From the NCBI GenBank assembly GCA_007693945.1, contig RECP01000063.1:1-64000 (forward strand): a stretch of DNA of 64,000 bases, given 5' to 3'. The stretch's first letter is position 1. Each line of letters starts with the position of its first letter. This DNA comes from Spirochaetaceae bacterium (GTDB taxonomy: Bacteria; Spirochaetota; Spirochaetia; DSM-27196; PWMO01). A model generated the notes under the pieces. It was not told the origin of the DNA. It saw only the letters and a list, made by a program, of their open reading frames with translations, and made no database searches. Both the position numbers and the translations under genes were made by a program. Shown here in pieces: positions 1 to 64,000 of the stretch.

Positions 1-75
1 GGGGGGGGGGGGGGGGGGCGGGGCCCCCCCCCCCCCCCCCCCCCCACCCCGGGGCCCGGGGGGGGGGGGGGGCCC
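1..75. other. Poly-G/poly-C low-complexity tract, probable contig-edge or sequencing artefact
   Basis: Near-homopolymeric runs of G, then C, then G at the very start of the window, unlike anything else in the sequence. Confidence 0.8.
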
Positions 76-127
76 CGACGCCCTCGGCTCAATCGCACTG
101 CGTGCAGACGACTACCGTGAACGCCAG

Positions 128-1324
128 CTATCTGGCAAAATAGGCAAACTCAACCGTCTTGATCTCGTCCCTCTCGAACTTGAGAATCGACAGCGGGATG
201 TCGACCGCACGATGCGTACCGGGATCGATCTCGATGCTCGTCACCACCCCCTCGTACGGGGTACCATCGGAAAGGGCGGCCTGCACGGCCTGCGGATCAT
301 CCGATCCGGCCCGCTGGATGGCGTCGATGATCAGGCCGACGTCGTCATAGCCTGAGAAAGAGTGCAGCCGCGGGTCAACACCATATTCGGCGCGATAACG
401 TGCGAAGAAGTCCTGCAGCTTGGGATCATCAAAGGTGATGTTATTGGGAAAGTACGCCCCGTCGGCAGCCGGTCCGGCAACCTCGTCCATCGGCTTGTAC
501 CACGAGTTGTTGCCGAGGAAGCGCGAACGCACCCCGATTTCGCGCGCCTGGCGCACCGCGTTGGCATTCTCGGTCACGTAGTTGGGAATGAACAGGCCTT
601 CGGGGTTGAGTTCGCGGATGCGCGTGAGCTGCGAACGGTAATCGAGGTCACCGGCCTGGAACTCGAAGTTCCCCAGCATTCTGCCGCCGTTGTTGTTGAC
701 GTAGTGTTCAAAACCGCGGGCAAGGTAGAGTGAGTACGAGTTTGACGGCGTATAGAGCATGGCAAAGGACCGCATGCCGAGCTCGTGCATAGCGTAGCTG
801 GCAATGATGGCGGCCTGCTGGAACGCCGACGGCTGGGTGAGGAAAAAGTACGGATTGACCGGAATGTCGCGGTCGGGATTCTCCGCGTCGAAATCCGGGG
901 TAGTCGCTCTCTCGTCCATGGCGCGCGATACAATCGGAACGCGCAGCCTCTCGGCAACCGGAGATACCGCCAGCGCCGTGTTGGACAGCAGCGACCCGTT
1001 CACCGCCGCAACCCGATCCTCCTGTGCCAGGCGGGTGTAGGCGCGAACCGCTTCGGTCGGGCTCATCTCGATGTCGTAGACGATCAGTTCCACCGGCCTT
1101 CCGCCCAGAATACCACCGGCCTCGTTGACCTCTTTGACTTTCAGACGGGCGCCCTTCTCGGCATCGGTACCCCACTGAGCCGTACCGGCGCTCAGGTCGG
1201 CGTAGAACCCTACGCGAACCGGCCGATCGACGGCTTCCTCCGGCTGGCCGGTAGCGAACGCCAGCGTGGTGGTTACCAGCAGCAGAGCCACGGCAATTGC
1301 CGTGCAGCGCATGATTGTCTTCAT
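128..1324 (-). CDS. Branched-chain amino acid-type ABC transporter substrate-binding protein (LivJ-like)
   Basis: Signal peptide then VRVGFYADLSAGTAQWGTDAEKGARLKVKEVNEAGGILGGRPVELIVYD, typical of Peripla_BP_6; divergent from Liv permeases. Confidence 0.9.
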   Translation of the reverse strand: MKTIMRCTAIAVALLLVTTTLAFATGQPEEAVDRPVRVGFYADLSAGTAQWGTDAEKGARLKVKEVNEAGGILGGRPVELIVYDIEMSPTEAVRAYTRLAQEDRVAAVNGSLLSNTALAVSPVAERLRVPIVSRAMDERATTPDFDAENPDRDIPVNPYFFLTQPSAFQQAAIIASYAMHELGMRSFAMLYTPSNSYSLYLARGFEHYVNNNGGRMLGNFEFQAGDLDYRSQLTRIRELNPEGLFIPNYVTENANAVRQAREIGVRSRFLGNNSWYKPMDEVAGPAADGAYFPNNITFDDPKLQDFFARYRAEYGVDPRLHSFSGYDDVGLIIDAIQRAGSDDPQAVQAALSDGTPYEGVVTSIEIDPGTHRAVDIPLSILKFERDEIKTVEFAYFAR

Positions 1325-1381
1325 CAGAAAACCTCCTTAACGTTGGTCAGGAAACAGTTGAAGTATGCGTGATCCTAGCCT

Positions 1382-1415
1382 ATAATATCACAACCTGATA
1401 ATAATGCAAGCATTA
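1382..1415 (-). promoter_or_regulatory. Putative sigma70-like promoter (TTGCAT-N16-TATTAT on minus strand) with overlapping operator TAATGC-AA-GCATTA
   Basis: -35 at 1404-1409 and -10 at 1382-1387 (minus strand); perfect inverted repeat 1402-1415 covering the -35, in a divergent intergenic region. Confidence 0.5.
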
Positions 1416-1492
1416 ACGCGCGCACACTCTGACGTGGGATGTGCGGCTGAAGCGTTGAACGACAAAGACGCGGCATCAAGGGAAGGCGCGAA

Positions 1493-2377
1493 ATGGGATC
1501 GAGTATCTTCTTTCAGCAACTGATAAACGGCGTATCGCTCGGAGGCGTGTACGCCGTCATGGCAGTGGGCTTCGGCATTGTCTTCAACGTACTGAAGTTC
1601 TCCAATTTCTCCCACGGCGGCGTGGTGGCAATCTCGGCCTACGTCGGCTACTACCTGTCCCGTAACGTGACCGACAACTTCTGGCTCGCGCTGGCCGCCA
1701 CCACAATGATCGGCGGCGCGGTGGGGTTACTGGTTGAACGGCTGGTATTCCGCCCGGTGCGCAGGGCCGGCAAGCCGCTGACCTACTTCTTCGTCAACTC
1801 GATCACGGTCGCGATGGTCGTGCAGCAGTTCTTCTCAGCCATGTGGGGAGCACACTACTTCGCGTACCCGGATTTCTTCGAGAGAACGGCCTTCCACGTC
1901 TCGGGGCTGGTGATTTCGCGAACCTACCTGCTGATGCTGGTGATCTCGGCCGTGGTGCTGCTGGCGCTGACGCTGTTCTTGCGGGCTACCAAACTGGGGA
2001 TTGCCATCCGCGCCGCGTCGAGCGACATCTACACCCCGCCGCTGATGGGGGTCAATACCGACGTCGTGACCGGCCTGACCTTCGTAATTGCCGGCCTGCT
2101 GGCTGGTATTACCGGTTTCTTCCTGGGAATGACGTATACGGTCACGCCGTTCATCGGCTCAATGATGCTCAGAGGCATCATCGCGGCCATTATCGGCGGG
2201 ATGGGGAGCCTGGCCGGCGGCGTGATCGCCGGCATCCTGCTGGGCGCGGTCGAGGCGCTGCTCATCGCCGAAGTCGGGTCTTCGGTAACACCAATCATTA
2301 TCTATCTTGGTATCGTCGTGCTGCTGCTCGTCCGGCCCCAGGGCATTGCGGGTAAGCCGTACACGGTCAAGGCATAG
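1493..2377 (+). CDS. Branched-chain amino acid-type ABC transporter permease (LivH-like)
   Basis: QQLINGVSLGGVYAVMAVGFGIVFNVLKFSNFSHGG; hydrophobic; followed by LivM/G/F homologues. Confidence 0.92.
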   Translation: MGSSIFFQQLINGVSLGGVYAVMAVGFGIVFNVLKFSNFSHGGVVAISAYVGYYLSRNVTDNFWLALAATTMIGGAVGLLVERLVFRPVRRAGKPLTYFFVNSITVAMVVQQFFSAMWGAHYFAYPDFFERTAFHVSGLVISRTYLLMLVISAVVLLALTLFLRATKLGIAIRAASSDIYTPPLMGVNTDVVTGLTFVIAGLLAGITGFFLGMTYTVTPFIGSMMLRGIIAAIIGGMGSLAGGVIAGILLGAVEALLIAEVGSSVTPIIIYLGIVVLLLVRPQGIAGKPYTVKA

Positions 2378-2397
2378 ACAAGGCACGAGGAGCAGCC

Positions 2398-3267
2398 ATG
2401 GTTTTCTACGCCAAAGTCCTGGAGACAACGCTTCTGTTCACCATGTTCGTACTCTCGGTCTATATGCTCAGCGGACTCACCGGCCTTTTTTCGCTGGGCC
2501 ACGGTGCATTCATCACCATAGGAGCGTACACCGCCGGGCTGGCAACCACGCGCTTCGGTCTTCCGATCTGGCTCAGCCTGATCCTGGCAGTTGTGGTCGG
2601 CATGATCGGCGGTCTGATCATCGGCGCCCCGACGCTCAAGCTGCGGCGCGACTACTTCCTGCTGGTGACGTTCGGATTCGGTGAAATGGTCAGGGCACTG
2701 CTGCTGTGGACGGCACAACTTACCGGCGGAGCAATGGGGCTTGCGGGGATCCCGTACGCCGCCGAGCTGCCGCTGATCGCCGTTTCGACGCTGGTGGTGG
2801 TGCTGTTTGTCGCCAACCTCAAGAAGACGGCGTTCGGCAGAACCTGCATCGCTATCCGCGATGACGAACTGGCGGCTCAGGCGATGGGCGTCAACGTCTA
2901 TGCGCACAAGATAAAGGTCTTTCTGCTCTCGGCGGCCATTGCGTCGTACGGAGGCGCGCTGCTGGCGTTCAATATGTCGTTCATCGAACCCAACCTGTTC
3001 AACTGGCTGGAATCGGCCAAGTTGATTGTCATCATCTTCGTTGGCGGAATCAACAGCGTTACCGGCGCGCTGATTACCGGGATCTTCTACTACAGCTTTG
3101 GAGAGCTGTTCCGGTTTGCGCACGTGTGGCGCGACGTCATCCTCGGGCTGCTGGTGATTCTGGTGATCGTTTTCCGTGCCCAGGGGGTATTCGGAAGCTG
3201 GGAGTTCTCGCCGGCGTGGATTCGCAGTCGCTTTCATCGCAGGCCGGCTCGCAATCAGGAAGCGTGA
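2398..3267 (+). CDS. Branched-chain amino acid-type ABC transporter permease (LivM-like)
   Basis: YMLSGLTGLFSLGHGAFITIGAYTAGL; operon context. Confidence 0.92.
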   Translation: MVFYAKVLETTLLFTMFVLSVYMLSGLTGLFSLGHGAFITIGAYTAGLATTRFGLPIWLSLILAVVVGMIGGLIIGAPTLKLRRDYFLLVTFGFGEMVRALLLWTAQLTGGAMGLAGIPYAAELPLIAVSTLVVVLFVANLKKTAFGRTCIAIRDDELAAQAMGVNVYAHKIKVFLLSAAIASYGGALLAFNMSFIEPNLFNWLESAKLIVIIFVGGINSVTGALITGIFYYSFGELFRFAHVWRDVILGLLVILVIVFRAQGVFGSWEFSPAWIRSRFHRRPARNQEA

Positions 3268-4036
3268 TCGTGGAACTGTTGCGGGTTGACTCGATCTCCA
3301 AGAACTTCGGCGGCGTCGCGGCAGTAGCGGATTTCTCGATGAGTCAGGGTGCCGCGGAGATAAGCGCGATCATCGGACCCAACGGTGCCGGCAAGACCAC
3401 CACCTTTAATCTGATCTCGGGCGTCCAGACCGTGGACAAGGGCAGTCTCCGCTTCGGCCAAAGCGACATCACCCGCCTCCCGTCCCACCGGATACAGGCG
3501 CTCGGTGTCTCACGCACCTTTCAGAACATTCGCCTGTTCGACGGACTGTCGGTTGTCGATAACGTCAAGATCTCGTACACCCCTCAACTTGGGTACAGTG
3601 TCCTCGATGAACTGCTGAGTACCCCGAGGGTCCGCCGTAAGGAGAGGCTGATCGAGGAACGCGCCATGGAACAGCTTGCGTTCCTGGGTCTGGCCGAACA
3701 CGCTAAAAAAAAGCCGAAGAGTCTGTCGTACGGGCTGCGCCGGCGCCTCGAACTCGCCCGCGCCCTCATGCCCGAGCCCAGACTGTTGCTGCTCGACGAG
3801 CCCGCGGCGGGTCTGAACGCGGCCGAAATCCGCGAGTTGATGAGCACTATAGAGCATATCCATCGTGAGAAGAACCTCTCGGTGATAGTCGTGGAACACC
3901 ACATGGAGCTGGTGATGAATATCTGCACCAGAATCCACGTGATGGACTTCGGGCGCAAGATTGCGGAGGGAACTCCGCAGGAGATCACGCGCAACGAGAA
4001 AGTGCTGCAGGCCTACCTCGGCGACATGGGGGACGT

Positions 4037-4040
<4 letters not shown>
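3264..4040 (+). CDS. ABC transporter ATP-binding protein (LivG-like)
   Basis: Walker A GPNGAGKTT, Walker B LLLLDEPAAGLN; GTG start chosen inside the longer ORF beginning at 3126. Confidence 0.92.
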
Positions 4041-4744
<704 letters not shown>

Positions 4745-4763
4745 GCGCCGGGGGCGTTGACCG

Positions 4764-6026
4764 ATGGAGGGTTGGGATGAAAGGAGCACGCGGGTGAACA
4801 GCGGCGGCAGCGTCGATCTGCAGGTACGGCTGGGGACACTGACCCTGCGCAACCCTTTTCTGGTGGGATCTGGGCCCACGGTCAAAAACGCCGACCAGGT
4901 CCGCATGGCGGCGGACAACGGGTGGGCCGGGGCGTCCATAAAACTGGCCATCGATCCGCAGCCCTATCTGAGCTTTCCACCGCGCTACCGCTGGCTCAAG
5001 AAGGAAAAGATTCACATCTTTACGGCCGAGAAGCGCCTGACTGCCGATGAAGCGCTGGCCGTGGTCGGGGAAGCACGGGCTGCGGTTGACGATTTTGCGA
5101 TTATTCCTACCATCACCTACGACGGCCAGGACTACGAAGGATGGGGCCGCCTTGCGCGGCGCTTCGAAGAGGCAGGCGCCCACGCCGTTGAGCTCAACAT
5201 GTGCTGTCCAAATATGTCGTTCAACCTCTCGAGCACCGGAACCTCCACCGAGAAGAGCACCGGCGCCAGCCTCGGCAACGATCTGGCCAATCTGCCCAGG
5301 GCGGTCCGTTCCGTGGTCGATGCGGTGAGCGTGCCGGTGATTGTCAAGTTCAGCCCCGAAGGCAACCAGCTGGCCGCAGCGGGGCGCGTTGCGCTGGACG
5401 CCGGAGCCGCGGCCGTCGGACACGCGGGGAACCGGCTCGGCATTCCCGACATCGACATAACCAGACCACTGGATCCGGTCTACCGCCTGCAGGACCAGGT
5501 GACGCTCGGCTGCATTTCCGGGCCGTGGCTGCGCCCGCTTGCGCTACGCGACACCTACCAGATGCGCCACTATCTGGGTCCGGACGCGTTCATCATCGGG
5601 TCCGGCGGAATCAGCGACCTGCAGAGCAGCGTCCAACAGATCATGGTCGGCTCGGACGCCGTCTGGATCTGCACCGAGACGATGATCCGCGGCTTTGACT
5701 GGCTGCCGCGGCTGCTGGACAAGCTCGTTGACTACATGCGCTCCATGCAGTTCTGCACAATTGGCGACATGCGCGACCTGCTGCATCAGAACATCGCTTC
5801 GGCTCAAGAGCTGACAATTCACGACGGCTACGCCGCTGTGGATCCCGACACGTGCACCAACTGCGGTCTGTGCTGGAAGATCGGTCATTGTGACGCCATC
5901 AGGCACGATGAGGGCACCACCGTGATTGATCCGGAGCTGTGTTTAGCCTGCTCCACGTGCGTCGACGTGTGCCCCAGGAGCGCGATTCGGATGGTCGAGC
6001 GGTCAGCGGCGGGAGTAAAGGAGTAA
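4764..6026 (+). CDS. Dihydroorotate/dihydropyrimidine dehydrogenase (PreA)-like flavoprotein with C-terminal 2[4Fe-4S] ferredoxin domain
   Basis: DVQVRLGTLTLRNPFLVGSGPTVK-type DHOD barrel start, VELNMCCPNMS, IVKFSPEGN, GSGGISD, and C-terminal CTNCGLC/CLACSTCVDVCP. Confidence 0.85.
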   Translation: MEGWDERSTRVNSGGSVDLQVRLGTLTLRNPFLVGSGPTVKNADQVRMAADNGWAGASIKLAIDPQPYLSFPPRYRWLKKEKIHIFTAEKRLTADEALAVVGEARAAVDDFAIIPTITYDGQDYEGWGRLARRFEEAGAHAVELNMCCPNMSFNLSSTGTSTEKSTGASLGNDLANLPRAVRSVVDAVSVPVIVKFSPEGNQLAAAGRVALDAGAAAVGHAGNRLGIPDIDITRPLDPVYRLQDQVTLGCISGPWLRPLALRDTYQMRHYLGPDAFIIGSGGISDLQSSVQQIMVGSDAVWICTETMIRGFDWLPRLLDKLVDYMRSMQFCTIGDMRDLLHQNIASAQELTIHDGYAAVDPDTCTNCGLCWKIGHCDAIRHDEGTTVIDPELCLACSTCVDVCPRSAIRMVERSAAGVKE

Positions 6027-6030
6027 CGCA

Positions 6031-7080
6031 ATGAGCGGAGTTACCGGTATCGGTATCGTCGGCGCCCAGTTCGCCGGCAGGTTTCATGCAGAGATCTGGC
6101 GCACTCTGCCCGAAGCAAGGGTGGTTGCGGTTGCCGATCTGTCCGCAGAGGCGCGAGACGGGTTTGCAAGGGCATTCGGGCCGATGCGGACGTACCAGGA
6201 CCTCGCCGGTCTGTTGTCCGACGGCGAGGTAGAGGTCGTAGACCTCTGCGTGCCGAACTTCCTGCACGCGGAAATGGCGATTGCCTCGATGGAGGCCGGC
6301 AGGCACGTGATCTGCGAGAAGCCGCTTGCCACCCGGCTCGACGACGGTGAACGTGTGGTCGAAGTCCAGCAGAAGACCGCACGCCGCTATTTCTACGCCG
6401 AAGACTGGATATTCGCCCCGGCCCTGGTGCGAGCTGAACAGATCATTCGGGAAGGCGGGATCGGGCGTCCACTGTTCTTCAAGGGCCAGGAGTGTCACAA
6501 CGGTTCACATTCACCGTACGCCAGAACAATAGCGTACTGCGGCGGCGGGTCGGTGATCCACGTCGGCATACATCCCATCGGCTATGCCTACCACCTTTTC
6601 GGCCTGCCGCAGCGTGTCACCGGCTGCTGCAGCGGCGGAAGCGGGCAGAATTTCGTTCACACCGATTTCGAAGGCGAGGACTGGGGTCTGGGCGTGCTGC
6701 ACTATCACGACGGACGGCAAGCTCTGATAGAGGGCAACTACATCACCACCGGCGGAATGGACGATCGCGTCGAGGTGTACGGGAGTGACGGCGTGGTAAA
6801 GGTGGATCTGACCTTCGGCAGTCCACTTTCGGTCTTCTCCCGCAACGGGATCTCCTACGCCGTGGAGAAAGCCGAGTTTACCCAGGGATGGACACGACCG
6901 GCAATCAACGAGAACGAGTCGCTCGGCTACAAGGACGAACTGACCCATTTCCTGGGTTGTATACGGCACAACGGTGAACAGGTTGCTTCGACCACCGCCG
7001 AGGCCGGCCACGCCGTCCTGCGCGTCGTCGACGCCATCTATCGTTCAAACCGTGAGGGACGCACGGTAACTCTGGCCTGA
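6031..7080 (+). CDS. Gfo/Idh/MocA family oxidoreductase
   Basis: N-terminal Rossmann GIGIVGAQFAGRFH and the VICEKPLATRLDDGE motif. Confidence 0.92.
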   Translation: MSGVTGIGIVGAQFAGRFHAEIWRTLPEARVVAVADLSAEARDGFARAFGPMRTYQDLAGLLSDGEVEVVDLCVPNFLHAEMAIASMEAGRHVICEKPLATRLDDGERVVEVQQKTARRYFYAEDWIFAPALVRAEQIIREGGIGRPLFFKGQECHNGSHSPYARTIAYCGGGSVIHVGIHPIGYAYHLFGLPQRVTGCCSGGSGQNFVHTDFEGEDWGLGVLHYHDGRQALIEGNYITTGGMDDRVEVYGSDGVVKVDLTFGSPLSVFSRNGISYAVEKAEFTQGWTRPAINENESLGYKDELTHFLGCIRHNGEQVASTTAEAGHAVLRVVDAIYRSNREGRTVTLA

Positions 7081-7111
7081 CGAGCCAACAGATCACGGGG
7101 AGGGAGGTTCT

Positions 7112-7888
7112 ATGGAGATTCACGTATCCGACAGTCAAGCGGCACTGGCTGCGGCGGCAGCGGAGAAGGCCGCCGCGGTGCTCAAGCAGGCGCTGAGCGC
7201 CGCGGAGCGCGTGCGCGTGATAGCAGCCACCGGCAATTCACAGCTGCAGTTCCTCGAGGATCTCTGCAGCCGAAGCGACATCGAGTGGAACAGAACCGAG
7301 ATCTTCCACCTCGACGAGTACGTCGGAATACCGAAGACGCATCCGGCCAGCTTCTCGGGGTATATCCAGAGCAGAATCGTTGACCGGATTCATCCGGCCG
7401 CGGCGCATCTGATCAACGGTGAGGCCGCGGATGCGGAGGCCGAGCGGCAACGCATATCCTCCCTGATCCAAAGTGCCGAAGTGGACGTCGCCTTTCTGGG
7501 GATCGGGGAGAACGGGCACCTCGCGTTCAATGATCCCCCGGCCGACTTCCAGACCGACGAACCGTACATCATTGCGGAGCTCGACCGTCGATGCCGACTG
7601 CAGCAAGTCGGCGAAGGATGGTTCGCCTCGCTGGGCGACGTTCCATCACGGGCTTACACGATGTCGATACGGCAGATCCTCAAGAGCCGTACGATTGTCT
7701 GCGTGGTTCCCGACGAACGCAAGGCGGAGGCCGTCCGCGACTGCCTCGACCCCCAGGGCGCAGTCTCTCCCGCCTACCCGGCGTCGGTACTCAAGACGCA
7801 CGCCGACGCGCACGTCTTCCTTGACCGCAGCTCGGCATCGCTGCTCTCAGGAGGCGGGCAGCGGCGATCAGCCGCGAGCGTGCCGTAA
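7112..7888 (+). CDS. Glucosamine-6-phosphate deaminase (NagB)-like sugar-phosphate isomerase
   Basis: FHLDEYVGIPKTHPASFSGY and FLGIGENGHLAFNDPPADF motifs. Confidence 0.88.
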   Translation: MEIHVSDSQAALAAAAAEKAAAVLKQALSAAERVRVIAATGNSQLQFLEDLCSRSDIEWNRTEIFHLDEYVGIPKTHPASFSGYIQSRIVDRIHPAAAHLINGEAADAEAERQRISSLIQSAEVDVAFLGIGENGHLAFNDPPADFQTDEPYIIAELDRRCRLQQVGEGWFASLGDVPSRAYTMSIRQILKSRTIVCVVPDERKAEAVRDCLDPQGAVSPAYPASVLKTHADAHVFLDRSSASLLSGGGQRRSAASVP

Positions 7889-7912
7889 CAAACGCAACGT
7901 AATGGAGGCCGG

Positions 7913-9121
7913 GTGGTGCTGACTACCGTTGGCTCGATCCACGATGGTGAGAGATACCGACTCAAGGACCGCGAGAAGGCCCTGGTGTTCCAGGAACTGG
8001 CGACCAACGGTCCCTGCAGCCGCAAATCAATCGCCGAACGCACCGGCATCCGGCCTACTACGGTCTCACGGGCAGTCAAGGAACTGATCGAAGATCGCTT
8101 TGTCACGTCGACCGCTACGGTTGAAGGCGAACGCCCCGGCAGACCGGAGGTGATGTTGCGGATCGAGAGCAACCGCCTGGTTGCGGTCTCGATGTACGTC
8201 CAGGCGCGCGAGCTGCGCACGGCGCTTATCAACCTCGGTGAGCAGACTATCTGTGAGCACGTGGCGCCGCTCTCGCCCCACACCGACAATACCGGGTTCC
8301 TGAAGGCGTGCTCGGATTCGTTCCGATCCGTATTGCCGTGCGTGCCGCCCCGTTCCGAGATGCTTGGAATTGCACTGTCGCTGGTGGGAACGGTTGCGGC
8401 CGGCAACAATACGTGGATCTCGGCCGCACGGTGGCGCAACATCAGGGCACTCGATTTCGGACTGCTGAGCCGCCGGCTCGAGCTGCCGGTGACAATCAAC
8501 CGAATGCAGGATGCAGAACTCCAGTACCTGGTGCAGAAGAACCCCGCGTACCACGACAAGAACGTTCTGTTTCTGCACTGGGGGTTCGGGATAGGCGCTT
8601 CCTACGCCCACGGCGGCGTGGTAATGGGGTCAACCATCGGCCGGTTCTGTGAAATCGGGCATACACGGCTGTCGATCGAACACGGCAAGGCGTGTCAGTG
8701 CGGTGCAGTCGGCTGCCTGGAGACCGAGGCCGCGCTGTGGGCCATCCGACAGGAAATCGCGGATCATATCAAGGGCAGCCTGACGGACGAGCGTGAGCTC
8801 GGCCGTACCATGAGTACGATGGATATTGCCGACCATCCGGCAATCGATCGCGCCACACGCCACGTAATGCTGGCGCTGCTCAACCTCCACCAGGTCTTCT
8901 ACCCGGACGTGATTGTGATTGCCGGACCGTTTACCGAGAACCAGGCCGTGTTCCAGCGGCTGTGCGCGTTTCTGCGCTCCGAGCTCCCGGACTATGCCAG
9001 GGATCAGGTTGAGGTTCTTGCCGTAACCGGCGGGTTCCACGGCTCCGTGCGCGGCAGTGTCTACCGCTTCTTCCGCTCCAGGCTGAAGGGCACGCTGACG
9101 CTCAACGGCAGCCCCAATTAG
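7913..9121 (+). CDS. ROK family transcriptional regulator
   Basis: N-terminal wHTH (CSRKSIAERTGIRPTTVSRAVKELI) plus ROK C-terminal cysteine cluster CQCGAVGCLE. Confidence 0.88.
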   Translation: MVLTTVGSIHDGERYRLKDREKALVFQELATNGPCSRKSIAERTGIRPTTVSRAVKELIEDRFVTSTATVEGERPGRPEVMLRIESNRLVAVSMYVQARELRTALINLGEQTICEHVAPLSPHTDNTGFLKACSDSFRSVLPCVPPRSEMLGIALSLVGTVAAGNNTWISAARWRNIRALDFGLLSRRLELPVTINRMQDAELQYLVQKNPAYHDKNVLFLHWGFGIGASYAHGGVVMGSTIGRFCEIGHTRLSIEHGKACQCGAVGCLETEAALWAIRQEIADHIKGSLTDERELGRTMSTMDIADHPAIDRATRHVMLALLNLHQVFYPDVIVIAGPFTENQAVFQRLCAFLRSELPDYARDQVEVLAVTGGFHGSVRGSVYRFFRSRLKGTLTLNGSPN

Positions 9122-9190
9122 GGTGCCGTGATGCCGGCAGGCAGCAGGGGGCAGGCAGACAGAGGATTGGAGCGGCACAGGAGAACAAAA

Positions 9191-9219
9191 TTGACACCAG
9201 CCGTCGGCTGGGCTATTCT
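9191..9219 (+). promoter_or_regulatory. Putative promoter TTGACA-N17-TATTCT with palindromic spacer CCAGCCGTCGGCTGG
   Basis: -35 9191-9196, -10 9214-9219; inverted repeat 9197-9211; upstream of the TctC-like gene. Confidence 0.6.
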
Positions 9220-9256
9220 GAACCGCCCTCACGGGGCGGAAACCAAGGAGAATGCC

Positions 9257-10225
9257 ATGAAACAAACGATGGTACTGCTACTTGCGGTGGTTGTAGCGGC
9301 AGGCGCATTTGCCACGGGACGGGCCGAGACTGAGGCCCCCGAAGACTATCCGACAAGATCGATAGAGCTTGTCGTTCCGTGGGGAGCGGGCGGCCGCACC
9401 GATATCAACGCCCGCATGTTTGCCACGATCGCGCCCAGTTATCTGGGACAACCGATGGTTGTGGTCAACCGCGCGGGCGGCGGGAGCGTTATCGGCGGGC
9501 AGTACGTAGCCGAGGCCACACCGGACGGCTACACCCTGATCGCCATAACTCCCGGAACAAACGTCTTCCCGGTTGTGTTTGGTCGCGCCCCGTATGATAC
9601 GTTCGACTTCACGCCCATCGGGCAGATCGGCAGCAGCACGATGGCAATTGCGTCGCGCCCCGACCGGCCGTGGAGCAGTGTCCGTGAACTGGTACAGTAT
9701 GCGCGCGCCAACCCGGACCAGGTGACCTACGCCTGCGTCACGCTCTCCGGGCCGCAGCTCGGGTTCCTGCGCTGGGCGGAGGCTGCCGGGCTGGAGTTTT
9801 CGCACGTGCCGGTAGGCAACGACGCCGAGGCGGTTGAAGCCGCGCTGGGCGGTCACGTTGACATAGCTATGACGTCCAGCGTGGCAACCATCACCTCGCA
9901 CGTCAATACCGGTGCGCTCAAGGCGATCATGGTCTTCAGCGAGCGACGTGATACTGCGGTTCCTGACACGCCTACCGCAACTGAGATGGGCTGGAACGTG
10001 GTGGCCAGTCCGTTTACCGGCATCGCCGGACCCAAAGGCATGCCGGAAGAGGTAACTCGCAAGCTTCGAGAGGTGTTCATGCAGGTCATGGAGGATCAGG
10101 ACTTCCAGACGCTGCTGCAGCGAGTCGGCGAGAGCTTTGATCCCAAGGATGGCGACGAGTTCTACCAGGTATGGGTCAACGACTTCGAAGGCTACAGCGG
10201 CATCATCGAGCGCATGGGGTTATAG
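9257..10225 (+). CDS. Tripartite tricarboxylate transporter substrate-binding protein (TctC-like)
   Basis: YPTRSIELVVPWGAGGRTDINARMFA and VVVNRAGGGSVIGG motifs; start at internal ATG after RBS. Confidence 0.92.
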   Translation: MKQTMVLLLAVVVAAGAFATGRAETEAPEDYPTRSIELVVPWGAGGRTDINARMFATIAPSYLGQPMVVVNRAGGGSVIGGQYVAEATPDGYTLIAITPGTNVFPVVFGRAPYDTFDFTPIGQIGSSTMAIASRPDRPWSSVRELVQYARANPDQVTYACVTLSGPQLGFLRWAEAAGLEFSHVPVGNDAEAVEAALGGHVDIAMTSSVATITSHVNTGALKAIMVFSERRDTAVPDTPTATEMGWNVVASPFTGIAGPKGMPEEVTRKLREVFMQVMEDQDFQTLLQRVGESFDPKDGDEFYQVWVNDFEGYSGIIERMGL

Positions 10226-10241
10226 CAAACCGCGCGGCGGA

Positions 10242-10733
10242 ATGGCGCAGGGAGAGATCGGCGTGGTAAAGCAACCAGATTGGCAGCGGTTGGCAGAAGC
10301 AGTGGTATTCATTCTGATCGGTGTCGCTATCCTGTTGCTGATACCGTCGCAGGTTGCCGCCACGCCGTCGGTCCGGACCCGAACATCGCCGGCGTTCATT
10401 CCGCGGGTGGTGGCCGTTCTGCTGATAGCTGCCGGCGTCGCCATGCTGGTTGTGGCGTTTGCCGGCCGCGAGAAGCAGAAGCAGGCCACGTTCGAGCGGC
10501 AAGGTACTATGCGTGTCGTCGCTGCCATGCTGTTGCTGCTGGCGTACTCGATGCTCTTCGCCACGGTGGGGTTTGTCGTCACCAGCGCGCTGTTCCTGGC
10601 TGTATTCAGTGTAATGTTCGGCGCGCGCAGCGTGTTCAAGATAGCCGCGGCGGCGGTCTGTGTCCCGATTGTCGTGTGGCTACTGTTTGAATACGTGTTT
10701 CGTGTTCCCCTGCCTCACGGCCTGCTGTTCTAA
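10242..10733 (+). CDS. Tripartite tricarboxylate transporter small membrane protein (TctB-like)
   Basis: Four hydrophobic segments, position between tctC-like and tctA-like genes. Confidence 0.82.
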   Translation: MAQGEIGVVKQPDWQRLAEAVVFILIGVAILLLIPSQVAATPSVRTRTSPAFIPRVVAVLLIAAGVAMLVVAFAGREKQKQATFERQGTMRVVAAMLLLLAYSMLFATVGFVVTSALFLAVFSVMFGARSVFKIAAAAVCVPIVVWLLFEYVFRVPLPHGLLF

Positions 10734-10758
10734 GTGCTCATACAAGCGGGGGAAGACG

Positions 10759-12252
10759 GTGTTCGACGTCCTGTTCAGTGCGATCTCGATATTCTTCACA
10801 CTCCAGAACATGCTCGTTGTGATCCTGGGGCTCTTCATCGGTATCACGATCGGTGCAATTCCGGGTCTCAACGTTCCGATGACCGTCGCCCTGCTGCTTC
10901 CGATCACGTTCTACATGGATCCCGTTGCCGGACTCAGTTTACTGATGGGGGTCTACAAGGGGGGCACGTACGGGGGCTCGATATCCGCGGTTCTGCTCAA
11001 CACGCCCGGGGCACCGGCCGCCGCAGTCACCGGTATCGACGGCTATCCGCTGGCACAGCAGGGCAAGGCCGGCAAGGCGCTGCGCGCCTCGATCTACGGC
11101 TCGGTCATCGGTGAGTTCATCGCCGACATCGTATTGATCAGTCTGGCGGCCCAGATCGCCCGCGTTGCTCTCAGATTCGGACCGACCGAGAAGTTCTCGC
11201 TGGTGGTCTTCGCACTGGTGACTATCGGCGTGGTATCGAGCCGCCACAAGCTGAAAGGCATCGCCGCCGGTCTGCTGGGGATTGCCTTCTACACTGTCGG
11301 GATCGAACCGGTTTCGGCGGCAACGCGCTTCACATTCGGGATCTTCCAGCTCATCGGCGGCGTACCGTTCCTGCCGATGCTGATCGGACTGTTTGCCGTA
11401 TCCGAGTTCTTCGTGCATATCGAAAGGAAGAGCGGCGCCGGCGGCGCGGAAACGGTGGTTCCCGTCTCATCGCGGCGTGAGGACAACTACGTTACGTGGG
11501 CCGAGTTCAAGGCGAGCATCCGGACCGTGCTACGGTCAACGGCTATCGGTATCGGAATAGGGGCTCTTCCCGGCAGCGGATCGGCGATCTCAGCCTACGT
11601 CTCATACGGTGCTGCCAAGAGCGCCTCCCGGAATCCGGAGTCATTTGGTGAAGGCTCTCTGGAAGGCGTGTTTGCCGCGGAAACCGCCAACAACGCCGCC
11701 GTGGGAGGTGCGTTGATACCGCTGCTGACGCTGGGAATTCCCGGCGATGCCATTACGGCCATTCTGCTGGGTGTGTTTCTGGTGCACGGCATCGTGCCCG
11801 GCCCCGAGCTGTTCACCCGCTCAGCGGACATCATCTACCCGGTGTTTGTCGGACTGATTGTGGCCAACATCCTGCATTACGTCATCGCGTCGGCCGGCCT
11901 GCGGCTGTTCATGCGGGTCATCCAGGTCAGCCGGGCACTGCTGTTTCCGGCCGTCATCGTTATCTGCGTAACCGGGGCCTACACGGTCAGCAGCACCGTC
12001 TTTGACGTCTACATAATGCTCTTCTTCGGCATCCTCGGTTACCTTATGAAGAAGTTCGACTTCCCTGTCGCGCCGCTGCTGATGGGCTACATCCTCGGCA
12101 GCCTGCTGGAAAAATCGCTGGTCCAGGCCCTGATTGTAGGCCGGGGCTCGCTGCTTCCGTTTGTGACCCGTCCTATCTCGCTGCTGTTTCTGCTGCTGAC
12201 GCTGTTCTTCGTGGTCTGGTCGGCAATCGGCCACCGCAGACAGTGCCGCTGA
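10759..12252 (+). CDS. Tripartite tricarboxylate transporter large permease (TctA-like)
   Basis: IGAIPGLNVPMTVALLLPITFYMDP and YGGSISAVLLNTPGAPAAAVT, hallmark TctA motifs. Confidence 0.93.
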   Translation: MFDVLFSAISIFFTLQNMLVVILGLFIGITIGAIPGLNVPMTVALLLPITFYMDPVAGLSLLMGVYKGGTYGGSISAVLLNTPGAPAAAVTGIDGYPLAQQGKAGKALRASIYGSVIGEFIADIVLISLAAQIARVALRFGPTEKFSLVVFALVTIGVVSSRHKLKGIAAGLLGIAFYTVGIEPVSAATRFTFGIFQLIGGVPFLPMLIGLFAVSEFFVHIERKSGAGGAETVVPVSSRREDNYVTWAEFKASIRTVLRSTAIGIGIGALPGSGSAISAYVSYGAAKSASRNPESFGEGSLEGVFAAETANNAAVGGALIPLLTLGIPGDAITAILLGVFLVHGIVPGPELFTRSADIIYPVFVGLIVANILHYVIASAGLRLFMRVIQVSRALLFPAVIVICVTGAYTVSSTVFDVYIMLFFGILGYLMKKFDFPVAPLLMGYILGSLLEKSLVQALIVGRGSLLPFVTRPISLLFLLLTLFFVVWSAIGHRRQCR

Positions 12253-12329
12253 GCCTCGGCTCGCAGGTGCAGCACACCAACCGCCACCGCACGGTCGAGT
12301 CAAGAGCTGCTGCGAGAGTTCACTTCTTC

Positions 12330-12387
12330 TTGACAGACCGTTACACACAGGATACGCTTGCCAATCACGCATTGTTGCATGCAACAA
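12330..12387 (+). promoter_or_regulatory. Putative promoter (TTGACA-N17-TACGCT) followed by LacI-type operator TTGTTGCATGCAACAA
   Basis: -35 12330-12335, -10 12353-12358; perfect 16-bp palindrome 12372-12387 near the expected TSS. Confidence 0.6.
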
Positions 12388-12409
12388 CTATGAAGGGACG
12401 GTATGCGTC

Positions 12410-13213
12410 ATGTTGGAACGAGACAGGCCTGTGGCGCTGGTTACCGGTGCCAGCAGAGGGATCGGTCGCGGAATCGCGCTCGAGCTGGCGCAGAAAGGAT
12501 ACTCGGTGGCCATAAACTACGCCGGGAACCGCAAGGCGGCCGAAGAGACGCGGGCGGCGTGTGCTGAACGCGGCGGCCGTGATTGTGCGGTCTTCCAGGC
12601 CAACATCGGTTCCGCTGCCGACCGCGCGCGCCTGGTGGACGAAATCTGGGAGCGCTTCGGCACGGTCGACGCTCTGGTCAACAACGCCGGCATCGGCCCC
12701 AGCCAGAGGCTGGACATCACCGAGGCCACCGAAGAGTCGTTTCACGAGGTGATCGACGTCAACCTCACCGGTCCGTACTTCCTGACGCAGGCGATAGTGC
12801 GCCGCTGGCTCGGTCTGGAGCAAGGAGCCGCGGCGCAGCCCAGCCGGATCGACTCCGGCCGCAAGGTGGTCTTTGTCGGCTCAATCTCCGCCGACACTGC
12901 CTCGATACAGCGCGGCGAGTACTGCATATCCAAGGCCGGCCTGGCAATGGCCGTTCGCCTGTGGGCTGCCCGGCTTGCCGCCGATGACATCCAGGTCTAT
13001 GAGGTTCGCCCGGGCATCATGGAGACCGATATGACCAGTCGGGTAAAAGCCAAGTACGATGCCCTGATTGCCGACGGCCTGATCCCTCAGAATCGTTGGG
13101 GCACGCCTCAGGATGTAGGCAGACTGGTACGCGCCATCCTGGACGGTGACCTGGCCTACTCAACCGGAGCGGTTATTCACTCCGACGGCGGGTTCCACCT
13201 GTCACGACTGTAG
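12410..13213 (+). CDS. Short-chain dehydrogenase/reductase (3-ketoacyl reductase type)
   Basis: VALVTGASRGIGRGIALEL, NNAG, YCISKAGLAMAVR motifs. Confidence 0.92.
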   Translation: MLERDRPVALVTGASRGIGRGIALELAQKGYSVAINYAGNRKAAEETRAACAERGGRDCAVFQANIGSAADRARLVDEIWERFGTVDALVNNAGIGPSQRLDITEATEESFHEVIDVNLTGPYFLTQAIVRRWLGLEQGAAAQPSRIDSGRKVVFVGSISADTASIQRGEYCISKAGLAMAVRLWAARLAADDIQVYEVRPGIMETDMTSRVKAKYDALIADGLIPQNRWGTPQDVGRLVRAILDGDLAYSTGAVIHSDGGFHLSRL

Positions 13214-13224
13214 GAGCCAAGACG

Positions 13225-14043
13225 ATGCAGGACCTCTCTCGACTCTGTATTCACACCGCGACCACCAAACCGTGGAGCATCGAAATCGCGGTGGAGCAGT
13301 ACGCACGCGCCAACGTGGCCGGCATAACCGTGTGGCGTGATGCGTTGACCGGCCGCAACCCGGCAACCGTGGGGCGTGCGATCCGTGACGCCGGGCTGGA
13401 GGTAGTCAGCCTGTGTCGCGGCGGATTCTTCCCGTCCGTTGACGCCGACGCCCGGGCACGCGCGCAGGCCGACAACCTGCGCGCTGTTGAGGAGGCCGAA
13501 GCCCTGGGAGCGCCGCTGATCGTGCTGGTATGCGGCGCCGACCCCGCGCAATCGCTCGATGATTCGCGCGCGCAGATCATCGAAGGTATCCGTGCCGTTG
13601 CCGGCCGGGCACAGGACGCCGGCGTCAGGCTGGCCATTGAGCCGCTGCACCCGATGTACGCCGACGCGAAGTCGGCCGTTAACACAATGCAGAGCGCCAA
13701 CGACATGTGTGACGCAATTCAACTGCCGAACGTCGGTGTTGCCGTGGATGTATACCACATCTGGTGGGATCCGGGTGCATTCGACCAGATAGCGCGCTGC
13801 GGCACGGCAGGCCGTCTGTTTGCGTTTCATGTTTGCGACTGGCGCGTTCCAACGCGCGACTTGCTGCTTGACCGCGGTCTGATGGGGGAAGGGTGCATCG
13901 ACATCCCGCGCTTCCGCAGCGCCGTCGAAAAAGCGGGGTTCAGCGGCTTCAACGAAGTTGAGATCTTCTCGACCGACTACTGGAGTGGCGACCAGTCGGC
14001 ATACCTGCAACGCATCATAGAGGCTTACAGGCAACACGTATAG
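13225..14043 (+). CDS. Sugar phosphate isomerase/epimerase (xylose isomerase-like TIM barrel)
   Basis: LAIEPLHPMYADAKSAVNT, VGVAVDVYHIWWDP, FNEVEIFSTDYW. Confidence 0.88.
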   Translation: MQDLSRLCIHTATTKPWSIEIAVEQYARANVAGITVWRDALTGRNPATVGRAIRDAGLEVVSLCRGGFFPSVDADARARAQADNLRAVEEAEALGAPLIVLVCGADPAQSLDDSRAQIIEGIRAVAGRAQDAGVRLAIEPLHPMYADAKSAVNTMQSANDMCDAIQLPNVGVAVDVYHIWWDPGAFDQIARCGTAGRLFAFHVCDWRVPTRDLLLDRGLMGEGCIDIPRFRSAVEKAGFSGFNEVEIFSTDYWSGDQSAYLQRIIEAYRQHV

Positions 14044-14093
14044 GCACGCAGAGGCACGGGCGAAACAGAGTCACACACGCAAGGAGAGAATCG

Positions 14094-15239
14094 ATGCAAC
14101 GCACAATCGGGATTATCATGAACGGCGTCACCGGTCGCATGGGTACCAACCAGCATCTGGAGCGGTCGATTATCGCCATCCGCGACCGGGGCGGAGTCCG
14201 TCTGGCCAATGGCGACACACTCATGCCTGAGCCGGTGCTGGTCGGTCGTAACCGCGGCAAACTGGAGGCGCTGGCCCACAGGTATCAGGTCGCGCAGTTC
14301 ACCACCGACCTCGATGCCGCACTGGCCGATTCCGCCAACGAGATATACTTTGACGCTCAGGTGACACAGTTACGCGTCCCCGCCGTGAAAAAGGCAATTG
14401 CTGCCGGCAAGTCGATCTACTGCGAGAAGCCAACCGCCGAGAACACCGACGACGCACTGGCTCTGTACCACCAGGCTGAAGCGGCCGGGCTCAAGCACGG
14501 AGTGGTACAGGATAAACTGTGGCTGCCCGGGCTGCTGAAGCTCAAGTATCTGATTGACGGGGGTTTCTTCGGGCGCATCGTCAACGTACGCATGGAGTTC
14601 GGCTACTGGGTATTCGACGGATTCCGGCAGACCGCTCAGCGCCCGTCGTGGAACTACCGCAAGGAGGACGGCGGCGGGATTTTTGTCGACATGTTCCCGC
14701 ACTGGCGCTATGTAGTGGACAATCTGTTTGGTCCCATCAAGGCGATCTCGGCCGTGGGCGCTATCACCATTCCCCGCCGCGTTGACGAGAACGGAACTCC
14801 GTACGATTCAACCGCCGAGGACACCGCCTACGCGACGTTTGAACTGCAGAACGGGGTCTTTGTGCACTTCAACAGCTCGTGGCAGATCAGGTTGCGGCGT
14901 GACGAGATCATGGGCCTGCAGGTCGACGGTACCGACGGATCGGCCTGGGTCGGCCTGCGCGATGTCTTTATCCAGAGCGAAGGTGCCACACCCAAGCCGG
15001 TCTGGAATCCCGACATCCCCAACCCGGTCGACTTCTATGAAAACTGGACCAGGATGCCCGACCGCGATCCGTACGAAAACGCGTTCAAAGTGCAGTGGGA
15101 GCTGTTTCTCAAGCATCACGCCGCTGAGGGCGACTTCCACTGGAACCTGCTCGAGGCTGCCAAGGGCGTGCAACTGGCAGAGCTGGGCCTGGAGAGCTGG
15201 AAGCAGCGCGCCTGGATGGACGTGCCGAAGCTGTCCTAA
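14094..15239 (+). CDS. Gfo/Idh/MocA family oxidoreductase
   Basis: SIYCEKPTAENTDDALAL motif; C-terminal GFO_IDH-type domain. Confidence 0.88.
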   Translation: MQRTIGIIMNGVTGRMGTNQHLERSIIAIRDRGGVRLANGDTLMPEPVLVGRNRGKLEALAHRYQVAQFTTDLDAALADSANEIYFDAQVTQLRVPAVKKAIAAGKSIYCEKPTAENTDDALALYHQAEAAGLKHGVVQDKLWLPGLLKLKYLIDGGFFGRIVNVRMEFGYWVFDGFRQTAQRPSWNYRKEDGGGIFVDMFPHWRYVVDNLFGPIKAISAVGAITIPRRVDENGTPYDSTAEDTAYATFELQNGVFVHFNSSWQIRLRRDEIMGLQVDGTDGSAWVGLRDVFIQSEGATPKPVWNPDIPNPVDFYENWTRMPDRDPYENAFKVQWELFLKHHAAEGDFHWNLLEAAKGVQLAELGLESWKQRAWMDVPKLS

Positions 15240-16570
15240 GGACCGGGCGCACCCGGAACGCCGGCCGGCAGACTTCCGGCGCGCTGCCGCAGTGTGAAAT
15301 AGATGTTGCGGCAGCGCGTTTCGGTCACCAGGACGGCGCCGAGGGTACCGAACGCGGCACCGGCGACGCAGACGTAGAGCGCGTAGCGGTAGGCGGTTGC
15401 GACGGCAACAATCGGTTCAAAGCTGTCCAGAACGCGTCCCATGATCACCGGGATCAGCGCCGAGCCAACGAACCCGCCGACATTGACAACCGAAGTCGAG
15501 GTGCCCGAGAACGCCGGATGATTAACCTCCTTGCCGCACGGCAGGGCGGTCATGGTTACGCCGGCCGCCAGGCCGATAGCGAGTATCAGCGCGCGCAGGG
15601 CGGCGACGCTCTGAACCGTCCCGCTGACAAACGTCACCCACAGCACCAGATAGATCGAGGAGCAGACAATCATCGGCAGCCGACGGCGGCGCACGGCATC
15701 GGATATGCGCGCGAACAGGACGCCACCGACCGCAATGCCGATAACCGCCATCGTAAGCAATCCGGCCGCCTGTTCAGCGGGAACCCCCAGTGCCAGCACC
15801 AGGTAACTCTGGCCCCAGGTTCCCGCCAGGCCGATAAAGGAACCGTAGACGCCCGCAAACATCAGCCACGGCGGCCAGGTGCGCCGGTTGCGCAGCGTGG
15901 CTGCCAGTTCACGCCGCAGGCTGGTTCCGCCGGGCGGCAAGACGGGCTCGCTACGGTGCCGCGCGGGAGGCCGATCACGAACGATAGTGTAGCAGAGTAA
16001 CGCGCTCAAGGCGCTGAACAGCGCAACGGCCAGCAAAGCGGTGCGCCACCCCCAGCGCTGCGACGCCAGATAGAGTGGAGTCTGGGCCCCTATGGCGCCG
16101 AGAGTTCCTACCCCGGCCGTCAAACCGGTCAAGGTGGCGAACTCGCCTTCACTGAACCAGAGCGCCAGCACCTTCAGAATGGCAACAAACACGGTCGAAA
16201 CCCCGATCCCGATGACCATGCGCCCCAGAAACAGCGCCGCGGACGAACCGGCCAGCGCGAACAGAGCCGAGCCGAGTGCCGTAATCAGGGCGGCCATTGT
16301 CACGGTTCGTCGCGGCCCAAGCGAATCGGACAGAATTCCGGCCGGAATCTGCAGTATGGCGTAGGCGTAGAAGTACGCGGCCCCAATCTGGGCAAACGCC
16401 GTAGCCGACAGCGAAAACTGCGCGGCGAGATCCTCACGCAGGACACCTATTGAGAGTCGGTGGAAATAGACCACCGTGTACGGGAGAATCAGCACTGCCC
16501 ACAGTAGCCAGCGATACGATGTGTCGTGTGTGCGATCTATGCTGGTAACCCTCGTGCCCGACCCGTGCAA
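15236..16570 (-). CDS. MFS transporter
   Basis: Twelve hydrophobic segments, MFS motif LSDSLGPRRTVTMAA; convergent overlap with the preceding gene. Confidence 0.88.
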   Translation of the reverse strand: MHGSGTRVTSIDRTHDTSYRWLLWAVLILPYTVVYFHRLSIGVLREDLAAQFSLSATAFAQIGAAYFYAYAILQIPAGILSDSLGPRRTVTMAALITALGSALFALAGSSAALFLGRMVIGIGVSTVFVAILKVLALWFSEGEFATLTGLTAGVGTLGAIGAQTPLYLASQRWGWRTALLAVALFSALSALLCYTIVRDRPPARHRSEPVLPPGGTSLRRELAATLRNRRTWPPWLMFAGVYGSFIGLAGTWGQSYLVLALGVPAEQAAGLLTMAVIGIAVGGVLFARISDAVRRRRLPMIVCSSIYLVLWVTFVSGTVQSVAALRALILAIGLAAGVTMTALPCGKEVNHPAFSGTSTSVVNVGGFVGSALIPVIMGRVLDSFEPIVAVATAYRYALYVCVAGAAFGTLGAVLVTETRCRNIYFTLRQRAGSLPAGVPGAPGP

Positions 16571-16588
16571 CCCTCACTCTGTGCGAGA

Positions 16589-18322
16589 TCAGGCCGGTTC
16601 CCAGGTGGAGATAAATGTTTCCAGTACATTACCCTTTGTCACCGGCAGTAGCAAGTGCGACGGGTTTTGGCGGTTGTGGTATACGGTGACCCGTGACGGA
16701 GCCTGCCGCCGAATGTGCCCGCGGGCTGCCGTGGGCTCATGGTCGTGTCGGGGCTCATCGTCGGTACAGCGTATCCGCAAGCCTATCCGTGACCCGGCCT
16801 TGAACAGAGAGCCTACAGGCGCAAGGGGGATGTTGAACTCGTAAATGCTGCCCGGCACCAGCGGATCTCGCGCCGTGTGCGCGTGATACGGCAACCACGG
16901 TCTGGATTGCCGCTCATCGACCCGTCGCTGGGATCCCCGGAGAAACCCCCGCGAGAGAATCTTTTCGCGGTCGCCGCCATCCCTTTCCACTAACGTGGCG
17001 AAGAACAACACTTCTTCGTCGGTTGTGGAGGCAAACAGGTTGAGCACGATGCTGCCTATGACCTCGGTCTGCTCGACAAACCGCGCCGACCAGAACTCGA
17101 TGTGCCCACGACCCCAGGGAGAATCATCGAACGAAGTCTGGCCTTCGTTGGGCCAGTGTTCACGTTCAAACAGATACCCCTTCTCGTGCAGATAGAAAGG
17201 GGTCCAGCGGGTCCCGGCCAGAGGATAGTTGTCAGTCTCCTTCCAGCTGTCGCTGCCGTTGACAAAGATCCTGATCGGAGCTTCATCCATCAATCCGGTG
17301 TCAATGCCTTTCAGCCAGTGATCAAACCAGCGCAATGACTCATACGCCAGCTGATACATCGGACGATCAAGATGCATCGGCCCGATGAGCATCTTCCTGG
17401 GCGTCTCGATGGCCTGCCAGCTGCGGAATGCCGCCGGCAGGTGCAACGCGTAATGGTCCCAGCAGCAGCCGATATAGCACGGTATGCGTATCTTCGAGTA
17501 GTCGAGTACGCGCTCCTGCCAGTAGGGGCTGAACTGCGGATTCAACAGAATATCGACAACCAGCGAATTAGCGCCCCGAGCAGGCTCCCGCAGACACTCG
17601 ACCAGAATCGGAATCGAACGTATGTCCTCATCCTGCAGCAGTACGTCGATTGCCTGATAGTATTGCCGCTCTCCAAGAGTCTCAAGCGAGTAGTTGTACG
17701 GTCGTGCATTCAGGCTGCGGCACCACCTGGCCTGCCACTCGTATCCCAGAATGCCACCGTGATAGAAATTGTCGCGATACTGATCGGTCGAAGCGCACGG
17801 GGCAAACACGGTGCGCAGATGCGGCGGGGCCGGATCCTGGGCGGCGATAAAGAGCGACAGGAACGCGAAGTACGAGATTCCGTGCATGGCGACGTTGCCG
17901 TCACACCACGGCTGTTCGGCAATCCACTCGATCACCTCGTAACCGTCTCGAACCTCGCGCGGTCCGGTGAGATGGAATTCACCTTCAGACTTTCCCGTGC
18001 CGCGCACATTGCCGATGACATGCACGTATCCGCGCATCGCATAGAAGTATGGATCGCCCGATTCCAGCGAGGCGTTGCCCTTTTCGCGGCCAGTCCCTAT
18101 GCCCAGCTGGCCGCTGGGTACCATGTCGCGCGGCAACAGCGGAGCCGCCTGCCCGCGCTGATCATACGGGTGCAACCCCAGAATGGCCGGAAAACGGCCG
18201 CCGGCTGCAGGACGCCAGATGTCAACGTTGATATGCACACCGTCGGAAAGCGGAACTCTCACGTCGCGATCAACGGCGACCTCATACTGCCTGGGCGACG
18301 TACTCCAATTCGTGCCGAACAC
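16589..18322 (-). CDS. CocE/NonD family hydrolase (X-Pro dipeptidyl-peptidase-like)
   Basis: RDVRVPLSDGVHINVDIWRPA, GNVAMHGISYFAFLSLFIAAQ nucleophile elbow, galactose-binding-like C-terminus. Confidence 0.88.
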   Translation of the reverse strand: MFGTNWSTSPRQYEVAVDRDVRVPLSDGVHINVDIWRPAAGGRFPAILGLHPYDQRGQAAPLLPRDMVPSGQLGIGTGREKGNASLESGDPYFYAMRGYVHVIGNVRGTGKSEGEFHLTGPREVRDGYEVIEWIAEQPWCDGNVAMHGISYFAFLSLFIAAQDPAPPHLRTVFAPCASTDQYRDNFYHGGILGYEWQARWCRSLNARPYNYSLETLGERQYYQAIDVLLQDEDIRSIPILVECLREPARGANSLVVDILLNPQFSPYWQERVLDYSKIRIPCYIGCCWDHYALHLPAAFRSWQAIETPRKMLIGPMHLDRPMYQLAYESLRWFDHWLKGIDTGLMDEAPIRIFVNGSDSWKETDNYPLAGTRWTPFYLHEKGYLFEREHWPNEGQTSFDDSPWGRGHIEFWSARFVEQTEVIGSIVLNLFASTTDEEVLFFATLVERDGGDREKILSRGFLRGSQRRVDERQSRPWLPYHAHTARDPLVPGSIYEFNIPLAPVGSLFKAGSRIGLRIRCTDDEPRHDHEPTAARGHIRRQAPSRVTVYHNRQNPSHLLLPVTKGNVLETFISTWEPA

Positions 18323-18325
18323 GCC

Positions 18326-19318
18326 TCAGCTCCCGTCGATTGTGACCACAGAACCGGTCTCAAAGGAGCGAATGGTGGCTTCTATGAGGCGCGTGGCGGC
18401 CAATGCATCGCGCGCGGGGGCCGGATCCGGGTTGCCGTGTATGACCGCATCCAGAAACGCCTCGATCCGGTTATCGATTGTCAGGTTGAAATCGTACTCG
18501 GACTGCACGTCGCGCCTGGTGTAGTTCACCGGTGTCCATACCGTTGCTTCTTGCCTGTCGTGCTGATAATAGGTCAGGCCGGCCGTTACGTTGTCCAGCA
18601 CCAAACGCCCTTTGGTACCGCCCACCTCGACGCGTTCCATCGGATGCACATTGGACATGTCGTAGCTGCCGACCAGCGCACCGACGGCGCCGTTGTTGAA
18701 CAGCATGCCGACGGCGCAGTTGGAATGGAAGGTACGCCCCGGCGGCCTGGAGAGAAAGCCGTGAACCTGGCGGATCTCTCCGGCAAGGTAGCGCAGCATG
18801 TCGAACGAGTGCCCGTGAAGCGAGCGCAGGTGGAAGTACTCGCTGACTTCCGCCGTCACCGCTATGGTCAGCCACATGTTCACAAAGCAGATATCGCCGA
18901 TATCACCGTCCATAATCCGCCGTTTGGCCGTCTGCGCCACCCGTGCGAACCGGTGATTGAAGTTGGCGCCCAGCAACACTCCCCGGCGATCGGCAGCCTC
19001 GATCATCGTCTCGATGTCCGGGACGTTGCCGGACATCGGTTTCTCGCACAGCACGTGCGCGCCCGCTTCTATTGCCGGCAGCACGCATTCGAGATGGTGT
19101 GCGGCGTCGGTGCATACGCTCACGACATCGGGCCTCTGTGCGGCCAGCATCTGCTGCAGCACGGTATATCCGGGTACGCCGGTGCGCGCGGCAACCGCGT
19201 TCACGCGGTCACCGTCGAGGTCACAGACCCCTGCCAGCCGGACGCGCCGGCCGCGCGCGTAGGAGTTGGCGTGAATTGAGCCCATCCGTCCGCAGCCGAT
19301 CACGGCAGCTTTCAACAT
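18326..19318 (-). CDS. Gfo/Idh/MocA family oxidoreductase
   Basis: MLKAAVIGCGRMGSIHANSY and VLCEKPMSGNVPDIETM. Confidence 0.92.
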   Translation of the reverse strand: MLKAAVIGCGRMGSIHANSYARGRRVRLAGVCDLDGDRVNAVAARTGVPGYTVLQQMLAAQRPDVVSVCTDAAHHLECVLPAIEAGAHVLCEKPMSGNVPDIETMIEAADRRGVLLGANFNHRFARVAQTAKRRIMDGDIGDICFVNMWLTIAVTAEVSEYFHLRSLHGHSFDMLRYLAGEIRQVHGFLSRPPGRTFHSNCAVGMLFNNGAVGALVGSYDMSNVHPMERVEVGGTKGRLVLDNVTAGLTYYQHDRQEATVWTPVNYTRRDVQSEYDFNLTIDNRIEAFLDAVIHGNPDPAPARDALAATRLIEATIRSFETGSVVTIDGS

Positions 19319-19337
19319 CACGCCCTCTGTTCCAAGC

Positions 19338-21224
19338 CTATACGGCAACTGCCTTGCGCAGCTGCGTCTCCTCAACAATAACCAGCGACACGCTCACGGC
19401 CAACACCGCGTAGCCGACAACCGTAAACCGTACGCTGGGGAAGATAAGTGCCGCCCCGGCTACAAAGAAGAGCATCTGTTTCACGAGCGAGAGTTTTCGC
19501 AGCAGATATCCCTGCACAGCGGCACCAAACGCCATACTGCCAATCGCAAACGTGCCCACGGTGGCAACGATCTCCATTACGGAGCCACGCATCAGCAACG
19601 CGGGACGATAGACAAACACGTACGGAATCACGAATCCGATACCGCCAAGCTTCAGTGACTCGATTGCGGTAGGCCATATCCTGGCCCCCGATATGCCGAC
19701 CGACGCAAAGACGGCGGTGCAAATAGGAGGCGTGATAATTGCCAGCATCCCGAACCAGAAGACGAACAAGTGCGCCGTCATCGGGTCAACTCCCAGGCGG
19801 ATCATCGCCGGGGCGATGGTAATAGCCACGATGATATAGGCCGGTGTTGCCGGAATACCCATGCCCAGAAAGATGGTGGCGACCGTGGTGATCATCAGCA
19901 GGCGAAGCAACGAGTCACCCGCCAGCAGTCCGACGCGGCTGGAAAAGGCAAGTCCCAAACCGGTCAGCGAGACCACCGCAAGGACGATACCCGCCACTGC
20001 GCAGGCTGCAATGACCATTCGCGCGTTCATCGCCGCCGAATGCAATGCGTCGAGGTAGGTCCTGGGCACCCGCTTCACGCCGGCAACCGGTTTCAACAAG
20101 GAAAGCACCAGCATCGCCGAGATTCCGGTCATGGCGGCAAACGTAGGGGTGGAGCGCCGGATCACGAGCATGTAGACGATAACCAGAAGCACCAACACAA
20201 AATGCCAACCTTCTTTCAGCACTGCCGATGTTTTCGGGCATTGCGCGGCCGGCAGTCCGACCTTCCCCGTCTTGGCGGCGTGAAAATCGAGCATCCAGAA
20301 AACGGTCCAGAAGTACAGCAGCGCCGGAATCACCGCCGCAATGATCACCTCGCGGTAGGTGCTGCCGATGAACTCGGGAATCAGAAACGCGGCGGCCGCC
20401 ATCATCGGGGGCAGCATCGGCCCTCCGGTCGAGGCCACGCACTCGATTGCGCCGGCGACGTGCGGCTTGTAGCCCTGGCTCTTCATCATTGGAATGGTGA
20501 TCGAGCCGGTTGCCACCACGTTACCGGTACCGGTGCCGCTGATTGTCCCGAATAACGCACTGGCCACCACCGAGACCTTTGCGATCCCGCCACGGACACG
20601 CCCCACCAGAGACATTGAGATATCGATCAAGAACTTGCCGCCACCGGTGGCGTTCATCAGACTGCCGAAAAGAATGAACAGATAGACGAACGAGGCCGAA
20701 ACGCCGAGCGCCATCCCCCACAACCCCTCGCTGGACATCGTGAGTTGGGCAATAAGACGCGGAATACCGTAACCACGGTGACCAAAGAGTCCGGGAAGCA
20801 TATTTCCGAACATCGCGTAGGACAGAAAGATGACCCCGATGCCCGTCAGCACCAGGCCGAGCGTGCGGCGCGCGATCTCCAGCACAAACACAACGGTGAT
20901 GATCCCGACCACCAGATCCATCTGCGTGGGGAGTCCGGCGCGCTGTGAAATCGGCACGTAATTGACGTAGTAATAGAGCCCGGTCAGCAGCGCAGTGACT
21001 GCGCATGCAAGATCGAGAACAGAGGACCACAGGCGCCGGGGAGAAACCAGCGGCACACTAAGAAAGACTACTGCCATGCCCATCGCAAGGTGCCACGCGC
21101 GCAGCGAAAGCGAAGGCAGCCGCAGAAAGAGAAAAAAGAGCTGGAAGGTAGAAAAGAAGACGGTCAGGCTGTACAGCGCGTAGCGAAACACCCGATCATA
21201 GGTGGACGTGTTCATAGTGGACAT
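19338..21224 (-). CDS. TRAP transporter fused 4TM/12TM permease (TAXI-associated DctQM)
   Basis: About 640 aa polytopic protein; GTGNVVATGSITIPMMKSQGYKP and GMGIPATPAYIIVAI motifs; adjacent TAXI SBP. Confidence 0.9.
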   Translation of the reverse strand: MSTMNTSTYDRVFRYALYSLTVFFSTFQLFFLFLRLPSLSLRAWHLAMGMAVVFLSVPLVSPRRLWSSVLDLACAVTALLTGLYYYVNYVPISQRAGLPTQMDLVVGIITVVFVLEIARRTLGLVLTGIGVIFLSYAMFGNMLPGLFGHRGYGIPRLIAQLTMSSEGLWGMALGVSASFVYLFILFGSLMNATGGGKFLIDISMSLVGRVRGGIAKVSVVASALFGTISGTGTGNVVATGSITIPMMKSQGYKPHVAGAIECVASTGGPMLPPMMAAAAFLIPEFIGSTYREVIIAAVIPALLYFWTVFWMLDFHAAKTGKVGLPAAQCPKTSAVLKEGWHFVLVLLVIVYMLVIRRSTPTFAAMTGISAMLVLSLLKPVAGVKRVPRTYLDALHSAAMNARMVIAACAVAGIVLAVVSLTGLGLAFSSRVGLLAGDSLLRLLMITTVATIFLGMGIPATPAYIIVAITIAPAMIRLGVDPMTAHLFVFWFGMLAIITPPICTAVFASVGISGARIWPTAIESLKLGGIGFVIPYVFVYRPALLMRGSVMEIVATVGTFAIGSMAFGAAVQGYLLRKLSLVKQMLFFVAGAALIFPSVRFTVVGYAVLAVSVSLVIVEETQLRKAVAV

Positions 21225-21250
21225 ATGCCTCGGAGTGATCTCTCGAAATC

Positions 21251-21275
21251 GGGTAAGCCGCAAACCGGCTTACCC
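21251..21275 (-). terminator. Hairpin between TAXI SBP and fused permease (attenuator-like)
   Basis: GGGTAAGCCG-CAAAC-CGGCTTACCC, perfect 10-bp stem. Confidence 0.6.
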
Positions 21276-21310
21276 GCGTCGATCATAACTTCATCGATGA
21301 TCCACAAGGA

Positions 21311-22285
21311 TCACTGCACTATTCCGGCTTCCCGATAGTACTGCAGGGCACCGGGGTGAAACGGTATGGGAAGATCCTGTTCGTAGAATAGCTGAATATT
21401 CTCCGGACTGACATACTCAGCGGCAAACGGGTGAAACGATGCAATCTCCTCCCGGTGCTCGATCATTGCTTTGGTGATGCGATAGACAAGATCATCAGAC
21501 AGATCACCGCGCACTCCCGTCAGTGTGGTGAATGCAACGCCGGTCATGTCTTCGGTGATCGCTCTGAAGGTGCCGCGAGGAACGGTAACCACCACGTACA
21601 GGGGGAACTCCTGCCGGCTGCGTTGAATCACTTCCTGATCCGGGTAAGGCGATATGAAGCGGATTCGCGTCGTTGCTTCCAGCTCGGATACTACCGGGTA
21701 AGGGCTGCCCGCGGAGATGATTGTACAACCCAGTGCGTCAATCAATCCGTCACGCAACGCGTCGGCGGCGTCGGTGTACGAGAGGTAATCGGAGATGTAG
21801 TCGCCCTCGTGCAGGCCGTGAAGCGTGAATACCGCCTCCCACATCACCACACCGGATGATCCGGCCGGGCCGAAGCTGACGCGCCTGCCGCGAAGGTCGG
21901 CGATGCTGCGGATGTCCGAGTCGGCACGCACGATCAAGAGCTGGTTGTACAATACCCCCGAGCTGAGGATGCGAAGGTGATCAGCGCCCCTGTTGGCATA
22001 GGCGTCGTACAACGCATCGAGGGTGACGATACCTACATCGGTTTGCCTGGCCGCCAGCAGGGAGACGTTCTCCACTCCACCGCCGGTGGATTCAGCACTG
22101 GCGCGCACGCCGGGTACCTGGTCTTCTATGACTTTGGCAATGCCGGCCGCCACGGGATAGAACGAACCGCCGGTGGGCCCGCCGGATATTCCCAGAAACG
22201 CCTCTTCCGTTTCACCCCGCGCAAAGCCGGGCGCAATCACAACGACTGCCAGAAGACCAACAAGCAATAGATTTCGAATTCTCAT
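21311..22285 (-). CDS. TAXI family TRAP transporter substrate-binding protein
   Basis: FLGISGGPTGGSFYPVAAGIAKVIEDQVPGVRASAESTGGGVENV, a classic TAXI N-terminus; start ATG at 22285 with AAGGAG RBS. Confidence 0.93.
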   Translation of the reverse strand: MRIRNLLLVGLLAVVVIAPGFARGETEEAFLGISGGPTGGSFYPVAAGIAKVIEDQVPGVRASAESTGGGVENVSLLAARQTDVGIVTLDALYDAYANRGADHLRILSSGVLYNQLLIVRADSDIRSIADLRGRRVSFGPAGSSGVVMWEAVFTLHGLHEGDYISDYLSYTDAADALRDGLIDALGCTIISAGSPYPVVSELEATTRIRFISPYPDQEVIQRSRQEFPLYVVVTVPRGTFRAITEDMTGVAFTTLTGVRGDLSDDLVYRITKAMIEHREEIASFHPFAAEYVSPENIQLFYEQDLPIPFHPGALQYYREAGIVQ

Positions 22286-22469
22286 CACAAGCAACTCCTT
22301 TTTTTGCGTTTTCCACCCGGCCACACCGGCCGAGCATTTGCAGACCATTTCTGGATACCGGGCTTCCTGCTTCGGCGGCCCGGACTCGCCGCCGCTTTGT
22401 CGTCGGATCTCTTCAACTATGCCTGCATCTCCGCGTTTGCTCGAGACCCTGAGCCCCGCATTGGCGATA

Positions 22470-22498
22470 ATCGTAGCTCGGAGTCTGTACTTTGTCAA
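22470..22498 (-). promoter_or_regulatory. Putative promoter TTGACA-N17-TACGAT for the TAXI-TRAP operon
   Basis: -35 at 22493-22498 and -10 at 22470-22475 (minus strand). Confidence 0.55.
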
Positions 22499-22706
22499 TG
22501 TTACAGTTAAAGTAATGTAGCGTCAGGGCGCCGATCAGGGTCCATAAACAATATTTAGTTCATAAACTCTATAGTATCGGCATCCGGTCTCGCCATTTGT
22601 TCTTTGTGTTGCAGAAGTTATCGCTTATCGCTATGATCTGAGTGTGAAGGCCGTACCGGCGATAGCACAAATGGAGCCGTGACCGCGCTTCGCCGAGTCA
22701 CAGCCG

Positions 22707-24008
22707 GTGCTTGTTTCCGAGGAGTGCGACGTGAACCCGCGAATTGGACAGCCCGAACTGCTGAAAGAGATCAACCGCGCCCGGGTGTTCGAAATTCTGC
22801 GTCATGCGCGAACCATCTCGCGGCCTGAACTCGCCGACCTCACCGGCTTGAGCCGTGCGACCGTAAGCCTTCTGATCGACAGCCTCTTGCAGGCCGGCAT
22901 TGTACGGGAAGCAGGTCTGGGCGCCTCCTCCGGCGGCCGGCCGCCGGTGGTGCTCGAGTTTTGTCCCGATGCGGTCTGCGCGCTCGGCGCGCGTATGCGC
23001 GATTACCAGTGGAGCGTGGTGCTTACCAATCTGGATGCCGCACCGCTTGATCGTGAGCAGATCGAGATACCCGGCAGCAGCGCCGAGGCCGCCACCGAGG
23101 CGCTGGCGCGCGCGGTGGAAAACCTGATCCAACGCACGCGCACCCGGCGAATCCTGCCGGCACTGGGGGTTGGTTCACCCGGGCTCGTCGATATGCGCAG
23201 TGGAATCATCCAGAGCGCAACCGACGTGGGATGGTTCGGGGTACCCCTGAAGACGATGCTCGAAGAACGAATCGGCCTTGAAGTGTACCTCGCTAATCGC
23301 AGCAAAGTCGGCGCGCTCGGAGAGCACTGGCGAGGTGCGGCGATCGGCACCCAGGAGCTGATCTATATCGCAATTGGCACCGGCGTGGCCTGCGGTATCA
23401 TTCACCGGGGCGAGCTGTATGCCGGTACCAACTCGAGCGCAGGCGAGCTGGGCCACGTGACGGTCGTACCCGACGGCCCGCTGTGCCCCTGCGGCAATCG
23501 CGGCTGTCTACAGCAGCTGGTCTCCGACCCCGCACTCGCCAGGAGCGCCCGCGTGCGCCTGCGTGAGGCACAGCACGGGCTGCTGTTCGAGCGGTTTGGA
23601 AGCCAGCTTGAAGCGCTCGATGCCGCGGCGGTGTTTGCCGCGGCCGAAGCAGGGGATGAGCTCGCCTGCGAGCTGCTCGATGAGGCGGCCGAGCACCTCG
23701 CGGTAGCCGTCGGCAATCTGGTGAACCTGTTCAACCCCGAGATGATTGTAATCGGCGGACAGTCGGGCGCCGGAAGCGAGCTTTTCGTGGAGATGCTCAG
23801 GCGCAAGACGCGAAGACGCGCAATGACCTATCCGCTTTCGGCCGCGAGCATTACAACCGCAAAGCTCGGCGCCGATGCGGCCGCGGTTGGCGCGGCGGTA
23901 CTGGTGCTGCAGCACGCACCGGATCTGCTGCTGGGTGAACGGATGAACAGCATGACGGCGGCCGCGCCGTTCTGCGGACAGCAAAGCCGACACAGCTGTC
24001 GAAGCTGA
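22707..24008 (+). CDS. ROK family transcriptional regulator
   Basis: HTH SRPELADLTGLSRATVSLLIDSLL and ROK motif CPCGNRGCLQQ; divergent from TAXI-TRAP genes. Confidence 0.9.
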   Translation: MLVSEECDVNPRIGQPELLKEINRARVFEILRHARTISRPELADLTGLSRATVSLLIDSLLQAGIVREAGLGASSGGRPPVVLEFCPDAVCALGARMRDYQWSVVLTNLDAAPLDREQIEIPGSSAEAATEALARAVENLIQRTRTRRILPALGVGSPGLVDMRSGIIQSATDVGWFGVPLKTMLEERIGLEVYLANRSKVGALGEHWRGAAIGTQELIYIAIGTGVACGIIHRGELYAGTNSSAGELGHVTVVPDGPLCPCGNRGCLQQLVSDPALARSARVRLREAQHGLLFERFGSQLEALDAAAVFAAAEAGDELACELLDEAAEHLAVAVGNLVNLFNPEMIVIGGQSGAGSELFVEMLRRKTRRRAMTYPLSAASITTAKLGADAAAVGAAVLVLQHAPDLLLGERMNSMTAAAPFCGQQSRHSCRS

Positions 24009-24109
24009 TCCAACCGGTCTGAAGTCCTGTCCGGGCCGCATCGGCAGGGGCTTGACGCACCGAGGATGCAGTCCGGCGTACGGCGAGTCGCACAAGGAGC
24101 CTGTCAACG

Positions 24110-25462
24110 ATGAGCAAACCGACGGATATGCACTTGAAGGGCGTGGAAATCTCAACGCAGCGTATCGACTATCGTGTTCCGATCAAGTTTGGCGGGCGGG
24201 TGGTGATTGACGTCGTACTGCTGGACGTCACGGTCGACGTCGAGACGCGCGACGGTCGGCGTGCCCGGGGTTACGGTTCGATGCCCATGGGCAATGTCTG
24301 GGCGTGGCCCAGCCAGACATCCACGAGTGACCATACGTTGGCGGCCATGGTCCGGGTGGGCGAACGCCTGGCAGTCGTCGCCAACGATTACCGTGAAGCC
24401 GGACATCCGTTGGAGATCACCCACGACCTGGCGTCCGAGTATCAGGCGGCGGCCGACCGGACCGTCGCCGAATTGGCAATCTCCGAGCCGATGCCCCGCC
24501 TGGCGCAGTTGGTCGCGGCCAGTCCTTTGGAGGCCGCGATTCACGACGCCTACGGGATGGCGTTGGACCAGAACTCGTACAACGTGCTGGGGGCGTCGTT
24601 TGCCAACCGTGACCTGGCGGCTTATCTGACCGATGAGTTTGGCGGTGAATATCTCGACCGCTACACGCTGCGAGAACCCAGGCCGCGGATGCCTTTGTAT
24701 CACCTGGTCGGCGCGCTGGACGCGCTCAGTGAGGCCGAGTTGCTGAATCCGGTCCGCGACGGACTCCCCGAAACGCTCGGCCAATGGATTGTGGCTGATG
24801 GACTGACTCATCTGAAGATCAAACTGGCGGGCGACGATCTGAAGTGGGACCTGGATCGGGTGGTCGGCGTTGAGCGCGTGGCCGGCGAGGCCCAGAGGCA
24901 GCGTGGTTGCAGGCAATGGTGGTACTCGCTGGATTTCAATGAGAAGTGTGCCAGTGTGGACTACGTGCTTGAATTCCTGCGACAGCTCCAGCAGCAATCC
25001 CCGGAGGCTCTGGATCGCGTGCAGTACATCGAGCAACCAACGCACCGCGATCTGAGGTCCAACCCCGAAAACCGTATGCACGAGGCGGCAAAGATCAAGC
25101 CCGTGGTGATTGACGAGTCGCTGGTGGATCTCGAGAGTCTGTTGCTGGCACGGGAGCAGGGCTACTCGGGAGTTGCGCTCAAAGCGTGTAAAGGCCACAC
25201 TGAAGCATTACTTATGGGCGCCGCCGCTCAGAAGTATCAGCTGTTCCTGTGCGTTCAGGACCTGACCTGTATCGGGCGCTCCTTTCTGCATTCCGCGTCC
25301 CTGGCCGCTCGTATCCCGACCATTACGGCAATCGAAGGCAACGGAAGACAGTACTGTCCGGCCGGCAATCACGGCTGGGACGAGCGTTTCCCGGGCATGT
25401 TTCAAATCACTGATGGAACGGTACGGACCGGCGATTTGAGCTCGCTCGGCCTGGGATACTGA
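24110..25462 (+). CDS. Enolase superfamily protein (mandelate racemase/muconate cycloisomerase-like)
   Basis: N-terminal capping domain and barrel motifs LKIKLAGDD, YSLDFNEKC, VVIDESLVDL, GVALKACKG. Confidence 0.8.
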   Translation: MSKPTDMHLKGVEISTQRIDYRVPIKFGGRVVIDVVLLDVTVDVETRDGRRARGYGSMPMGNVWAWPSQTSTSDHTLAAMVRVGERLAVVANDYREAGHPLEITHDLASEYQAAADRTVAELAISEPMPRLAQLVAASPLEAAIHDAYGMALDQNSYNVLGASFANRDLAAYLTDEFGGEYLDRYTLREPRPRMPLYHLVGALDALSEAELLNPVRDGLPETLGQWIVADGLTHLKIKLAGDDLKWDLDRVVGVERVAGEAQRQRGCRQWWYSLDFNEKCASVDYVLEFLRQLQQQSPEALDRVQYIEQPTHRDLRSNPENRMHEAAKIKPVVIDESLVDLESLLLAREQGYSGVALKACKGHTEALLMGAAAQKYQLFLCVQDLTCIGRSFLHSASLAARIPTITAIEGNGRQYCPAGNHGWDERFPGMFQITDGTVRTGDLSSLGLGY

Positions 25463-25485
25463 TCACGTCTCGTATCGCCTCACAC

Positions 25486-26283
25486 CTAGCGGCCCTGGAA
25501 CCGCGGCGGACGCTTGTCACGAAACGATGCAACGCCCTCGGCTCCGTCGTGCGTCAGCGCGCTCAAGCCGCCGGCAATCGACTCCATCGCGCCGGCGGTC
25601 CAGCGGCTCTGCTGGTGCGTGCGCAGCAGCTGCTTTGCCGCACCGACCGCCACCGGTGCGTTTTGCGCGATGCGATCGAGCAACTGCGAAGCGCCGGCCT
25701 CCATGGCCTCACGATCGTCGTACAATCCGTTAACCAGCCCCCACTGGGCGGCAATTGAGGCGGCGATCGGCTCGCCGGTGAAAATCATCTGCTTGGCGCG
25801 CGAAACACCGACGCGTTCGGCCAGCCTCAGCGTGCCGCCCCAGCCGGGTATTGCCGCGATGCCGACCTCGGGAAAGGCGAAACGGCTGTTCCCGGTGGTC
25901 AGGATCAGATCGCACGTCAGAGCCAGCTCGAGCCCGCCGCCGTAGGCTACTCCGTCGATCAGCGCGACCGTGGGCTGCAGCAGCCGTTCAAACCGTTCGA
26001 AGATCTCGTGGCCGCGGCGCGTCCACGAGCGCCACATCTCGAGCGGCGGCAGATCGGCCCACGCCTTGATGTCGGCACCGGCACAGAACGCCCGGTCACC
26101 GGCGGCACCGAGTATCACGCCGCGGCAATCTCCGTCGCGGTCTATTTCGCTTACCAGACGCTCGATGGTATCGAGCATCTCGCTGTCAAGGACGTTGAGC
26201 TTGTCCGGACGGTTCAGCGTTATGCGTGCCACACTGCCCTGGCGCGAGAAGAGAACTTTCGGTTCCTGCTGTGGATCAGACAT
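25486..26283 (-). CDS. Enoyl-CoA hydratase/isomerase family protein
   Basis: ARITLNRPDKLNVLDSEML, DRAFCAGADIKAW, ALIDGVAYGGGLELALTCDLILT. Confidence 0.92.
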   Translation of the reverse strand: MSDPQQEPKVLFSRQGSVARITLNRPDKLNVLDSEMLDTIERLVSEIDRDGDCRGVILGAAGDRAFCAGADIKAWADLPPLEMWRSWTRRGHEIFERFERLLQPTVALIDGVAYGGGLELALTCDLILTTGNSRFAFPEVGIAAIPGWGGTLRLAERVGVSRAKQMIFTGEPIAASIAAQWGLVNGLYDDREAMEAGASQLLDRIAQNAPVAVGAAKQLLRTHQQSRWTAGAMESIAGGLSALTHDGAEGVASFRDKRPPRFQGR

Positions 26284-26309
26284 TGGCCCCCCGGTTTATC
26301 ACCGCGCTA

Positions 26310-27908
26310 TCATGCGTCGCCGTACAAGCCGACGGCTCCCGAACGGAACAGACGCTCATCCATCGGTTTGAGTTCGCGGGCCACCCGTAACGGAGCATCG
26401 GAGCGCTGCAGCACGTGCGCCTGCAGGTCTATGCCGGGCGCGATCTCGGTGACGGTCAGCCCTTCGGGGCGCAGTTTGATGACGCAGCGCTCCGTTACGT
26501 AGGTTACGTCCTGCCGTCTGGCCAGGCCCTGGTTTCCCGAGAAGGTGACGTGCTCGACCTGAGGCACAAACTTGTTCACCTTGCCGTCGCGCACGATATT
26601 CAGCTGCCCATCATCGATGCGTACGTCCAGACCACCGGCGGTGAACGTGCCGCAGAACACAATGCGGCGCACCGCGGTGACAATATCGACGAAACCTCCA
26701 CAGCCGGCGGTGACGTGCGGCATGGCAGCCAGCCTCGACACATTGACGCAGCCCTGGCTGTCAACCTGCATGAAGGATAACAGTGCAGCGTCGATGCCGC
26801 CGCCCTGGAAAAGGGTGAACTGGTACGGCGAAGCCAGGATCGCTTCGGCGTTCACGGCGCAACCAAAGGCAAAGCCCGTTAGCGGCACGCCGCCGGTGGC
26901 GCCCTGCTCGATGGCCCAGGTGACGCGCCCGGCGGCGCCCTCTTCAATCAAGACCCGCGGTACCAGCGCCGAGATACCGAATCCCAGGTTTACTGTATCG
27001 CCCGCGGCGAGCTCCAGCGCCGCACGGCGCGCGATGATCTTCTCTATACTCTCAGGCACCGGCTCAAAGAAGGAGATCGGCGTGCGCACCTCGCCGCTGA
27101 TCGCCGGATCGTAGAGCGTCTCGGTAGTCTGCATCTGGTCGGGCGCGACCACGACGTAGTCCACCAGGGTCGACGGGACGTAGGCGCGCTGGGCCGGAAT
27201 CGAGAACGCCTCGGTAATCCGCTTGACCTGCGCGATGATGATGCCGCCGTTGTTGCGCGCCGCGAGCGCCTGCTCGATCACACCGAGATAGGCGCCTTCG
27301 TGCTCCATCGAGATATTGCCGCGTTCATCGGCGGTTGTTCCGCGGATGATCGTACAGTCGGGGGCGAAGTTGCGGAAATGGAGCCACTTGCACCCGGCGA
27401 AGTCTACCAGCTCAACGATGTCCTCGACCGCCGCATCGTTCATCCTGCAGCCGTTGCGCCGCGGATCGACGAAGGTGTCCATACCTACCATGGTAAGTAC
27501 GCCCGGGCGGTGGGCGGCCACGTCGCGATGCATGTCAAACAGGACGCCGCTGGGCACGTTGTAGGCCGCCACCGTATTATCGCGGATCATCTGCCAGATT
27601 CTGGGAGATTGGCGGTTGGACGGACCCGAAGGGTAGGATCCGGCGATCACCCGCGCCAGCAGCCCCTCCTGTGCCAGGTGATCGATCCCGTCAATGCCGT
27701 ACATGTCGCCAGCGGCAATAGGGTGGATGGTCGTCAGGTTGCGAGGCGAGCCGGTCTGGCGGAACCGCCTGCCCAGCGCCGAGAGCACGCTGTCGGGGCA
27801 GCCCAGTCCACTCGAGCTGCTGACGCTCACCACGGCGTTGTCGGTGATCAGCTCCGCCGCGCGCTCGGCACTGATGATCTTTGTTCGACTTGCTGCAGCG
27901 TTGTTCAT
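26310..27908 (-). CDS. Acyl-CoA:acetate/3-ketoacid CoA-transferase (fused alpha-beta, family I)
   Basis: About 530 aa; SAERAAELITDNAVVSVSSSSGLGCPDSVLSAL, VNLGFGISALVPRVL, WAIEQGATGGVPL. Confidence 0.87.
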   Translation of the reverse strand: MNNAAASRTKIISAERAAELITDNAVVSVSSSSGLGCPDSVLSALGRRFRQTGSPRNLTTIHPIAAGDMYGIDGIDHLAQEGLLARVIAGSYPSGPSNRQSPRIWQMIRDNTVAAYNVPSGVLFDMHRDVAAHRPGVLTMVGMDTFVDPRRNGCRMNDAAVEDIVELVDFAGCKWLHFRNFAPDCTIIRGTTADERGNISMEHEGAYLGVIEQALAARNNGGIIIAQVKRITEAFSIPAQRAYVPSTLVDYVVVAPDQMQTTETLYDPAISGEVRTPISFFEPVPESIEKIIARRAALELAAGDTVNLGFGISALVPRVLIEEGAAGRVTWAIEQGATGGVPLTGFAFGCAVNAEAILASPYQFTLFQGGGIDAALLSFMQVDSQGCVNVSRLAAMPHVTAGCGGFVDIVTAVRRIVFCGTFTAGGLDVRIDDGQLNIVRDGKVNKFVPQVEHVTFSGNQGLARRQDVTYVTERCVIKLRPEGLTVTEIAPGIDLQAHVLQRSDAPLRVARELKPMDERLFRSGAVGLYGDA

Positions 27909-27920
27909 GGTAGCGGCTCC

Positions 27921-29315
27921 TTACACGCCAAAGAACGTCAGATAGGGGCCTTGCGCGGCCAGGCGCTGCAGGTAGACCGCAAGCTCCATCAGGTGGTAAT
28001 CGCCCCACATGCACGACTCACCACTGGCAATCCTGCGACCACGCGGGACATGATCCCAACCGTTGGGCTGATGATAGATCGAATGCAGCAGCATACCCTC
28101 GTGAGACGCATCGACCGAGAGATACGGTTCGGCCAGGAGCGTCCGTGCAATACTCAAACCGGTTTGAACGTAGCGTGATCCCGCCGCGCGGTCTCCGTGC
28201 GCACTCAGATGGCGCCCCAGACGCAGATAGCCCTGAGCACAGATGGCGGCCGCCGAGCTGTCGACCGGTTCGTAGTCGTTGAAGGGGTCGGCGGGCCGGT
28301 CGAGATAGCCGGGCATCCTGGCAAGTCCAGGAGCTCCCGTATCCCAGTAGGGAACGCCGTCGGTGGGAGTGTTTTCAATGAAGAAGTCGGCCGCGGCGGT
28401 GGCGGTCTGGATGAAGCGTTCGATCACCGCATCCTTGGTGGGAAGGTCGGCCAGGCCGGCTGCCGCGATCTCCCGCTGATCAACGGTTGCCAGAAACTCG
28501 AGCTCTTCGGCATACCCGCACAGCACCCATGCCAGACCCCGTGTCCAGGTACTGAACGGGGAATAGCCCTGCTGGGTTGAGGGACAGCGGTAGACGCCGT
28601 TGTGCACGTTGAAGATCGATTCGTGGACTACGCGCCCGCGCACGTCGTAGCTGTCACGTCCCCGGCCGAAGTAGACGTTGTACCTGGCGGTTGCCTCGGC
28701 GTGCTGCAGAAATCGCAGCAGCAGCGAGACTTTCTGATCCTGCTCGCCCATCAGCACGTGCCCGAAGCGATGCCCCAGCGCGAGCATCCGCAACGAACGG
28801 ACTGTATCGGAGAAGAGCGAATGAGGTCCGTTGAACGAATGGATGAATCCCAGTCCATCGGCCGTGGGTGTCCAGCGAGCTGCCTGAACCGCTCCGGAGA
28901 TCTTGAGCGCCAGCCGGTAGAACTCCCGCTCCCAGCGATCTTCGGCAATCCGGCCTTCGCTCATCAGGCGCAGCAGGTTACCGTAGGTGCTGACATTGTT
29001 GAACCCGTGATCGTGGACGCCCATGTGGCTGACGTGAGAAGCCATTACTTCAACCGTGGCCCGCCGCCCGATCTGCAGGAACTGCTGGTCCCCGGTGGCA
29101 TCGAACTGGTAGATGGCATTGCCGAACTGAAAGCCCTGCGTCCATTCAGTCCATCCGCGAGAGGTGTACCTGCCGTCCACGGTGAATACCGGCGTACCGT
29201 CTTGCGGATTCCAGCGCGCATCAAGCGCGCGGATCTTGCCCGCGGCCAGAGCAAAGAACCGGTTCAGTGCCGGTTGTAGATCGGCCGGCTTCAAATGCTG
29301 GTCAGCGTTAATCAT
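27921..29315 (-). CDS. Six-hairpin glycosidase, GH88-like unsaturated glucuronyl hydrolase
   Basis: DGRYTSRGWTEWTQGFQFGNAIYQFDATGDQQFL, VHDHGFNNVSTYGNLLRL, FSTWTRGLAWVLCGYAEE; family assigned by eye. Confidence 0.7.
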   Translation of the reverse strand: MINADQHLKPADLQPALNRFFALAAGKIRALDARWNPQDGTPVFTVDGRYTSRGWTEWTQGFQFGNAIYQFDATGDQQFLQIGRRATVEVMASHVSHMGVHDHGFNNVSTYGNLLRLMSEGRIAEDRWEREFYRLALKISGAVQAARWTPTADGLGFIHSFNGPHSLFSDTVRSLRMLALGHRFGHVLMGEQDQKVSLLLRFLQHAEATARYNVYFGRGRDSYDVRGRVVHESIFNVHNGVYRCPSTQQGYSPFSTWTRGLAWVLCGYAEELEFLATVDQREIAAAGLADLPTKDAVIERFIQTATAAADFFIENTPTDGVPYWDTGAPGLARMPGYLDRPADPFNDYEPVDSSAAAICAQGYLRLGRHLSAHGDRAAGSRYVQTGLSIARTLLAEPYLSVDASHEGMLLHSIYHQPNGWDHVPRGRRIASGESCMWGDYHLMELAVYLQRLAAQGPYLTFFGV

Positions 29316-30337
29316 CTGGCTCCTCCTGCCTGTGCAGCTGCCCGTCCGCGGCGCCGCGGACGCCCGATGGTGGTACCGGCAATCAACCTTCCCGGCACGT
29401 GCAGCCGTAGCGATGCATCGGTCTTGTCAATAATGGTTTCCCGCAGCCACTTGCCGGCCTGGTAGCCGAGCTCCGGTACGGCAAGGTCAACGGTTAGCAC
29501 CGGATCCGAAATCAGACTGCGAACCGGAGAATTGTCGAATCCGGTCAACGAGAAATCGTCCGGTATCCGCAAACCCATGTGCAGAGCGCACTGATAGGTG
29601 TAGACGGCCATCACGTCGTTGAAACACACCAGCGCGTCGTAACCGCGCTGCAAGAGAGCTTCGATCTGCCGCGGCGCAATCTCGCTGATAGCGTTGAAGT
29701 TGCGCACGTCCCCGCCGCCAAAGTCTATCCCCCGCCGTCGGGCGGCCTTCAGCAATCCCCGGTGGCGCAGTTCGGAAACCTGCGGCACGACCGGAAACCC
29801 CAGATAGCACGGGCGAACGTCGGGGTTTGCCCTGATGAGTTCATCGAGCAGCAGTTCCATTCCCGCCGCGTGGTCCGACACGACGTAGTTGCGCCGACTG
29901 TCAATGCGGTTGATGAGAACCACCGGTATGTCGCGCGAATCTATGACGTCGAGCAGTTCGGGGCTCGGAGAGGTAAAACCAAAGACGCACGCGTCTATGT
30001 CACCCATCTTCTTGTGGTCAAAGAGCCGCACACTGGGTCCGTTGACTACCGAGATGATGTTGGCGCGCACGTCGCCAAAACCGGAATCAAGCGCGTGAAC
30101 AAGCTCGGCCGTATCGTAGAACAGGTGCAGATGGTTGTCGGTGCCGAACGGCAGAAACAGTGCAACGTTGAGTATCGCGCGCCGCCGATGGCGGCGAATC
30201 GTGCGTTTGTGATACCCCATTTCATTAGCAACTCTGATGATGCGCTCGCGCGTTTCGATTCCAACCAGGTTGGAGTTGTTCAGCACGCGCGAGACCGTGC
30301 TGGCCGACATGTTGAGTTTGCGGGCGATATCGTACAC
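29312..30337 (-). CDS. LacI family transcriptional regulator (start uncertain)
   Basis: HTH VYDIARKLNMSASTVSRVLNNSNLVGIETRERI plus PBP1-like domain; the listed ORF extends to 30481 but the conserved region begins near a GTG at 30337. Confidence 0.9.
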   Translation of the reverse strand: MYDIARKLNMSASTVSRVLNNSNLVGIETRERIIRVANEMGYHKRTIRRHRRRAILNVALFLPFGTDNHLHLFYDTAELVHALDSGFGDVRANIISVVNGPSVRLFDHKKMGDIDACVFGFTSPSPELLDVIDSRDIPVVLINRIDSRRNYVVSDHAAGMELLLDELIRANPDVRPCYLGFPVVPQVSELRHRGLLKAARRRGIDFGGGDVRNFNAISEIAPRQIEALLQRGYDALVCFNDVMAVYTYQCALHMGLRIPDDFSLTGFDNSPVRSLISDPVLTVDLAVPELGYQAGKWLRETIIDKTDASLRLHVPGRLIAGTTIGRPRRRGRAAAQAGGAR

Positions 30338-30377
30338 CGTAACCTTGCGGTCAGTCCTGCCAGCCGTACCGTCCTCC

Positions 30378-30430
30378 TTGTTGCATGCAATTAATCCCAG
30401 GATTATACAGCCGTACAGGGGCTCTGTCGA
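30378..30430 (-). promoter_or_regulatory. Putative promoter (TCGACA-N17-TATAAT) plus operator TTGTTGCATGCAATTA upstream of the LacI gene
   Basis: Minus strand -35 30425-30430, -10 30402-30407; TTGTTGCATGCAATTA at 30378-30393 matches 14/16 of the site at 12372. Confidence 0.6.
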
Positions 30431-30523
30431 GCGCGCTGACCGGCGCGCCGCGCCTGCCGCCAAATTCCTGGCACGGTGCAACCCTGCTCACAGGGAACCC
30501 GTCTGTCAATACAGGAGGATGCC

Positions 30524-32059
30524 ATGCACACCGAGCACATCCGGAAGCGGTTTCTGTTTGTCTATCCCCGCATTCCGGAGACCTACTGGAGTTACCGTCA
30601 CGCGCTGCGATTTGTCGGCAAGCGTGCGCTGATGCCGCCGCTCGGTCTGGCAACGGTTGCGGCGATGCTGCCGGCCGAATACGGCTGCCGAATCGTCGAC
30701 ATGAACGTCGAAACGCTCACCGACAATGACATCCACGCAGCCGATCTGGTGCTGCTGTCGGCCATGATCGTACAGAGACAGTCGATGCAGGAGGTGATAG
30801 CGCGCTGTCGGAGGCTGGGAACCGCAATCGCCGCCGGTGGCCCCTACCCTACCGCCAATCCCGATGAGATCGACGGCGTCGATTACCTGATCCTCGGTGA
30901 AGCCGAGGAGAGCTTCCGGGAGTTCCTCGACGATTACGCAGCAGGGCTTCCCGCGGCGCGCTACCGGAGCACCAGCCGACCGAGTCTGGACGCCACGCCG
31001 ATTCCGCGTTTCGATCTGCTCGACATGGCAAAATACGACACGGTACCGATCCAGTTCTCACGTGGCTGTCCGTACGACTGCGAATTCTGCGACATCATCC
31101 AGCTCTTCGGCCGAAAGGTCAGGACCAAACGACCGCAGCGCTTCATTGCCGAGATGGAAGCCGCCCGGGACACGGGATTCCGCGGCTCGATGTTCATCGT
31201 CGATGACAACTTTGTCGGCAACCATCGGCGCGCCAAGCAACTGCTACGATCGGTGGTGGCCTGGCAGCGACAGCACGGCTTCCCGTTCAACCTGTGCACC
31301 GAGGCCAGCATTGATCTGGCGCACGACCGCGAACTGCTCGATCTGATGGTTGACGCCGGGTTTCGGATGGTCTTCGTCGGACTGGAAAGCCCGGAGGAAA
31401 CGTCGCTGGCTGCGGTTGGGAAACGCCAGAACCTGCGTCGTGACATCGTCGAGAGCGTCAGGGCGATCCAGCGCAGCGGAATCGAGGTTACCGGTGGATT
31501 CATCATCGGATTCGACAGCGACCCGCCGCAGATCTTCGAACGCCAGATCCGTTTTGTGCAGGAGCTGGCAATCCCCACCGCCATGGTGGGGCTGCTGATG
31601 GCGCTGCCGCAGACCCGCCTCTACCATCGGCTGCAACAGGAACAGCGGTTGCGCGACGACTCCAACGGCAACAACCTGAGCGCCGATCGCATGAACTTCG
31701 TTCCACTGCTTCCCGAGCAGCTGATCCGCGACGGCTATCGACGCGTGCTGCGCACGATCTACTCGCCGTCGCGCTATTTTGCGCGCTGCAGGCAACTGCT
31801 GGAACTTCTGCCCCCGCGTCGGCGCTCGGACCGTGGCGCGGCCAGGATCAGGTGGCGCGAGCTGCTCGGCGCCACCCACTCGCTGTTGCGCCAGAGTTTT
31901 TCGCGTTACGGCCCGCACTATCTGCGGTTCATGATACGCTCATTGCTGCGCCGACCGGACCGCATCGTGCACATCTTCACAATGGCAATTCAGGGCCATC
32001 ACTACATGAAGGTGACCGATTCGCTGTTCCCGCGGCACGACGTCGATGGTAGAATGTGA
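30524..32059 (+). CDS. B12-binding domain radical SAM protein, DUF4070/HpnP-like
   Basis: PLGLATVAAMLPAEYGCRIVDMNVETLTDNDI, QFSRGCPYDCEFCDIIQLFGRKVRTK, FIVDDNFVGN motifs. Confidence 0.88.
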   Translation: MHTEHIRKRFLFVYPRIPETYWSYRHALRFVGKRALMPPLGLATVAAMLPAEYGCRIVDMNVETLTDNDIHAADLVLLSAMIVQRQSMQEVIARCRRLGTAIAAGGPYPTANPDEIDGVDYLILGEAEESFREFLDDYAAGLPAARYRSTSRPSLDATPIPRFDLLDMAKYDTVPIQFSRGCPYDCEFCDIIQLFGRKVRTKRPQRFIAEMEAARDTGFRGSMFIVDDNFVGNHRRAKQLLRSVVAWQRQHGFPFNLCTEASIDLAHDRELLDLMVDAGFRMVFVGLESPEETSLAAVGKRQNLRRDIVESVRAIQRSGIEVTGGFIIGFDSDPPQIFERQIRFVQELAIPTAMVGLLMALPQTRLYHRLQQEQRLRDDSNGNNLSADRMNFVPLLPEQLIRDGYRRVLRTIYSPSRYFARCRQLLELLPPRRRSDRGAARIRWRELLGATHSLLRQSFSRYGPHYLRFMIRSLLRRPDRIVHIFTMAIQGHHYMKVTDSLFPRHDVDGRM

Positions 32060-32089
32060 TGCAACACGCCCACACCGCAAGGAGCAGAT

Positions 32090-32434
32090 ATGCAATCCAT
32101 TCCGTCGACCGCCGCCGCGCAGATTATTATCTCGATTATCCCGATTGTGGGCATTGTGATGGGCGCTACCATAGCGTTCTTCTTTCTCCTGTGGAGCCAC
32201 CGTCAGAAGATGCGGCTGATCGAGCAGGGAATCGCCCCGCCGGGCGAGTTCGATCTGGATGCTTACGCACTGCTGGCCGGGCTGCTGACAACCGCCGTGG
32301 GCGCGGTGCTGACGCTGTTCTTCGCCGTAATGGAGGGCGTTTCCTACGTGCTGCTGGGAGGGCTCATCCCGCTGGCGCTAGGCGCCGGGTTGCTGCTGTT
32401 CTGCCTTATCCGAGGCAGCTTGAGGCGGAAGTAG
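32090..32434 (+). CDS. Small membrane protein (DUF6249-like)
   Basis: Three hydrophobic segments with HRQKMRLIEQGIAPP motif; precedes an ECF sigma gene. Confidence 0.65.
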   Translation: MQSIPSTAAAQIIISIIPIVGIVMGATIAFFFLLWSHRQKMRLIEQGIAPPGEFDLDAYALLAGLLTTAVGAVLTLFFAVMEGVSYVLLGGLIPLALGAGLLLFCLIRGSLRRK

Positions 32435-32437
32435 CCG

Positions 32438-33004
32438 GTGACCGCGGGAGGCGTGGATCCCGACCTCGCGGCGATCAGGCGAGTACTGTCAGGAGACACC
32501 AACGCCTTTGGGCTGCTGGTCGACCGCTACCAGCGGCAAGTCTATCGGCTCGGGAAACGCTTCCACCGCAGCAGCGAGGACGCGCAGGACTACGTGCAGG
32601 AGGTCTTTCTGAAGGCGTTCGAGCGACTGCGCCAGTACCGACGCACCGGACGATTCTACTCGTGGCTGATGCGGATAGCGTACAACCACGGCATGGATCG
32701 CATCGGCCGCAGGCAGGTTCACCATTTCGTGGAGCAGATCGAAACACCGGATCAACGCAGCAATCCGGAGACGGCTGCGTTGCGCAGAATCGCGAACAAC
32801 GAGCTGCGCAGGGCAGTGGCGCAATTGCCGCAGCCCGCGGCGGCCTGCGTCGACCTGTTCTTCTTTTTCGATCTTACCTACGGCGAGGTCAGCCGAACCA
32901 CCGGCCTGCCGATCAATACGGTGAAGTCACATGTATTGCGGGCCAAGCAGCGACTACGGCTGCGGCTGGCCGGGAGCGTTGCGGAGGAGTACGATGAACT
33001 GTGA
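32438..33004 (+). CDS. ECF-type RNA polymerase sigma factor (RpoE-like)
   Basis: FGLLVDRYQRQVYRLGKRFHRSSEDAQDYVQEVFLKAFERLRQY and region 4 LPINTVKSHVLRAKQRLR; GTG start. Confidence 0.92.
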   Translation: MTAGGVDPDLAAIRRVLSGDTNAFGLLVDRYQRQVYRLGKRFHRSSEDAQDYVQEVFLKAFERLRQYRRTGRFYSWLMRIAYNHGMDRIGRRQVHHFVEQIETPDQRSNPETAALRRIANNELRRAVAQLPQPAAACVDLFFFFDLTYGEVSRTTGLPINTVKSHVLRAKQRLRLRLAGSVAEEYDEL

Positions 33005-33485
33005 CACAACCATGAAGCGCGTGTTGGCACTGGACAACGGCAGGCAGCCGACCGGACGCACCGCGACACACCTGCGATCCTGCCCGCGCTGCAATGCAGA
33101 GTTCGCGCGCCTGCAGCAGGCCCTCGCGTTGCAGCCCGGCTGGGAGCCGAAGTCAATCGCCGACGGCGGACTCACTGAACGGATCATGCGATCGGTTCGG
33201 CGGCGGGCACAGGCGCACGAACGCAGACGCACACTATTCTGGTCTGGTTACTCCAAGTGGATTGTGAGCGGCACGCTGATCGTAACAGGAATGATGACCC
33301 TGCCCTACAGCGCGACGCTTACCGGCCTGCGGCGCGTACCAGGCAGCCGTATCGATGCAACCCTGGCGGTGGCACTAGGGCTGATCCTGTGCTCGTACAT
33401 CGGCATATTCATAGCCACGCATCTGGCGGACCTGATGCGTCTGCTGCGCCGGCATCAGCAGAATACCTCGTGCGCACCGCCATAA
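32994..33485 (+). CDS. Anti-sigma factor-like membrane protein
   Basis: N-terminal HLRSCPRCNAEF zinc-finger-like motif followed by two TM segments; overlaps the sigma gene. Confidence 0.75.
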   Translation: MNCDTTMKRVLALDNGRQPTGRTATHLRSCPRCNAEFARLQQALALQPGWEPKSIADGGLTERIMRSVRRRAQAHERRRTLFWSGYSKWIVSGTLIVTGMMTLPYSATLTGLRRVPGSRIDATLAVALGLILCSYIGIFIATHLADLMRLLRRHQQNTSCAPP

Positions 33486-34829
33486 TTACTGGCGGTCAGC
33501 GTCGATCAAGGCCTGCAGCTCATCCTGGAAGAAGAAGCGTTCAGCCGTCCCGGCGGGTTTGAGCTCGTTGATCCAGGTGGCCTTCTCATCGTAACGCGCG
33601 AAAAACGGCTTATAGGTCCAGTCCGGGTTGCGGCCCTGCAGAAAGCGCAGCACCAGCACCTGTTCATCGCCCACAAAACTCGTTCCCAGGATCTCTATCT
33701 TGCCGGCGAGTGTCGACATGCTCGGTCCGCGCACCGTACGCGCCAGGCCGGAGACCGCGGCAGCGGCCTCACGGTACACCTGCCAGGCGCGCACCAGCGG
33801 TACCGAGAAGTAGTCGCGCGCACCGGTATCGCGCTCGACGAACATGTAGTACGGCATCATGCCCAGCCTGATGCTTTCACGCCACAACCGGCGCCACACG
33901 TCAGGGCTGTCGTTGATGTGGCGCACAATTGGTGACTGCGTACGGATCATCGCGCCGGTTGAACGGATGCGCCGGATTGCCTCCTGCACGACCGGCGTAG
34001 ACAGTTCGGTGTCGTGGGTGAAATGCGCCATAAACGCCAGGTTGCGCCCCGATGCCACTATCTGCTCGAAGAAACGCAGCAGGTCATCGGCGTCATCGTC
34101 GGTAACAAAACGCGCCGGCCAGTAGGCCAGGGACTTGGAGCCGATACGGATCGTGTTCGGCATCTCCGAGCCGTCATCCAGCAGCGGCTGCAGATAGCGG
34201 CGCAGCACATCGGTCGACATCACCATCGGATCGCCCCCGGTCAGCAGGACGTCGGTGACCTGGGGCTGCTCATCGAGATACGCGATCAGGTCTTCGGTTT
34301 CCCGCGCGGCAAACTTGTAATCCGGCATACCGACAAACTGGGGCCAGCGAAAGCAGAACGTGCAGTAACTGTGACACGTCTGCCCGGCGGCCGGAAAGAA
34401 GAGCACGGTCTCGCGGTACTTGTGCTGAACACCGGGAATCGGATTGCCTTCTACGATGGGCACGTTGAGTTCCATCTGGCCGGCCGGATTGGGATTGAGA
34501 CCCATCCGCACCTCGTGTACGACCCGATCGAGCTCATCGGCGGCACCGTGACGCTGCAGCGCGTCAGCCACGCGCCGAAAATCGGACTCCGAGAGCATCC
34601 CGGGCTGCGGAAAGACCAGCTGGAAGATCGGATCCTGTGGAATTGCATCCCAGTCTATCAGCTGTTCCAGAACGTAATCATTGACCCGGAACGGCAGAAC
34701 GTGACCCACAACCCGGATTGCCGCGCGAATGTCCGCGGGAATACTGTTCCAGCGGTCGTGACTTTCGATATTGCGCAGCGTGTAGTAACGCAGCTTACGC
34801 ACCGTTGAGTCGTTCTGTTTACGTTTCAT
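33486..34829 (-). CDS. Lysine 2,3-aminomutase (KamA)-family radical SAM protein, divergent
   Basis: QTCHSYCTFCFRWPQF (CxxxCxxC), VTDVLLTGGDPMVMSTDVL, IRIGSKSLAYWPARF. Confidence 0.83.
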   Translation of the reverse strand: MKRKQNDSTVRKLRYYTLRNIESHDRWNSIPADIRAAIRVVGHVLPFRVNDYVLEQLIDWDAIPQDPIFQLVFPQPGMLSESDFRRVADALQRHGAADELDRVVHEVRMGLNPNPAGQMELNVPIVEGNPIPGVQHKYRETVLFFPAAGQTCHSYCTFCFRWPQFVGMPDYKFAARETEDLIAYLDEQPQVTDVLLTGGDPMVMSTDVLRRYLQPLLDDGSEMPNTIRIGSKSLAYWPARFVTDDDADDLLRFFEQIVASGRNLAFMAHFTHDTELSTPVVQEAIRRIRSTGAMIRTQSPIVRHINDSPDVWRRLWRESIRLGMMPYYMFVERDTGARDYFSVPLVRAWQVYREAAAAVSGLARTVRGPSMSTLAGKIEILGTSFVGDEQVLVLRFLQGRNPDWTYKPFFARYDEKATWINELKPAGTAERFFFQDELQALIDADRQ

Positions 34830-34909
34830 CGCGCTCTCCCCCACGGCGGCTACCAGTTAAGAAGACAATCGGGATGCGGGTGGATAATGCCGTGGATGTC
34901 AGAAGAATT

Positions 34910-34959
34910 TAGCACGATTGCACTTTGCGGTCAACGTACCGCCAAAACCGTGCTACAAT
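34910..34959 (+). promoter_or_regulatory. Nested inverted repeats overlapping a candidate -10 (TACAAT) upstream of hppA
   Basis: TAGCACG (34910-34916)/CGTGCTA (34949-34955) enclosing GCGGT (34927-34931)/ACCGC (34938-34942); TACAAT at 34954-34959. Confidence 0.4.
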
Positions 34960-35062
34960 CGGGCAATCCCTGATTTCTGCGGACTGGCATACATCGGAAC
35001 ACACGAGGTTGAACCCCGGTTGTGCCATATAGACCGCAAGCAATTTGCAACGAGGAGGAGTT

Positions 35063-37075
35063 ATGCAATCAGCAGTCTTACGCATCGTTATCCTGGCCTG
35101 CGGTGTATCGGGTCTGGCCTTTGTCTGGTACCTGCTGCGGCGCATTCTGCGTGAGGAGGAAGGTACCGAGGCCATGAGCGAGATTGCCGCGGCAATACGC
35201 TCGGGGGCTCGAGCGTTTCTCAGCCGCGAGTACCGCATTCTGGCGATCTTCACTCTGATCATGTTCGTCGTGCTGGCGATCTTTATCGAACCGCGGCCGC
35301 TGGCCGGCATTGTGTATATCTTCGGTACGCTGACCTCGGCCCTGGCGGGTTACATAGGCATGGCTGCCGCCACGCGCGCCAACGTGCGAACCGCCAACGC
35401 CAGCCGCCGCGCGTGGGAAGCCGGCCTCAAGGTGGCGTTCTCGGCCGGTGCCGTGATGGGGTTTTCGGTGGTCAGTCTGGGTTTGCTGGGACTGGCCATT
35501 ACCACTTTTCTGTTCAACGATCCCTACATAACGTTGAGCTTTGCCTTCGGAGCTTCGGCAGTCGCGCTGTTTCTGCGTGTGGGTGGCGGCATCTTCACCA
35601 AGAGCGCGGACGTCGGCGCAGACCTGGTGGGCAAGGTCGAGCAGAGTATTCCGGAGGATGACCCGCGCAACGCCGCGGTGATCGCGGACAACGTCGGTGA
35701 CAATGTCGGCGACATTGCGGGCATGGGATCGGACCTCTACGAGTCATACGTCTCCGCAATCGCGGCAGCAATGGTGCTGGGCGTCGCAACCCTGGGACAG
35801 GAGCAGGGAATCAAAGTTCCCCTGTTGCTGGCCGGAGTCGGCCTGCTTGTCTCAGTGGTAGGCGTGCTCATGGTGCGCCCCAAAGCGGTGGAGGACAACT
35901 TCGAGAAGGAAGTTGCCGGGGCACAGAAGGCTATGAACACCGGCGTGTACGTCAGCAATCTGCTGATGCTGGTGGTGAGTTTCGTGATCATCCGCACTTA
36001 TGTCGGTGACTTGAGCGTGTTCTGGGCACTGGTTTCGGGACTTGTAGCCGGGTTCCTGATTTCTGTCGTCACCGAGTACTACACATCCGCGGACCACCGC
36101 CCGGCACAGCTGATTGCGCGCTCCTCGCAGAGCGGCCCGGCCATTACCATTATCGAAGGCCTGGGTACCGGAATGATGAGTACCGTCCTGCCGGTCATTC
36201 TTGTCATGTTGGCCACCGTTTCTGCCTACGCGTTGGGAGGCCTCTTCGGTATCGCCGTAGCCGCCATGGGCATGCTGATAAACCTGGGCATGCTGCTCTC
36301 GATGGACTGCTATGGCCCGATTGCCGACAACGCGGCCGGAATCGCCGAGATGGCGTCGCTGGGCAGTAACGTGCGGGAACGCTGTGAAGCGCTCGATGCG
36401 GTCGGCAACACGACCGCGGCACTGGGCAAAGGATTCTCGGTGGCATCGGCGGGGCTGGCGTCACTGGCGTGGCTGGCGACCTACTTTGAGGTCACCGGCA
36501 TTCCCGGCGCGGATTTGCGCAACGTCACCGTAATTGCCGGCGTACTGATTGGAGGCATGCTGCCGTTTGTGTTCAGTGCGCTGGCCATCGGCGGTGTCAG
36601 CAAGGGTTCGTTCGACGTCGTCACCGAGGTTCGGCGGCAGTTTGCCGAGATTCCCGGCTTGCTGGAAGGCACAAACAAGCCGGATTACGTCGCCTGTGTA
36701 GACATCGCTACACGGCGTGCGTTGCGCTCAATGCTTGTGCCCGGCCTTATTGTAATCGCGGTACCGCTGATTCTGGGCTTCACGCTGGGGGCTGAAGCGG
36801 TCACCGGTCTGCTGGTGGGCTCGCTTCTGACCGGCTTCCTGCTGGCGGTTATGATGTCCAACTCCGGCGGAGCGTGGGACAACGCCAAGAAGTATATCGA
36901 GTCCGGCAAATTCGGCGGCAAGGGCGGTGAGGCTCACAAGGCGGCTGTCATTGGCGACACCGTTGGCGACCCGTTCAAGGATACCGCCGGACCCTCGCTG
37001 AATATCCTGATTAAGCTGGTTGGGAAGGTGGCGGTCATCTTCGGCCCGATATTCGTGGCCCTGATCGCGCTGTAG
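35063..37075 (+). CDS. hppA: Membrane-bound pyrophosphate-energized ion pump (H+/Na+-PPase)
   Basis: [56 protein letters not shown] and [27 protein letters not shown]. Confidence 0.97.
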
Positions 37076-37087
37076 CGCTTCAATCCG

Positions 37088-37110
37088 CCGGCCGGCGTAA
37101 CGCCGGCCGG
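37088..37110. terminator. Hairpin between convergent hppA and nucleotidyltransferase genes
   Basis: CCGGCCGGCG-TAA-CGCCGGCCGG, 10-bp stem, no clear U-tract. Confidence 0.6.
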
Positions 37111-37142
37111 CCCACTGCCCGATTGGACGGCCTTCAGCAGGC

Positions 37143-37886
37143 TTAACGGCAGTCTCCAAACAGATTCCGCACCGCCCGGTAGCTCTCCAGTGTGCCAATG
37201 TCATAGCGTGCGCCCTGGAAACGGTAGGCGTACACCGTGCCGCGCCGTATCAGCCACGGAATAAAGGCCCCGGGAGCATCTGCGCTGAAGCCGCTGCGCA
37301 GGTAATCGTCCAGCGGTTGCTGCAACGTTGCGGCTCGGTAGATATAGAGCGGCGGAGCCCCCCAGCTCGATCTCGGCCGGGCCGGCTTTTCTTCAAACGA
37401 GACTACCCTGCCGTCAGCATCGAACTCGACCACGCCGGTGCGCCTCAGTTGCGTCGGGTCGTCGATACGGCCCACCGCGATGCAGTCGCCGTCAACATCC
37501 CTGAAGTAGGCGGCAAACTCCGCAAGCTCGAAGTCGAACAGGTTGTCACCGGCAACCACCAGCGCATCATCGCGGATACCGCTCTGCCGCACCGCATATT
37601 GAAGATCGCCCAGCGCTCCGAGGCGGTTACCGTTATTCGTCGAACCATCGCTCAGAACCGCTAGCGGTACGCCGTAGTCGGCTCCGTCGGCCCAGAGTCG
37701 GAACTGCCGGTAAAAGCGCGCATTGCTGACCACCACCACTGAATCAAGCCCGTCAACGCGCGCAACGTTTTCCAGAATACGGTCGAGTATGGTGCGCCCG
37801 GCAACATCGAGCAGCGGCTTGGGCGTATCGCGCGTCAATGGATAGAGCCGCGTGGCGTAACCGGCGGCCAGAACAACCGCGATCAA
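37143..37886 (-). CDS. Sugar nucleotidyltransferase (NTP transferase family)
   Basis: [37 protein letters not shown]. Confidence 0.9.
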
Positions 37887-39076
37887 AGTGCCTGCACCCG
37901 CGCACCGTCGGCGGTGTCAGAAAAGAAGACGCGGTAGACGTCGCTGTATCGCGGATGGCGCAGCGGGTAGACGGCATCGATCTTGCGCCTGACCGCCTCG
38001 CGGGCGTCAGGATCAACCAGACCGATGCAGCAGCCGCGGTAGCCGGCACCGCTGAAGCGAGCGCCGTAGACACCCGGCGATTCCCGCAGAACCTGATAGA
38101 TGGTAGTCAACTCCGGACAACCGCTCTCGTACTGGTCTATGGAACTCTGACCGGACTCGAACATGCAGCTGCCGAAGCTCTCGATGTCGCCCCCGGCCCA
38201 CGCGGCCACCCCGGCCTCAACACGCTCCAGTTCACTGAAGAAGTGATCGGCGCGGCGACGGAATCGTCCCGGCAGCTGCTCGCGATGAGCGAGATAGACG
38301 TCGCGCGGAATGTCGCGCAGCTTCACCTGCTTGAAGGGGCTGACCTGCAGACCGGCGAGCTCCTGCAGTAGCCAGGCAGCGACCTTGCACTCATCAACGC
38401 GGTTGTTGTAGTCGGTCTGAATCAGCGTGGTGCTGATTCCCGAGTAGACAATCGCCACGTCAAACGGTCGCATCGCGGCCGCCCGTGGCACCATCTCGAA
38501 CTCCTCGCTGCGGCAGTCCATTCGCATCAGGTGCTTGTCAAGGCTCAGTATGTTGGCCGACTGATCAAGGATCCCATTGTTGAGTCCGATGAACTCGCGC
38601 TCGACCCAGTGGCTGAACCGGATCAGCGCGTGGGCCTCGACCGGCAACTCGTTGACCTCGCATAGCGCCATGAGGTAAGCGGTGGTCACCGCGGCCGATG
38701 AACTCAGGCCGCCAATCGGCAACCGGCCCCGCACCACGGCGTGAATACCGTGGCGCAGCTTGTACTTGCCCTGCAGCGAGAGCACCGCGCCGCGCAGGTA
38801 GTTGCCCCAGAAGGTGGGCATCATCTCCGGAACCTGGTCGACGTGGAAGTACTCTTCGTCGGGGAAATCCATGCTCTGTACGCGCACGTAGCCCTGGTCG
38901 TTGCGGCTGAAGACCAGATTCACGCTCTCGGTCAGAGCCATCCCGGTCACGATGCCGTCCTGGTGATCAACGTGCGCACCCAGCGGACACACCCTCAGCG
39001 GTGAGCGCACCGCCGCTGTCGGCGAATGGCCAAACTTGGCCCGAAATGCATCAACGAGTTCCTGCCGTTCGTTCAT
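37883..39076 (-). CDS. Galactokinase-like GHMP kinase
   Basis: RSPLRVCPLGAHVDHQDG signature, GRLPIGGLSSSAAVTTAYL, FSGAGYRGCCIGL. Confidence 0.9.
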   Translation of the reverse strand: MNERQELVDAFRAKFGHSPTAAVRSPLRVCPLGAHVDHQDGIVTGMALTESVNLVFSRNDQGYVRVQSMDFPDEEYFHVDQVPEMMPTFWGNYLRGAVLSLQGKYKLRHGIHAVVRGRLPIGGLSSSAAVTTAYLMALCEVNELPVEAHALIRFSHWVEREFIGLNNGILDQSANILSLDKHLMRMDCRSEEFEMVPRAAAMRPFDVAIVYSGISTTLIQTDYNNRVDECKVAAWLLQELAGLQVSPFKQVKLRDIPRDVYLAHREQLPGRFRRRADHFFSELERVEAGVAAWAGGDIESFGSCMFESGQSSIDQYESGCPELTTIYQVLRESPGVYGARFSGAGYRGCCIGLVDPDAREAVRRKIDAVYPLRHPRYSDVYRVFFSDTADGARVQAL

Positions 39077-39298
39077 TGAGAGCAGAGTGTAGCGTAGAGT
39101 GCGAACGCGCGCAAGCGGCCCTCGTCCCGCCAGGGAACTCGCGCTTTGATCGCAACCTCGGTACGAACCGGGTAAGGGTTGGGTACGCAGAATCGGCAGA
39201 CGCATTCGCCCCCAGCGCTGCGCCCGCAGGCAGCGGTGGCGACGTTTTTGCCGCCGCTGGATTCGATTCTTCGCGCCACGGCATCAATCCGAAAAGGC

Positions 39299-39326
39299 TT
39301 GACAGGTAATTACCCGGGTGTATAAT
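39299..39326 (+). promoter_or_regulatory. Consensus sigma70 promoter TTGACA-N16-TATAAT with palindromic spacer
   Basis: -35 39299-39304, -10 39321-39326; GGTAATTACC 39305-39314 and ACCCGGGT 39312-39319 in the spacer; GTAACA/TGTTAC inverted repeat downstream. Confidence 0.72.
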
Positions 39327-39511
39327 AAAATTATCGAAACGTAACAGATGTTTTAATTATGACTATAGATGTTACAAAAATAGCAATTTGATCAGGCTCG
39401 TCACAGGCTGCGCGCAGCAAGACCGGCTTCCAAACGATGTACACCCGCGCGTCTGCGACAGACCGGATCGTTGATCCGGAAAGACGGGGAGACGTTAAGG
39501 AGGCTATCGAC

Positions 39512-40264
39512 ATGAGGCTGGAAGGCAAAGTTGCCGTTGTCACCGGCGGCGCAGCGGGCATCGGGGAAGCGTACTCTATCGGCATGGCGCGCGAAGGTGC
39601 AAAAGTAGTCATCGCCGATATTGACGAAAAGGCCGGAGCCCAACTGGCTGAGCGTATCAACGCCGAGGGCGCCACGGCGCTCTTCGTGCCAACCGATGTA
39701 AGCAGCAAGGCCGACGCCGAGACGATGGCGCAGCGGACCGTGGATCAGTTCGGCCGGCTGGACGTGCTTGTCAACAACGCGTCAATTCTTGATGCCCAAC
39801 CGGTGGAAGAGATCACAGAAGAGATGTGGGATCGTCAGATGGCGGTAAACGCCAAAGGCACCATCTTCTGCTCCCAGGCGGCGATCCCCATCATGAAACA
39901 GAACAAGCGCGGCAAGATTGTCAACATCTCCTCCATTGGAGCGCTGGCCGCTCAGCCGGGACTCTGCGCCTATCATTCCACCAAAGCCGCCATCTTCACC
40001 ATCACCCGGTCCTTTGCCGCCGAGCTGATTGACTGGAACATCCAGGTGAATGCGGTGGTCCCGGGAACAACAAGCACCGGCATGGCCGAACGCGCCATGC
40101 GGGATCCGGCGTTCAAGAAGCGTGTGGTGGATACCATTCCAATGGGGAGGCTTGGAAACCCGCAAGAGCTGTTAGGGGCCGTGCTCTACTTCTCTACGGA
40201 CGACTCCAACTACTGTACCGGCCAAACCCTGATAGTGGATGGTGGTGTTCTGGCAATAATGTAG
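39512..40264 (+). CDS. Short-chain dehydrogenase/reductase
   Basis: MRLEGKVAVVTGGAAGIGEAYSIGMAREGAKVVIADID, YHSTKAAIFTITRS. Confidence 0.93.
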   Translation: MRLEGKVAVVTGGAAGIGEAYSIGMAREGAKVVIADIDEKAGAQLAERINAEGATALFVPTDVSSKADAETMAQRTVDQFGRLDVLVNNASILDAQPVEEITEEMWDRQMAVNAKGTIFCSQAAIPIMKQNKRGKIVNISSIGALAAQPGLCAYHSTKAAIFTITRSFAAELIDWNIQVNAVVPGTTSTGMAERAMRDPAFKKRVVDTIPMGRLGNPQELLGAVLYFSTDDSNYCTGQTLIVDGGVLAIM

Positions 40265-40328
40265 TACCACGCGGATGTACCTGCCGTCCGGATGTGTTCC
40301 GGCCGGTGTCGTAGAGGAGATGAAGCCA

Positions 40329-41894
40329 ATGGCGGAAAGCGGAAATCTGATCGAGATACGCGGCCTGACCAAGAGCTACCCCGGTGTCACAGCCCTCGAC
40401 AGCGTTGATTTCACGGTGCAGCAGGGAGAAACTCACGTGCTTGTGGGCGAAAACGGCGCCGGCAAGACGACTTTGGTGAAGGTCCTGTGCGGAGCAACCA
40501 AGCCGGACTCGTTCGAGACCTTCCGGTTCAACGGTCATGCCACCGAACTCAAGTCGCCGCAGGATGCAATCAAACTCGGCGTGGCAGCAATCCAGCAGCA
40601 ATTCAGTCTGGTAGAGCAGATGACGGTGGCGGAGAACATCTTCCTTGGAAGAGAATTCTCCAGCGGTCTACGCCCGGTGGACCGGGATGCAATGGAGCGC
40701 AAAGCGCGTGAGATCCTCAGCACCATGGGGGTGGATATCAACCCCAAGTCACTGGTCTCCAGGCTCGACATGAGTCACCAGCAGGTTGTCGAGATCAGCA
40801 AGGCGCTCTCACAGGAACCGCGGCTGCTGATAATGGATGAGCCTACCTCCGGTCTCACTCGAGAAGAGACGTTCCGACTGTTCGAGATTATCAAAAAGCT
40901 CAAAGAGCGGGGCATCACCATTCTGTACATCAGTCATCGTCTTGAAGAGGTGTTTGAAGTTGGAGACCGCGTAACGGTGCTGCGAAACGGCAGGAAAGTA
41001 CACGAAGGCCGGCTTGCCGAGACCAGCCACGCCCAACTGACGCAGCACATTATCGGGCGTGAGCTCGGAAGGCGTTACCCCAAGCAAGACCTTGACCATG
41101 GAGAGGTCATCCTGTCGCTGCAGAGAATCGGCAACAGTGCAACCAAACCGCAGCTGCACGAAATCAGCTTTGACGTACGTACCGGGGAGATAGTGGCGCT
41201 GTACGGAATTCTGGGCTGCGGTAAAGATGAACTGGGCGATACTCTGTTCGGGCGTGCGCCGGCCACCGAGGGCAGCATCATGATTGACGGGCGGGAAGTG
41301 TCAATTCGTACGCCCTCGGATGCGATCCGCTACGGAATGGGCTACCTGACCGCCAACCGTCATGAGGAGGGTCTGGTCGAGCTCATGTCGCTGCGAACCA
41401 ACCTCAGTCTGCCCTCGCTGGAGGCGCAGTTCAGTCACTTCGGCCGGCTGGATGAGAAGCGGGAACACCAGGTTGCCCAGAAGTACATGACCGATCTGCA
41501 GCTTCACGCTCCCCACACCGAAATCCAGACGCGTAACCTCAGCGGCGGAAACCAGCAGAAGGTTGTTTTCGGCAAGTGGCTGCTAACGCAGGCACGTCTG
41601 CTCATTCTGAATGAACCAACAAAAGGCATCGACGTCGGATCCAAGGTTCAGATGTTCGAGCTGATGACTCAGGCGGCCAAGCGCGGTGCGGCGGTTGTTT
41701 TCATGACCGCTGAGGCCGAGGAAGCGTTTGAGATGGGAGACCAGATTCTGGTGATGCGAAACGGACGCGTCGCCGCGCGGTATGAGCGCAGGCAGATAGT
41801 AGAGAATCAGGTTTCGCTTGACGAAGTACTGCGTGTGGCCACGGCGCGTGAGGCTGATGAGACTGTAGCCCAGCAGGCGGCGGGTACCACATGA
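40329..41894 (+). CDS. Sugar ABC transporter ATP-binding protein (RbsA-like, two NBDs)
   Basis: VGENGAGKTTLVKVLCG, LIMDEPTSGLTREE, second domain NLSGGNQQKVVFGKWLL. Confidence 0.93.
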   Translation: MAESGNLIEIRGLTKSYPGVTALDSVDFTVQQGETHVLVGENGAGKTTLVKVLCGATKPDSFETFRFNGHATELKSPQDAIKLGVAAIQQQFSLVEQMTVAENIFLGREFSSGLRPVDRDAMERKAREILSTMGVDINPKSLVSRLDMSHQQVVEISKALSQEPRLLIMDEPTSGLTREETFRLFEIIKKLKERGITILYISHRLEEVFEVGDRVTVLRNGRKVHEGRLAETSHAQLTQHIIGRELGRRYPKQDLDHGEVILSLQRIGNSATKPQLHEISFDVRTGEIVALYGILGCGKDELGDTLFGRAPATEGSIMIDGREVSIRTPSDAIRYGMGYLTANRHEEGLVELMSLRTNLSLPSLEAQFSHFGRLDEKREHQVAQKYMTDLQLHAPHTEIQTRNLSGGNQQKVVFGKWLLTQARLLILNEPTKGIDVGSKVQMFELMTQAAKRGAAVVFMTAEAEEAFEMGDQILVMRNGRVAARYERRQIVENQVSLDEVLRVATAREADETVAQQAAGTT

Positions 41895-41932
41895 ACACTG
41901 TGATGGAGAGTCATTCATAAGGAGGATCCAAC

Positions 41933-42952
41933 ATGAGCACGGCTCAAGGTGAACCACGCGGCGCACTGGGCGCGGTTCAGAGCAGATGGAAACAGATTAC
42001 CGAGCGCCACCCAAACTTTGGAATCACGTTCTCGCTGTTTGTAATCCTGATCGTGATGTCACTCTTTGTCGGCATGATGAATCCCCGGTTCTTCATGCCG
42101 CGCAACATCGTCAATATCCTGGTGCAGGTTGCCGGTTTTACGTGTCTGGCCGTGGGAATGACGCTGGTGATGACTACCGGAGGACTTGATATCTCGGTTG
42201 GCGCCACTGTAGGAGTGGCAACCGCGGTCATGGGGGTTGCCATGGCGTGGTGGGAGGTCGGCGGCATCACGGCCATCATACTGGGGCTGCTGGTCGGGAC
42301 GGTTGCCGGGTTCATCAACGGCATGTTCGTGGTTCTGTTCAAGGTTCCATCGTTGATTGTGACCCTTGGCACACGGGCCGCATTCCGCAACCTCGGTTAC
42401 GTATTCACCGAGGGCGAGCTGCTGTTCGGGTTTCCGGATTCCTTCCGCTGGGTGGCGCGTGCGCGCGTGCTCGGCATTCCGTTTCCGGTGGTCATCGCTC
42501 TGATCACCTCGATATGGGGAATCTACTTTCTGTACAAAACCAAGACCGGACGGCACATTACCGCAATCGGTGGAAACCGGGAAGCTGCTCGCCTGGCCGG
42601 CATCAAGGTCAGACGCACAACATGGCTGGTATTCGTCATCAGCGGCCTGATGGCCGGTATTGCAGCGGTCATTGCGGTCTCGCGGCTGGACGCCGCGCAG
42701 CCCTCCACCGGCTATGAGTACGAAATACACACCATTGCGGCGGTGGTGCTGGGCGGAACGCTGCTTTCGGGTGGCCGGGGGCTGATGCTCGGCTCAATAC
42801 TGGCAATGGTGATTCTTCAGGTCATGGGCAACGGCATGGTGCTGATGGGTGTTTCGTTCTTCTGGCAGCAGGTAGTGATCGGCATTGTGTTCATCATGGT
42901 TGTAGCCGTCAGAACGCTGAGGGCCAGAGAGATGCAGAAGATCGGACTGTAG
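41933..42952 (+). CDS. Sugar ABC transporter permease (RbsC-like)
   Basis: TCLAVGMTLVMTTGGLDISVGATVGVATAVMG, GGNREAARLAGIKV. Confidence 0.93.
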   Translation: MSTAQGEPRGALGAVQSRWKQITERHPNFGITFSLFVILIVMSLFVGMMNPRFFMPRNIVNILVQVAGFTCLAVGMTLVMTTGGLDISVGATVGVATAVMGVAMAWWEVGGITAIILGLLVGTVAGFINGMFVVLFKVPSLIVTLGTRAAFRNLGYVFTEGELLFGFPDSFRWVARARVLGIPFPVVIALITSIWGIYFLYKTKTGRHITAIGGNREAARLAGIKVRRTTWLVFVISGLMAGIAAVIAVSRLDAAQPSTGYEYEIHTIAAVVLGGTLLSGGRGLMLGSILAMVILQVMGNGMVLMGVSFFWQQVVIGIVFIMVVAVRTLRAREMQKIGL

Positions 42953-43163
42953 CGCGCGCTTGATTCGCGCCTCAGTCCGGCCCGCGAATAAGCGCGGAGA
43001 GAGCGAAAAAAGCTGAAAGGAGGTGCTTCTGATAGTGAGGAACGATGAATAACAGACAGGGCGCGCCGACGGACGGACAGGCCGGATGCGGTACGGCAGG
43101 TGGCCGGACGACTCGGGACAGCGCACGAATCAGAGAGATTACGCAAGTAAGGAGGACGAAGAC

Positions 43164-44216
43164 ATGCGCACATCGATGAAAGTCACCGTGTTGGTGGTGG
43201 TTGTGCTGTCCGTTCTGGCAGCACAAATGGCCTTTGGGAGAGGGCAGACGGAGCCTGTGGATGTCGAGGTGGTAGACGAAGTACTGATTGCGGGAATCCC
43301 GACCTACCTGGACAGGTTCGATTCGTTTCTGCTCTACTCTCGTGGTATGGAGGACAGGCTGGAAGCATTGGGCGTACCGTATCGTTACGTTCTCAGGGCG
43401 CCTTCCGGAGGCTTCTCGGATCATACCGGGCAGCGTGCAATTTTTGAGGATATGCTTGTAATCGGGTCCAATATCATCATGACGCTCCCCACGAGCATTG
43501 AAGTACAGCATGCCGCATTCGAGATGATCGTGGACGAGTACGAGACCCCGCTGGTCATCACCGATTATCTGGAGTTTGCCGAAGGCGCACGACCCTTGGG
43601 CAATGAGGATCTGGTCCGTTTTGCTTCATACCGCCACAGCGACATGGGGAAAGCGGTTGCGGACTACGTGGCTCAGAACTATCCTGCCGGAACCAGGATG
43701 GCCATGATTCACGGAATCCCGGGTGTTATCACTTCCGAGCGCGCGGCGGAGGAACTGCATCTTGCCAACGGCATGGAGATCATCTATCGTCACTTCGCCA
43801 ACTTCGACCGTGAGATGGCCTACCGTGCCACACAGGACCTGCTGGTTGCGCGACCGGATGTCGAGGTGATCCTCGGCATGAACAGCACCATGGCTATCGG
43901 AGTGGTACGCGCGGTAGAGGAAGCCGACATGCTCGATCAGGTGGACGTCATAGGATTCGGTGGCGTTGTCGAAGAGCTTGCTTCGGTTGCCCAGGGCAAG
44001 ATGAAGGCCACCGCCGGCAGAAATCATTTTATCATCGGTGAGTATATGGCCGACCTGGTAGTGGCATATCGCGAAGGCCGCTGGGAAGAGACGGAGAAGA
44101 CGTTCGCCGCACCAATCACAATCTACGACTCCAAGGAATCGATTGTGCGGGATCTCGATGAACGCTACTATCCAATGCTCGGAGACGAGGTGCTTGGGCT
44201 TCTTGGATTAAAGTAG
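43164..44216 (+). CDS. Sugar ABC transporter substrate-binding protein (RbsB-like)
   Basis: Signal peptide, MAMIHGIPGVITSERAAEEL, VEVILGMNSTMAIGVVRAVEEA; operon context. Confidence 0.88.
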   Translation: MRTSMKVTVLVVVVLSVLAAQMAFGRGQTEPVDVEVVDEVLIAGIPTYLDRFDSFLLYSRGMEDRLEALGVPYRYVLRAPSGGFSDHTGQRAIFEDMLVIGSNIIMTLPTSIEVQHAAFEMIVDEYETPLVITDYLEFAEGARPLGNEDLVRFASYRHSDMGKAVADYVAQNYPAGTRMAMIHGIPGVITSERAAEELHLANGMEIIYRHFANFDREMAYRATQDLLVARPDVEVILGMNSTMAIGVVRAVEEADMLDQVDVIGFGGVVEELASVAQGKMKATAGRNHFIIGEYMADLVVAYREGRWEETEKTFAAPITIYDSKESIVRDLDERYYPMLGDEVLGLLGLK

Positions 44217-44282
44217 AACCCCGACGTCTGCAGCGGCGAGCGCAGAAGAGCTCATATGAATACTGCACAAGGCAAGCGCTGG

Positions 44283-44308
44283 TACCGGCCACCTTTGAGT
44301 GGCCGGTA
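44283..44308 (+). terminator. Hairpin between SBP and FGGY kinase genes (attenuator-like)
   Basis: TACCGGCCAC-CTTTGA-GTGGCCGGTA followed by TTGT. Confidence 0.6.
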
Positions 44309-44355
44309 TTGTCCGGGGGCGGCCCCGATCATGCCCAATATGGAGGCGACACGCA

Positions 44356-45885
44356 ATGGGAATGGACAAGAAGTATGTCATGGCCGTCGACCAGGGAACA
44401 ACCGGCACGCGGGTGATACTGTTCACCCGAGACGGGCGGCCGGCAGCCAGCAGCTACGAGGAGGTCGATCAGATCTATCCGCACCCCGGGTGGGTGGAAC
44501 ACGATCCGCAACAGTATTACGAGGGGACGCGGCGCCTGATGCAAAACGCTCTGCAGGAGTGCGCCGCTTCGCTTGACGACGTTGCCGCTATCGGGATCAC
44601 ATGCCAACGAGAAACTACCGTCCTGTGGGATCGCGAGACAGGTCAGCCGCTCTGGAATGCGATAGTCTGGATGTGCCGCCGAAGCGCCGGCATCTGCGAA
44701 GAGCTGAAGGCGGCCGGCTATGAGCAGGCAGTACGAGAGAAGACCGGTCTGTTCATAGATCCCTACTTTTCGGGATCCAAGATCAAATGGATTCTGGACA
44801 ACGTTCCCGATGCCCGCCGCAGGGCCGAGGCAGGCACAGTCTGCATGGGTACCGTGGACAGCTGGCTCATGTGGAAGCTGAGCGGCGGCCGCTACCACGT
44901 CACCGACTTCTCAAATGCATCACGAACCATGCTGCTCAATATTCATTCGCTCGAGTGGGACAGCGAACTGCTGGATGCGTTGACAATCCCTCACAACATC
45001 TTGCCGCAGCTGATGCCATCCAGCGGCGTGATGGCCTACACTGACGAGGCTATATGCGGCACCAGAGTGCCCTTTGCCGGTGACGCCGGTGACCAGCACG
45101 CCGCCACCTTTGGTCAGGCGTGCTTTGAGCCGGGAATGGTGAAGAATACGTACGGGACGGGACTGGCGCTGATGATGAACATCGGGGCCGAACCAAAACT
45201 CTCAACGCACGGGCTGACCACCAACCTGGGCTGGCACGTGGACGGACAGGTTGATTACGCGCTGGAGGGTGTCATTTTCACGGGTGGGGCCTCAACCCAG
45301 TGGCTTCGTGACGGCATAAAGATTATCCACGATGTTGCGGAATCCGAGTCACTGGCAACGCAGGTCCCGGATACCGGCGGCGTCTACCTGGTGCCGGCCT
45401 TCACGGGACTGTGCGCACCGTATTGGGACATGTACGCGAGAGGTGTGATTGTAGGAATCACGCGCGGTACCTCGCAACAGCATATTGCCAGAGCAGCCCT
45501 GGAGGCTATCGCCTATCAGACTCGCGATATCGTTGAGTCAATGGAGGCGGACTCCGGCAGGAAGATGACATCGCTGCGCGTGGATGGCGGGGCAACGAAG
45601 AACAACTTCCTGATGCAATTCCAGGCTGACATACTCGATACTGTCATAGAGCGGCCGGCGGTTACCGAAATGGCTGCGCTGGGGGCGGCCTATCTGGCGG
45701 GACTGGGTGTTGGGTTCTGGCGTGATAAGGAGGAGCTTTCGCGTAACTGGCGCCTTGAGCGGGTCTTTGAGCCGCGCATGAATCAGGAAACCAGAGAGCA
45801 GTTGTACGCCGGCTGGAAGGAAGCCGTCAGCCGATCTCTTGGCTGGGCGAAGAAGGTCGCTTTGGCGGGCAATCCAGATGCCTGA
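44356..45885 (+). CDS. FGGY family carbohydrate kinase, glycerol kinase-like
   Basis: YVMAVDQGTTGTRVILFTRDGRPAASS, GITCQRETTVLWDRETGQPLWNAIVW. Confidence 0.92.
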   Translation: MGMDKKYVMAVDQGTTGTRVILFTRDGRPAASSYEEVDQIYPHPGWVEHDPQQYYEGTRRLMQNALQECAASLDDVAAIGITCQRETTVLWDRETGQPLWNAIVWMCRRSAGICEELKAAGYEQAVREKTGLFIDPYFSGSKIKWILDNVPDARRRAEAGTVCMGTVDSWLMWKLSGGRYHVTDFSNASRTMLLNIHSLEWDSELLDALTIPHNILPQLMPSSGVMAYTDEAICGTRVPFAGDAGDQHAATFGQACFEPGMVKNTYGTGLALMMNIGAEPKLSTHGLTTNLGWHVDGQVDYALEGVIFTGGASTQWLRDGIKIIHDVAESESLATQVPDTGGVYLVPAFTGLCAPYWDMYARGVIVGITRGTSQQHIARAALEAIAYQTRDIVESMEADSGRKMTSLRVDGGATKNNFLMQFQADILDTVIERPAVTEMAALGAAYLAGLGVGFWRDKEELSRNWRLERVFEPRMNQETREQLYAGWKEAVSRSLGWAKKVALAGNPDA

Positions 45886-45901
45886 GAGGGGCCGCAACGC
45901 G

Positions 45902-46978
45902 ATGCGGGCGGGGGCAATCCTGAACATACCGAATCAGATCGGCATACTGGAGCTAGATAGACCGACTGCGGGCCCGGACGATGTCATCGTGAAACCGCAC
46001 CGCGTCGGCCTCTGCATGACAAACGTCAAAATGGCGCGCCACGGCTATTACGCCATCGACCAGCGCGGGCTGCCGTTCATGGAGGGACACGAGGTCTCGG
46101 GTGAGGTGGTGGAAGTTGGTGCGCAGGTCAAAGAGCTGGCACCCGGTGATCGCGTGGCGGTCTACATCTATGTGCCGTGTCACAACTGCTACTACTGTCA
46201 ACGTGGCCACCCAACCATGTGCGACAATTTCATTCTGGGTGGGATATATCCGGGGGGATGGGCGGAGTACGTCGTGATCTCGCGACATCAGCAGTTCGCG
46301 CGTCGTCTGCACCGTATCGCGGCTGCCGTTTCGTACGACGACGCCGCGCTGCTTGAACCGTTATCATGCGTGGTTCACTCGCTTGAACGCAGCACCGTAG
46401 GCGCCGGGGACAGAGTGGTTGTACTGGGCGCCGGTTTCATGGGGCTGTTGCACACTACCGTACTCGGCCTCTATCCGCTGGCTTTGAGCATCAGCGTTGA
46501 TCTGAGTGCGTTCCGTCTTGGCCGTGCCGCGGCGTGCGGTGCGCACGAGACAGTTCTCAACAGTGATCCCGAAGCGGTAGTTGAACGCGTGCAGGAACTG
46601 ACCGGCGGACGCGGCGCGGACGTTGTCTTTGAAGTGACCGGCAACGTCCAGGCGTACGAGCTCGCACCGCGGCTGCTGGCAAAAGGAGGGACGGCACTGT
46701 TCTTCGGCGGAGTCCCTTCGTCTGAACCAGTCCGTGTTGACCCGCGCGCACTCCATTACAACATGTATCGCCTGGTGGGATGCCAGAGCGCAGAGGATCA
46801 TCACGTCAGCACAGCAATGGCTTTGATAAACAGCGGCCGTGTGAAACCGTCCGCATTCATCACCCAGCGCTTCCCTATGGAACGGTTGAGCGACGCTATC
46901 CTCTTTCCGCAGCAGCCGGACAATCGCGAGCAGATGATCAAAGTGATGCTGCACGGGTTTGACTGTGAGTTGCCCTGA
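45902..46978 (+). CDS. Zinc-dependent medium-chain dehydrogenase
   Basis: GHEVSGEVVEVGAQVKELAPGDRV, CHNCYYCQRGHPTMC structural zinc motif. Confidence 0.92.
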   Translation: MRAGAILNIPNQIGILELDRPTAGPDDVIVKPHRVGLCMTNVKMARHGYYAIDQRGLPFMEGHEVSGEVVEVGAQVKELAPGDRVAVYIYVPCHNCYYCQRGHPTMCDNFILGGIYPGGWAEYVVISRHQQFARRLHRIAAAVSYDDAALLEPLSCVVHSLERSTVGAGDRVVVLGAGFMGLLHTTVLGLYPLALSISVDLSAFRLGRAAACGAHETVLNSDPEAVVERVQELTGGRGADVVFEVTGNVQAYELAPRLLAKGGTALFFGGVPSSEPVRVDPRALHYNMYRLVGCQSAEDHHVSTAMALINSGRVKPSAFITQRFPMERLSDAILFPQQPDNREQMIKVMLHGFDCELP

Positions 46979-46997
46979 GTACGCGCGCAACGGCATT

Positions 46998-47181
46998 ATG
47001 AATCCCGGAGAGCTTGCGGCGGTCATTGATAACACCATCGCTGACCCGTTGCTGCCACGGACGGGTATTCCAGACGCGTGCCGCTGACGCTGCAGAGATG
47101 CCGGCTGCCGGGGCCGCGCGAATCGGTAAAAGCCGCGGCACATCGACTATCGACAACTATAACGCCGAAAACAGTGGTTGA
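46998..47181 (+). pseudogene. Probable deoC (deoxyribose-phosphate aldolase)-like remnant with large internal deletion
   Basis: MNPGELAAVIDNTIADPLLPRTGIPDACR resembles a DeoC N-terminus; the next frame reads ADAAEMPAAGAARIGKSRGTSTI, resembling the DeoC C-terminal GATRIGTSSG region. Confidence 0.5.
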
Positions 47182-47215
47182 TCGGGACCTGGAGAAAAGG
47201 ACGGAGGGAGGGAGA

Positions 47216-47650
47216 ATGATGGCCACGACACGTACCAGGACGGAACTTTGCAGCCAGGGAGCACAGAACGTCTTGCGGGCAGCAGTGGCGGCAGCTGAGT
47301 TGAGGCACGTAGCGGTCTGCGTTGCTGTGTCCGATTGTGGAGGGCACCCGTTGGCACTGTTGCGGATGGACGCGTGCGGCGCGCACGCGTCCTACATCGC
47401 CATGCGGAAGGCGTGCGCTGCTGCAGTAACCGGAGCAGCCACCGGTCGCGAGCTGCCGCAAGGAACCATTGATCCCGGTCTTGGGGCTTGCATCATGCTG
47501 AGCGCTGCCAACGGGACATTCGTAGCTCTGGAAGGCGGTGAACCGGTGCTGGCGGAAGGCCAGGTAGCCGGCGGTGTTGGCGTGAGCGGCGCCACGGAGG
47601 CCATAGACCGCGAAATAGCCCGTATTGCCGCAGCGGCCTGCGCTCGTTAG
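47216..47650 (+). CDS. GlcG/HbpS-like heme-binding family protein
   Basis: VAVSDCGGHPLALLRMDACGAHASYIAMRKACAAA and GGVGVSGATEAIDREIARIAA. Confidence 0.85.
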   Translation: MMATTRTRTELCSQGAQNVLRAAVAAAELRHVAVCVAVSDCGGHPLALLRMDACGAHASYIAMRKACAAAVTGAATGRELPQGTIDPGLGACIMLSAANGTFVALEGGEPVLAEGQVAGGVGVSGATEAIDREIARIAAAACAR

Positions 47651-47819
47651 GTACCGCGTCGTGCAACGGCAGCAGTGAAACACGCTCGTCTATTGGCACT
47701 GCTCCATTGATATTCAGGCATTGGCGCACTATGGTGCACGGGGAGTCGGTTTTGGCTTCGAGAGTCCGAGCGCTGGAGAAGCAGTGTGGAAGCCGGGTAG
47801 CCCGACAGTTCCCTGACTT

Positions 47820-48365
47820 TCGGGCCGTATTCCACAGGCGGCTGAGGCCGCGCTTCACTCTGCGTTCCACGCCCTCGGTATTGGCCCCGGGGACGAGGTG
47901 CTCGGAGCACGAGTGATGTTTTGCGAAACGGACCCCGCGACACTCAACGTTGATCCTGAGGACCTCCGGCAGCGGAGGACGCAGCGCACGCCCACGGTGC
48001 TGAGTACATGGGCAGGCGTGAAGCGAGTCTACTATGAAAACAGCATCGTCTATGATGAGGCGCAAACAGGAGTCCTGTTAGGCCGTCTCATTGAAATGCG
48101 GCAAACCGAGAGAGCGCTGGTGCGCGGCGACCGCTATCCGTTACTGCAGATTCAACCCTGCTTCGTCGAACGCGGCAGAAACTTCCAACGAGTACGGTAC
48201 ACGTCCGGCGTCTTGCCGCAGTATCGATCAACGCGTGCTGAAGACGTCACGCAGGTCGGCCTTTCCTGCAAGCGGTACCGGAAAAGGCGTCAGCCACGGC
48301 AACGGTGGAAGCCGCAGGGCTACAGACTTTGCGCGCAATGTCGAATACTATCGTGGCAGTCGTGA
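47820..48365 (+). pseudogene. Frameshifted/truncated DegT/DnrJ/EryC1/StrS aminotransferase remnant
   Basis: PQAAEAALHSAFHALGIGPGDEVLGARVMFCETDPATLNVDPEDLRQRRTQRTP matches the DegT SGTAALHxALxALGIGPGDEV...DIDPxTxNxDP pattern; the C-terminal part continues in other frames. Confidence 0.72.
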
Positions 48366-48425
48366 AAGAAAGACGCGAGGTCGGCGCGAGATGCGGAGCC
48401 GCGCTCGCCTGGCAGGGAGGCGTTC

Positions 48426-49409
48426 GTGACGGTGCTCCTGGTCACCATTTTCGTCATCACCGTGCTTGGTATCGTCTATCTGCTCGGACCGCGTCTTCGC
48501 TTCAGCACCGGGACAACCACGCCGCAATTGCCGGGCTCTCTGGCAGAACTGGTTGAATGGCTGGCATGGCGGGAAGCGCAGTATGCGGATATTGTCGAGG
48601 GCACTCAAAAGGAAATCGTCTGGCGACAAGCCGGCGCTCCGTCGCGCTCGTGCTACGCGGTTGTTTACGTGCACGGTTTCTCAGCCAGCCGCCGCGAAAT
48701 AGACCCTTTTCCGCAACTGGTAGCCGACGCGCTGAACGCTAATCTCTTCTATACCCGCCTCTGCGGCCATGGCAGCACCGACCCTGACGCCATGGGTAGA
48801 GCGCTTCCTTCGCAATGGTACCAGGACGCCCTGGAGGCACTGGCGGTCGGCCGTGCCATCGGCGAGAGGATCGTGCTGGTGGCGACATCGACCGGCGCAA
48901 CGCTTTCGACAGCGCTGGCGGAACGGTTCTCCGACCAAATCCACGCCCTGGTGGCGGTGAGCCCCAACTACGGTCCCGCCACACGCATCGCCTGGCTTAC
49001 CGCCGGACCGTGGGGCGTGCAGCTGGCGCGCCTGCTGCTGCCCAACTACCTCAACTGGGAGTCTTCCAGCGAGCTGCACGAGCGTTTTTGGACCACGCGC
49101 TACCCGGGAACCGCAATCCCGGCATTGATGAGCCTGGTCGCCTATGGCCGACGTATCGACCACCGCGCGCTGCGCGTTCCGTTAATTCAGTTCTCGGCTC
49201 CCGGCGATCAGGTGATCGATTACCGCTGGTCGATACGGGTCTTCGAGCGGTGGGGCACTGCGGCTGCGCCGCGGCCGCCCAAGAACCTGGTCCTGGTACA
49301 CGACTCGAGCGAACCTGAGCAGCACGTCATAACCGGAGAGATCCGCTCACCGGAAAACACCGAGCGCCTGGCGGCGCTGGCGGTCGAGTTCCTGCGGGAA
49401 CTGCGGTAG
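48426..49409 (+). CDS. Alpha/beta hydrolase
   Basis: YVHGFSASRREIDPFPQLVADAL, LVATSTGATLSTALAERF nucleophile region; N-terminal hydrophobic segment. Confidence 0.82.
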   Translation: MTVLLVTIFVITVLGIVYLLGPRLRFSTGTTTPQLPGSLAELVEWLAWREAQYADIVEGTQKEIVWRQAGAPSRSCYAVVYVHGFSASRREIDPFPQLVADALNANLFYTRLCGHGSTDPDAMGRALPSQWYQDALEALAVGRAIGERIVLVATSTGATLSTALAERFSDQIHALVAVSPNYGPATRIAWLTAGPWGVQLARLLLPNYLNWESSSELHERFWTTRYPGTAIPALMSLVAYGRRIDHRALRVPLIQFSAPGDQVIDYRWSIRVFERWGTAAAPRPPKNLVLVHDSSEPEQHVITGEIRSPENTERLAALAVEFLRELR

Positions 49410-49472
49410 CGCGCGGCGGCACCAGCTCGGCATATCTTCGAGTAACGAGCGTCACACGGAAATCCCTCTGCG

Positions 49473-50243
49473 TCAGGTCAGCGAGTATTCGATTCTCACC
49501 GTTATCGCTACCGGCCCTCCGGCGCGATGACTGATGGGAAATATCCGTTCCAGCGAATCCAGCGCTGCGCGATCGAGCATAGAATAGCCGGAGGAGCCTT
49601 CCACTTCGCGGCTGCCGAGACTGCCATCCGGCTCGACCTGGATCCGGACGATCACGATCCCCTGAACGTTGCGTCGTCGCGCCGCCATCGGATAGACCAG
49701 ATTGTCCTGCAACCGCCGGTAGATATCCTCCACCAGCGCATCGACGGCCGAACCTTCGGTGAGCGGCCCATCGGGGTCGCCTGCGCCGGCCATCGAGTCT
49801 AGCGAATGGTCCGGCAACCCGGTGCCGGCGCTTGAGCTCGATTCGGAACTCTCTGCCTCAGATCGCGCAAGACGCTCACTGTCGCCGGTGCCGGACTGAG
49901 CCCTTGCGGGCTTACCGCTGGTCGCATCAGCAGCTGCCGTCTGTGGTGGCGCGGCTTTGGCGACAGTTTCTCTTTCTGCTGACGACTGCTCCGCAGGCGC
50001 TTGCTCGATATGCAGGACGTTCTCCCCGCTGCGCGATGCGCGAGGCCCGTCACCGGAACCGGATCCAGCGACGGGCGGCTCCATGACCACAGTCAGGCGA
50101 TGGTCACCGCCCTGCCCGGCATGCTCACTGAAAGGCACGAACTCGACGACGAGCAACAGACACAGGTGCAGCAGCACGGCGGCTATCACTGCCTGCCGCA
50201 TGCGCCTGCGCTCAACTGTATCTCGCCGTCTCGCCCGTGCCAT
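49473..50243 (-). CDS. Energy transducer TonB
   Basis: N-terminal TM segment, acidic/Ser-rich linker, C-terminal YPMAARRRNVQGIVIVRIQVEPDGSLGSREVEGSSGYSMLDRAALDSLE. Confidence 0.88.
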   Translation of the reverse strand: MARARRRDTVERRRMRQAVIAAVLLHLCLLLVVEFVPFSEHAGQGGDHRLTVVMEPPVAGSGSGDGPRASRSGENVLHIEQAPAEQSSAERETVAKAAPPQTAAADATSGKPARAQSGTGDSERLARSEAESSESSSSAGTGLPDHSLDSMAGAGDPDGPLTEGSAVDALVEDIYRRLQDNLVYPMAARRRNVQGIVIVRIQVEPDGSLGSREVEGSSGYSMLDRAALDSLERIFPISHRAGGPVAITVRIEYSLT

Positions 50244-50259
50244 GCGCGGCTCCTATTCT

Positions 50260-52257
50260 CTAGTAGCTGTACGCCGCCGAGATCCGGAAACTGCGGCCGG
50301 GGGCGGGATAATATGATCCGAAGAAGACCAAGGGTGCGTAACGAACGTCGAAAAGATTCTTTACCTCGGCACTGAGCGACAGATCGCCCGGCAGACGCTC
50401 GGGTCGGAAGCGCACAAACACGTCGGTCAGGAAGTAGGAATCGATCTTGTCTGACTCGTTCGCGGTATCGCCGCCCTGGTACGCTTGGCTGCGGCAGGTA
50501 ATCGCCGGTCCGAACTCGAGACCGCCAAGTGGGCGCACGCCCAGTTCCGCATCGATGGAATGATTGGGGACGAGAGGCACCTGATTACCCTTGTCATCGC
50601 CCGCGATGAAGACGGCGTTGACGTAGCTGTAACCCGCGCTCAGGCGCAGCTGGTCGATGGGTTCACTTGACAGCTGCACGTCACCGCCGATGCGGCGAGT
50701 TTGATCAAAGTTTTCGTTTGCGCCTTCGAACGTCACGGGATCAAAAACGTACGCTATTTCGTCACGCATCTGCAGCCAGTAGAAGCTGAGATCCGCCCGA
50801 AGTGCGCGTGACAGATAGAGCCCACCTCCGACCTCGACAGTGAAACCACGCTCAGGTTCAAGTGCATCTTCGAACTGATTGGCGAAGTTGACATCAGCCT
50901 GCTCATCCAGAAACGGATAACGAAACAGCGTTCCACCCGATACAAAAAGCTTGGAGACATCACTCGGCCGATACACTACGCCAAGATCAAAGACCACGGC
51001 CTGGTGCGTCTTTGACTCGTCAATTTCGGGGTCGTCTTTCTCGGCAGACAACACACTCCGGTCATAGCGAACGGCCGCCGACGCGTCCAACTGCTCGGTC
51101 AGATAGACCGTGTTTGAGAGCGCGGCACCGAACGTCCACTGTCCCAGCCTGAAATCATTGATCTTATTGTCACGATCAGCGGAATCGTAGCCTCGACCGT
51201 CCTGCCAGGCCCAGCTTCCGTCGATACCGAAGCGAGAACGAACCGGAACGGCACCGGCATCCCAGTCCACAATCACGGCCGGCGACCCCGTCAGTGTGTG
51301 AAGGCTTGCGTCCGTGTAACTGCCGAACGTTACGTTGTCGATTTCGACAAGCTTCAACGAGTAACCCAATACCAGGTCAAGGTGCGCACGATCGCCGATC
51401 CCCCAATCAAGGCCGGCATCGACGGCAAACTGATCCTCGCTCGCCTCATCTTCCTCATTTACTGCCTGCCCCGGATCATCCTCGAACTCTTCCTTCGTCA
51501 ACCCGCCCGGCAACTCGTAGGATACATTGGCGTAGCGGCCGCCGAGACTCAAGCTGAGCCGGTCGCTGACATCGAGGTCGCTGCCGAGGGAGAAATTGAG
51601 CGCCTGGTAAGCGCTGCGGTCGCGGTGGCCGTCGGTCGCAAAGTGTTCGGCGGAGGCGCGCAGGCGGGCGCGCCGGCCGGCAGTGGCGAGTCCGAGACGT
51701 TGCTGGTTGGTCATGAAGCTGCCGAACGACCCGAACGCCGTTACCTCCAGCGGCCGCTCAGGCGTCCTGGTGATGATGTTGATAACGCCGGCCACAGCGT
51801 AGTTGCCGTAGAGCGCGCTCTCGCTGCCGCGCACGACCTCGATGCGCTCGATCGCATCGACAGGTACAGACAGCCAGTTGATGCCCGACATATCGGGGTT
51901 GTTCTGGCGGCGGCCGTCGACCAGCACCAGCACGCGGCCATAAGAGCCTTCGCCGAAGCCGCGCATGTCGACCTGCGCCTGGGCCTCGTTGGAGAACGAG
52001 CGAAACGAGACGCCCGGCTGGCGCTCCAGCAGCTCCACCACGTTGGTGGCGCCGGAGCGGCGAATGTCTTCGGCAGTGATGATGGACACGTGCGCGGCGG
52101 TAGACAGTATGTCGGTGAGCACGCGGTCGGCGGTGATCACAACGTCGATAACCGGCACAGGCTGCGACCTGTCGTCCCGTGGCGAATCCGCCGCCGCGGA
52201 CAGCGGCCCAAAGGCCAGTGGGGCTGCCAGCAGCGATACAAGAAATCGGAATTTCAT
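50260..52257 (-). CDS. TonB-dependent receptor, probable cobalamin/corrinoid receptor (BtuB-like)
   Basis: Plug domain VVITADRVLTDILSTAAHVSIITAEDIRRSGATNVVELLERQPGVSFR, DGRRQNNPDMSG, terminal aromatic SY; cobalamin riboswitch upstream. Confidence 0.9.
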   Translation of the reverse strand: MKFRFLVSLLAAPLAFGPLSAAADSPRDDRSQPVPVIDVVITADRVLTDILSTAAHVSIITAEDIRRSGATNVVELLERQPGVSFRSFSNEAQAQVDMRGFGEGSYGRVLVLVDGRRQNNPDMSGINWLSVPVDAIERIEVVRGSESALYGNYAVAGVINIITRTPERPLEVTAFGSFGSFMTNQQRLGLATAGRRARLRASAEHFATDGHRDRSAYQALNFSLGSDLDVSDRLSLSLGGRYANVSYELPGGLTKEEFEDDPGQAVNEEDEASEDQFAVDAGLDWGIGDRAHLDLVLGYSLKLVEIDNVTFGSYTDASLHTLTGSPAVIVDWDAGAVPVRSRFGIDGSWAWQDGRGYDSADRDNKINDFRLGQWTFGAALSNTVYLTEQLDASAAVRYDRSVLSAEKDDPEIDESKTHQAVVFDLGVVYRPSDVSKLFVSGGTLFRYPFLDEQADVNFANQFEDALEPERGFTVEVGGGLYLSRALRADLSFYWLQMRDEIAYVFDPVTFEGANENFDQTRRIGGDVQLSSEPIDQLRLSAGYSYVNAVFIAGDDKGNQVPLVPNHSIDAELGVRPLGGLEFGPAITCRSQAYQGGDTANESDKIDSYFLTDVFVRFRPERLPGDLSLSAEVKNLFDVRYAPLVFFGSYYPAPGRSFRISAAYSY

Positions 52258-52428
52258 GAAACGGTACTCCTTCTTTGACCCACCGCCTGCGGCGATGAGC
52301 GTGCGGCTACACAGAAGGAATGGTAAGAGCGGATCGGTACACCAGGCTCGTGGGTACGCCACGGCTACGTTACGCATTCCCTGTACGTGAGAGAACGAAG
52401 CACGGTGTTGACTGCTTCGTTTTGAGAA

Positions 52429-52600
52429 AGGAATCGTCTTCTGGCTAACGGATATTCAGCGTCTCGCCTTCCCATCCCATGAGGACAGTGGCAATGAGGC
52501 ACCTCGAATCCGCACACAGCGGCACGCCCGCACCTGATTCACACAGGTTTCCGTTCTTCCTTTCCGCTTGTTGGTTCGCGGTCTGAGCACCTCCTGATGA
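52429..52600 (-). ncRNA. Cobalamin riboswitch
   Basis: Minus strand reads GGAAACCTGTGTGAATCAGGTGCGGGCGTGCCGCTGT...ATTGCCACTGTC...GGGATGGGAAGGCGAGACGCTGAA...AGCCAGAAGACG; B12 box GCCACTG at 52486-52492. Confidence 0.85.
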
Positions 52601-52710
52601 CAGTTGGATTCGTTGCGTAAGACTATACCGGGTTCAGGCGGCTGTCAACTGCCGGTTTACGCCGGCTTGCGCCGCGGCCGGCGACGCCGGACAGCCTGAA
52701 GCCCTGACAT

Positions 52711-53736
52711 TCATAGCGGCCGGGCGCGGTTCTCGCGGGCAAAGCGGCGCATAGCATCGATATTCTCTGCCGGCGTGTCACGCGGCACTTCACAGCCGGC
52801 GTTTACCGCGTAGCAGCTGCCCCCGGCCTGGTCGTAGCACTCCTGAAACGCCCGGTAGACCGATTCGGGTGTTCCGTCGCGCAAGGCGCGGACGGGGTCA
52901 ATGTTGCCGGACAGAAGTTGCCGTGGGCCGGTCTCCCGCCGGGCGGCAGTCAGCGCCACCATTGAATCCAGATCGAGTATGTCAGCGCCAACTTCCCTGA
53001 GCATCGCCAGCAATGGTGTGGTATTGCCGCAGATGTGCAAGCGCACCAGCGCGCCCATCTCGTGCAGAGTCTGCACGTATCTCTTCTGGTACTCCCAGAT
53101 GAAGGCACGGTACAACTTCGGGCCGGCCAGCGAAGCTGCCGCATCGCCAACTCCAATGATGTCGGCTCCGGCTGCAATCTGCGCGCGCGCAAAGGTCATC
53201 TCCATTTCGAATACAAAGTCGAACAGATCGCGCACAAAGCCTTCGTCATCGTAGAGATCCATCATGAAGGTGTTGATGCCGCGCAGGTCACAACTCTCGG
53301 CAATTGGGCCTTCGACCCAACCTTCAACCAGTTTCTGATCACCGACCTCGGTCTTCAACCGTGAGATGACCTCCAGACGTTTGGACATGCGCGGACCGCT
53401 GCCCGGATCGGGCACGTTGAGCGATCGCAGCCGTGACTTGTCCTGCAGCAGCGCATTACTTTCGTCGACAGCCGGCGGCTGGTTTTCGTAGTAGATGATG
53501 GCAGCTCCGAGGTCCGCCGCCTCGGTGGTCGGGCACGAAATCGCCGAAACGTGATCGACATCGTACCGCTCGGCGAACGCGATCTGGCCCCGAGCGTGTG
53601 CCGCGGCATCGAGTACGTACTGCCTGTAGCAAACGCCTGCCTGATCAGCGGCTATCATCATCGAGATCGGAATGAGCGGCAACGAGTCGGTCTGTTCGCC
53701 CCGCACAGTAAGCGTAATTCGTTCTCTGCCGGTCAT
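52711..53736 (-). CDS. Uroporphyrinogen decarboxylase-family methyltransferase (MtaA/MtbA-like)
   Basis: LVRLHICGNTTPLLAMLREVGADILDLDSMV zinc H-x-C and downstream Cys (VNAGCEVPRDTPAENI). Confidence 0.88.
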   Translation of the reverse strand: MTGRERITLTVRGEQTDSLPLIPISMMIAADQAGVCYRQYVLDAAAHARGQIAFAERYDVDHVSAISCPTTEAADLGAAIIYYENQPPAVDESNALLQDKSRLRSLNVPDPGSGPRMSKRLEVISRLKTEVGDQKLVEGWVEGPIAESCDLRGINTFMMDLYDDEGFVRDLFDFVFEMEMTFARAQIAAGADIIGVGDAAASLAGPKLYRAFIWEYQKRYVQTLHEMGALVRLHICGNTTPLLAMLREVGADILDLDSMVALTAARRETGPRQLLSGNIDPVRALRDGTPESVYRAFQECYDQAGGSCYAVNAGCEVPRDTPAENIDAMRRFARENRARPL

Positions 53737-53781
53737 TTGGTACCTCCTGCGCGGTATGGCGCCACCATGCGCACGTTTGTG

Positions 53782-53793
53782 GCAGAATTCTGC
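53782..53793. promoter_or_regulatory. 12-bp palindrome GCAGAATTCTGC in divergent methyltransferase/corrinoid-protein intergenic region
   Basis: Perfect palindrome in a short divergent intergenic region. Confidence 0.35.
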
Positions 53794-53889
53794 AATACAG
53801 CGCAAAATTGTCTTATACAGATGGGGTTCATCGGTTTATACTTTATCTGCTTTTGATGAGCGGTGACAACGACTCGGAGGAGGAAAACA

Positions 53890-54534
53890 ATGAGTCTACT
53901 GAGTGAGCTGTCGGAGCAACTGCAGCGGGGCAAAGCAAACGAAGTCAAGGATCTGGTGCAGAAGGCGCTTGACGAAGGCATCGAGCCACGTGCGGTCCTT
54001 GAGGAAGGCCTGATGGACGGAATGGGCATCATTGGCGAAAAGTTCAAGAACAACGAGTGCTACGTGCCGGAAGTGCTGATCGCCGCGCGGGCGATGAACG
54101 CCGGCATAACGGTACTGAAACCGCACCTGGTGACAAGTGGTGTGAAGGCTCAAGGCACTGTGGTCCTCGGAACAGTCAAGGGTGATCTTCACGACATCGG
54201 CAAGAATCTGGTGCGGATGATGATGGAGGGCAAGGGGCTTGAAGTCATTGATATCGGCGTCGATGTTCCGGCCGAGAAGTTCGTAACCACGGCAATCGAA
54301 CACAACGCCGACATCATCGCGTGCTCTGCGCTGTTGACTACTACCATGACGGAAATGCGCAACATCGTGGACAGGATTGTTGAAGACGGCGTTCGCGACC
54401 GCTTCAAGATCATGGTGGGTGGGGCGCCGGTCACCGACAGCTTCTGCAAAACCGTTGGTGCAGACCTCTACGCCCCGGATGCCTCAAGCGCAGCCGACGT
54501 CGCCGTTGAGTACTGCAAATCAAAGGCCAGCTGA
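53890..54534 (+). CDS. Corrinoid protein (MtbC/MttC-like methyltransferase corrinoid subunit)
   Basis: VLGTVKGDLHDIGKNLVRMMMEGKGLEVIDIGVDVPAEKFV (DxHxxG B12-binding motif). Confidence 0.95.
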   Translation: MSLLSELSEQLQRGKANEVKDLVQKALDEGIEPRAVLEEGLMDGMGIIGEKFKNNECYVPEVLIAARAMNAGITVLKPHLVTSGVKAQGTVVLGTVKGDLHDIGKNLVRMMMEGKGLEVIDIGVDVPAEKFVTTAIEHNADIIACSALLTTTMTEMRNIVDRIVEDGVRDRFKIMVGGAPVTDSFCKTVGADLYAPDASSAADVAVEYCKSKAS

Positions 54535-54538
54535 AAAC

Positions 54539-54569
54539 CACGGGAGGCACCGCGCGGGTGCCTCCCGTG
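54539..54569 (+). terminator. Strong hairpin downstream of the corrinoid protein gene
   Basis: CACGGGAGGCACC-GCGCG-GGTGCCTCCCGTG, perfect 13-bp stem; T-run begins about 8 nt later. Confidence 0.7.
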
Positions 54570-54649
54570 CCGATGACTTTTCGCGTTTCAGACGTCGTCG
54601 CGCTCCACCGATTACACAACGGTCTTTCTTGAGGTACTCTTGGTCAGAC

Positions 54650-55942
54650 ATGCAGATCAAGGCAGAAGGCACCCTGTTCGATTTCGACAAGGCAGTCGCT
54701 TGCGTCGATGACTACAGTCGCGCCACGGGCGTGAGTTGCTCGATTCTCGACCGCAACGGAAACTCGCTCTTCCGCGCCGGTGACGGCCCCGATCCGTGTG
54801 TCGGCTGCTGTAAGCTTCAGTCGCTGGCGGACAGGCCACGCGGTTGCCGTGACACCCACCTTTACAGCATCTATCACGCCGAGCGCTTCGGGGGTCGCTA
54901 CATCTTCTTCTGCCCCATATCTCTGATCCACTGGACCTCGCCGATTGTCGTCGGAGGATCTACCGTTGGTGCCCTGCTCGGCGGACCGGTGCTGGCGGTT
55001 GATGAGAAGGACTTTTTTGAGCAGGAATTCTTCCGCATGTTTCCTGAGGTGCTGCCCGACCCCGACGAGCTGAGAGCCCGTTTCAGCAACGTGCCGTACG
55101 TTGATCCGGCGCGCATCAAGAGCCTTTCCGAGCTGCTCTACGCGCTGGGCTGTCTGCTTTCCGAAGGCGATCAGCCGGCCTTTTCGGCAGAGTACGAGAA
55201 GCTGGTGGTGGATTCGCGCATATCCGAGTACATCCACTATATCAAGCAGCTCGACCAGAGCAACGACGAGACTCTGGCCTACCCGGTGGAAAAGGAATCT
55301 CTGCTGCTCGAGTGCATCCGCAACGGCAATCAAGCCGAGGCACAGAAGATACTCAACGAGATTCTGGGGTATGTGTTTTTTACGTCGGGCCGTGATCTCG
55401 ATGTGATCAAGGCGCGCGTACTCGAGCTCGCCGTGCTGCTCTCGCGCGCAGCCCTGCAGGGAGGCGCCGACAACGAGCAGATCTTCGGACTCAACTTCCG
55501 CTACCTGCAGCAGCTATACACGATGAAAGACGTGGATGATATCGCCTACGGGCTCTCGCAGATCATGCGCCGCTTCACCGACTGCGTGTTCATTCTCAAG
55601 GACGTAAAACACGTTGATGTAATCCAGCGCAGCATCGCCTACATCCGGAAACACTACAACGAGCGTATTCCGCTGGAGGAGATCGCGCGGCACGTCTCGC
55701 TCAGCCCGGCCTATTTCAGTCGGCTGTTCAAGGAGGAGATGAAGACAACATTCATCGAGTTTCTGAATCGCTACCGAATCACCAAGGCCAAGTCGCTCCT
55801 GGTGAACTCGCGCACACCGATAATAGACGTTGCCGGCATGGTTGGATTCGATGACCAGAGCTACTTTACCAAGGTATTCAAGAAGCTCTCCGGCGTCAGT
55901 CCGGGGCGGTTCCGCGAGTCCGGCGGACAACCGAAGGGGTGA
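54650..55942 (+). CDS. AraC family regulator with N-terminal PocR sensory domain
   Basis: DYSRATGVSCSILDRNGNSL..., CVGCCKLQSLADRPRGCRDTHLYSIYHAERFGGRYIFFCPISLIHW; C-terminal HTH_18 LEEIARHVSLSPAYFSRLFKEEMKTTFIEFLNRYRI. Confidence 0.92.
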   Translation: MQIKAEGTLFDFDKAVACVDDYSRATGVSCSILDRNGNSLFRAGDGPDPCVGCCKLQSLADRPRGCRDTHLYSIYHAERFGGRYIFFCPISLIHWTSPIVVGGSTVGALLGGPVLAVDEKDFFEQEFFRMFPEVLPDPDELRARFSNVPYVDPARIKSLSELLYALGCLLSEGDQPAFSAEYEKLVVDSRISEYIHYIKQLDQSNDETLAYPVEKESLLLECIRNGNQAEAQKILNEILGYVFFTSGRDLDVIKARVLELAVLLSRAALQGGADNEQIFGLNFRYLQQLYTMKDVDDIAYGLSQIMRRFTDCVFILKDVKHVDVIQRSIAYIRKHYNERIPLEEIARHVSLSPAYFSRLFKEEMKTTFIEFLNRYRITKAKSLLVNSRTPIIDVAGMVGFDDQSYFTKVFKKLSGVSPGRFRESGGQPKG

Positions 55943-55944
55943 AG

Positions 55945-56688
55945 ATGCGACTGAAGATCATCGCCTGCAAGGTACTGTTCCGCGAGTTGAGTCTGCTGGC
56001 GGCCCGATCCGGGAATACTATCGATACCGTATTCCTTGATCAACGCTATCACGATCAGCCGGAAGGGCTGCGGGCGAAGCTGCAGCAAAAGATCATCGAA
56101 ATCGAGAATGAGGTAGCGCCGCCGGCCCATAGCCCGTACGCCAGATCGCATGACTACGAGGCAATTCTGCTGGGCTACGCGCTGTGCAGTAATGCGATCG
56201 TCGGTCTCCGGTCCAGCAAGTACCGTTTGGTAGTACCTCGCGCGCACGACTGTATCTCGCTGTTTCTGGGAAGCCGCAGACGCTACAAGCAATACTTCGA
56301 CAAGCATCCGGGCACGTACTGGTACACGCGCGGATGGATGGAAAATGTCCTGATGCCGGGCAAGGAGCGCTACCAGGAGAGCTATCAGCACTACAGTCAG
56401 CAGTACGGTGAAGATAACGCCGATTACCTGATGAAGATGGAGCAGGACTGGCTTTCGAAGTACAACCGCTGTACGTTCATCGAATGGCCCGACATACCCG
56501 CTGAGCAACACAAACAGCAGGCCAGGAGCGCATCGCGCTACCTTGACTGGGCGTACGACGAGCAACTGGGCAGCTCCGAATTACTGCGCGATTTTGTGGA
56601 AGGAAACTGGGACAACCGTTTCCTGGTCATCGAGCCGGGCAAGAGCATAGCACCGTCATTCGACGAGGGAGTCATTACCGAGTCATGA
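55945..56688 (+). CDS. DUF1638 domain-containing protein
   Basis: MRLKIIACKVLFRELSLLAARSGNTIDTVFLDQ, ILLGYALCSNAIVGLRSSKYRLVVPRAHDCISLFLGSRRRY. Confidence 0.88.
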   Translation: MRLKIIACKVLFRELSLLAARSGNTIDTVFLDQRYHDQPEGLRAKLQQKIIEIENEVAPPAHSPYARSHDYEAILLGYALCSNAIVGLRSSKYRLVVPRAHDCISLFLGSRRRYKQYFDKHPGTYWYTRGWMENVLMPGKERYQESYQHYSQQYGEDNADYLMKMEQDWLSKYNRCTFIEWPDIPAEQHKQQARSASRYLDWAYDEQLGSSELLRDFVEGNWDNRFLVIEPGKSIAPSFDEGVITES

Positions 56689-58571
56689 AGTCTGACCGGA
56701 CCATCGGTGTCATACAGGACGGCCGACAACACCAGGTCGACATCGGCGGCGCCGCGGATATCCTCGCAGTGCTGCAGCACAGCCGGTTTACGATCGCCGC
56801 ACCGTGCGGTGGTTCCGGCACGTGCGGTAAGTGCCTGGTCCGGGTGGCCGCCGGCGATCCCGGACAGCCGAGCACGATGGAGCAGCGGCTGCTCTCCTCC
56901 GGGCGCCTGTCGGCGGGGATGCGCTTTGCCTGCCGCCTGGTTCCGGCGGACGGGATGCTGATCGAGATTCCCCGCTGGCACGCCGAGACCCTCAACAAGG
57001 CTTCACTGATCAGCGTTCCGCTGCAGAATGACCCTCCGCTGATCAAGCGTGCTCTTCGTCTCGCACCGCCTTCAATCGACGACCAGACCCCCGATCTGGA
57101 GCGGGTTCTCAGAACAAGCGGTTGTGCGAAGCAACGCTTGTCGGTCCACGCGCTGCGGACACTCGCGCAGGACCTGCGTCGGGGCGGCTTTGCGGTTACC
57201 GCGCTGATAGAAAACAACGCAGACGATTGCGACTGCCTGGTGGCGATTGAGTGCGGTGACACAGCCGCCACCCTGTGGGGCGCCGCGGTGGATATCGGCA
57301 CTACCACGGTTGCGGCCTACCTGGTGAATCTGGTCAGCGCTCGTGCCGTCGATGTCTTTTCCGAGATCAACAGACAGGCCGAGTTCGGCGCCGACGTTGT
57401 GACACGCATCAGCTATTCTCAGAAGCACGGCGTAACCGCCGTTCGGCAGGTAATTGTCGCTCAGATCAACGCCATGCTTGCGAAACTGGCGCAGCGCAAC
57501 GGTCTCGCGGTCAGCGACATCTACCTGGCCGCGGTGGCCGGCAACACGACAATGCTGCACTTTTTCACCGGCCTGGACCCCGCGGCAATCGGCGTGTCGC
57601 CGTTCATTCCGGTTGCGACGCGTGCTCTATCGCTCGCGGCCGCAGATCTCGACGTCGCAATCAATCCGCACGGTGTGGTGGCGACACTGCCCGGGATCTC
57701 CGGATACGTGGGTGCCGACGTGGTAGCCGCAATTGTTGCGTCGCGCATGCGGCAGCGCACTGAGATCAGTCTACTGATCGATATTGGAACCAACGGCGAA
57801 ATCGTGCTCGGAAACGTCGACTGGCTGGCTGCCTGCTCGACCGCGGCGGGCCCGGCGTTCGAGGGTGCCCAGATCCGCTTTGGTGTCGGCGGAGTCGACG
57901 GAGCGGTAAACTCATTCTCGTTCGACCCGGAAGGTTCCCGGGCTGACGCGCAGAACGGCGGCCAGGTGTCACTCACAACCATCAACTCCACACCGGTCAG
58001 CGGTATCTGCGGCTCGGGCATGCTGGATATTGCAGCGGTCCTGGTGCAGACCGGCGCCGTCGATAAGACCGGGCGGCTGCTGCCGCGCGATCGATTGCCG
58101 CGCAGCGTGCCTCCCGCGATCCGTGAGCGGTGTACCGAGTTTGAGTCAAGCCCCGCGTTCCTGGTAGCGGACTCGGAACTGACCCGTGACGGCGAACCTG
58201 TCTACCTGACCGAGCACGACGTCCGTGAGCTGCAGCTTGCCAAAGCCGCGATAGCCGCCGGAATCGATACGCTGCTGACAGACGCGGGAGTCGAGGCCGG
58301 CGAAGTGGCCGCAGTCTACCTGGCCGGCGGGTTCGGCAGTTATATGAACGCCGCGAGCGCACTGGCGGTCGGCCTCATCCCGCACCGGCTTGGTGGCCGC
58401 ATCGAGGTGCTCGGTAACGCAGCGGGAATCGGCACTGTAATGAGTATCACTTCGCGCACGGTATCGAGGCAGTGCCGCGGCATCGCGCGGAACGTGCGCT
58501 ACATAGAGCTGTCCAGTTCGGCGAGTTTTCAGAACGCCTACATAGAGCACATGGGGTTCGGGGAGTTGTAG
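56685..58571 (+). CDS. ASKHA/DUF4445 domain ferredoxin, reductive activator of corrinoid enzymes (RACE/RamA-like)
   Basis: N-terminal 2Fe-2S PCGGSGTCGKCLVRV; VDIGTTTVAAYLVNL; ISGYVGADVVAAIVAS; LLIDIGTNGEIVLG. Confidence 0.93.
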   Translation: MKSDRTIGVIQDGRQHQVDIGGAADILAVLQHSRFTIAAPCGGSGTCGKCLVRVAAGDPGQPSTMEQRLLSSGRLSAGMRFACRLVPADGMLIEIPRWHAETLNKASLISVPLQNDPPLIKRALRLAPPSIDDQTPDLERVLRTSGCAKQRLSVHALRTLAQDLRRGGFAVTALIENNADDCDCLVAIECGDTAATLWGAAVDIGTTTVAAYLVNLVSARAVDVFSEINRQAEFGADVVTRISYSQKHGVTAVRQVIVAQINAMLAKLAQRNGLAVSDIYLAAVAGNTTMLHFFTGLDPAAIGVSPFIPVATRALSLAAADLDVAINPHGVVATLPGISGYVGADVVAAIVASRMRQRTEISLLIDIGTNGEIVLGNVDWLAACSTAAGPAFEGAQIRFGVGGVDGAVNSFSFDPEGSRADAQNGGQVSLTTINSTPVSGICGSGMLDIAAVLVQTGAVDKTGRLLPRDRLPRSVPPAIRERCTEFESSPAFLVADSELTRDGEPVYLTEHDVRELQLAKAAIAAGIDTLLTDAGVEAGEVAAVYLAGGFGSYMNAASALAVGLIPHRLGGRIEVLGNAAGIGTVMSITSRTVSRQCRGIARNVRYIELSSSASFQNAYIEHMGFGEL

Positions 58572-58644
58572 GCAATACGTGACACCGACGCACGCGTTGG
58601 CAACGACGGCGTTGACCATCGTGCGTGTTCCCGCCTGTGCCTGC

Positions 58645-58822
58645 CTCGAGACAGCAATTCTGGCCGTACGGCGCCGCACGCGCCGACGTTGTCCTTACCC
58701 CCAAGCGAGCGGCAGCCGTCGCCATATGGTGCACGGGGGTGCTCTCGAGGCAGGCGCGCAGGAGCTCCATGCCAACCGACCCCGTACCCCGGTACGCCAA
58801 AATGAGAATTGCTGGCCTCGAG
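58645..58822. repeat. Imperfect inverted repeat CTCGAG-A-CAGCAATTCT ... AGAATTGCTG-GC-CTCGAG
   Basis: Left arm 58645-58661, right arm 58805-58822, 143 bp apart; a further CTCTCGAGGC copy at 58742-58751. Confidence 0.5.
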
Positions 58823-58882
58823 AGTGTCCGTCTTGCGCTTATTGGACAATAGTGCAACAATCGCGTGCAGCAAGGAGCGCGC

Positions 58883-59890
58883 ATGCAGCAACACGAATTC
58901 CCGCGCACCACGGTGGTTGGCAGCTACCCGCTTCCCGAATGGCTCAAGGTCATGCCGAGTCGTCCCAATCTGCGCGACGCGATCATGACGGTGATCGCCA
59001 CCCAGGAACTGGCGGGTATCGACGTGGTAACCGACGGCGAGCTGAGCCGCTTCGACGTCAACCACCCCGAAACCAACGGCATGATAGAGAGCTTCATCGC
59101 GCCGATGGCTGGTGTCTATCGCGACTTCACCCGCGAGGAGATGGAGGGGTTCAGCCGGCAGCAGGGGATGGGGTTCCGCACACAGCCGGCCGGCGTCGTC
59201 AGGGACAGGATCGGTGAGGGCCGGCTCAACCTGGTTGAGCAGTACCGCTTTGCTCGACCACTGGCAAGGAACGAGCTCAAGTGCACGGTTACGGCTCCCT
59301 ACATGCTGTCCAAGACGCTCTACGACACCTACTACCGTGATCTTCCCGCGTTGAACTGGGATATCTCGGAGGCCCTCAAGGCGCAGGTCAGCCGGATCGA
59401 TGCACCCGTGGTCCAGCTGGACGAGGCAAACCTGCCCGGGCATCCCGAAGACACCGCCTGGGCTCACGAGTCGATCAACAACCTCCTCGCGGCAATCAAG
59501 GGCCGCCGCGGCCTGCACCTCTGCTTCGGCAACTACGGCGGCCAGTCGATCCAGCGCGGTTTCTGGCGCGACATGATCCCGTTCCTCAACAAGCTGCAGC
59601 TTGACCACCTGGTGCTGGAGTTTGCCCGCCGTGGATATGACGAGCTTGAAGCGTTTCGCGAGTTGCGGCCCGACATCGCGCTCGGTATCGGCGTCATCGA
59701 TATCAAGGACAACGAGGTGGAGACGCCGGAAACGGTGGCACGCCGGATTGAGAAGGCCGTGGACGTCCTGGGTGCCGAGCGCATCAAGTGGGTGCACCCG
59801 GACTGCGGTTTCTGGATGCTGTTGCGTTCCGTGGCGGACCGCAAGATGGAGGCCCTGGTACAGGGGCGCAACGCGTTTCTCGGGCGGTGA
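58883..59890 (+). CDS. MetE C-terminal-like (core methionine synthase/methylcobamide methyltransferase) protein
   Basis: TTVVGSYPLPEWLK, DVVTDGELSRFDVNHP, LHLCFGNYGG (H-x-C) and WVHPDCGFWMLL zinc-ligand motifs. Confidence 0.87.
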   Translation: MQQHEFPRTTVVGSYPLPEWLKVMPSRPNLRDAIMTVIATQELAGIDVVTDGELSRFDVNHPETNGMIESFIAPMAGVYRDFTREEMEGFSRQQGMGFRTQPAGVVRDRIGEGRLNLVEQYRFARPLARNELKCTVTAPYMLSKTLYDTYYRDLPALNWDISEALKAQVSRIDAPVVQLDEANLPGHPEDTAWAHESINNLLAAIKGRRGLHLCFGNYGGQSIQRGFWRDMIPFLNKLQLDHLVLEFARRGYDELEAFRELRPDIALGIGVIDIKDNEVETPETVARRIEKAVDVLGAERIKWVHPDCGFWMLLRSVADRKMEALVQGRNAFLGR

Positions 59891-59935
59891 GAGCTCGCGT
59901 CGAAGTCGAGCAGAGCGCTCCGGGGTTACCGCCTT

Positions 59936-60979
59936 TCAGCGATCCTGATCCATGCACATCCGCCGGAAATGCAGAACGTCGGCCGGGCTGGTGCTGTAGG
60001 AGACACAGCCGCAGCCCCACACGAAGCGGGCCATCCCGCGCGACTTCTCGGCGAGCACCGACAGGGCACGCTGCACGCCGGCCCACTCCGCTCGCTCGAT
60101 CATCTTGGGATCGGCGCAGCCCCTTACGACTATATCGCTGTCGTGCTGCTCCAGCGCCTTCCGGATGTGCGTGAAGTCCGCGTTGTAGTCCGCGGCAATC
60201 AGCGAGGCACCGCTCTGTATGAAGAACCGGATCAGTTCAGAGACGTTGCCGCCCATAATGATTGCCGGCGGAGGCGTAGCGAAATCGGCGCGCAGCGCCT
60301 CAATGATTGTGCGCTCGTAGGGCACAACGAACTGCTCGAAGATGCCCGGGTCAATCAGGGGCAACGTTGCCCACGATTCGTAAATATTGATACCGACGCC
60401 GCAACGCGACAGATTGGAAGCGTGACGCAGAGAGAACTCGGACGTCCTTCTCATCAGCGCGTGGACCTGTTGCGGCGCCGTCAGCATGTCCATCAACAGG
60501 TTCTCGAAACCTCGCAATTCCACAGCCTGCGAGAACGGTCCTCCCATACAGGCGTAGACCCAGACATCGTTGCCGATCGCGGTCATCACCCTGTCACACG
60601 CGTCCGCGACAAGGCTCAGACGGTTACCGGAATCTGCCGAACCGGACACGTCGATCGCGTCCGGATCGAGCGAATCCTGACCGGCCAGCGGATGCGAGAC
60701 AACGCCGGGCACGGCGGTGCTGGTGTCCTCATACTTCACGCTGCATCCAAGCGCCTCGGCTTCAACGTTATAGACATCGATACCCACCGTCACCAGATCG
60801 TGGCTGTAGGTTTCGTAAGCCGCGACGGCCGCCTCCGCCATCAGGGCTGCATCGCGGGCCACCACCGAAGGCGTGCGCTCGAGCAGTGCAGCGCCGTGCT
60901 CGTAGATCGACGGTACAAAGGGGGTACGATCCGGCGTCCGGCCGCCGAACACCGCCTGCATTCGCTCTATCGCCCGCAT
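59936..60979 (-). CDS. Uroporphyrinogen decarboxylase-like protein lacking canonical H-x-C
   Basis: UROD-like fold motifs (MTAIGNDVWVYACMGGPFSQAVELRGFENLLMDM); PPAIIMGGNVSELIRFFIQSGASLIAADYNAD in place of HxCGN. Confidence 0.78.
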   Translation of the reverse strand: MRAIERMQAVFGGRTPDRTPFVPSIYEHGAALLERTPSVVARDAALMAEAAVAAYETYSHDLVTVGIDVYNVEAEALGCSVKYEDTSTAVPGVVSHPLAGQDSLDPDAIDVSGSADSGNRLSLVADACDRVMTAIGNDVWVYACMGGPFSQAVELRGFENLLMDMLTAPQQVHALMRRTSEFSLRHASNLSRCGVGINIYESWATLPLIDPGIFEQFVVPYERTIIEALRADFATPPPAIIMGGNVSELIRFFIQSGASLIAADYNADFTHIRKALEQHDSDIVVRGCADPKMIERAEWAGVQRALSVLAEKSRGMARFVWGCGCVSYSTSPADVLHFRRMCMDQDR

Positions 60980-61001
60980 GCTGCCTCCCTGGTCTCCGAT
61001 C

Positions 61002-62069
61002 TCACCCGCGCCACTCGGCCAGATGCCGGTTCACAAAATCATCATCAGTCAGATGCGGGTACGCACGGCAGACACGGGTAATCTCTTCGCTCTGCCCGGG
61101 GCTCATACGCTCCTCGCGGTCCAGGCACGTAACGCCGCCAAAGATACCCTGACGACGCAGCACCTCATGGATTCCCGGAAGACAGCCGGCGTAGCCGTTG
61201 GCGGCATCAAAAATCGCCCCGTTCATGTCGGTGATCTCGGCTGCCAGCGTCAGCATCCCGGCTGGAACTCCGGCCTCGGAGTCCGCGAGCTCACGGCACT
61301 GCCGGTGAATCTCGACCGCTCGTTTTGTCCACACGCCCCAGTGACCCAACAGCCCACCGCATATGCGCATCGTCCGTGTCCGTTGAGTGCCAACGACGCG
61401 AAACGGCGTCAGCAAGTCCGCCACGATTGTGTCGTCGTTGCCGGTATAGAGCGCAACTTCATCGGCCCGTCCTGAATCCGCGATCCCACGTAGCACCGTT
61501 AGAGTGGCGTAACGATCAAACGGGGCGATCTTGACGCCCCAGACATCGTCCAGGGCCGCGAAGCGGCGCCAGAAATCGTACGACAGCATCATTCCGCCAA
61601 CCGCAGTCTGCAGGTAGAACCCGATGACCGCTATCTCCCGCGACACCGCGCGAATATGCTCCACGAGCAGGTCAACCGAAGCATTACGCAGCGCGGCCAG
61701 ACTCACCAGAGCGGCGTGGTAGCCGCGTGACCGCGCCAGACGAGCCTCGGACAGCGCCTGTTCACGTTCACCGCAGATGCCGGCAATCATGACCATCGGT
61801 CGGCCGCGACGGTCCGACCACTCGCCGACCGTTTCGTACGCAAACTCGAGTATCCGCTGATAGAAACCGGGCGTATCGCGAATTGCAAACTGGGTTGAAT
61901 GCACGCCGACGGCGATCCCGCCCGCTCCGGCGTCAACATAGTAGCGCAGTACGGCTCGCTGGCTCTGCTGATCAAGCCGTCGCTGCGGTGTCAGCGCCAG
62001 CGGCATCGCCGGGATCACCAGTCCGTTGTGAAAGCGTTTGCGGGCTTCGGGTACACTAAGTATGCTCAC
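61002..62069 (-). CDS. Dihydrodipicolinate synthase/N-acetylneuraminate lyase family (DapA-like)
   Basis: GLVIPAMPLALTPQRRLDQQSQRAVLRYYVDAGAGGIAVGVHSTQF, VWGVKIAPFDRY catalytic Lys region; GTG start. Confidence 0.8.
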   Translation of the reverse strand: MSILSVPEARKRFHNGLVIPAMPLALTPQRRLDQQSQRAVLRYYVDAGAGGIAVGVHSTQFAIRDTPGFYQRILEFAYETVGEWSDRRGRPMVMIAGICGEREQALSEARLARSRGYHAALVSLAALRNASVDLLVEHIRAVSREIAVIGFYLQTAVGGMMLSYDFWRRFAALDDVWGVKIAPFDRYATLTVLRGIADSGRADEVALYTGNDDTIVADLLTPFRVVGTQRTRTMRICGGLLGHWGVWTKRAVEIHRQCRELADSEAGVPAGMLTLAAEITDMNGAIFDAANGYAGCLPGIHEVLRRQGIFGGVTCLDREERMSPGQSEEITRVCRAYPHLTDDDFVNRHLAEWRG

Positions 62070-62107
62070 GCTCCCCCCTGAGCGCCGCGCCGGCAACGGC
62101 CGACGCG

Positions 62108-63142
62108 TCAGTAGCGCCCATCGCGTACTTCCCAGTGAGTCGGTTTGCCCAGACCGCGCCCGCCGGAGGCGACCCATCCCGCGGTCCAGCGAATCACGTG
62201 CTCGAGCGGAACCTGCGGATAGCCAAAAAGGCCAGCCGCCCGGGACGCGTTACCCAGCAGCGCATCGGATGCGCTCTCGTTGCTGAGCACGGGGGTCTTG
62301 CCGAGCAGCTCACCGAACCGTTGGGCCAGATATCGAACCGAGACGGTCTCCGGACCGGTGATGTTGAGTGCCGAGGCCGGCACTTCGGCACACGCAAACG
62401 CCCGCAAAGAGAGGTCGACAGCATCGCCCTGCCAGATCAGGTTCACAAAACCCATCGAGAGATCAACCGGACGCTCGTTGTAGACGTTTTCGGCAATATC
62501 CCTGATCACGCCGTAGCGCAGGTCGTTGGCGTAGTACAGCCGAATCAGACAGACCGGAGTACCGAAGCGTATCGATGCCCATTGAAACAGACGTTCACGC
62601 GCCACCGCCGCGTTGCCGTACTCACCGCGTGGCTCGAGAGGATCGTGTTCGCGCGACCCGCCGGAGGCCACCGGAACCAGATCGTATACGGCGCCGGTCG
62701 AGTAAGCAACCAACGGTATACCGGCATAGCGGCGACATACAAAAAGCGGCGGGACGGCGTTCATGGCCCAGGTCTCAGCCTCTGCACCACTTGTACCAAA
62801 CTTTCGTCCCACCAGGTAGACGACCCGATCGGCATCCGGCAGAGCTGCTACCTGGTCGGGATCCAGAACGTCAGCCGTGACGGTCTCAACCGCTCTCTGC
62901 TCGAGGAATTGGCGTGCATGCTCATCCGAAAAGCGCGAAACACCGATGACCCGCGCCGAACTGCCGGCCCGCTCAAGCGCACGGCGCAACCGAACCGCCA
63001 GCGTGCCTCCCATCTTGCCGCCGACACCGAGCACGACCACGTTCCCTGAAAGACCGGCGACGCTCGCAACCAGCGCATCCGAGGGCACCGTAAGCACGTC
63101 GTCGAGTTGTTGCTCGTCGCTGATCATCTCAGGCAGTTGCAT
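62108..63142 (-). CDS. NAD-dependent epimerase/dehydratase family protein
   Basis: NVVVLGVGGKMGGTLAVRLRRAL Rossmann motif, STGAVYDLVPVASGGSREHDPLEPRGEYGNAAVARERL. Confidence 0.85.
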   Translation of the reverse strand: MQLPEMISDEQQLDDVLTVPSDALVASVAGLSGNVVVLGVGGKMGGTLAVRLRRALERAGSSARVIGVSRFSDEHARQFLEQRAVETVTADVLDPDQVAALPDADRVVYLVGRKFGTSGAEAETWAMNAVPPLFVCRRYAGIPLVAYSTGAVYDLVPVASGGSREHDPLEPRGEYGNAAVARERLFQWASIRFGTPVCLIRLYYANDLRYGVIRDIAENVYNERPVDLSMGFVNLIWQGDAVDLSLRAFACAEVPASALNITGPETVSVRYLAQRFGELLGKTPVLSNESASDALLGNASRAAGLFGYPQVPLEHVIRWTAGWVASGGRGLGKPTHWEVRDGRY

Positions 63143-63256
63143 GCGGCCTACTCTATGCATCTGCTGCCGGGCAGTCAAGCAGCGGGCTATTGTACCGGTG
63201 GACGTAGTGGATTACACTGCCGCTGAACCATCCGGCGCGCAGCTCGGAGACCAGAC

Positions 63257-64000
63257 ATGACACTCAACGACTTCTATCGGATCGTGGAGATTCGGACCAA
63301 GATCATCAGCGTATCGGCCTTCCTGATCGGAACACTGTTTGCCGCGTACCACGCCGGTGAGATCTCACCGTTGATAGTGCTGCTGATGCTCGGGGCCACG
63401 CTGAGCGTTGACATGGGTACCACCGGATTCAACAGCTACTTCGACTTCAAGAGCGGCGTGGACAACGCGCGTTACAACAAGGAATGCGACAAGGTACTTG
63501 TGCACCGCGGCGTGGGACCCGACACGGCGCTGCTGATCAGCCTGGGGCTGTTCGCCGCCGCCGGCGTTCTGGGACTGTCGCTGGGCTACCTGGTCGGCTG
63601 GGAGATCATTCTGGTCGGTGCAGCCTGCATGGCGGTCGGATTTCTCTATAACGCCGGGCCCTATCCGCTCTCGAACACCCCGCTGGGGGAATTGTTTGCC
63701 GGCGGGTTCCTTGGGTTTGTGCTGGTCGCGCTGTCGTACTACGTCCAGACACAGTCACTCGACCCGGCGGCGTTGCTTCTGGGCCTGCCGTCGTTACTGC
63801 TGGTGGCCTCAATTCTGACGGTCAACAATACCTGCGACATCGAGGGGGATCGCGCCGCCGGCAGACATACGCTCTCGATTCTGCTGGGACCTGTGCGTGC
63901 TGAGCTGATAGTCTACTCACTGGGCGCCGCGGGCTACGCGGCAGCGCTGCTGGTTGTGCTGCGCTACCTGCCCTCGGCGTCGGTGCTACCACTGCTGGCT
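63257..64000 (+). CDS. UbiA-family prenyltransferase (MenA-like), truncated by window end
   Basis: Read directly from sequence: MTLNDFYRIVEIRTKIISVSAFLIGTLFAAYHAG..., GFNSYFDFKSGVD, LTVNNTCDIEGDRAAGRHTLSILLG; open to 64000. Confidence 0.85.
   Translation, partial: MTLNDFYRIVEIRTKIISVSAFLIGTLFAAYHAGEISPLIVLLMLGATLSVDMGTTGFNSYFDFKSGVDNARYNKECDKVLVHRGVGPDTALLISLGLFAAAGVLGLSLGYLVGWEIILVGAACMAVGFLYNAGPYPLSNTPLGELFAGGFLGFVLVALSYYVQTQSLDPAALLLGLPSLLLVASILTVNNTCDIEGDRAAGRHTLSILLGPVRAELIVYSLGAAGYAAALLVVLRYLPSASVLPLLA

Follow-up and report, generated by a model that had tools for sequence, protein, structure and literature searches.

A Candidate UROD-Type Corrinoid Methyltransferase System Next to B12 Uptake Genes in a Spirochaetaceae Bacterium

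Genes at the Locus

The window analyzed here comprises 64,000 nucleotides from the draft genome (86% complete) of a Spirochaetaceae bacterium (GCA_007693945.1, contig RECP01000063.1, positions 1 to 64,000, forward strand). A sequence-only reading had named seven genes between positions 52711 and 60979, and we confirmed all their ORFs and family names with Pfam and other resources. Based on gene order here and in relatives, these genes split into two units (table 1). Unit A consists of tonB, btuB with its cobalamin riboswitch, and UROD1, divergent from corC, pocR, DUF1638 and RACE, whereas unit B contains MetE-core, UROD2, a DHDPS-like gene and an epimerase-like gene. The proposed link to adjacent B12 uptake genes was borne out by the presence of btuB, tonB and the riboswitch; the BtuB-like receptor scores under the cut-off of TIGR01779. 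The start of UROD1 was refined to 53736, and the region between UROD1 and corC is partially conserved in two relatives (G002 and G004). The DHDPS/NAL-like protein of unit B gave no Pfam match and matched N-acetylneuraminate lyase 8u8w weakly (E=9e-4).

Table 1. Features of units A and B in the window
Feature	Coordinates	Strand	Evidence
tonB-like gene (TonB_C)	49473..50243	-	Pfam PF03544; same place after btuB in G002 (L158)
TonB-dependent receptor, BtuB-like (B12 uptake)	50260..52377	-	Pfam Plug and beta-barrel; behind cobalamin riboswitch
Cobalamin riboswitch, btuB leader	52436..52552	-	Rfam RF00174, 64.7 bits
UROD1, MtaA-like UROD-superfamily methyltransferase, candidate substrate:corrinoid methyltransferase	52711..53736	-	PF01208, 193 bits
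Divergent control region, UROD1/corC	53737..53889	.	Promoter-like matches, both strands
CorC, MtbC/MtgC-type corrinoid carrier protein	53890..54534	+	PF02607 and PF02310; DxHxxG
PocR-sensor AraC-family regulator	54650..55942	+	PF10114 and PF12833
DUF1638 protein, probable helper of corrinoid reactivation	55945..56688	+	PF07796, 133 bits
RACE/RACo-type ATP-dependent reductive activase of corrinoid protein	56685..58571	+	Fer2 and RACo domains
MetE-core methyltransferase, first gene of unit B	58865..59890	+	PF01717, 80 bits
UROD2, UROD-superfamily protein (unit B)	59936..60979	-	PF01208, 143 bits
DHDPS/NAL-like aldolase-type protein (unit B)	61002..62177	-	Adjoins UROD2, conserved in G002
NAD-dependent epimerase/dehydratase family protein (unit B)	62108..63178	-	PF01370; conserved in G002

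Conservation of the CorC Neighborhood

The order of unit A is identical on one contig of the congeneric genome G002, and part of the block occurs in G004. The conserved gene set proposed earlier holds for UROD1, CorC, PocR, DUF1638 and RACE only; within the genus, MetE-core and UROD2 form part of a cassette of their own. Genes for UROD, RACE and PocR proteins are found repeatedly next to CorC relatives in Spirochaetota and Clostridia. Among 94 CorC loci, 50 had a UROD gene in the flanking sequence covered; the nearest was no more than 2 kb away at 43 loci and no more than 500 bp away at 31, and an even spread of the 19 URO-D matches of our genome over its 3.73 Mb would give about 0.1 per 20-kb stretch. 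PocR/AraC matches were present at 56 of 100 CorC loci, which showed no MttB-like match.

The Corrinoid Carrier and Its Predicted Reactivation

CorC carries the motif DLHDIG (DxHxxG) at residue 99 and reaches 230.9 of the 370 bits required by the MtgC model NF047996. It is the sole stand-alone corrinoid protein detected in the genome, the only other PF02607 match being a full-length MetH (L051, 1237 aa). RACE combines Fer2 (with the Cys-rich 2Fe-2S motif CGGSGTCGKC) with the RACo linker, middle and C-terminal domains, as expected of a RACE/RamA-type activase. The families and motifs of CorC, RACE and UROD1 uphold the claim of a corrinoid methyl-transfer system.

DUF1638, a family without known function, is tightly tied to the corrinoid carrier by statistics: CorC is present in 51 of the 78 genomes with DUF1638, compared with 75 of 394 overall (p=5e-26, kinship ignored). 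Gene fusion also links the family to an ATPase from the superfamily to which the activase belongs. The predicted fold of DUF1638 (mean pLDDT 86) had no match in the PDB at E<=0.001, and assignment to a known fold was rejected. In Phaeobacter, B12-dependent methionine synthesis requires DUF1638 and RamA-like proteins (PMC5764234). By analogy with that split MetH, unit A could serve methionine synthesis or B12 housekeeping, with UROD1 there incidentally. We regard this as very improbable, since the genome already encodes a full-length MetH, CorC loci are enriched in UROD genes, and the PocR-type regulator suggests substrate control.

UROD1 as a Probable Methyltransferase

The alignment of UROD1 with MtaA (4ay7) revealed that the His-x-Cys…Cys zinc site is kept, and this methylcobalamin:coenzyme M methyltransferase is also the best PDB match. 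UROD1 nevertheless lies below the cut-off of the MtaA/CmuA family TIGR01463 (148.7 vs 235.4 bits); a paralogue on contig C130 reaches 223 of 235.4 bits. In a tree, UROD1 groups with its own orthologues, the C130 clade being nearest with weak support, and MtaA remains unplaced. The orthologues in G002 and G004 are 83% identical and lie beside CorC, but this adjacency is confined to the genus, orthologues of 49-58% identity being found elsewhere in other surroundings. All eight orthologues with at least 49% identity occur in CorC-bearing genomes and none outside (p=4e-4, kinship ignored).

The sequence-only reading had suggested that a UROD- or MetE-like protein may act as the substrate:corrinoid methyltransferase. 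For a UROD protein this is likely. UROD proteins are in fact a standard family of corrinoid methyltransferases I, as exemplified by OdmB, MtvB, CdmB and MecE. The absence of MttB and MtaB genes from 52711-60979, which had been noted as an oddity, is real but therefore not peculiar. No MtaB was detected anywhere in the genome, and the single MttB-family gene, on contig C70, was rejected as the partner of corC on account of its lack of linkage.

The His-Cys-Cys site favors a methylated sulfur (or selenium) compound as the substrate of UROD1, or else a thiol as methyl acceptor. In the latter case UROD1 would work on the acceptor side, like MtaA and MtbA, as a methyl-CorC:thiol methyltransferase (for a small thiol, sulfide or selenide), with other URODs or MttB as donors. 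Both the zinc site and the match to 4ay7 are consistent with this possibility, as is the proposal that type 1 mlp gene clusters handle methyl-S/Se compounds (Kountz and Balskus, PMC10418091). Nevertheless, the sequence gives no direction, and zinc-thiolate URODs can also demethylate thioethers or selenides, so that we consider an acceptor role conceivable but rather doubtful.

The surroundings of the UROD1 orthologues, read by eye from ORF starts, offered no shared gene set as a clue to the substrate. Sugar ABC transporters, glutamine synthetase and a cobyrinate-synthase-like gene were seen there singly or in a few cases.

Methyl Acceptors and Proposed Mechanism

Three PF00809 matches were found, on contigs C138, C4 and C84, and none on C60, which means that no tetrahydrofolate (THF) methyltransferase gene lies within 20 kb. 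The C84 protein scores 177 bits against a model of methyl-THF:corrinoid/iron-sulfur protein methyltransferase, under the cut-off of 259, and its gene is near MTHFR, EtfA and PF02574 genes; enzymes for both THF and homocysteine as acceptors are thus present on C84. With 19 URO-D matches, one MttB, one stand-alone carrier and an unlinked PF00809 gene, the one CorC is probably shared by several UROD demethylases, whose methyl groups pass to THF; methyl transfer to homocysteine is possible.

We propose that the region 49473-58571 encodes the central part of a UROD-type corrinoid methyltransferase system, and we give this explanation as a whole, THF acceptor included, a probability of about 0.68. 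A UROD-superfamily protein is indeed encoded together with a B12-binding carrier and RACE; the reactions, partners, direction and regulation outlined here are deduced from families, motifs, gene order and genome inventory. B12 imported through BtuB and TonB, under riboswitch control, would be loaded on CorC, and RACE and DUF1638 would drive the return of inactive Co(II)-CorC to Co(I) at the expense of ATP. UROD1 would transfer a methyl group from its own substrate to CorC, and further UROD paralogues and MttB, encoded elsewhere, probably deliver methyl groups of their own substrates to the same carrier. Methyl-CorC would then donate mainly to THF via the C84 PF00809 methyltransferase, beside MTHFR-type and homocysteine-methyltransferase genes, and a small molecule would be the signal for PocR-AraC to induce the gene set. 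The THF acceptor suggested earlier is therefore our favored main route, but its candidate gene is unlinked, and this counts against the proposal, as do the low TIGR01463 score of UROD1, its genus-restricted adjacency to CorC and its conceivable role on the acceptor side, the lack of any signal pointing to a substrate, and the 86% completeness of the draft.

Comparison with Known Systems

We regard the gene set as a further case of an already known, widespread type rather than the novel system envisaged before, since the literature describes this kind in the form of O-demethylases and of the mec/cdm and mlp gene clusters. With type 1 mlp clusters (PMC10418091) it shares an MtaA-like UROD with the His-Cys-Cys site, a corrinoid protein, RACE, the lack of a nearby THF methyltransferase and the occurrence in anaerobes. 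However, only one Mlp-like gene is present in unit A (UROD2, in the neighboring unit, lacks HxC), and it is transcribed divergently (UROD1 on the minus strand, corC to RACE on the plus strand), while those clusters run in one direction with no divergent gene between. The additional PocR-AraC and DUF1638 genes are not mentioned in that paper. By the published rules, our locus is thus not a type 1 cluster.

The OdmB, VdmB, MtvB and MtoB O-demethylases and the chloromethane system CdmBCA (PMC13222342) likewise combine a UROD methyltransferase I with a separate corrinoid protein and an ATP-dependent activator. Here, in contrast, methyltransferase II is encoded outside the cluster, and UROD1 has a thiol-type zinc site, whereas CdmB is without zinc. 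The dichloromethane mec cassette (PMC9768040) similarly associates MtaA/CmuA-family and further UROD proteins with a corrinoid cluster and a PocR-domain regulator, although PocR is part of a histidine kinase there and of an AraC-type protein here; we saw no sign of a halogenated substrate. The glycine betaine system MtgBCDE with RamA and DUF1638 (PMC12478193) resembles ours in its carrier, activator and DUF1638, and in that the THF and homocysteine acceptor enzymes are encoded elsewhere, but its methyltransferase is MtgB/MttB, while at our locus a UROD accompanies the carrier and no MttB-family MtgB does. Finally, the methylcobamide:CoM methyltransferases MtaA/MtbA (4ay7) share the fold family and three zinc ligands with UROD1, which falls far under the family cut-offs and comes from a non-methanogen.

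Most UROD-superfamily genes beyond haem synthesis are without an assigned substrate. With one carrier, one adjoining activase and some 18 candidate URODs, this genome lends itself to assigning many at once.

MetE-Core and Unit B

MetE-core corresponds to the catalytic half of MetE only, with all seven residues for zinc (H, C, E, C) and homocysteine (S, E, D) intact, a set complete in 15 of 16 proteins compared. The gene lies on the same strand as RACE and begins 294 bp downstream of it. Moreover, of 16 other genomes with MetE-core, 11 have CorC versus 75 of 394 overall (p=1e-5), and 13 have DUF1638; inside the order, the figure for CorC is 9 of 9. In the genome G043, RACE is followed by a PF02574 homocysteine methyltransferase. 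These observations are compatible with all seven genes forming one pathway, in which UROD1 and UROD2 would demethylate substrates onto CorC and MetE-core would move the methyl group to homocysteine, yielding methionine without folate.

We consider such a single pathway unlikely. In G002, MetE-core, UROD2 and the DHDPS-like and epimerase genes are on a different contig from unit A and another gene follows RACE; in no relative examined does MetE-core lie beside corC, and it was therefore rejected as a fixed member of unit A. A close CorC is missing from five genomes with MetE-core, and full-length MetH and two PF02574 proteins are encoded here as well. Additionally, UROD2, which is weakly MtaA-like, reads MGGN instead of HICGN and thus lacks the His-x-Cys zinc motif, as do its orthologues in G002 and G012. 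Homocysteine as acceptor for MetE-core survives as a weaker hypothesis, with indirect support from the intact residues and the co-occurrence with CorC, next to the preferred route from CorC to THF. A more far-reaching extension, which is quite unlikely on present evidence, would make CorC the hub for up to about 18 UROD demethylases, not counting a possible HemE. Their substrates would be several methylated compounds, perhaps methylated sugars among them, and MetE-core would hand some methyl groups directly from CorC to homocysteine, giving anaerobic spirochaetes a way of making methionine from methylated nutrients without folate.

A search for MesX (PF08908) gave no match in the genome, nor in the control genomes. 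Like the core methionine synthases MesA-D (PMC7857596), MetE-core consists of the MetE catalytic half with all zinc and homocysteine residues, but it has Glu at the DGE position, which is Gln in MesA and MesC and variable in MesB.

Two neighboring units

All the open reading frames and families named in the sequence-only reading were found in the window, which is contig C60 of a draft genome of 3.73 Mb (86% complete). In that reading, seven genes formed a single 8.3-kb candidate methyl-transfer system. The gene arrangement in two comparison genomes, G002 (congeneric) and G012, indicates instead that this set consists of two neighboring units. A single contig of G002 carries RACE, DUF1638, PocR and CorC / UROD1, btuB and tonB, in the order of window 49473-58571, with more UROD genes past tonB. 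An unrelated gene comes after RACE in G002. The second unit, with its MetE-core, UROD2, DHDPS-like and epimerase genes, lies on a different contig from the CorC block. In G012, MetE-core and UROD2 are near each other and both apart from CorC.

Thus, a UROD-type core was wrongly merged with a neighboring cassette. The core is real and conserved and is predicted to be a corrinoid methyltransferase system, as had been proposed, but its kind is already known rather than novel. Its single Mlp and divergent orientation depart from the published rules for type 1 mlp clusters, and it also falls outside those for the MtgB system.

Coordinates of the genes and gene fusions discussed
Feature	Location	Strand	Refined start	Remark
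UROD1	52711..53736	-	53736	MtaA-like
CorC	53890..54534	+	53890	MtbC/MtgC-type carrier
PocR			54650	start read from translation
DUF1638			55945	start read from translation
RACE	56685..58571	+		RACo-type activase
UROD2	59936..60979	-		second UROD
DUF1638-hydantoinase_A/oxoprolinase-type fusion	L203:196-3012; L206:1602-4481; also L204, L205			one ORF, about 920-960 aa

The btuB-like gene has a cobalamin riboswitch ahead of it and tonB after it. The region between UROD1 and corC has promoter-like matches on both strands and is partially conserved in G002 and in another genome, G004. Elsewhere in the window are a sugar utilization cluster (37143-46978: nucleotidyltransferase, GHMP kinase, SDR, ribose-type ABC transporter, FGGY kinase, alcohol dehydrogenase), a B12-binding radical SAM protein with DUF4070 and a proton-translocating pyrophosphatase (30476-32059 and 35045-37075).

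Gene associations of CorC

UROD, RACE and PocR recur at CorC loci. When 100 loci were scored by simple similarity, PocR/AraC matched in 56 (some of these being hits to only the DNA-binding part of AraC), RACE in 48, UROD in 46, DUF1638 in 8 and MttB in none. A UROD gene was present in the available flank of 50 of the 94 loci with a CorC relative, within 2 kb in 43 of them. Both sets of counts are rough, the loci having been picked by CorC similarity and many being cut by contig ends. Metal-site types among the UROD partners were mostly HCC (27), HCH (12) and FCC (12), others being fewer. An MtaB-like gene occurs in a few loci (a cluster of five), and one MtaB adjoining a CorC was confirmed by Pfam. 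Within the class (about 395 genomes), DUF1638 co-occurs strongly with CorC, which is found in 51 of 78 DUF1638 genomes versus 75 of 394 overall (p=5e-26, uncorrected for phylogeny).

In a Clostridiales genome (L072:5875-12722), CorC and two UROD genes have an alpha-L-fucosidase gene a few kb upstream, a possible hint of methylated sugars. A GntR regulator, a class II aldolase and a HAD phosphatase directly follow the CorC block of G012 (L160:14694-17086); the same trio adjoins an MtaA/CmuA-like UROD on contig C130 of our genome (L041:4935-8734).

UROD proteins as candidate substrate methyltransferases

The substrate methyltransferase was formerly considered missing, a view that does not hold, since the UROD superfamily includes established methyltransferase-I enzymes, namely MtvB, OdmB, VdmB, MtoB, CdmB and CmuA (PMC13222342). 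A His-Cys-Cys site marks the S-methyltransferases of this superfamily, while O-demethylases have carboxylates or non-ligands in place of Cys (PMC10418091). In an alignment with the coenzyme M methyltransferase 4ay7, UROD1 retains all three zinc ligands; the HxC pair of UROD2 is absent in 3/3 orthologues. The genome has 19 URO-D matches (contigs C2, C4, C6, C22, C23, C60, C94, C104, C108, C110, C130 and C137), three of them with the HCC site (UROD1 and those on C130 and C108) and most others with H-x-D or other variants. CorC is its only stand-alone PF02607 protein, MetH also matching this family, and we infer that CorC may be common to several of these URODs.

Several URO-D genes adjoin sugar kinases, transporters or Gfo/Idh-type genes. 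No MtaB was detected in the genome. About 5 kb from its sole MttB-family gene are B12 ABC transporter-like and cobalamin adenosyltransferase-like genes, identified by eye (L055:612-11315, contig C70).

Activation

RACE has 2Fe-2S and RACo domains. Pfam identified DUF1638 fused to a hydantoinase_A-type domain in two proteins of other spirochaetes, and DUF1638 frames of fusion length, judged by open-frame length only, occur in about 20 spirochaete genomes in all. Hydantoinase_A and the C-terminal domain of RACo both belong to the ASKHA superfamily, so the fusion points to a shared role. Our literature search found no paper naming both DUF1638 and hydantoinase_A. Mutant fitness in Phaeobacter implicated DUF1638 and a RamA-like protein in B12-dependent methionine synthesis (PMC5764234). 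The structure model of DUF1638 has good confidence (mean pLDDT 86); its fold had no PDB match at E<=0.001.

Methyl acceptor

Homocysteine had been proposed as acceptor through MetE-core. The idea is not dismissed because all zinc and homocysteine positions (H, C, E, C and S, E, D) are kept and MetE-core co-occurs with CorC: of the 16 further genomes with MetE-core in the class sample, 11 have a close CorC (p=1e-5, uncorrected for phylogeny), as do 9/9 within the order. Nevertheless, the genome has a full-length MetH, and MetE-core was observed physically linked to corC only in this window.

Judging from gene content, THF and homocysteine routes may also lie beyond the window, on contig C84. 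A PF00809 protein there resembles methyl-THF:corrinoid/iron-sulfur protein methyltransferases (177 bits, below the cut-off of 259), with MTHFR-like, EtfA-like, PF02574 homocysteine methyltransferase and fused PF02574-MTHFR genes nearby; this C1 module (L054:722-12166) also includes a hydantoinase_A-like protein. Ruegeria MtgBCDE likewise has THF and homocysteine routes (PMC12478193). In the comparison genome G043, a PF02574 gene lies directly 3' of RACE.
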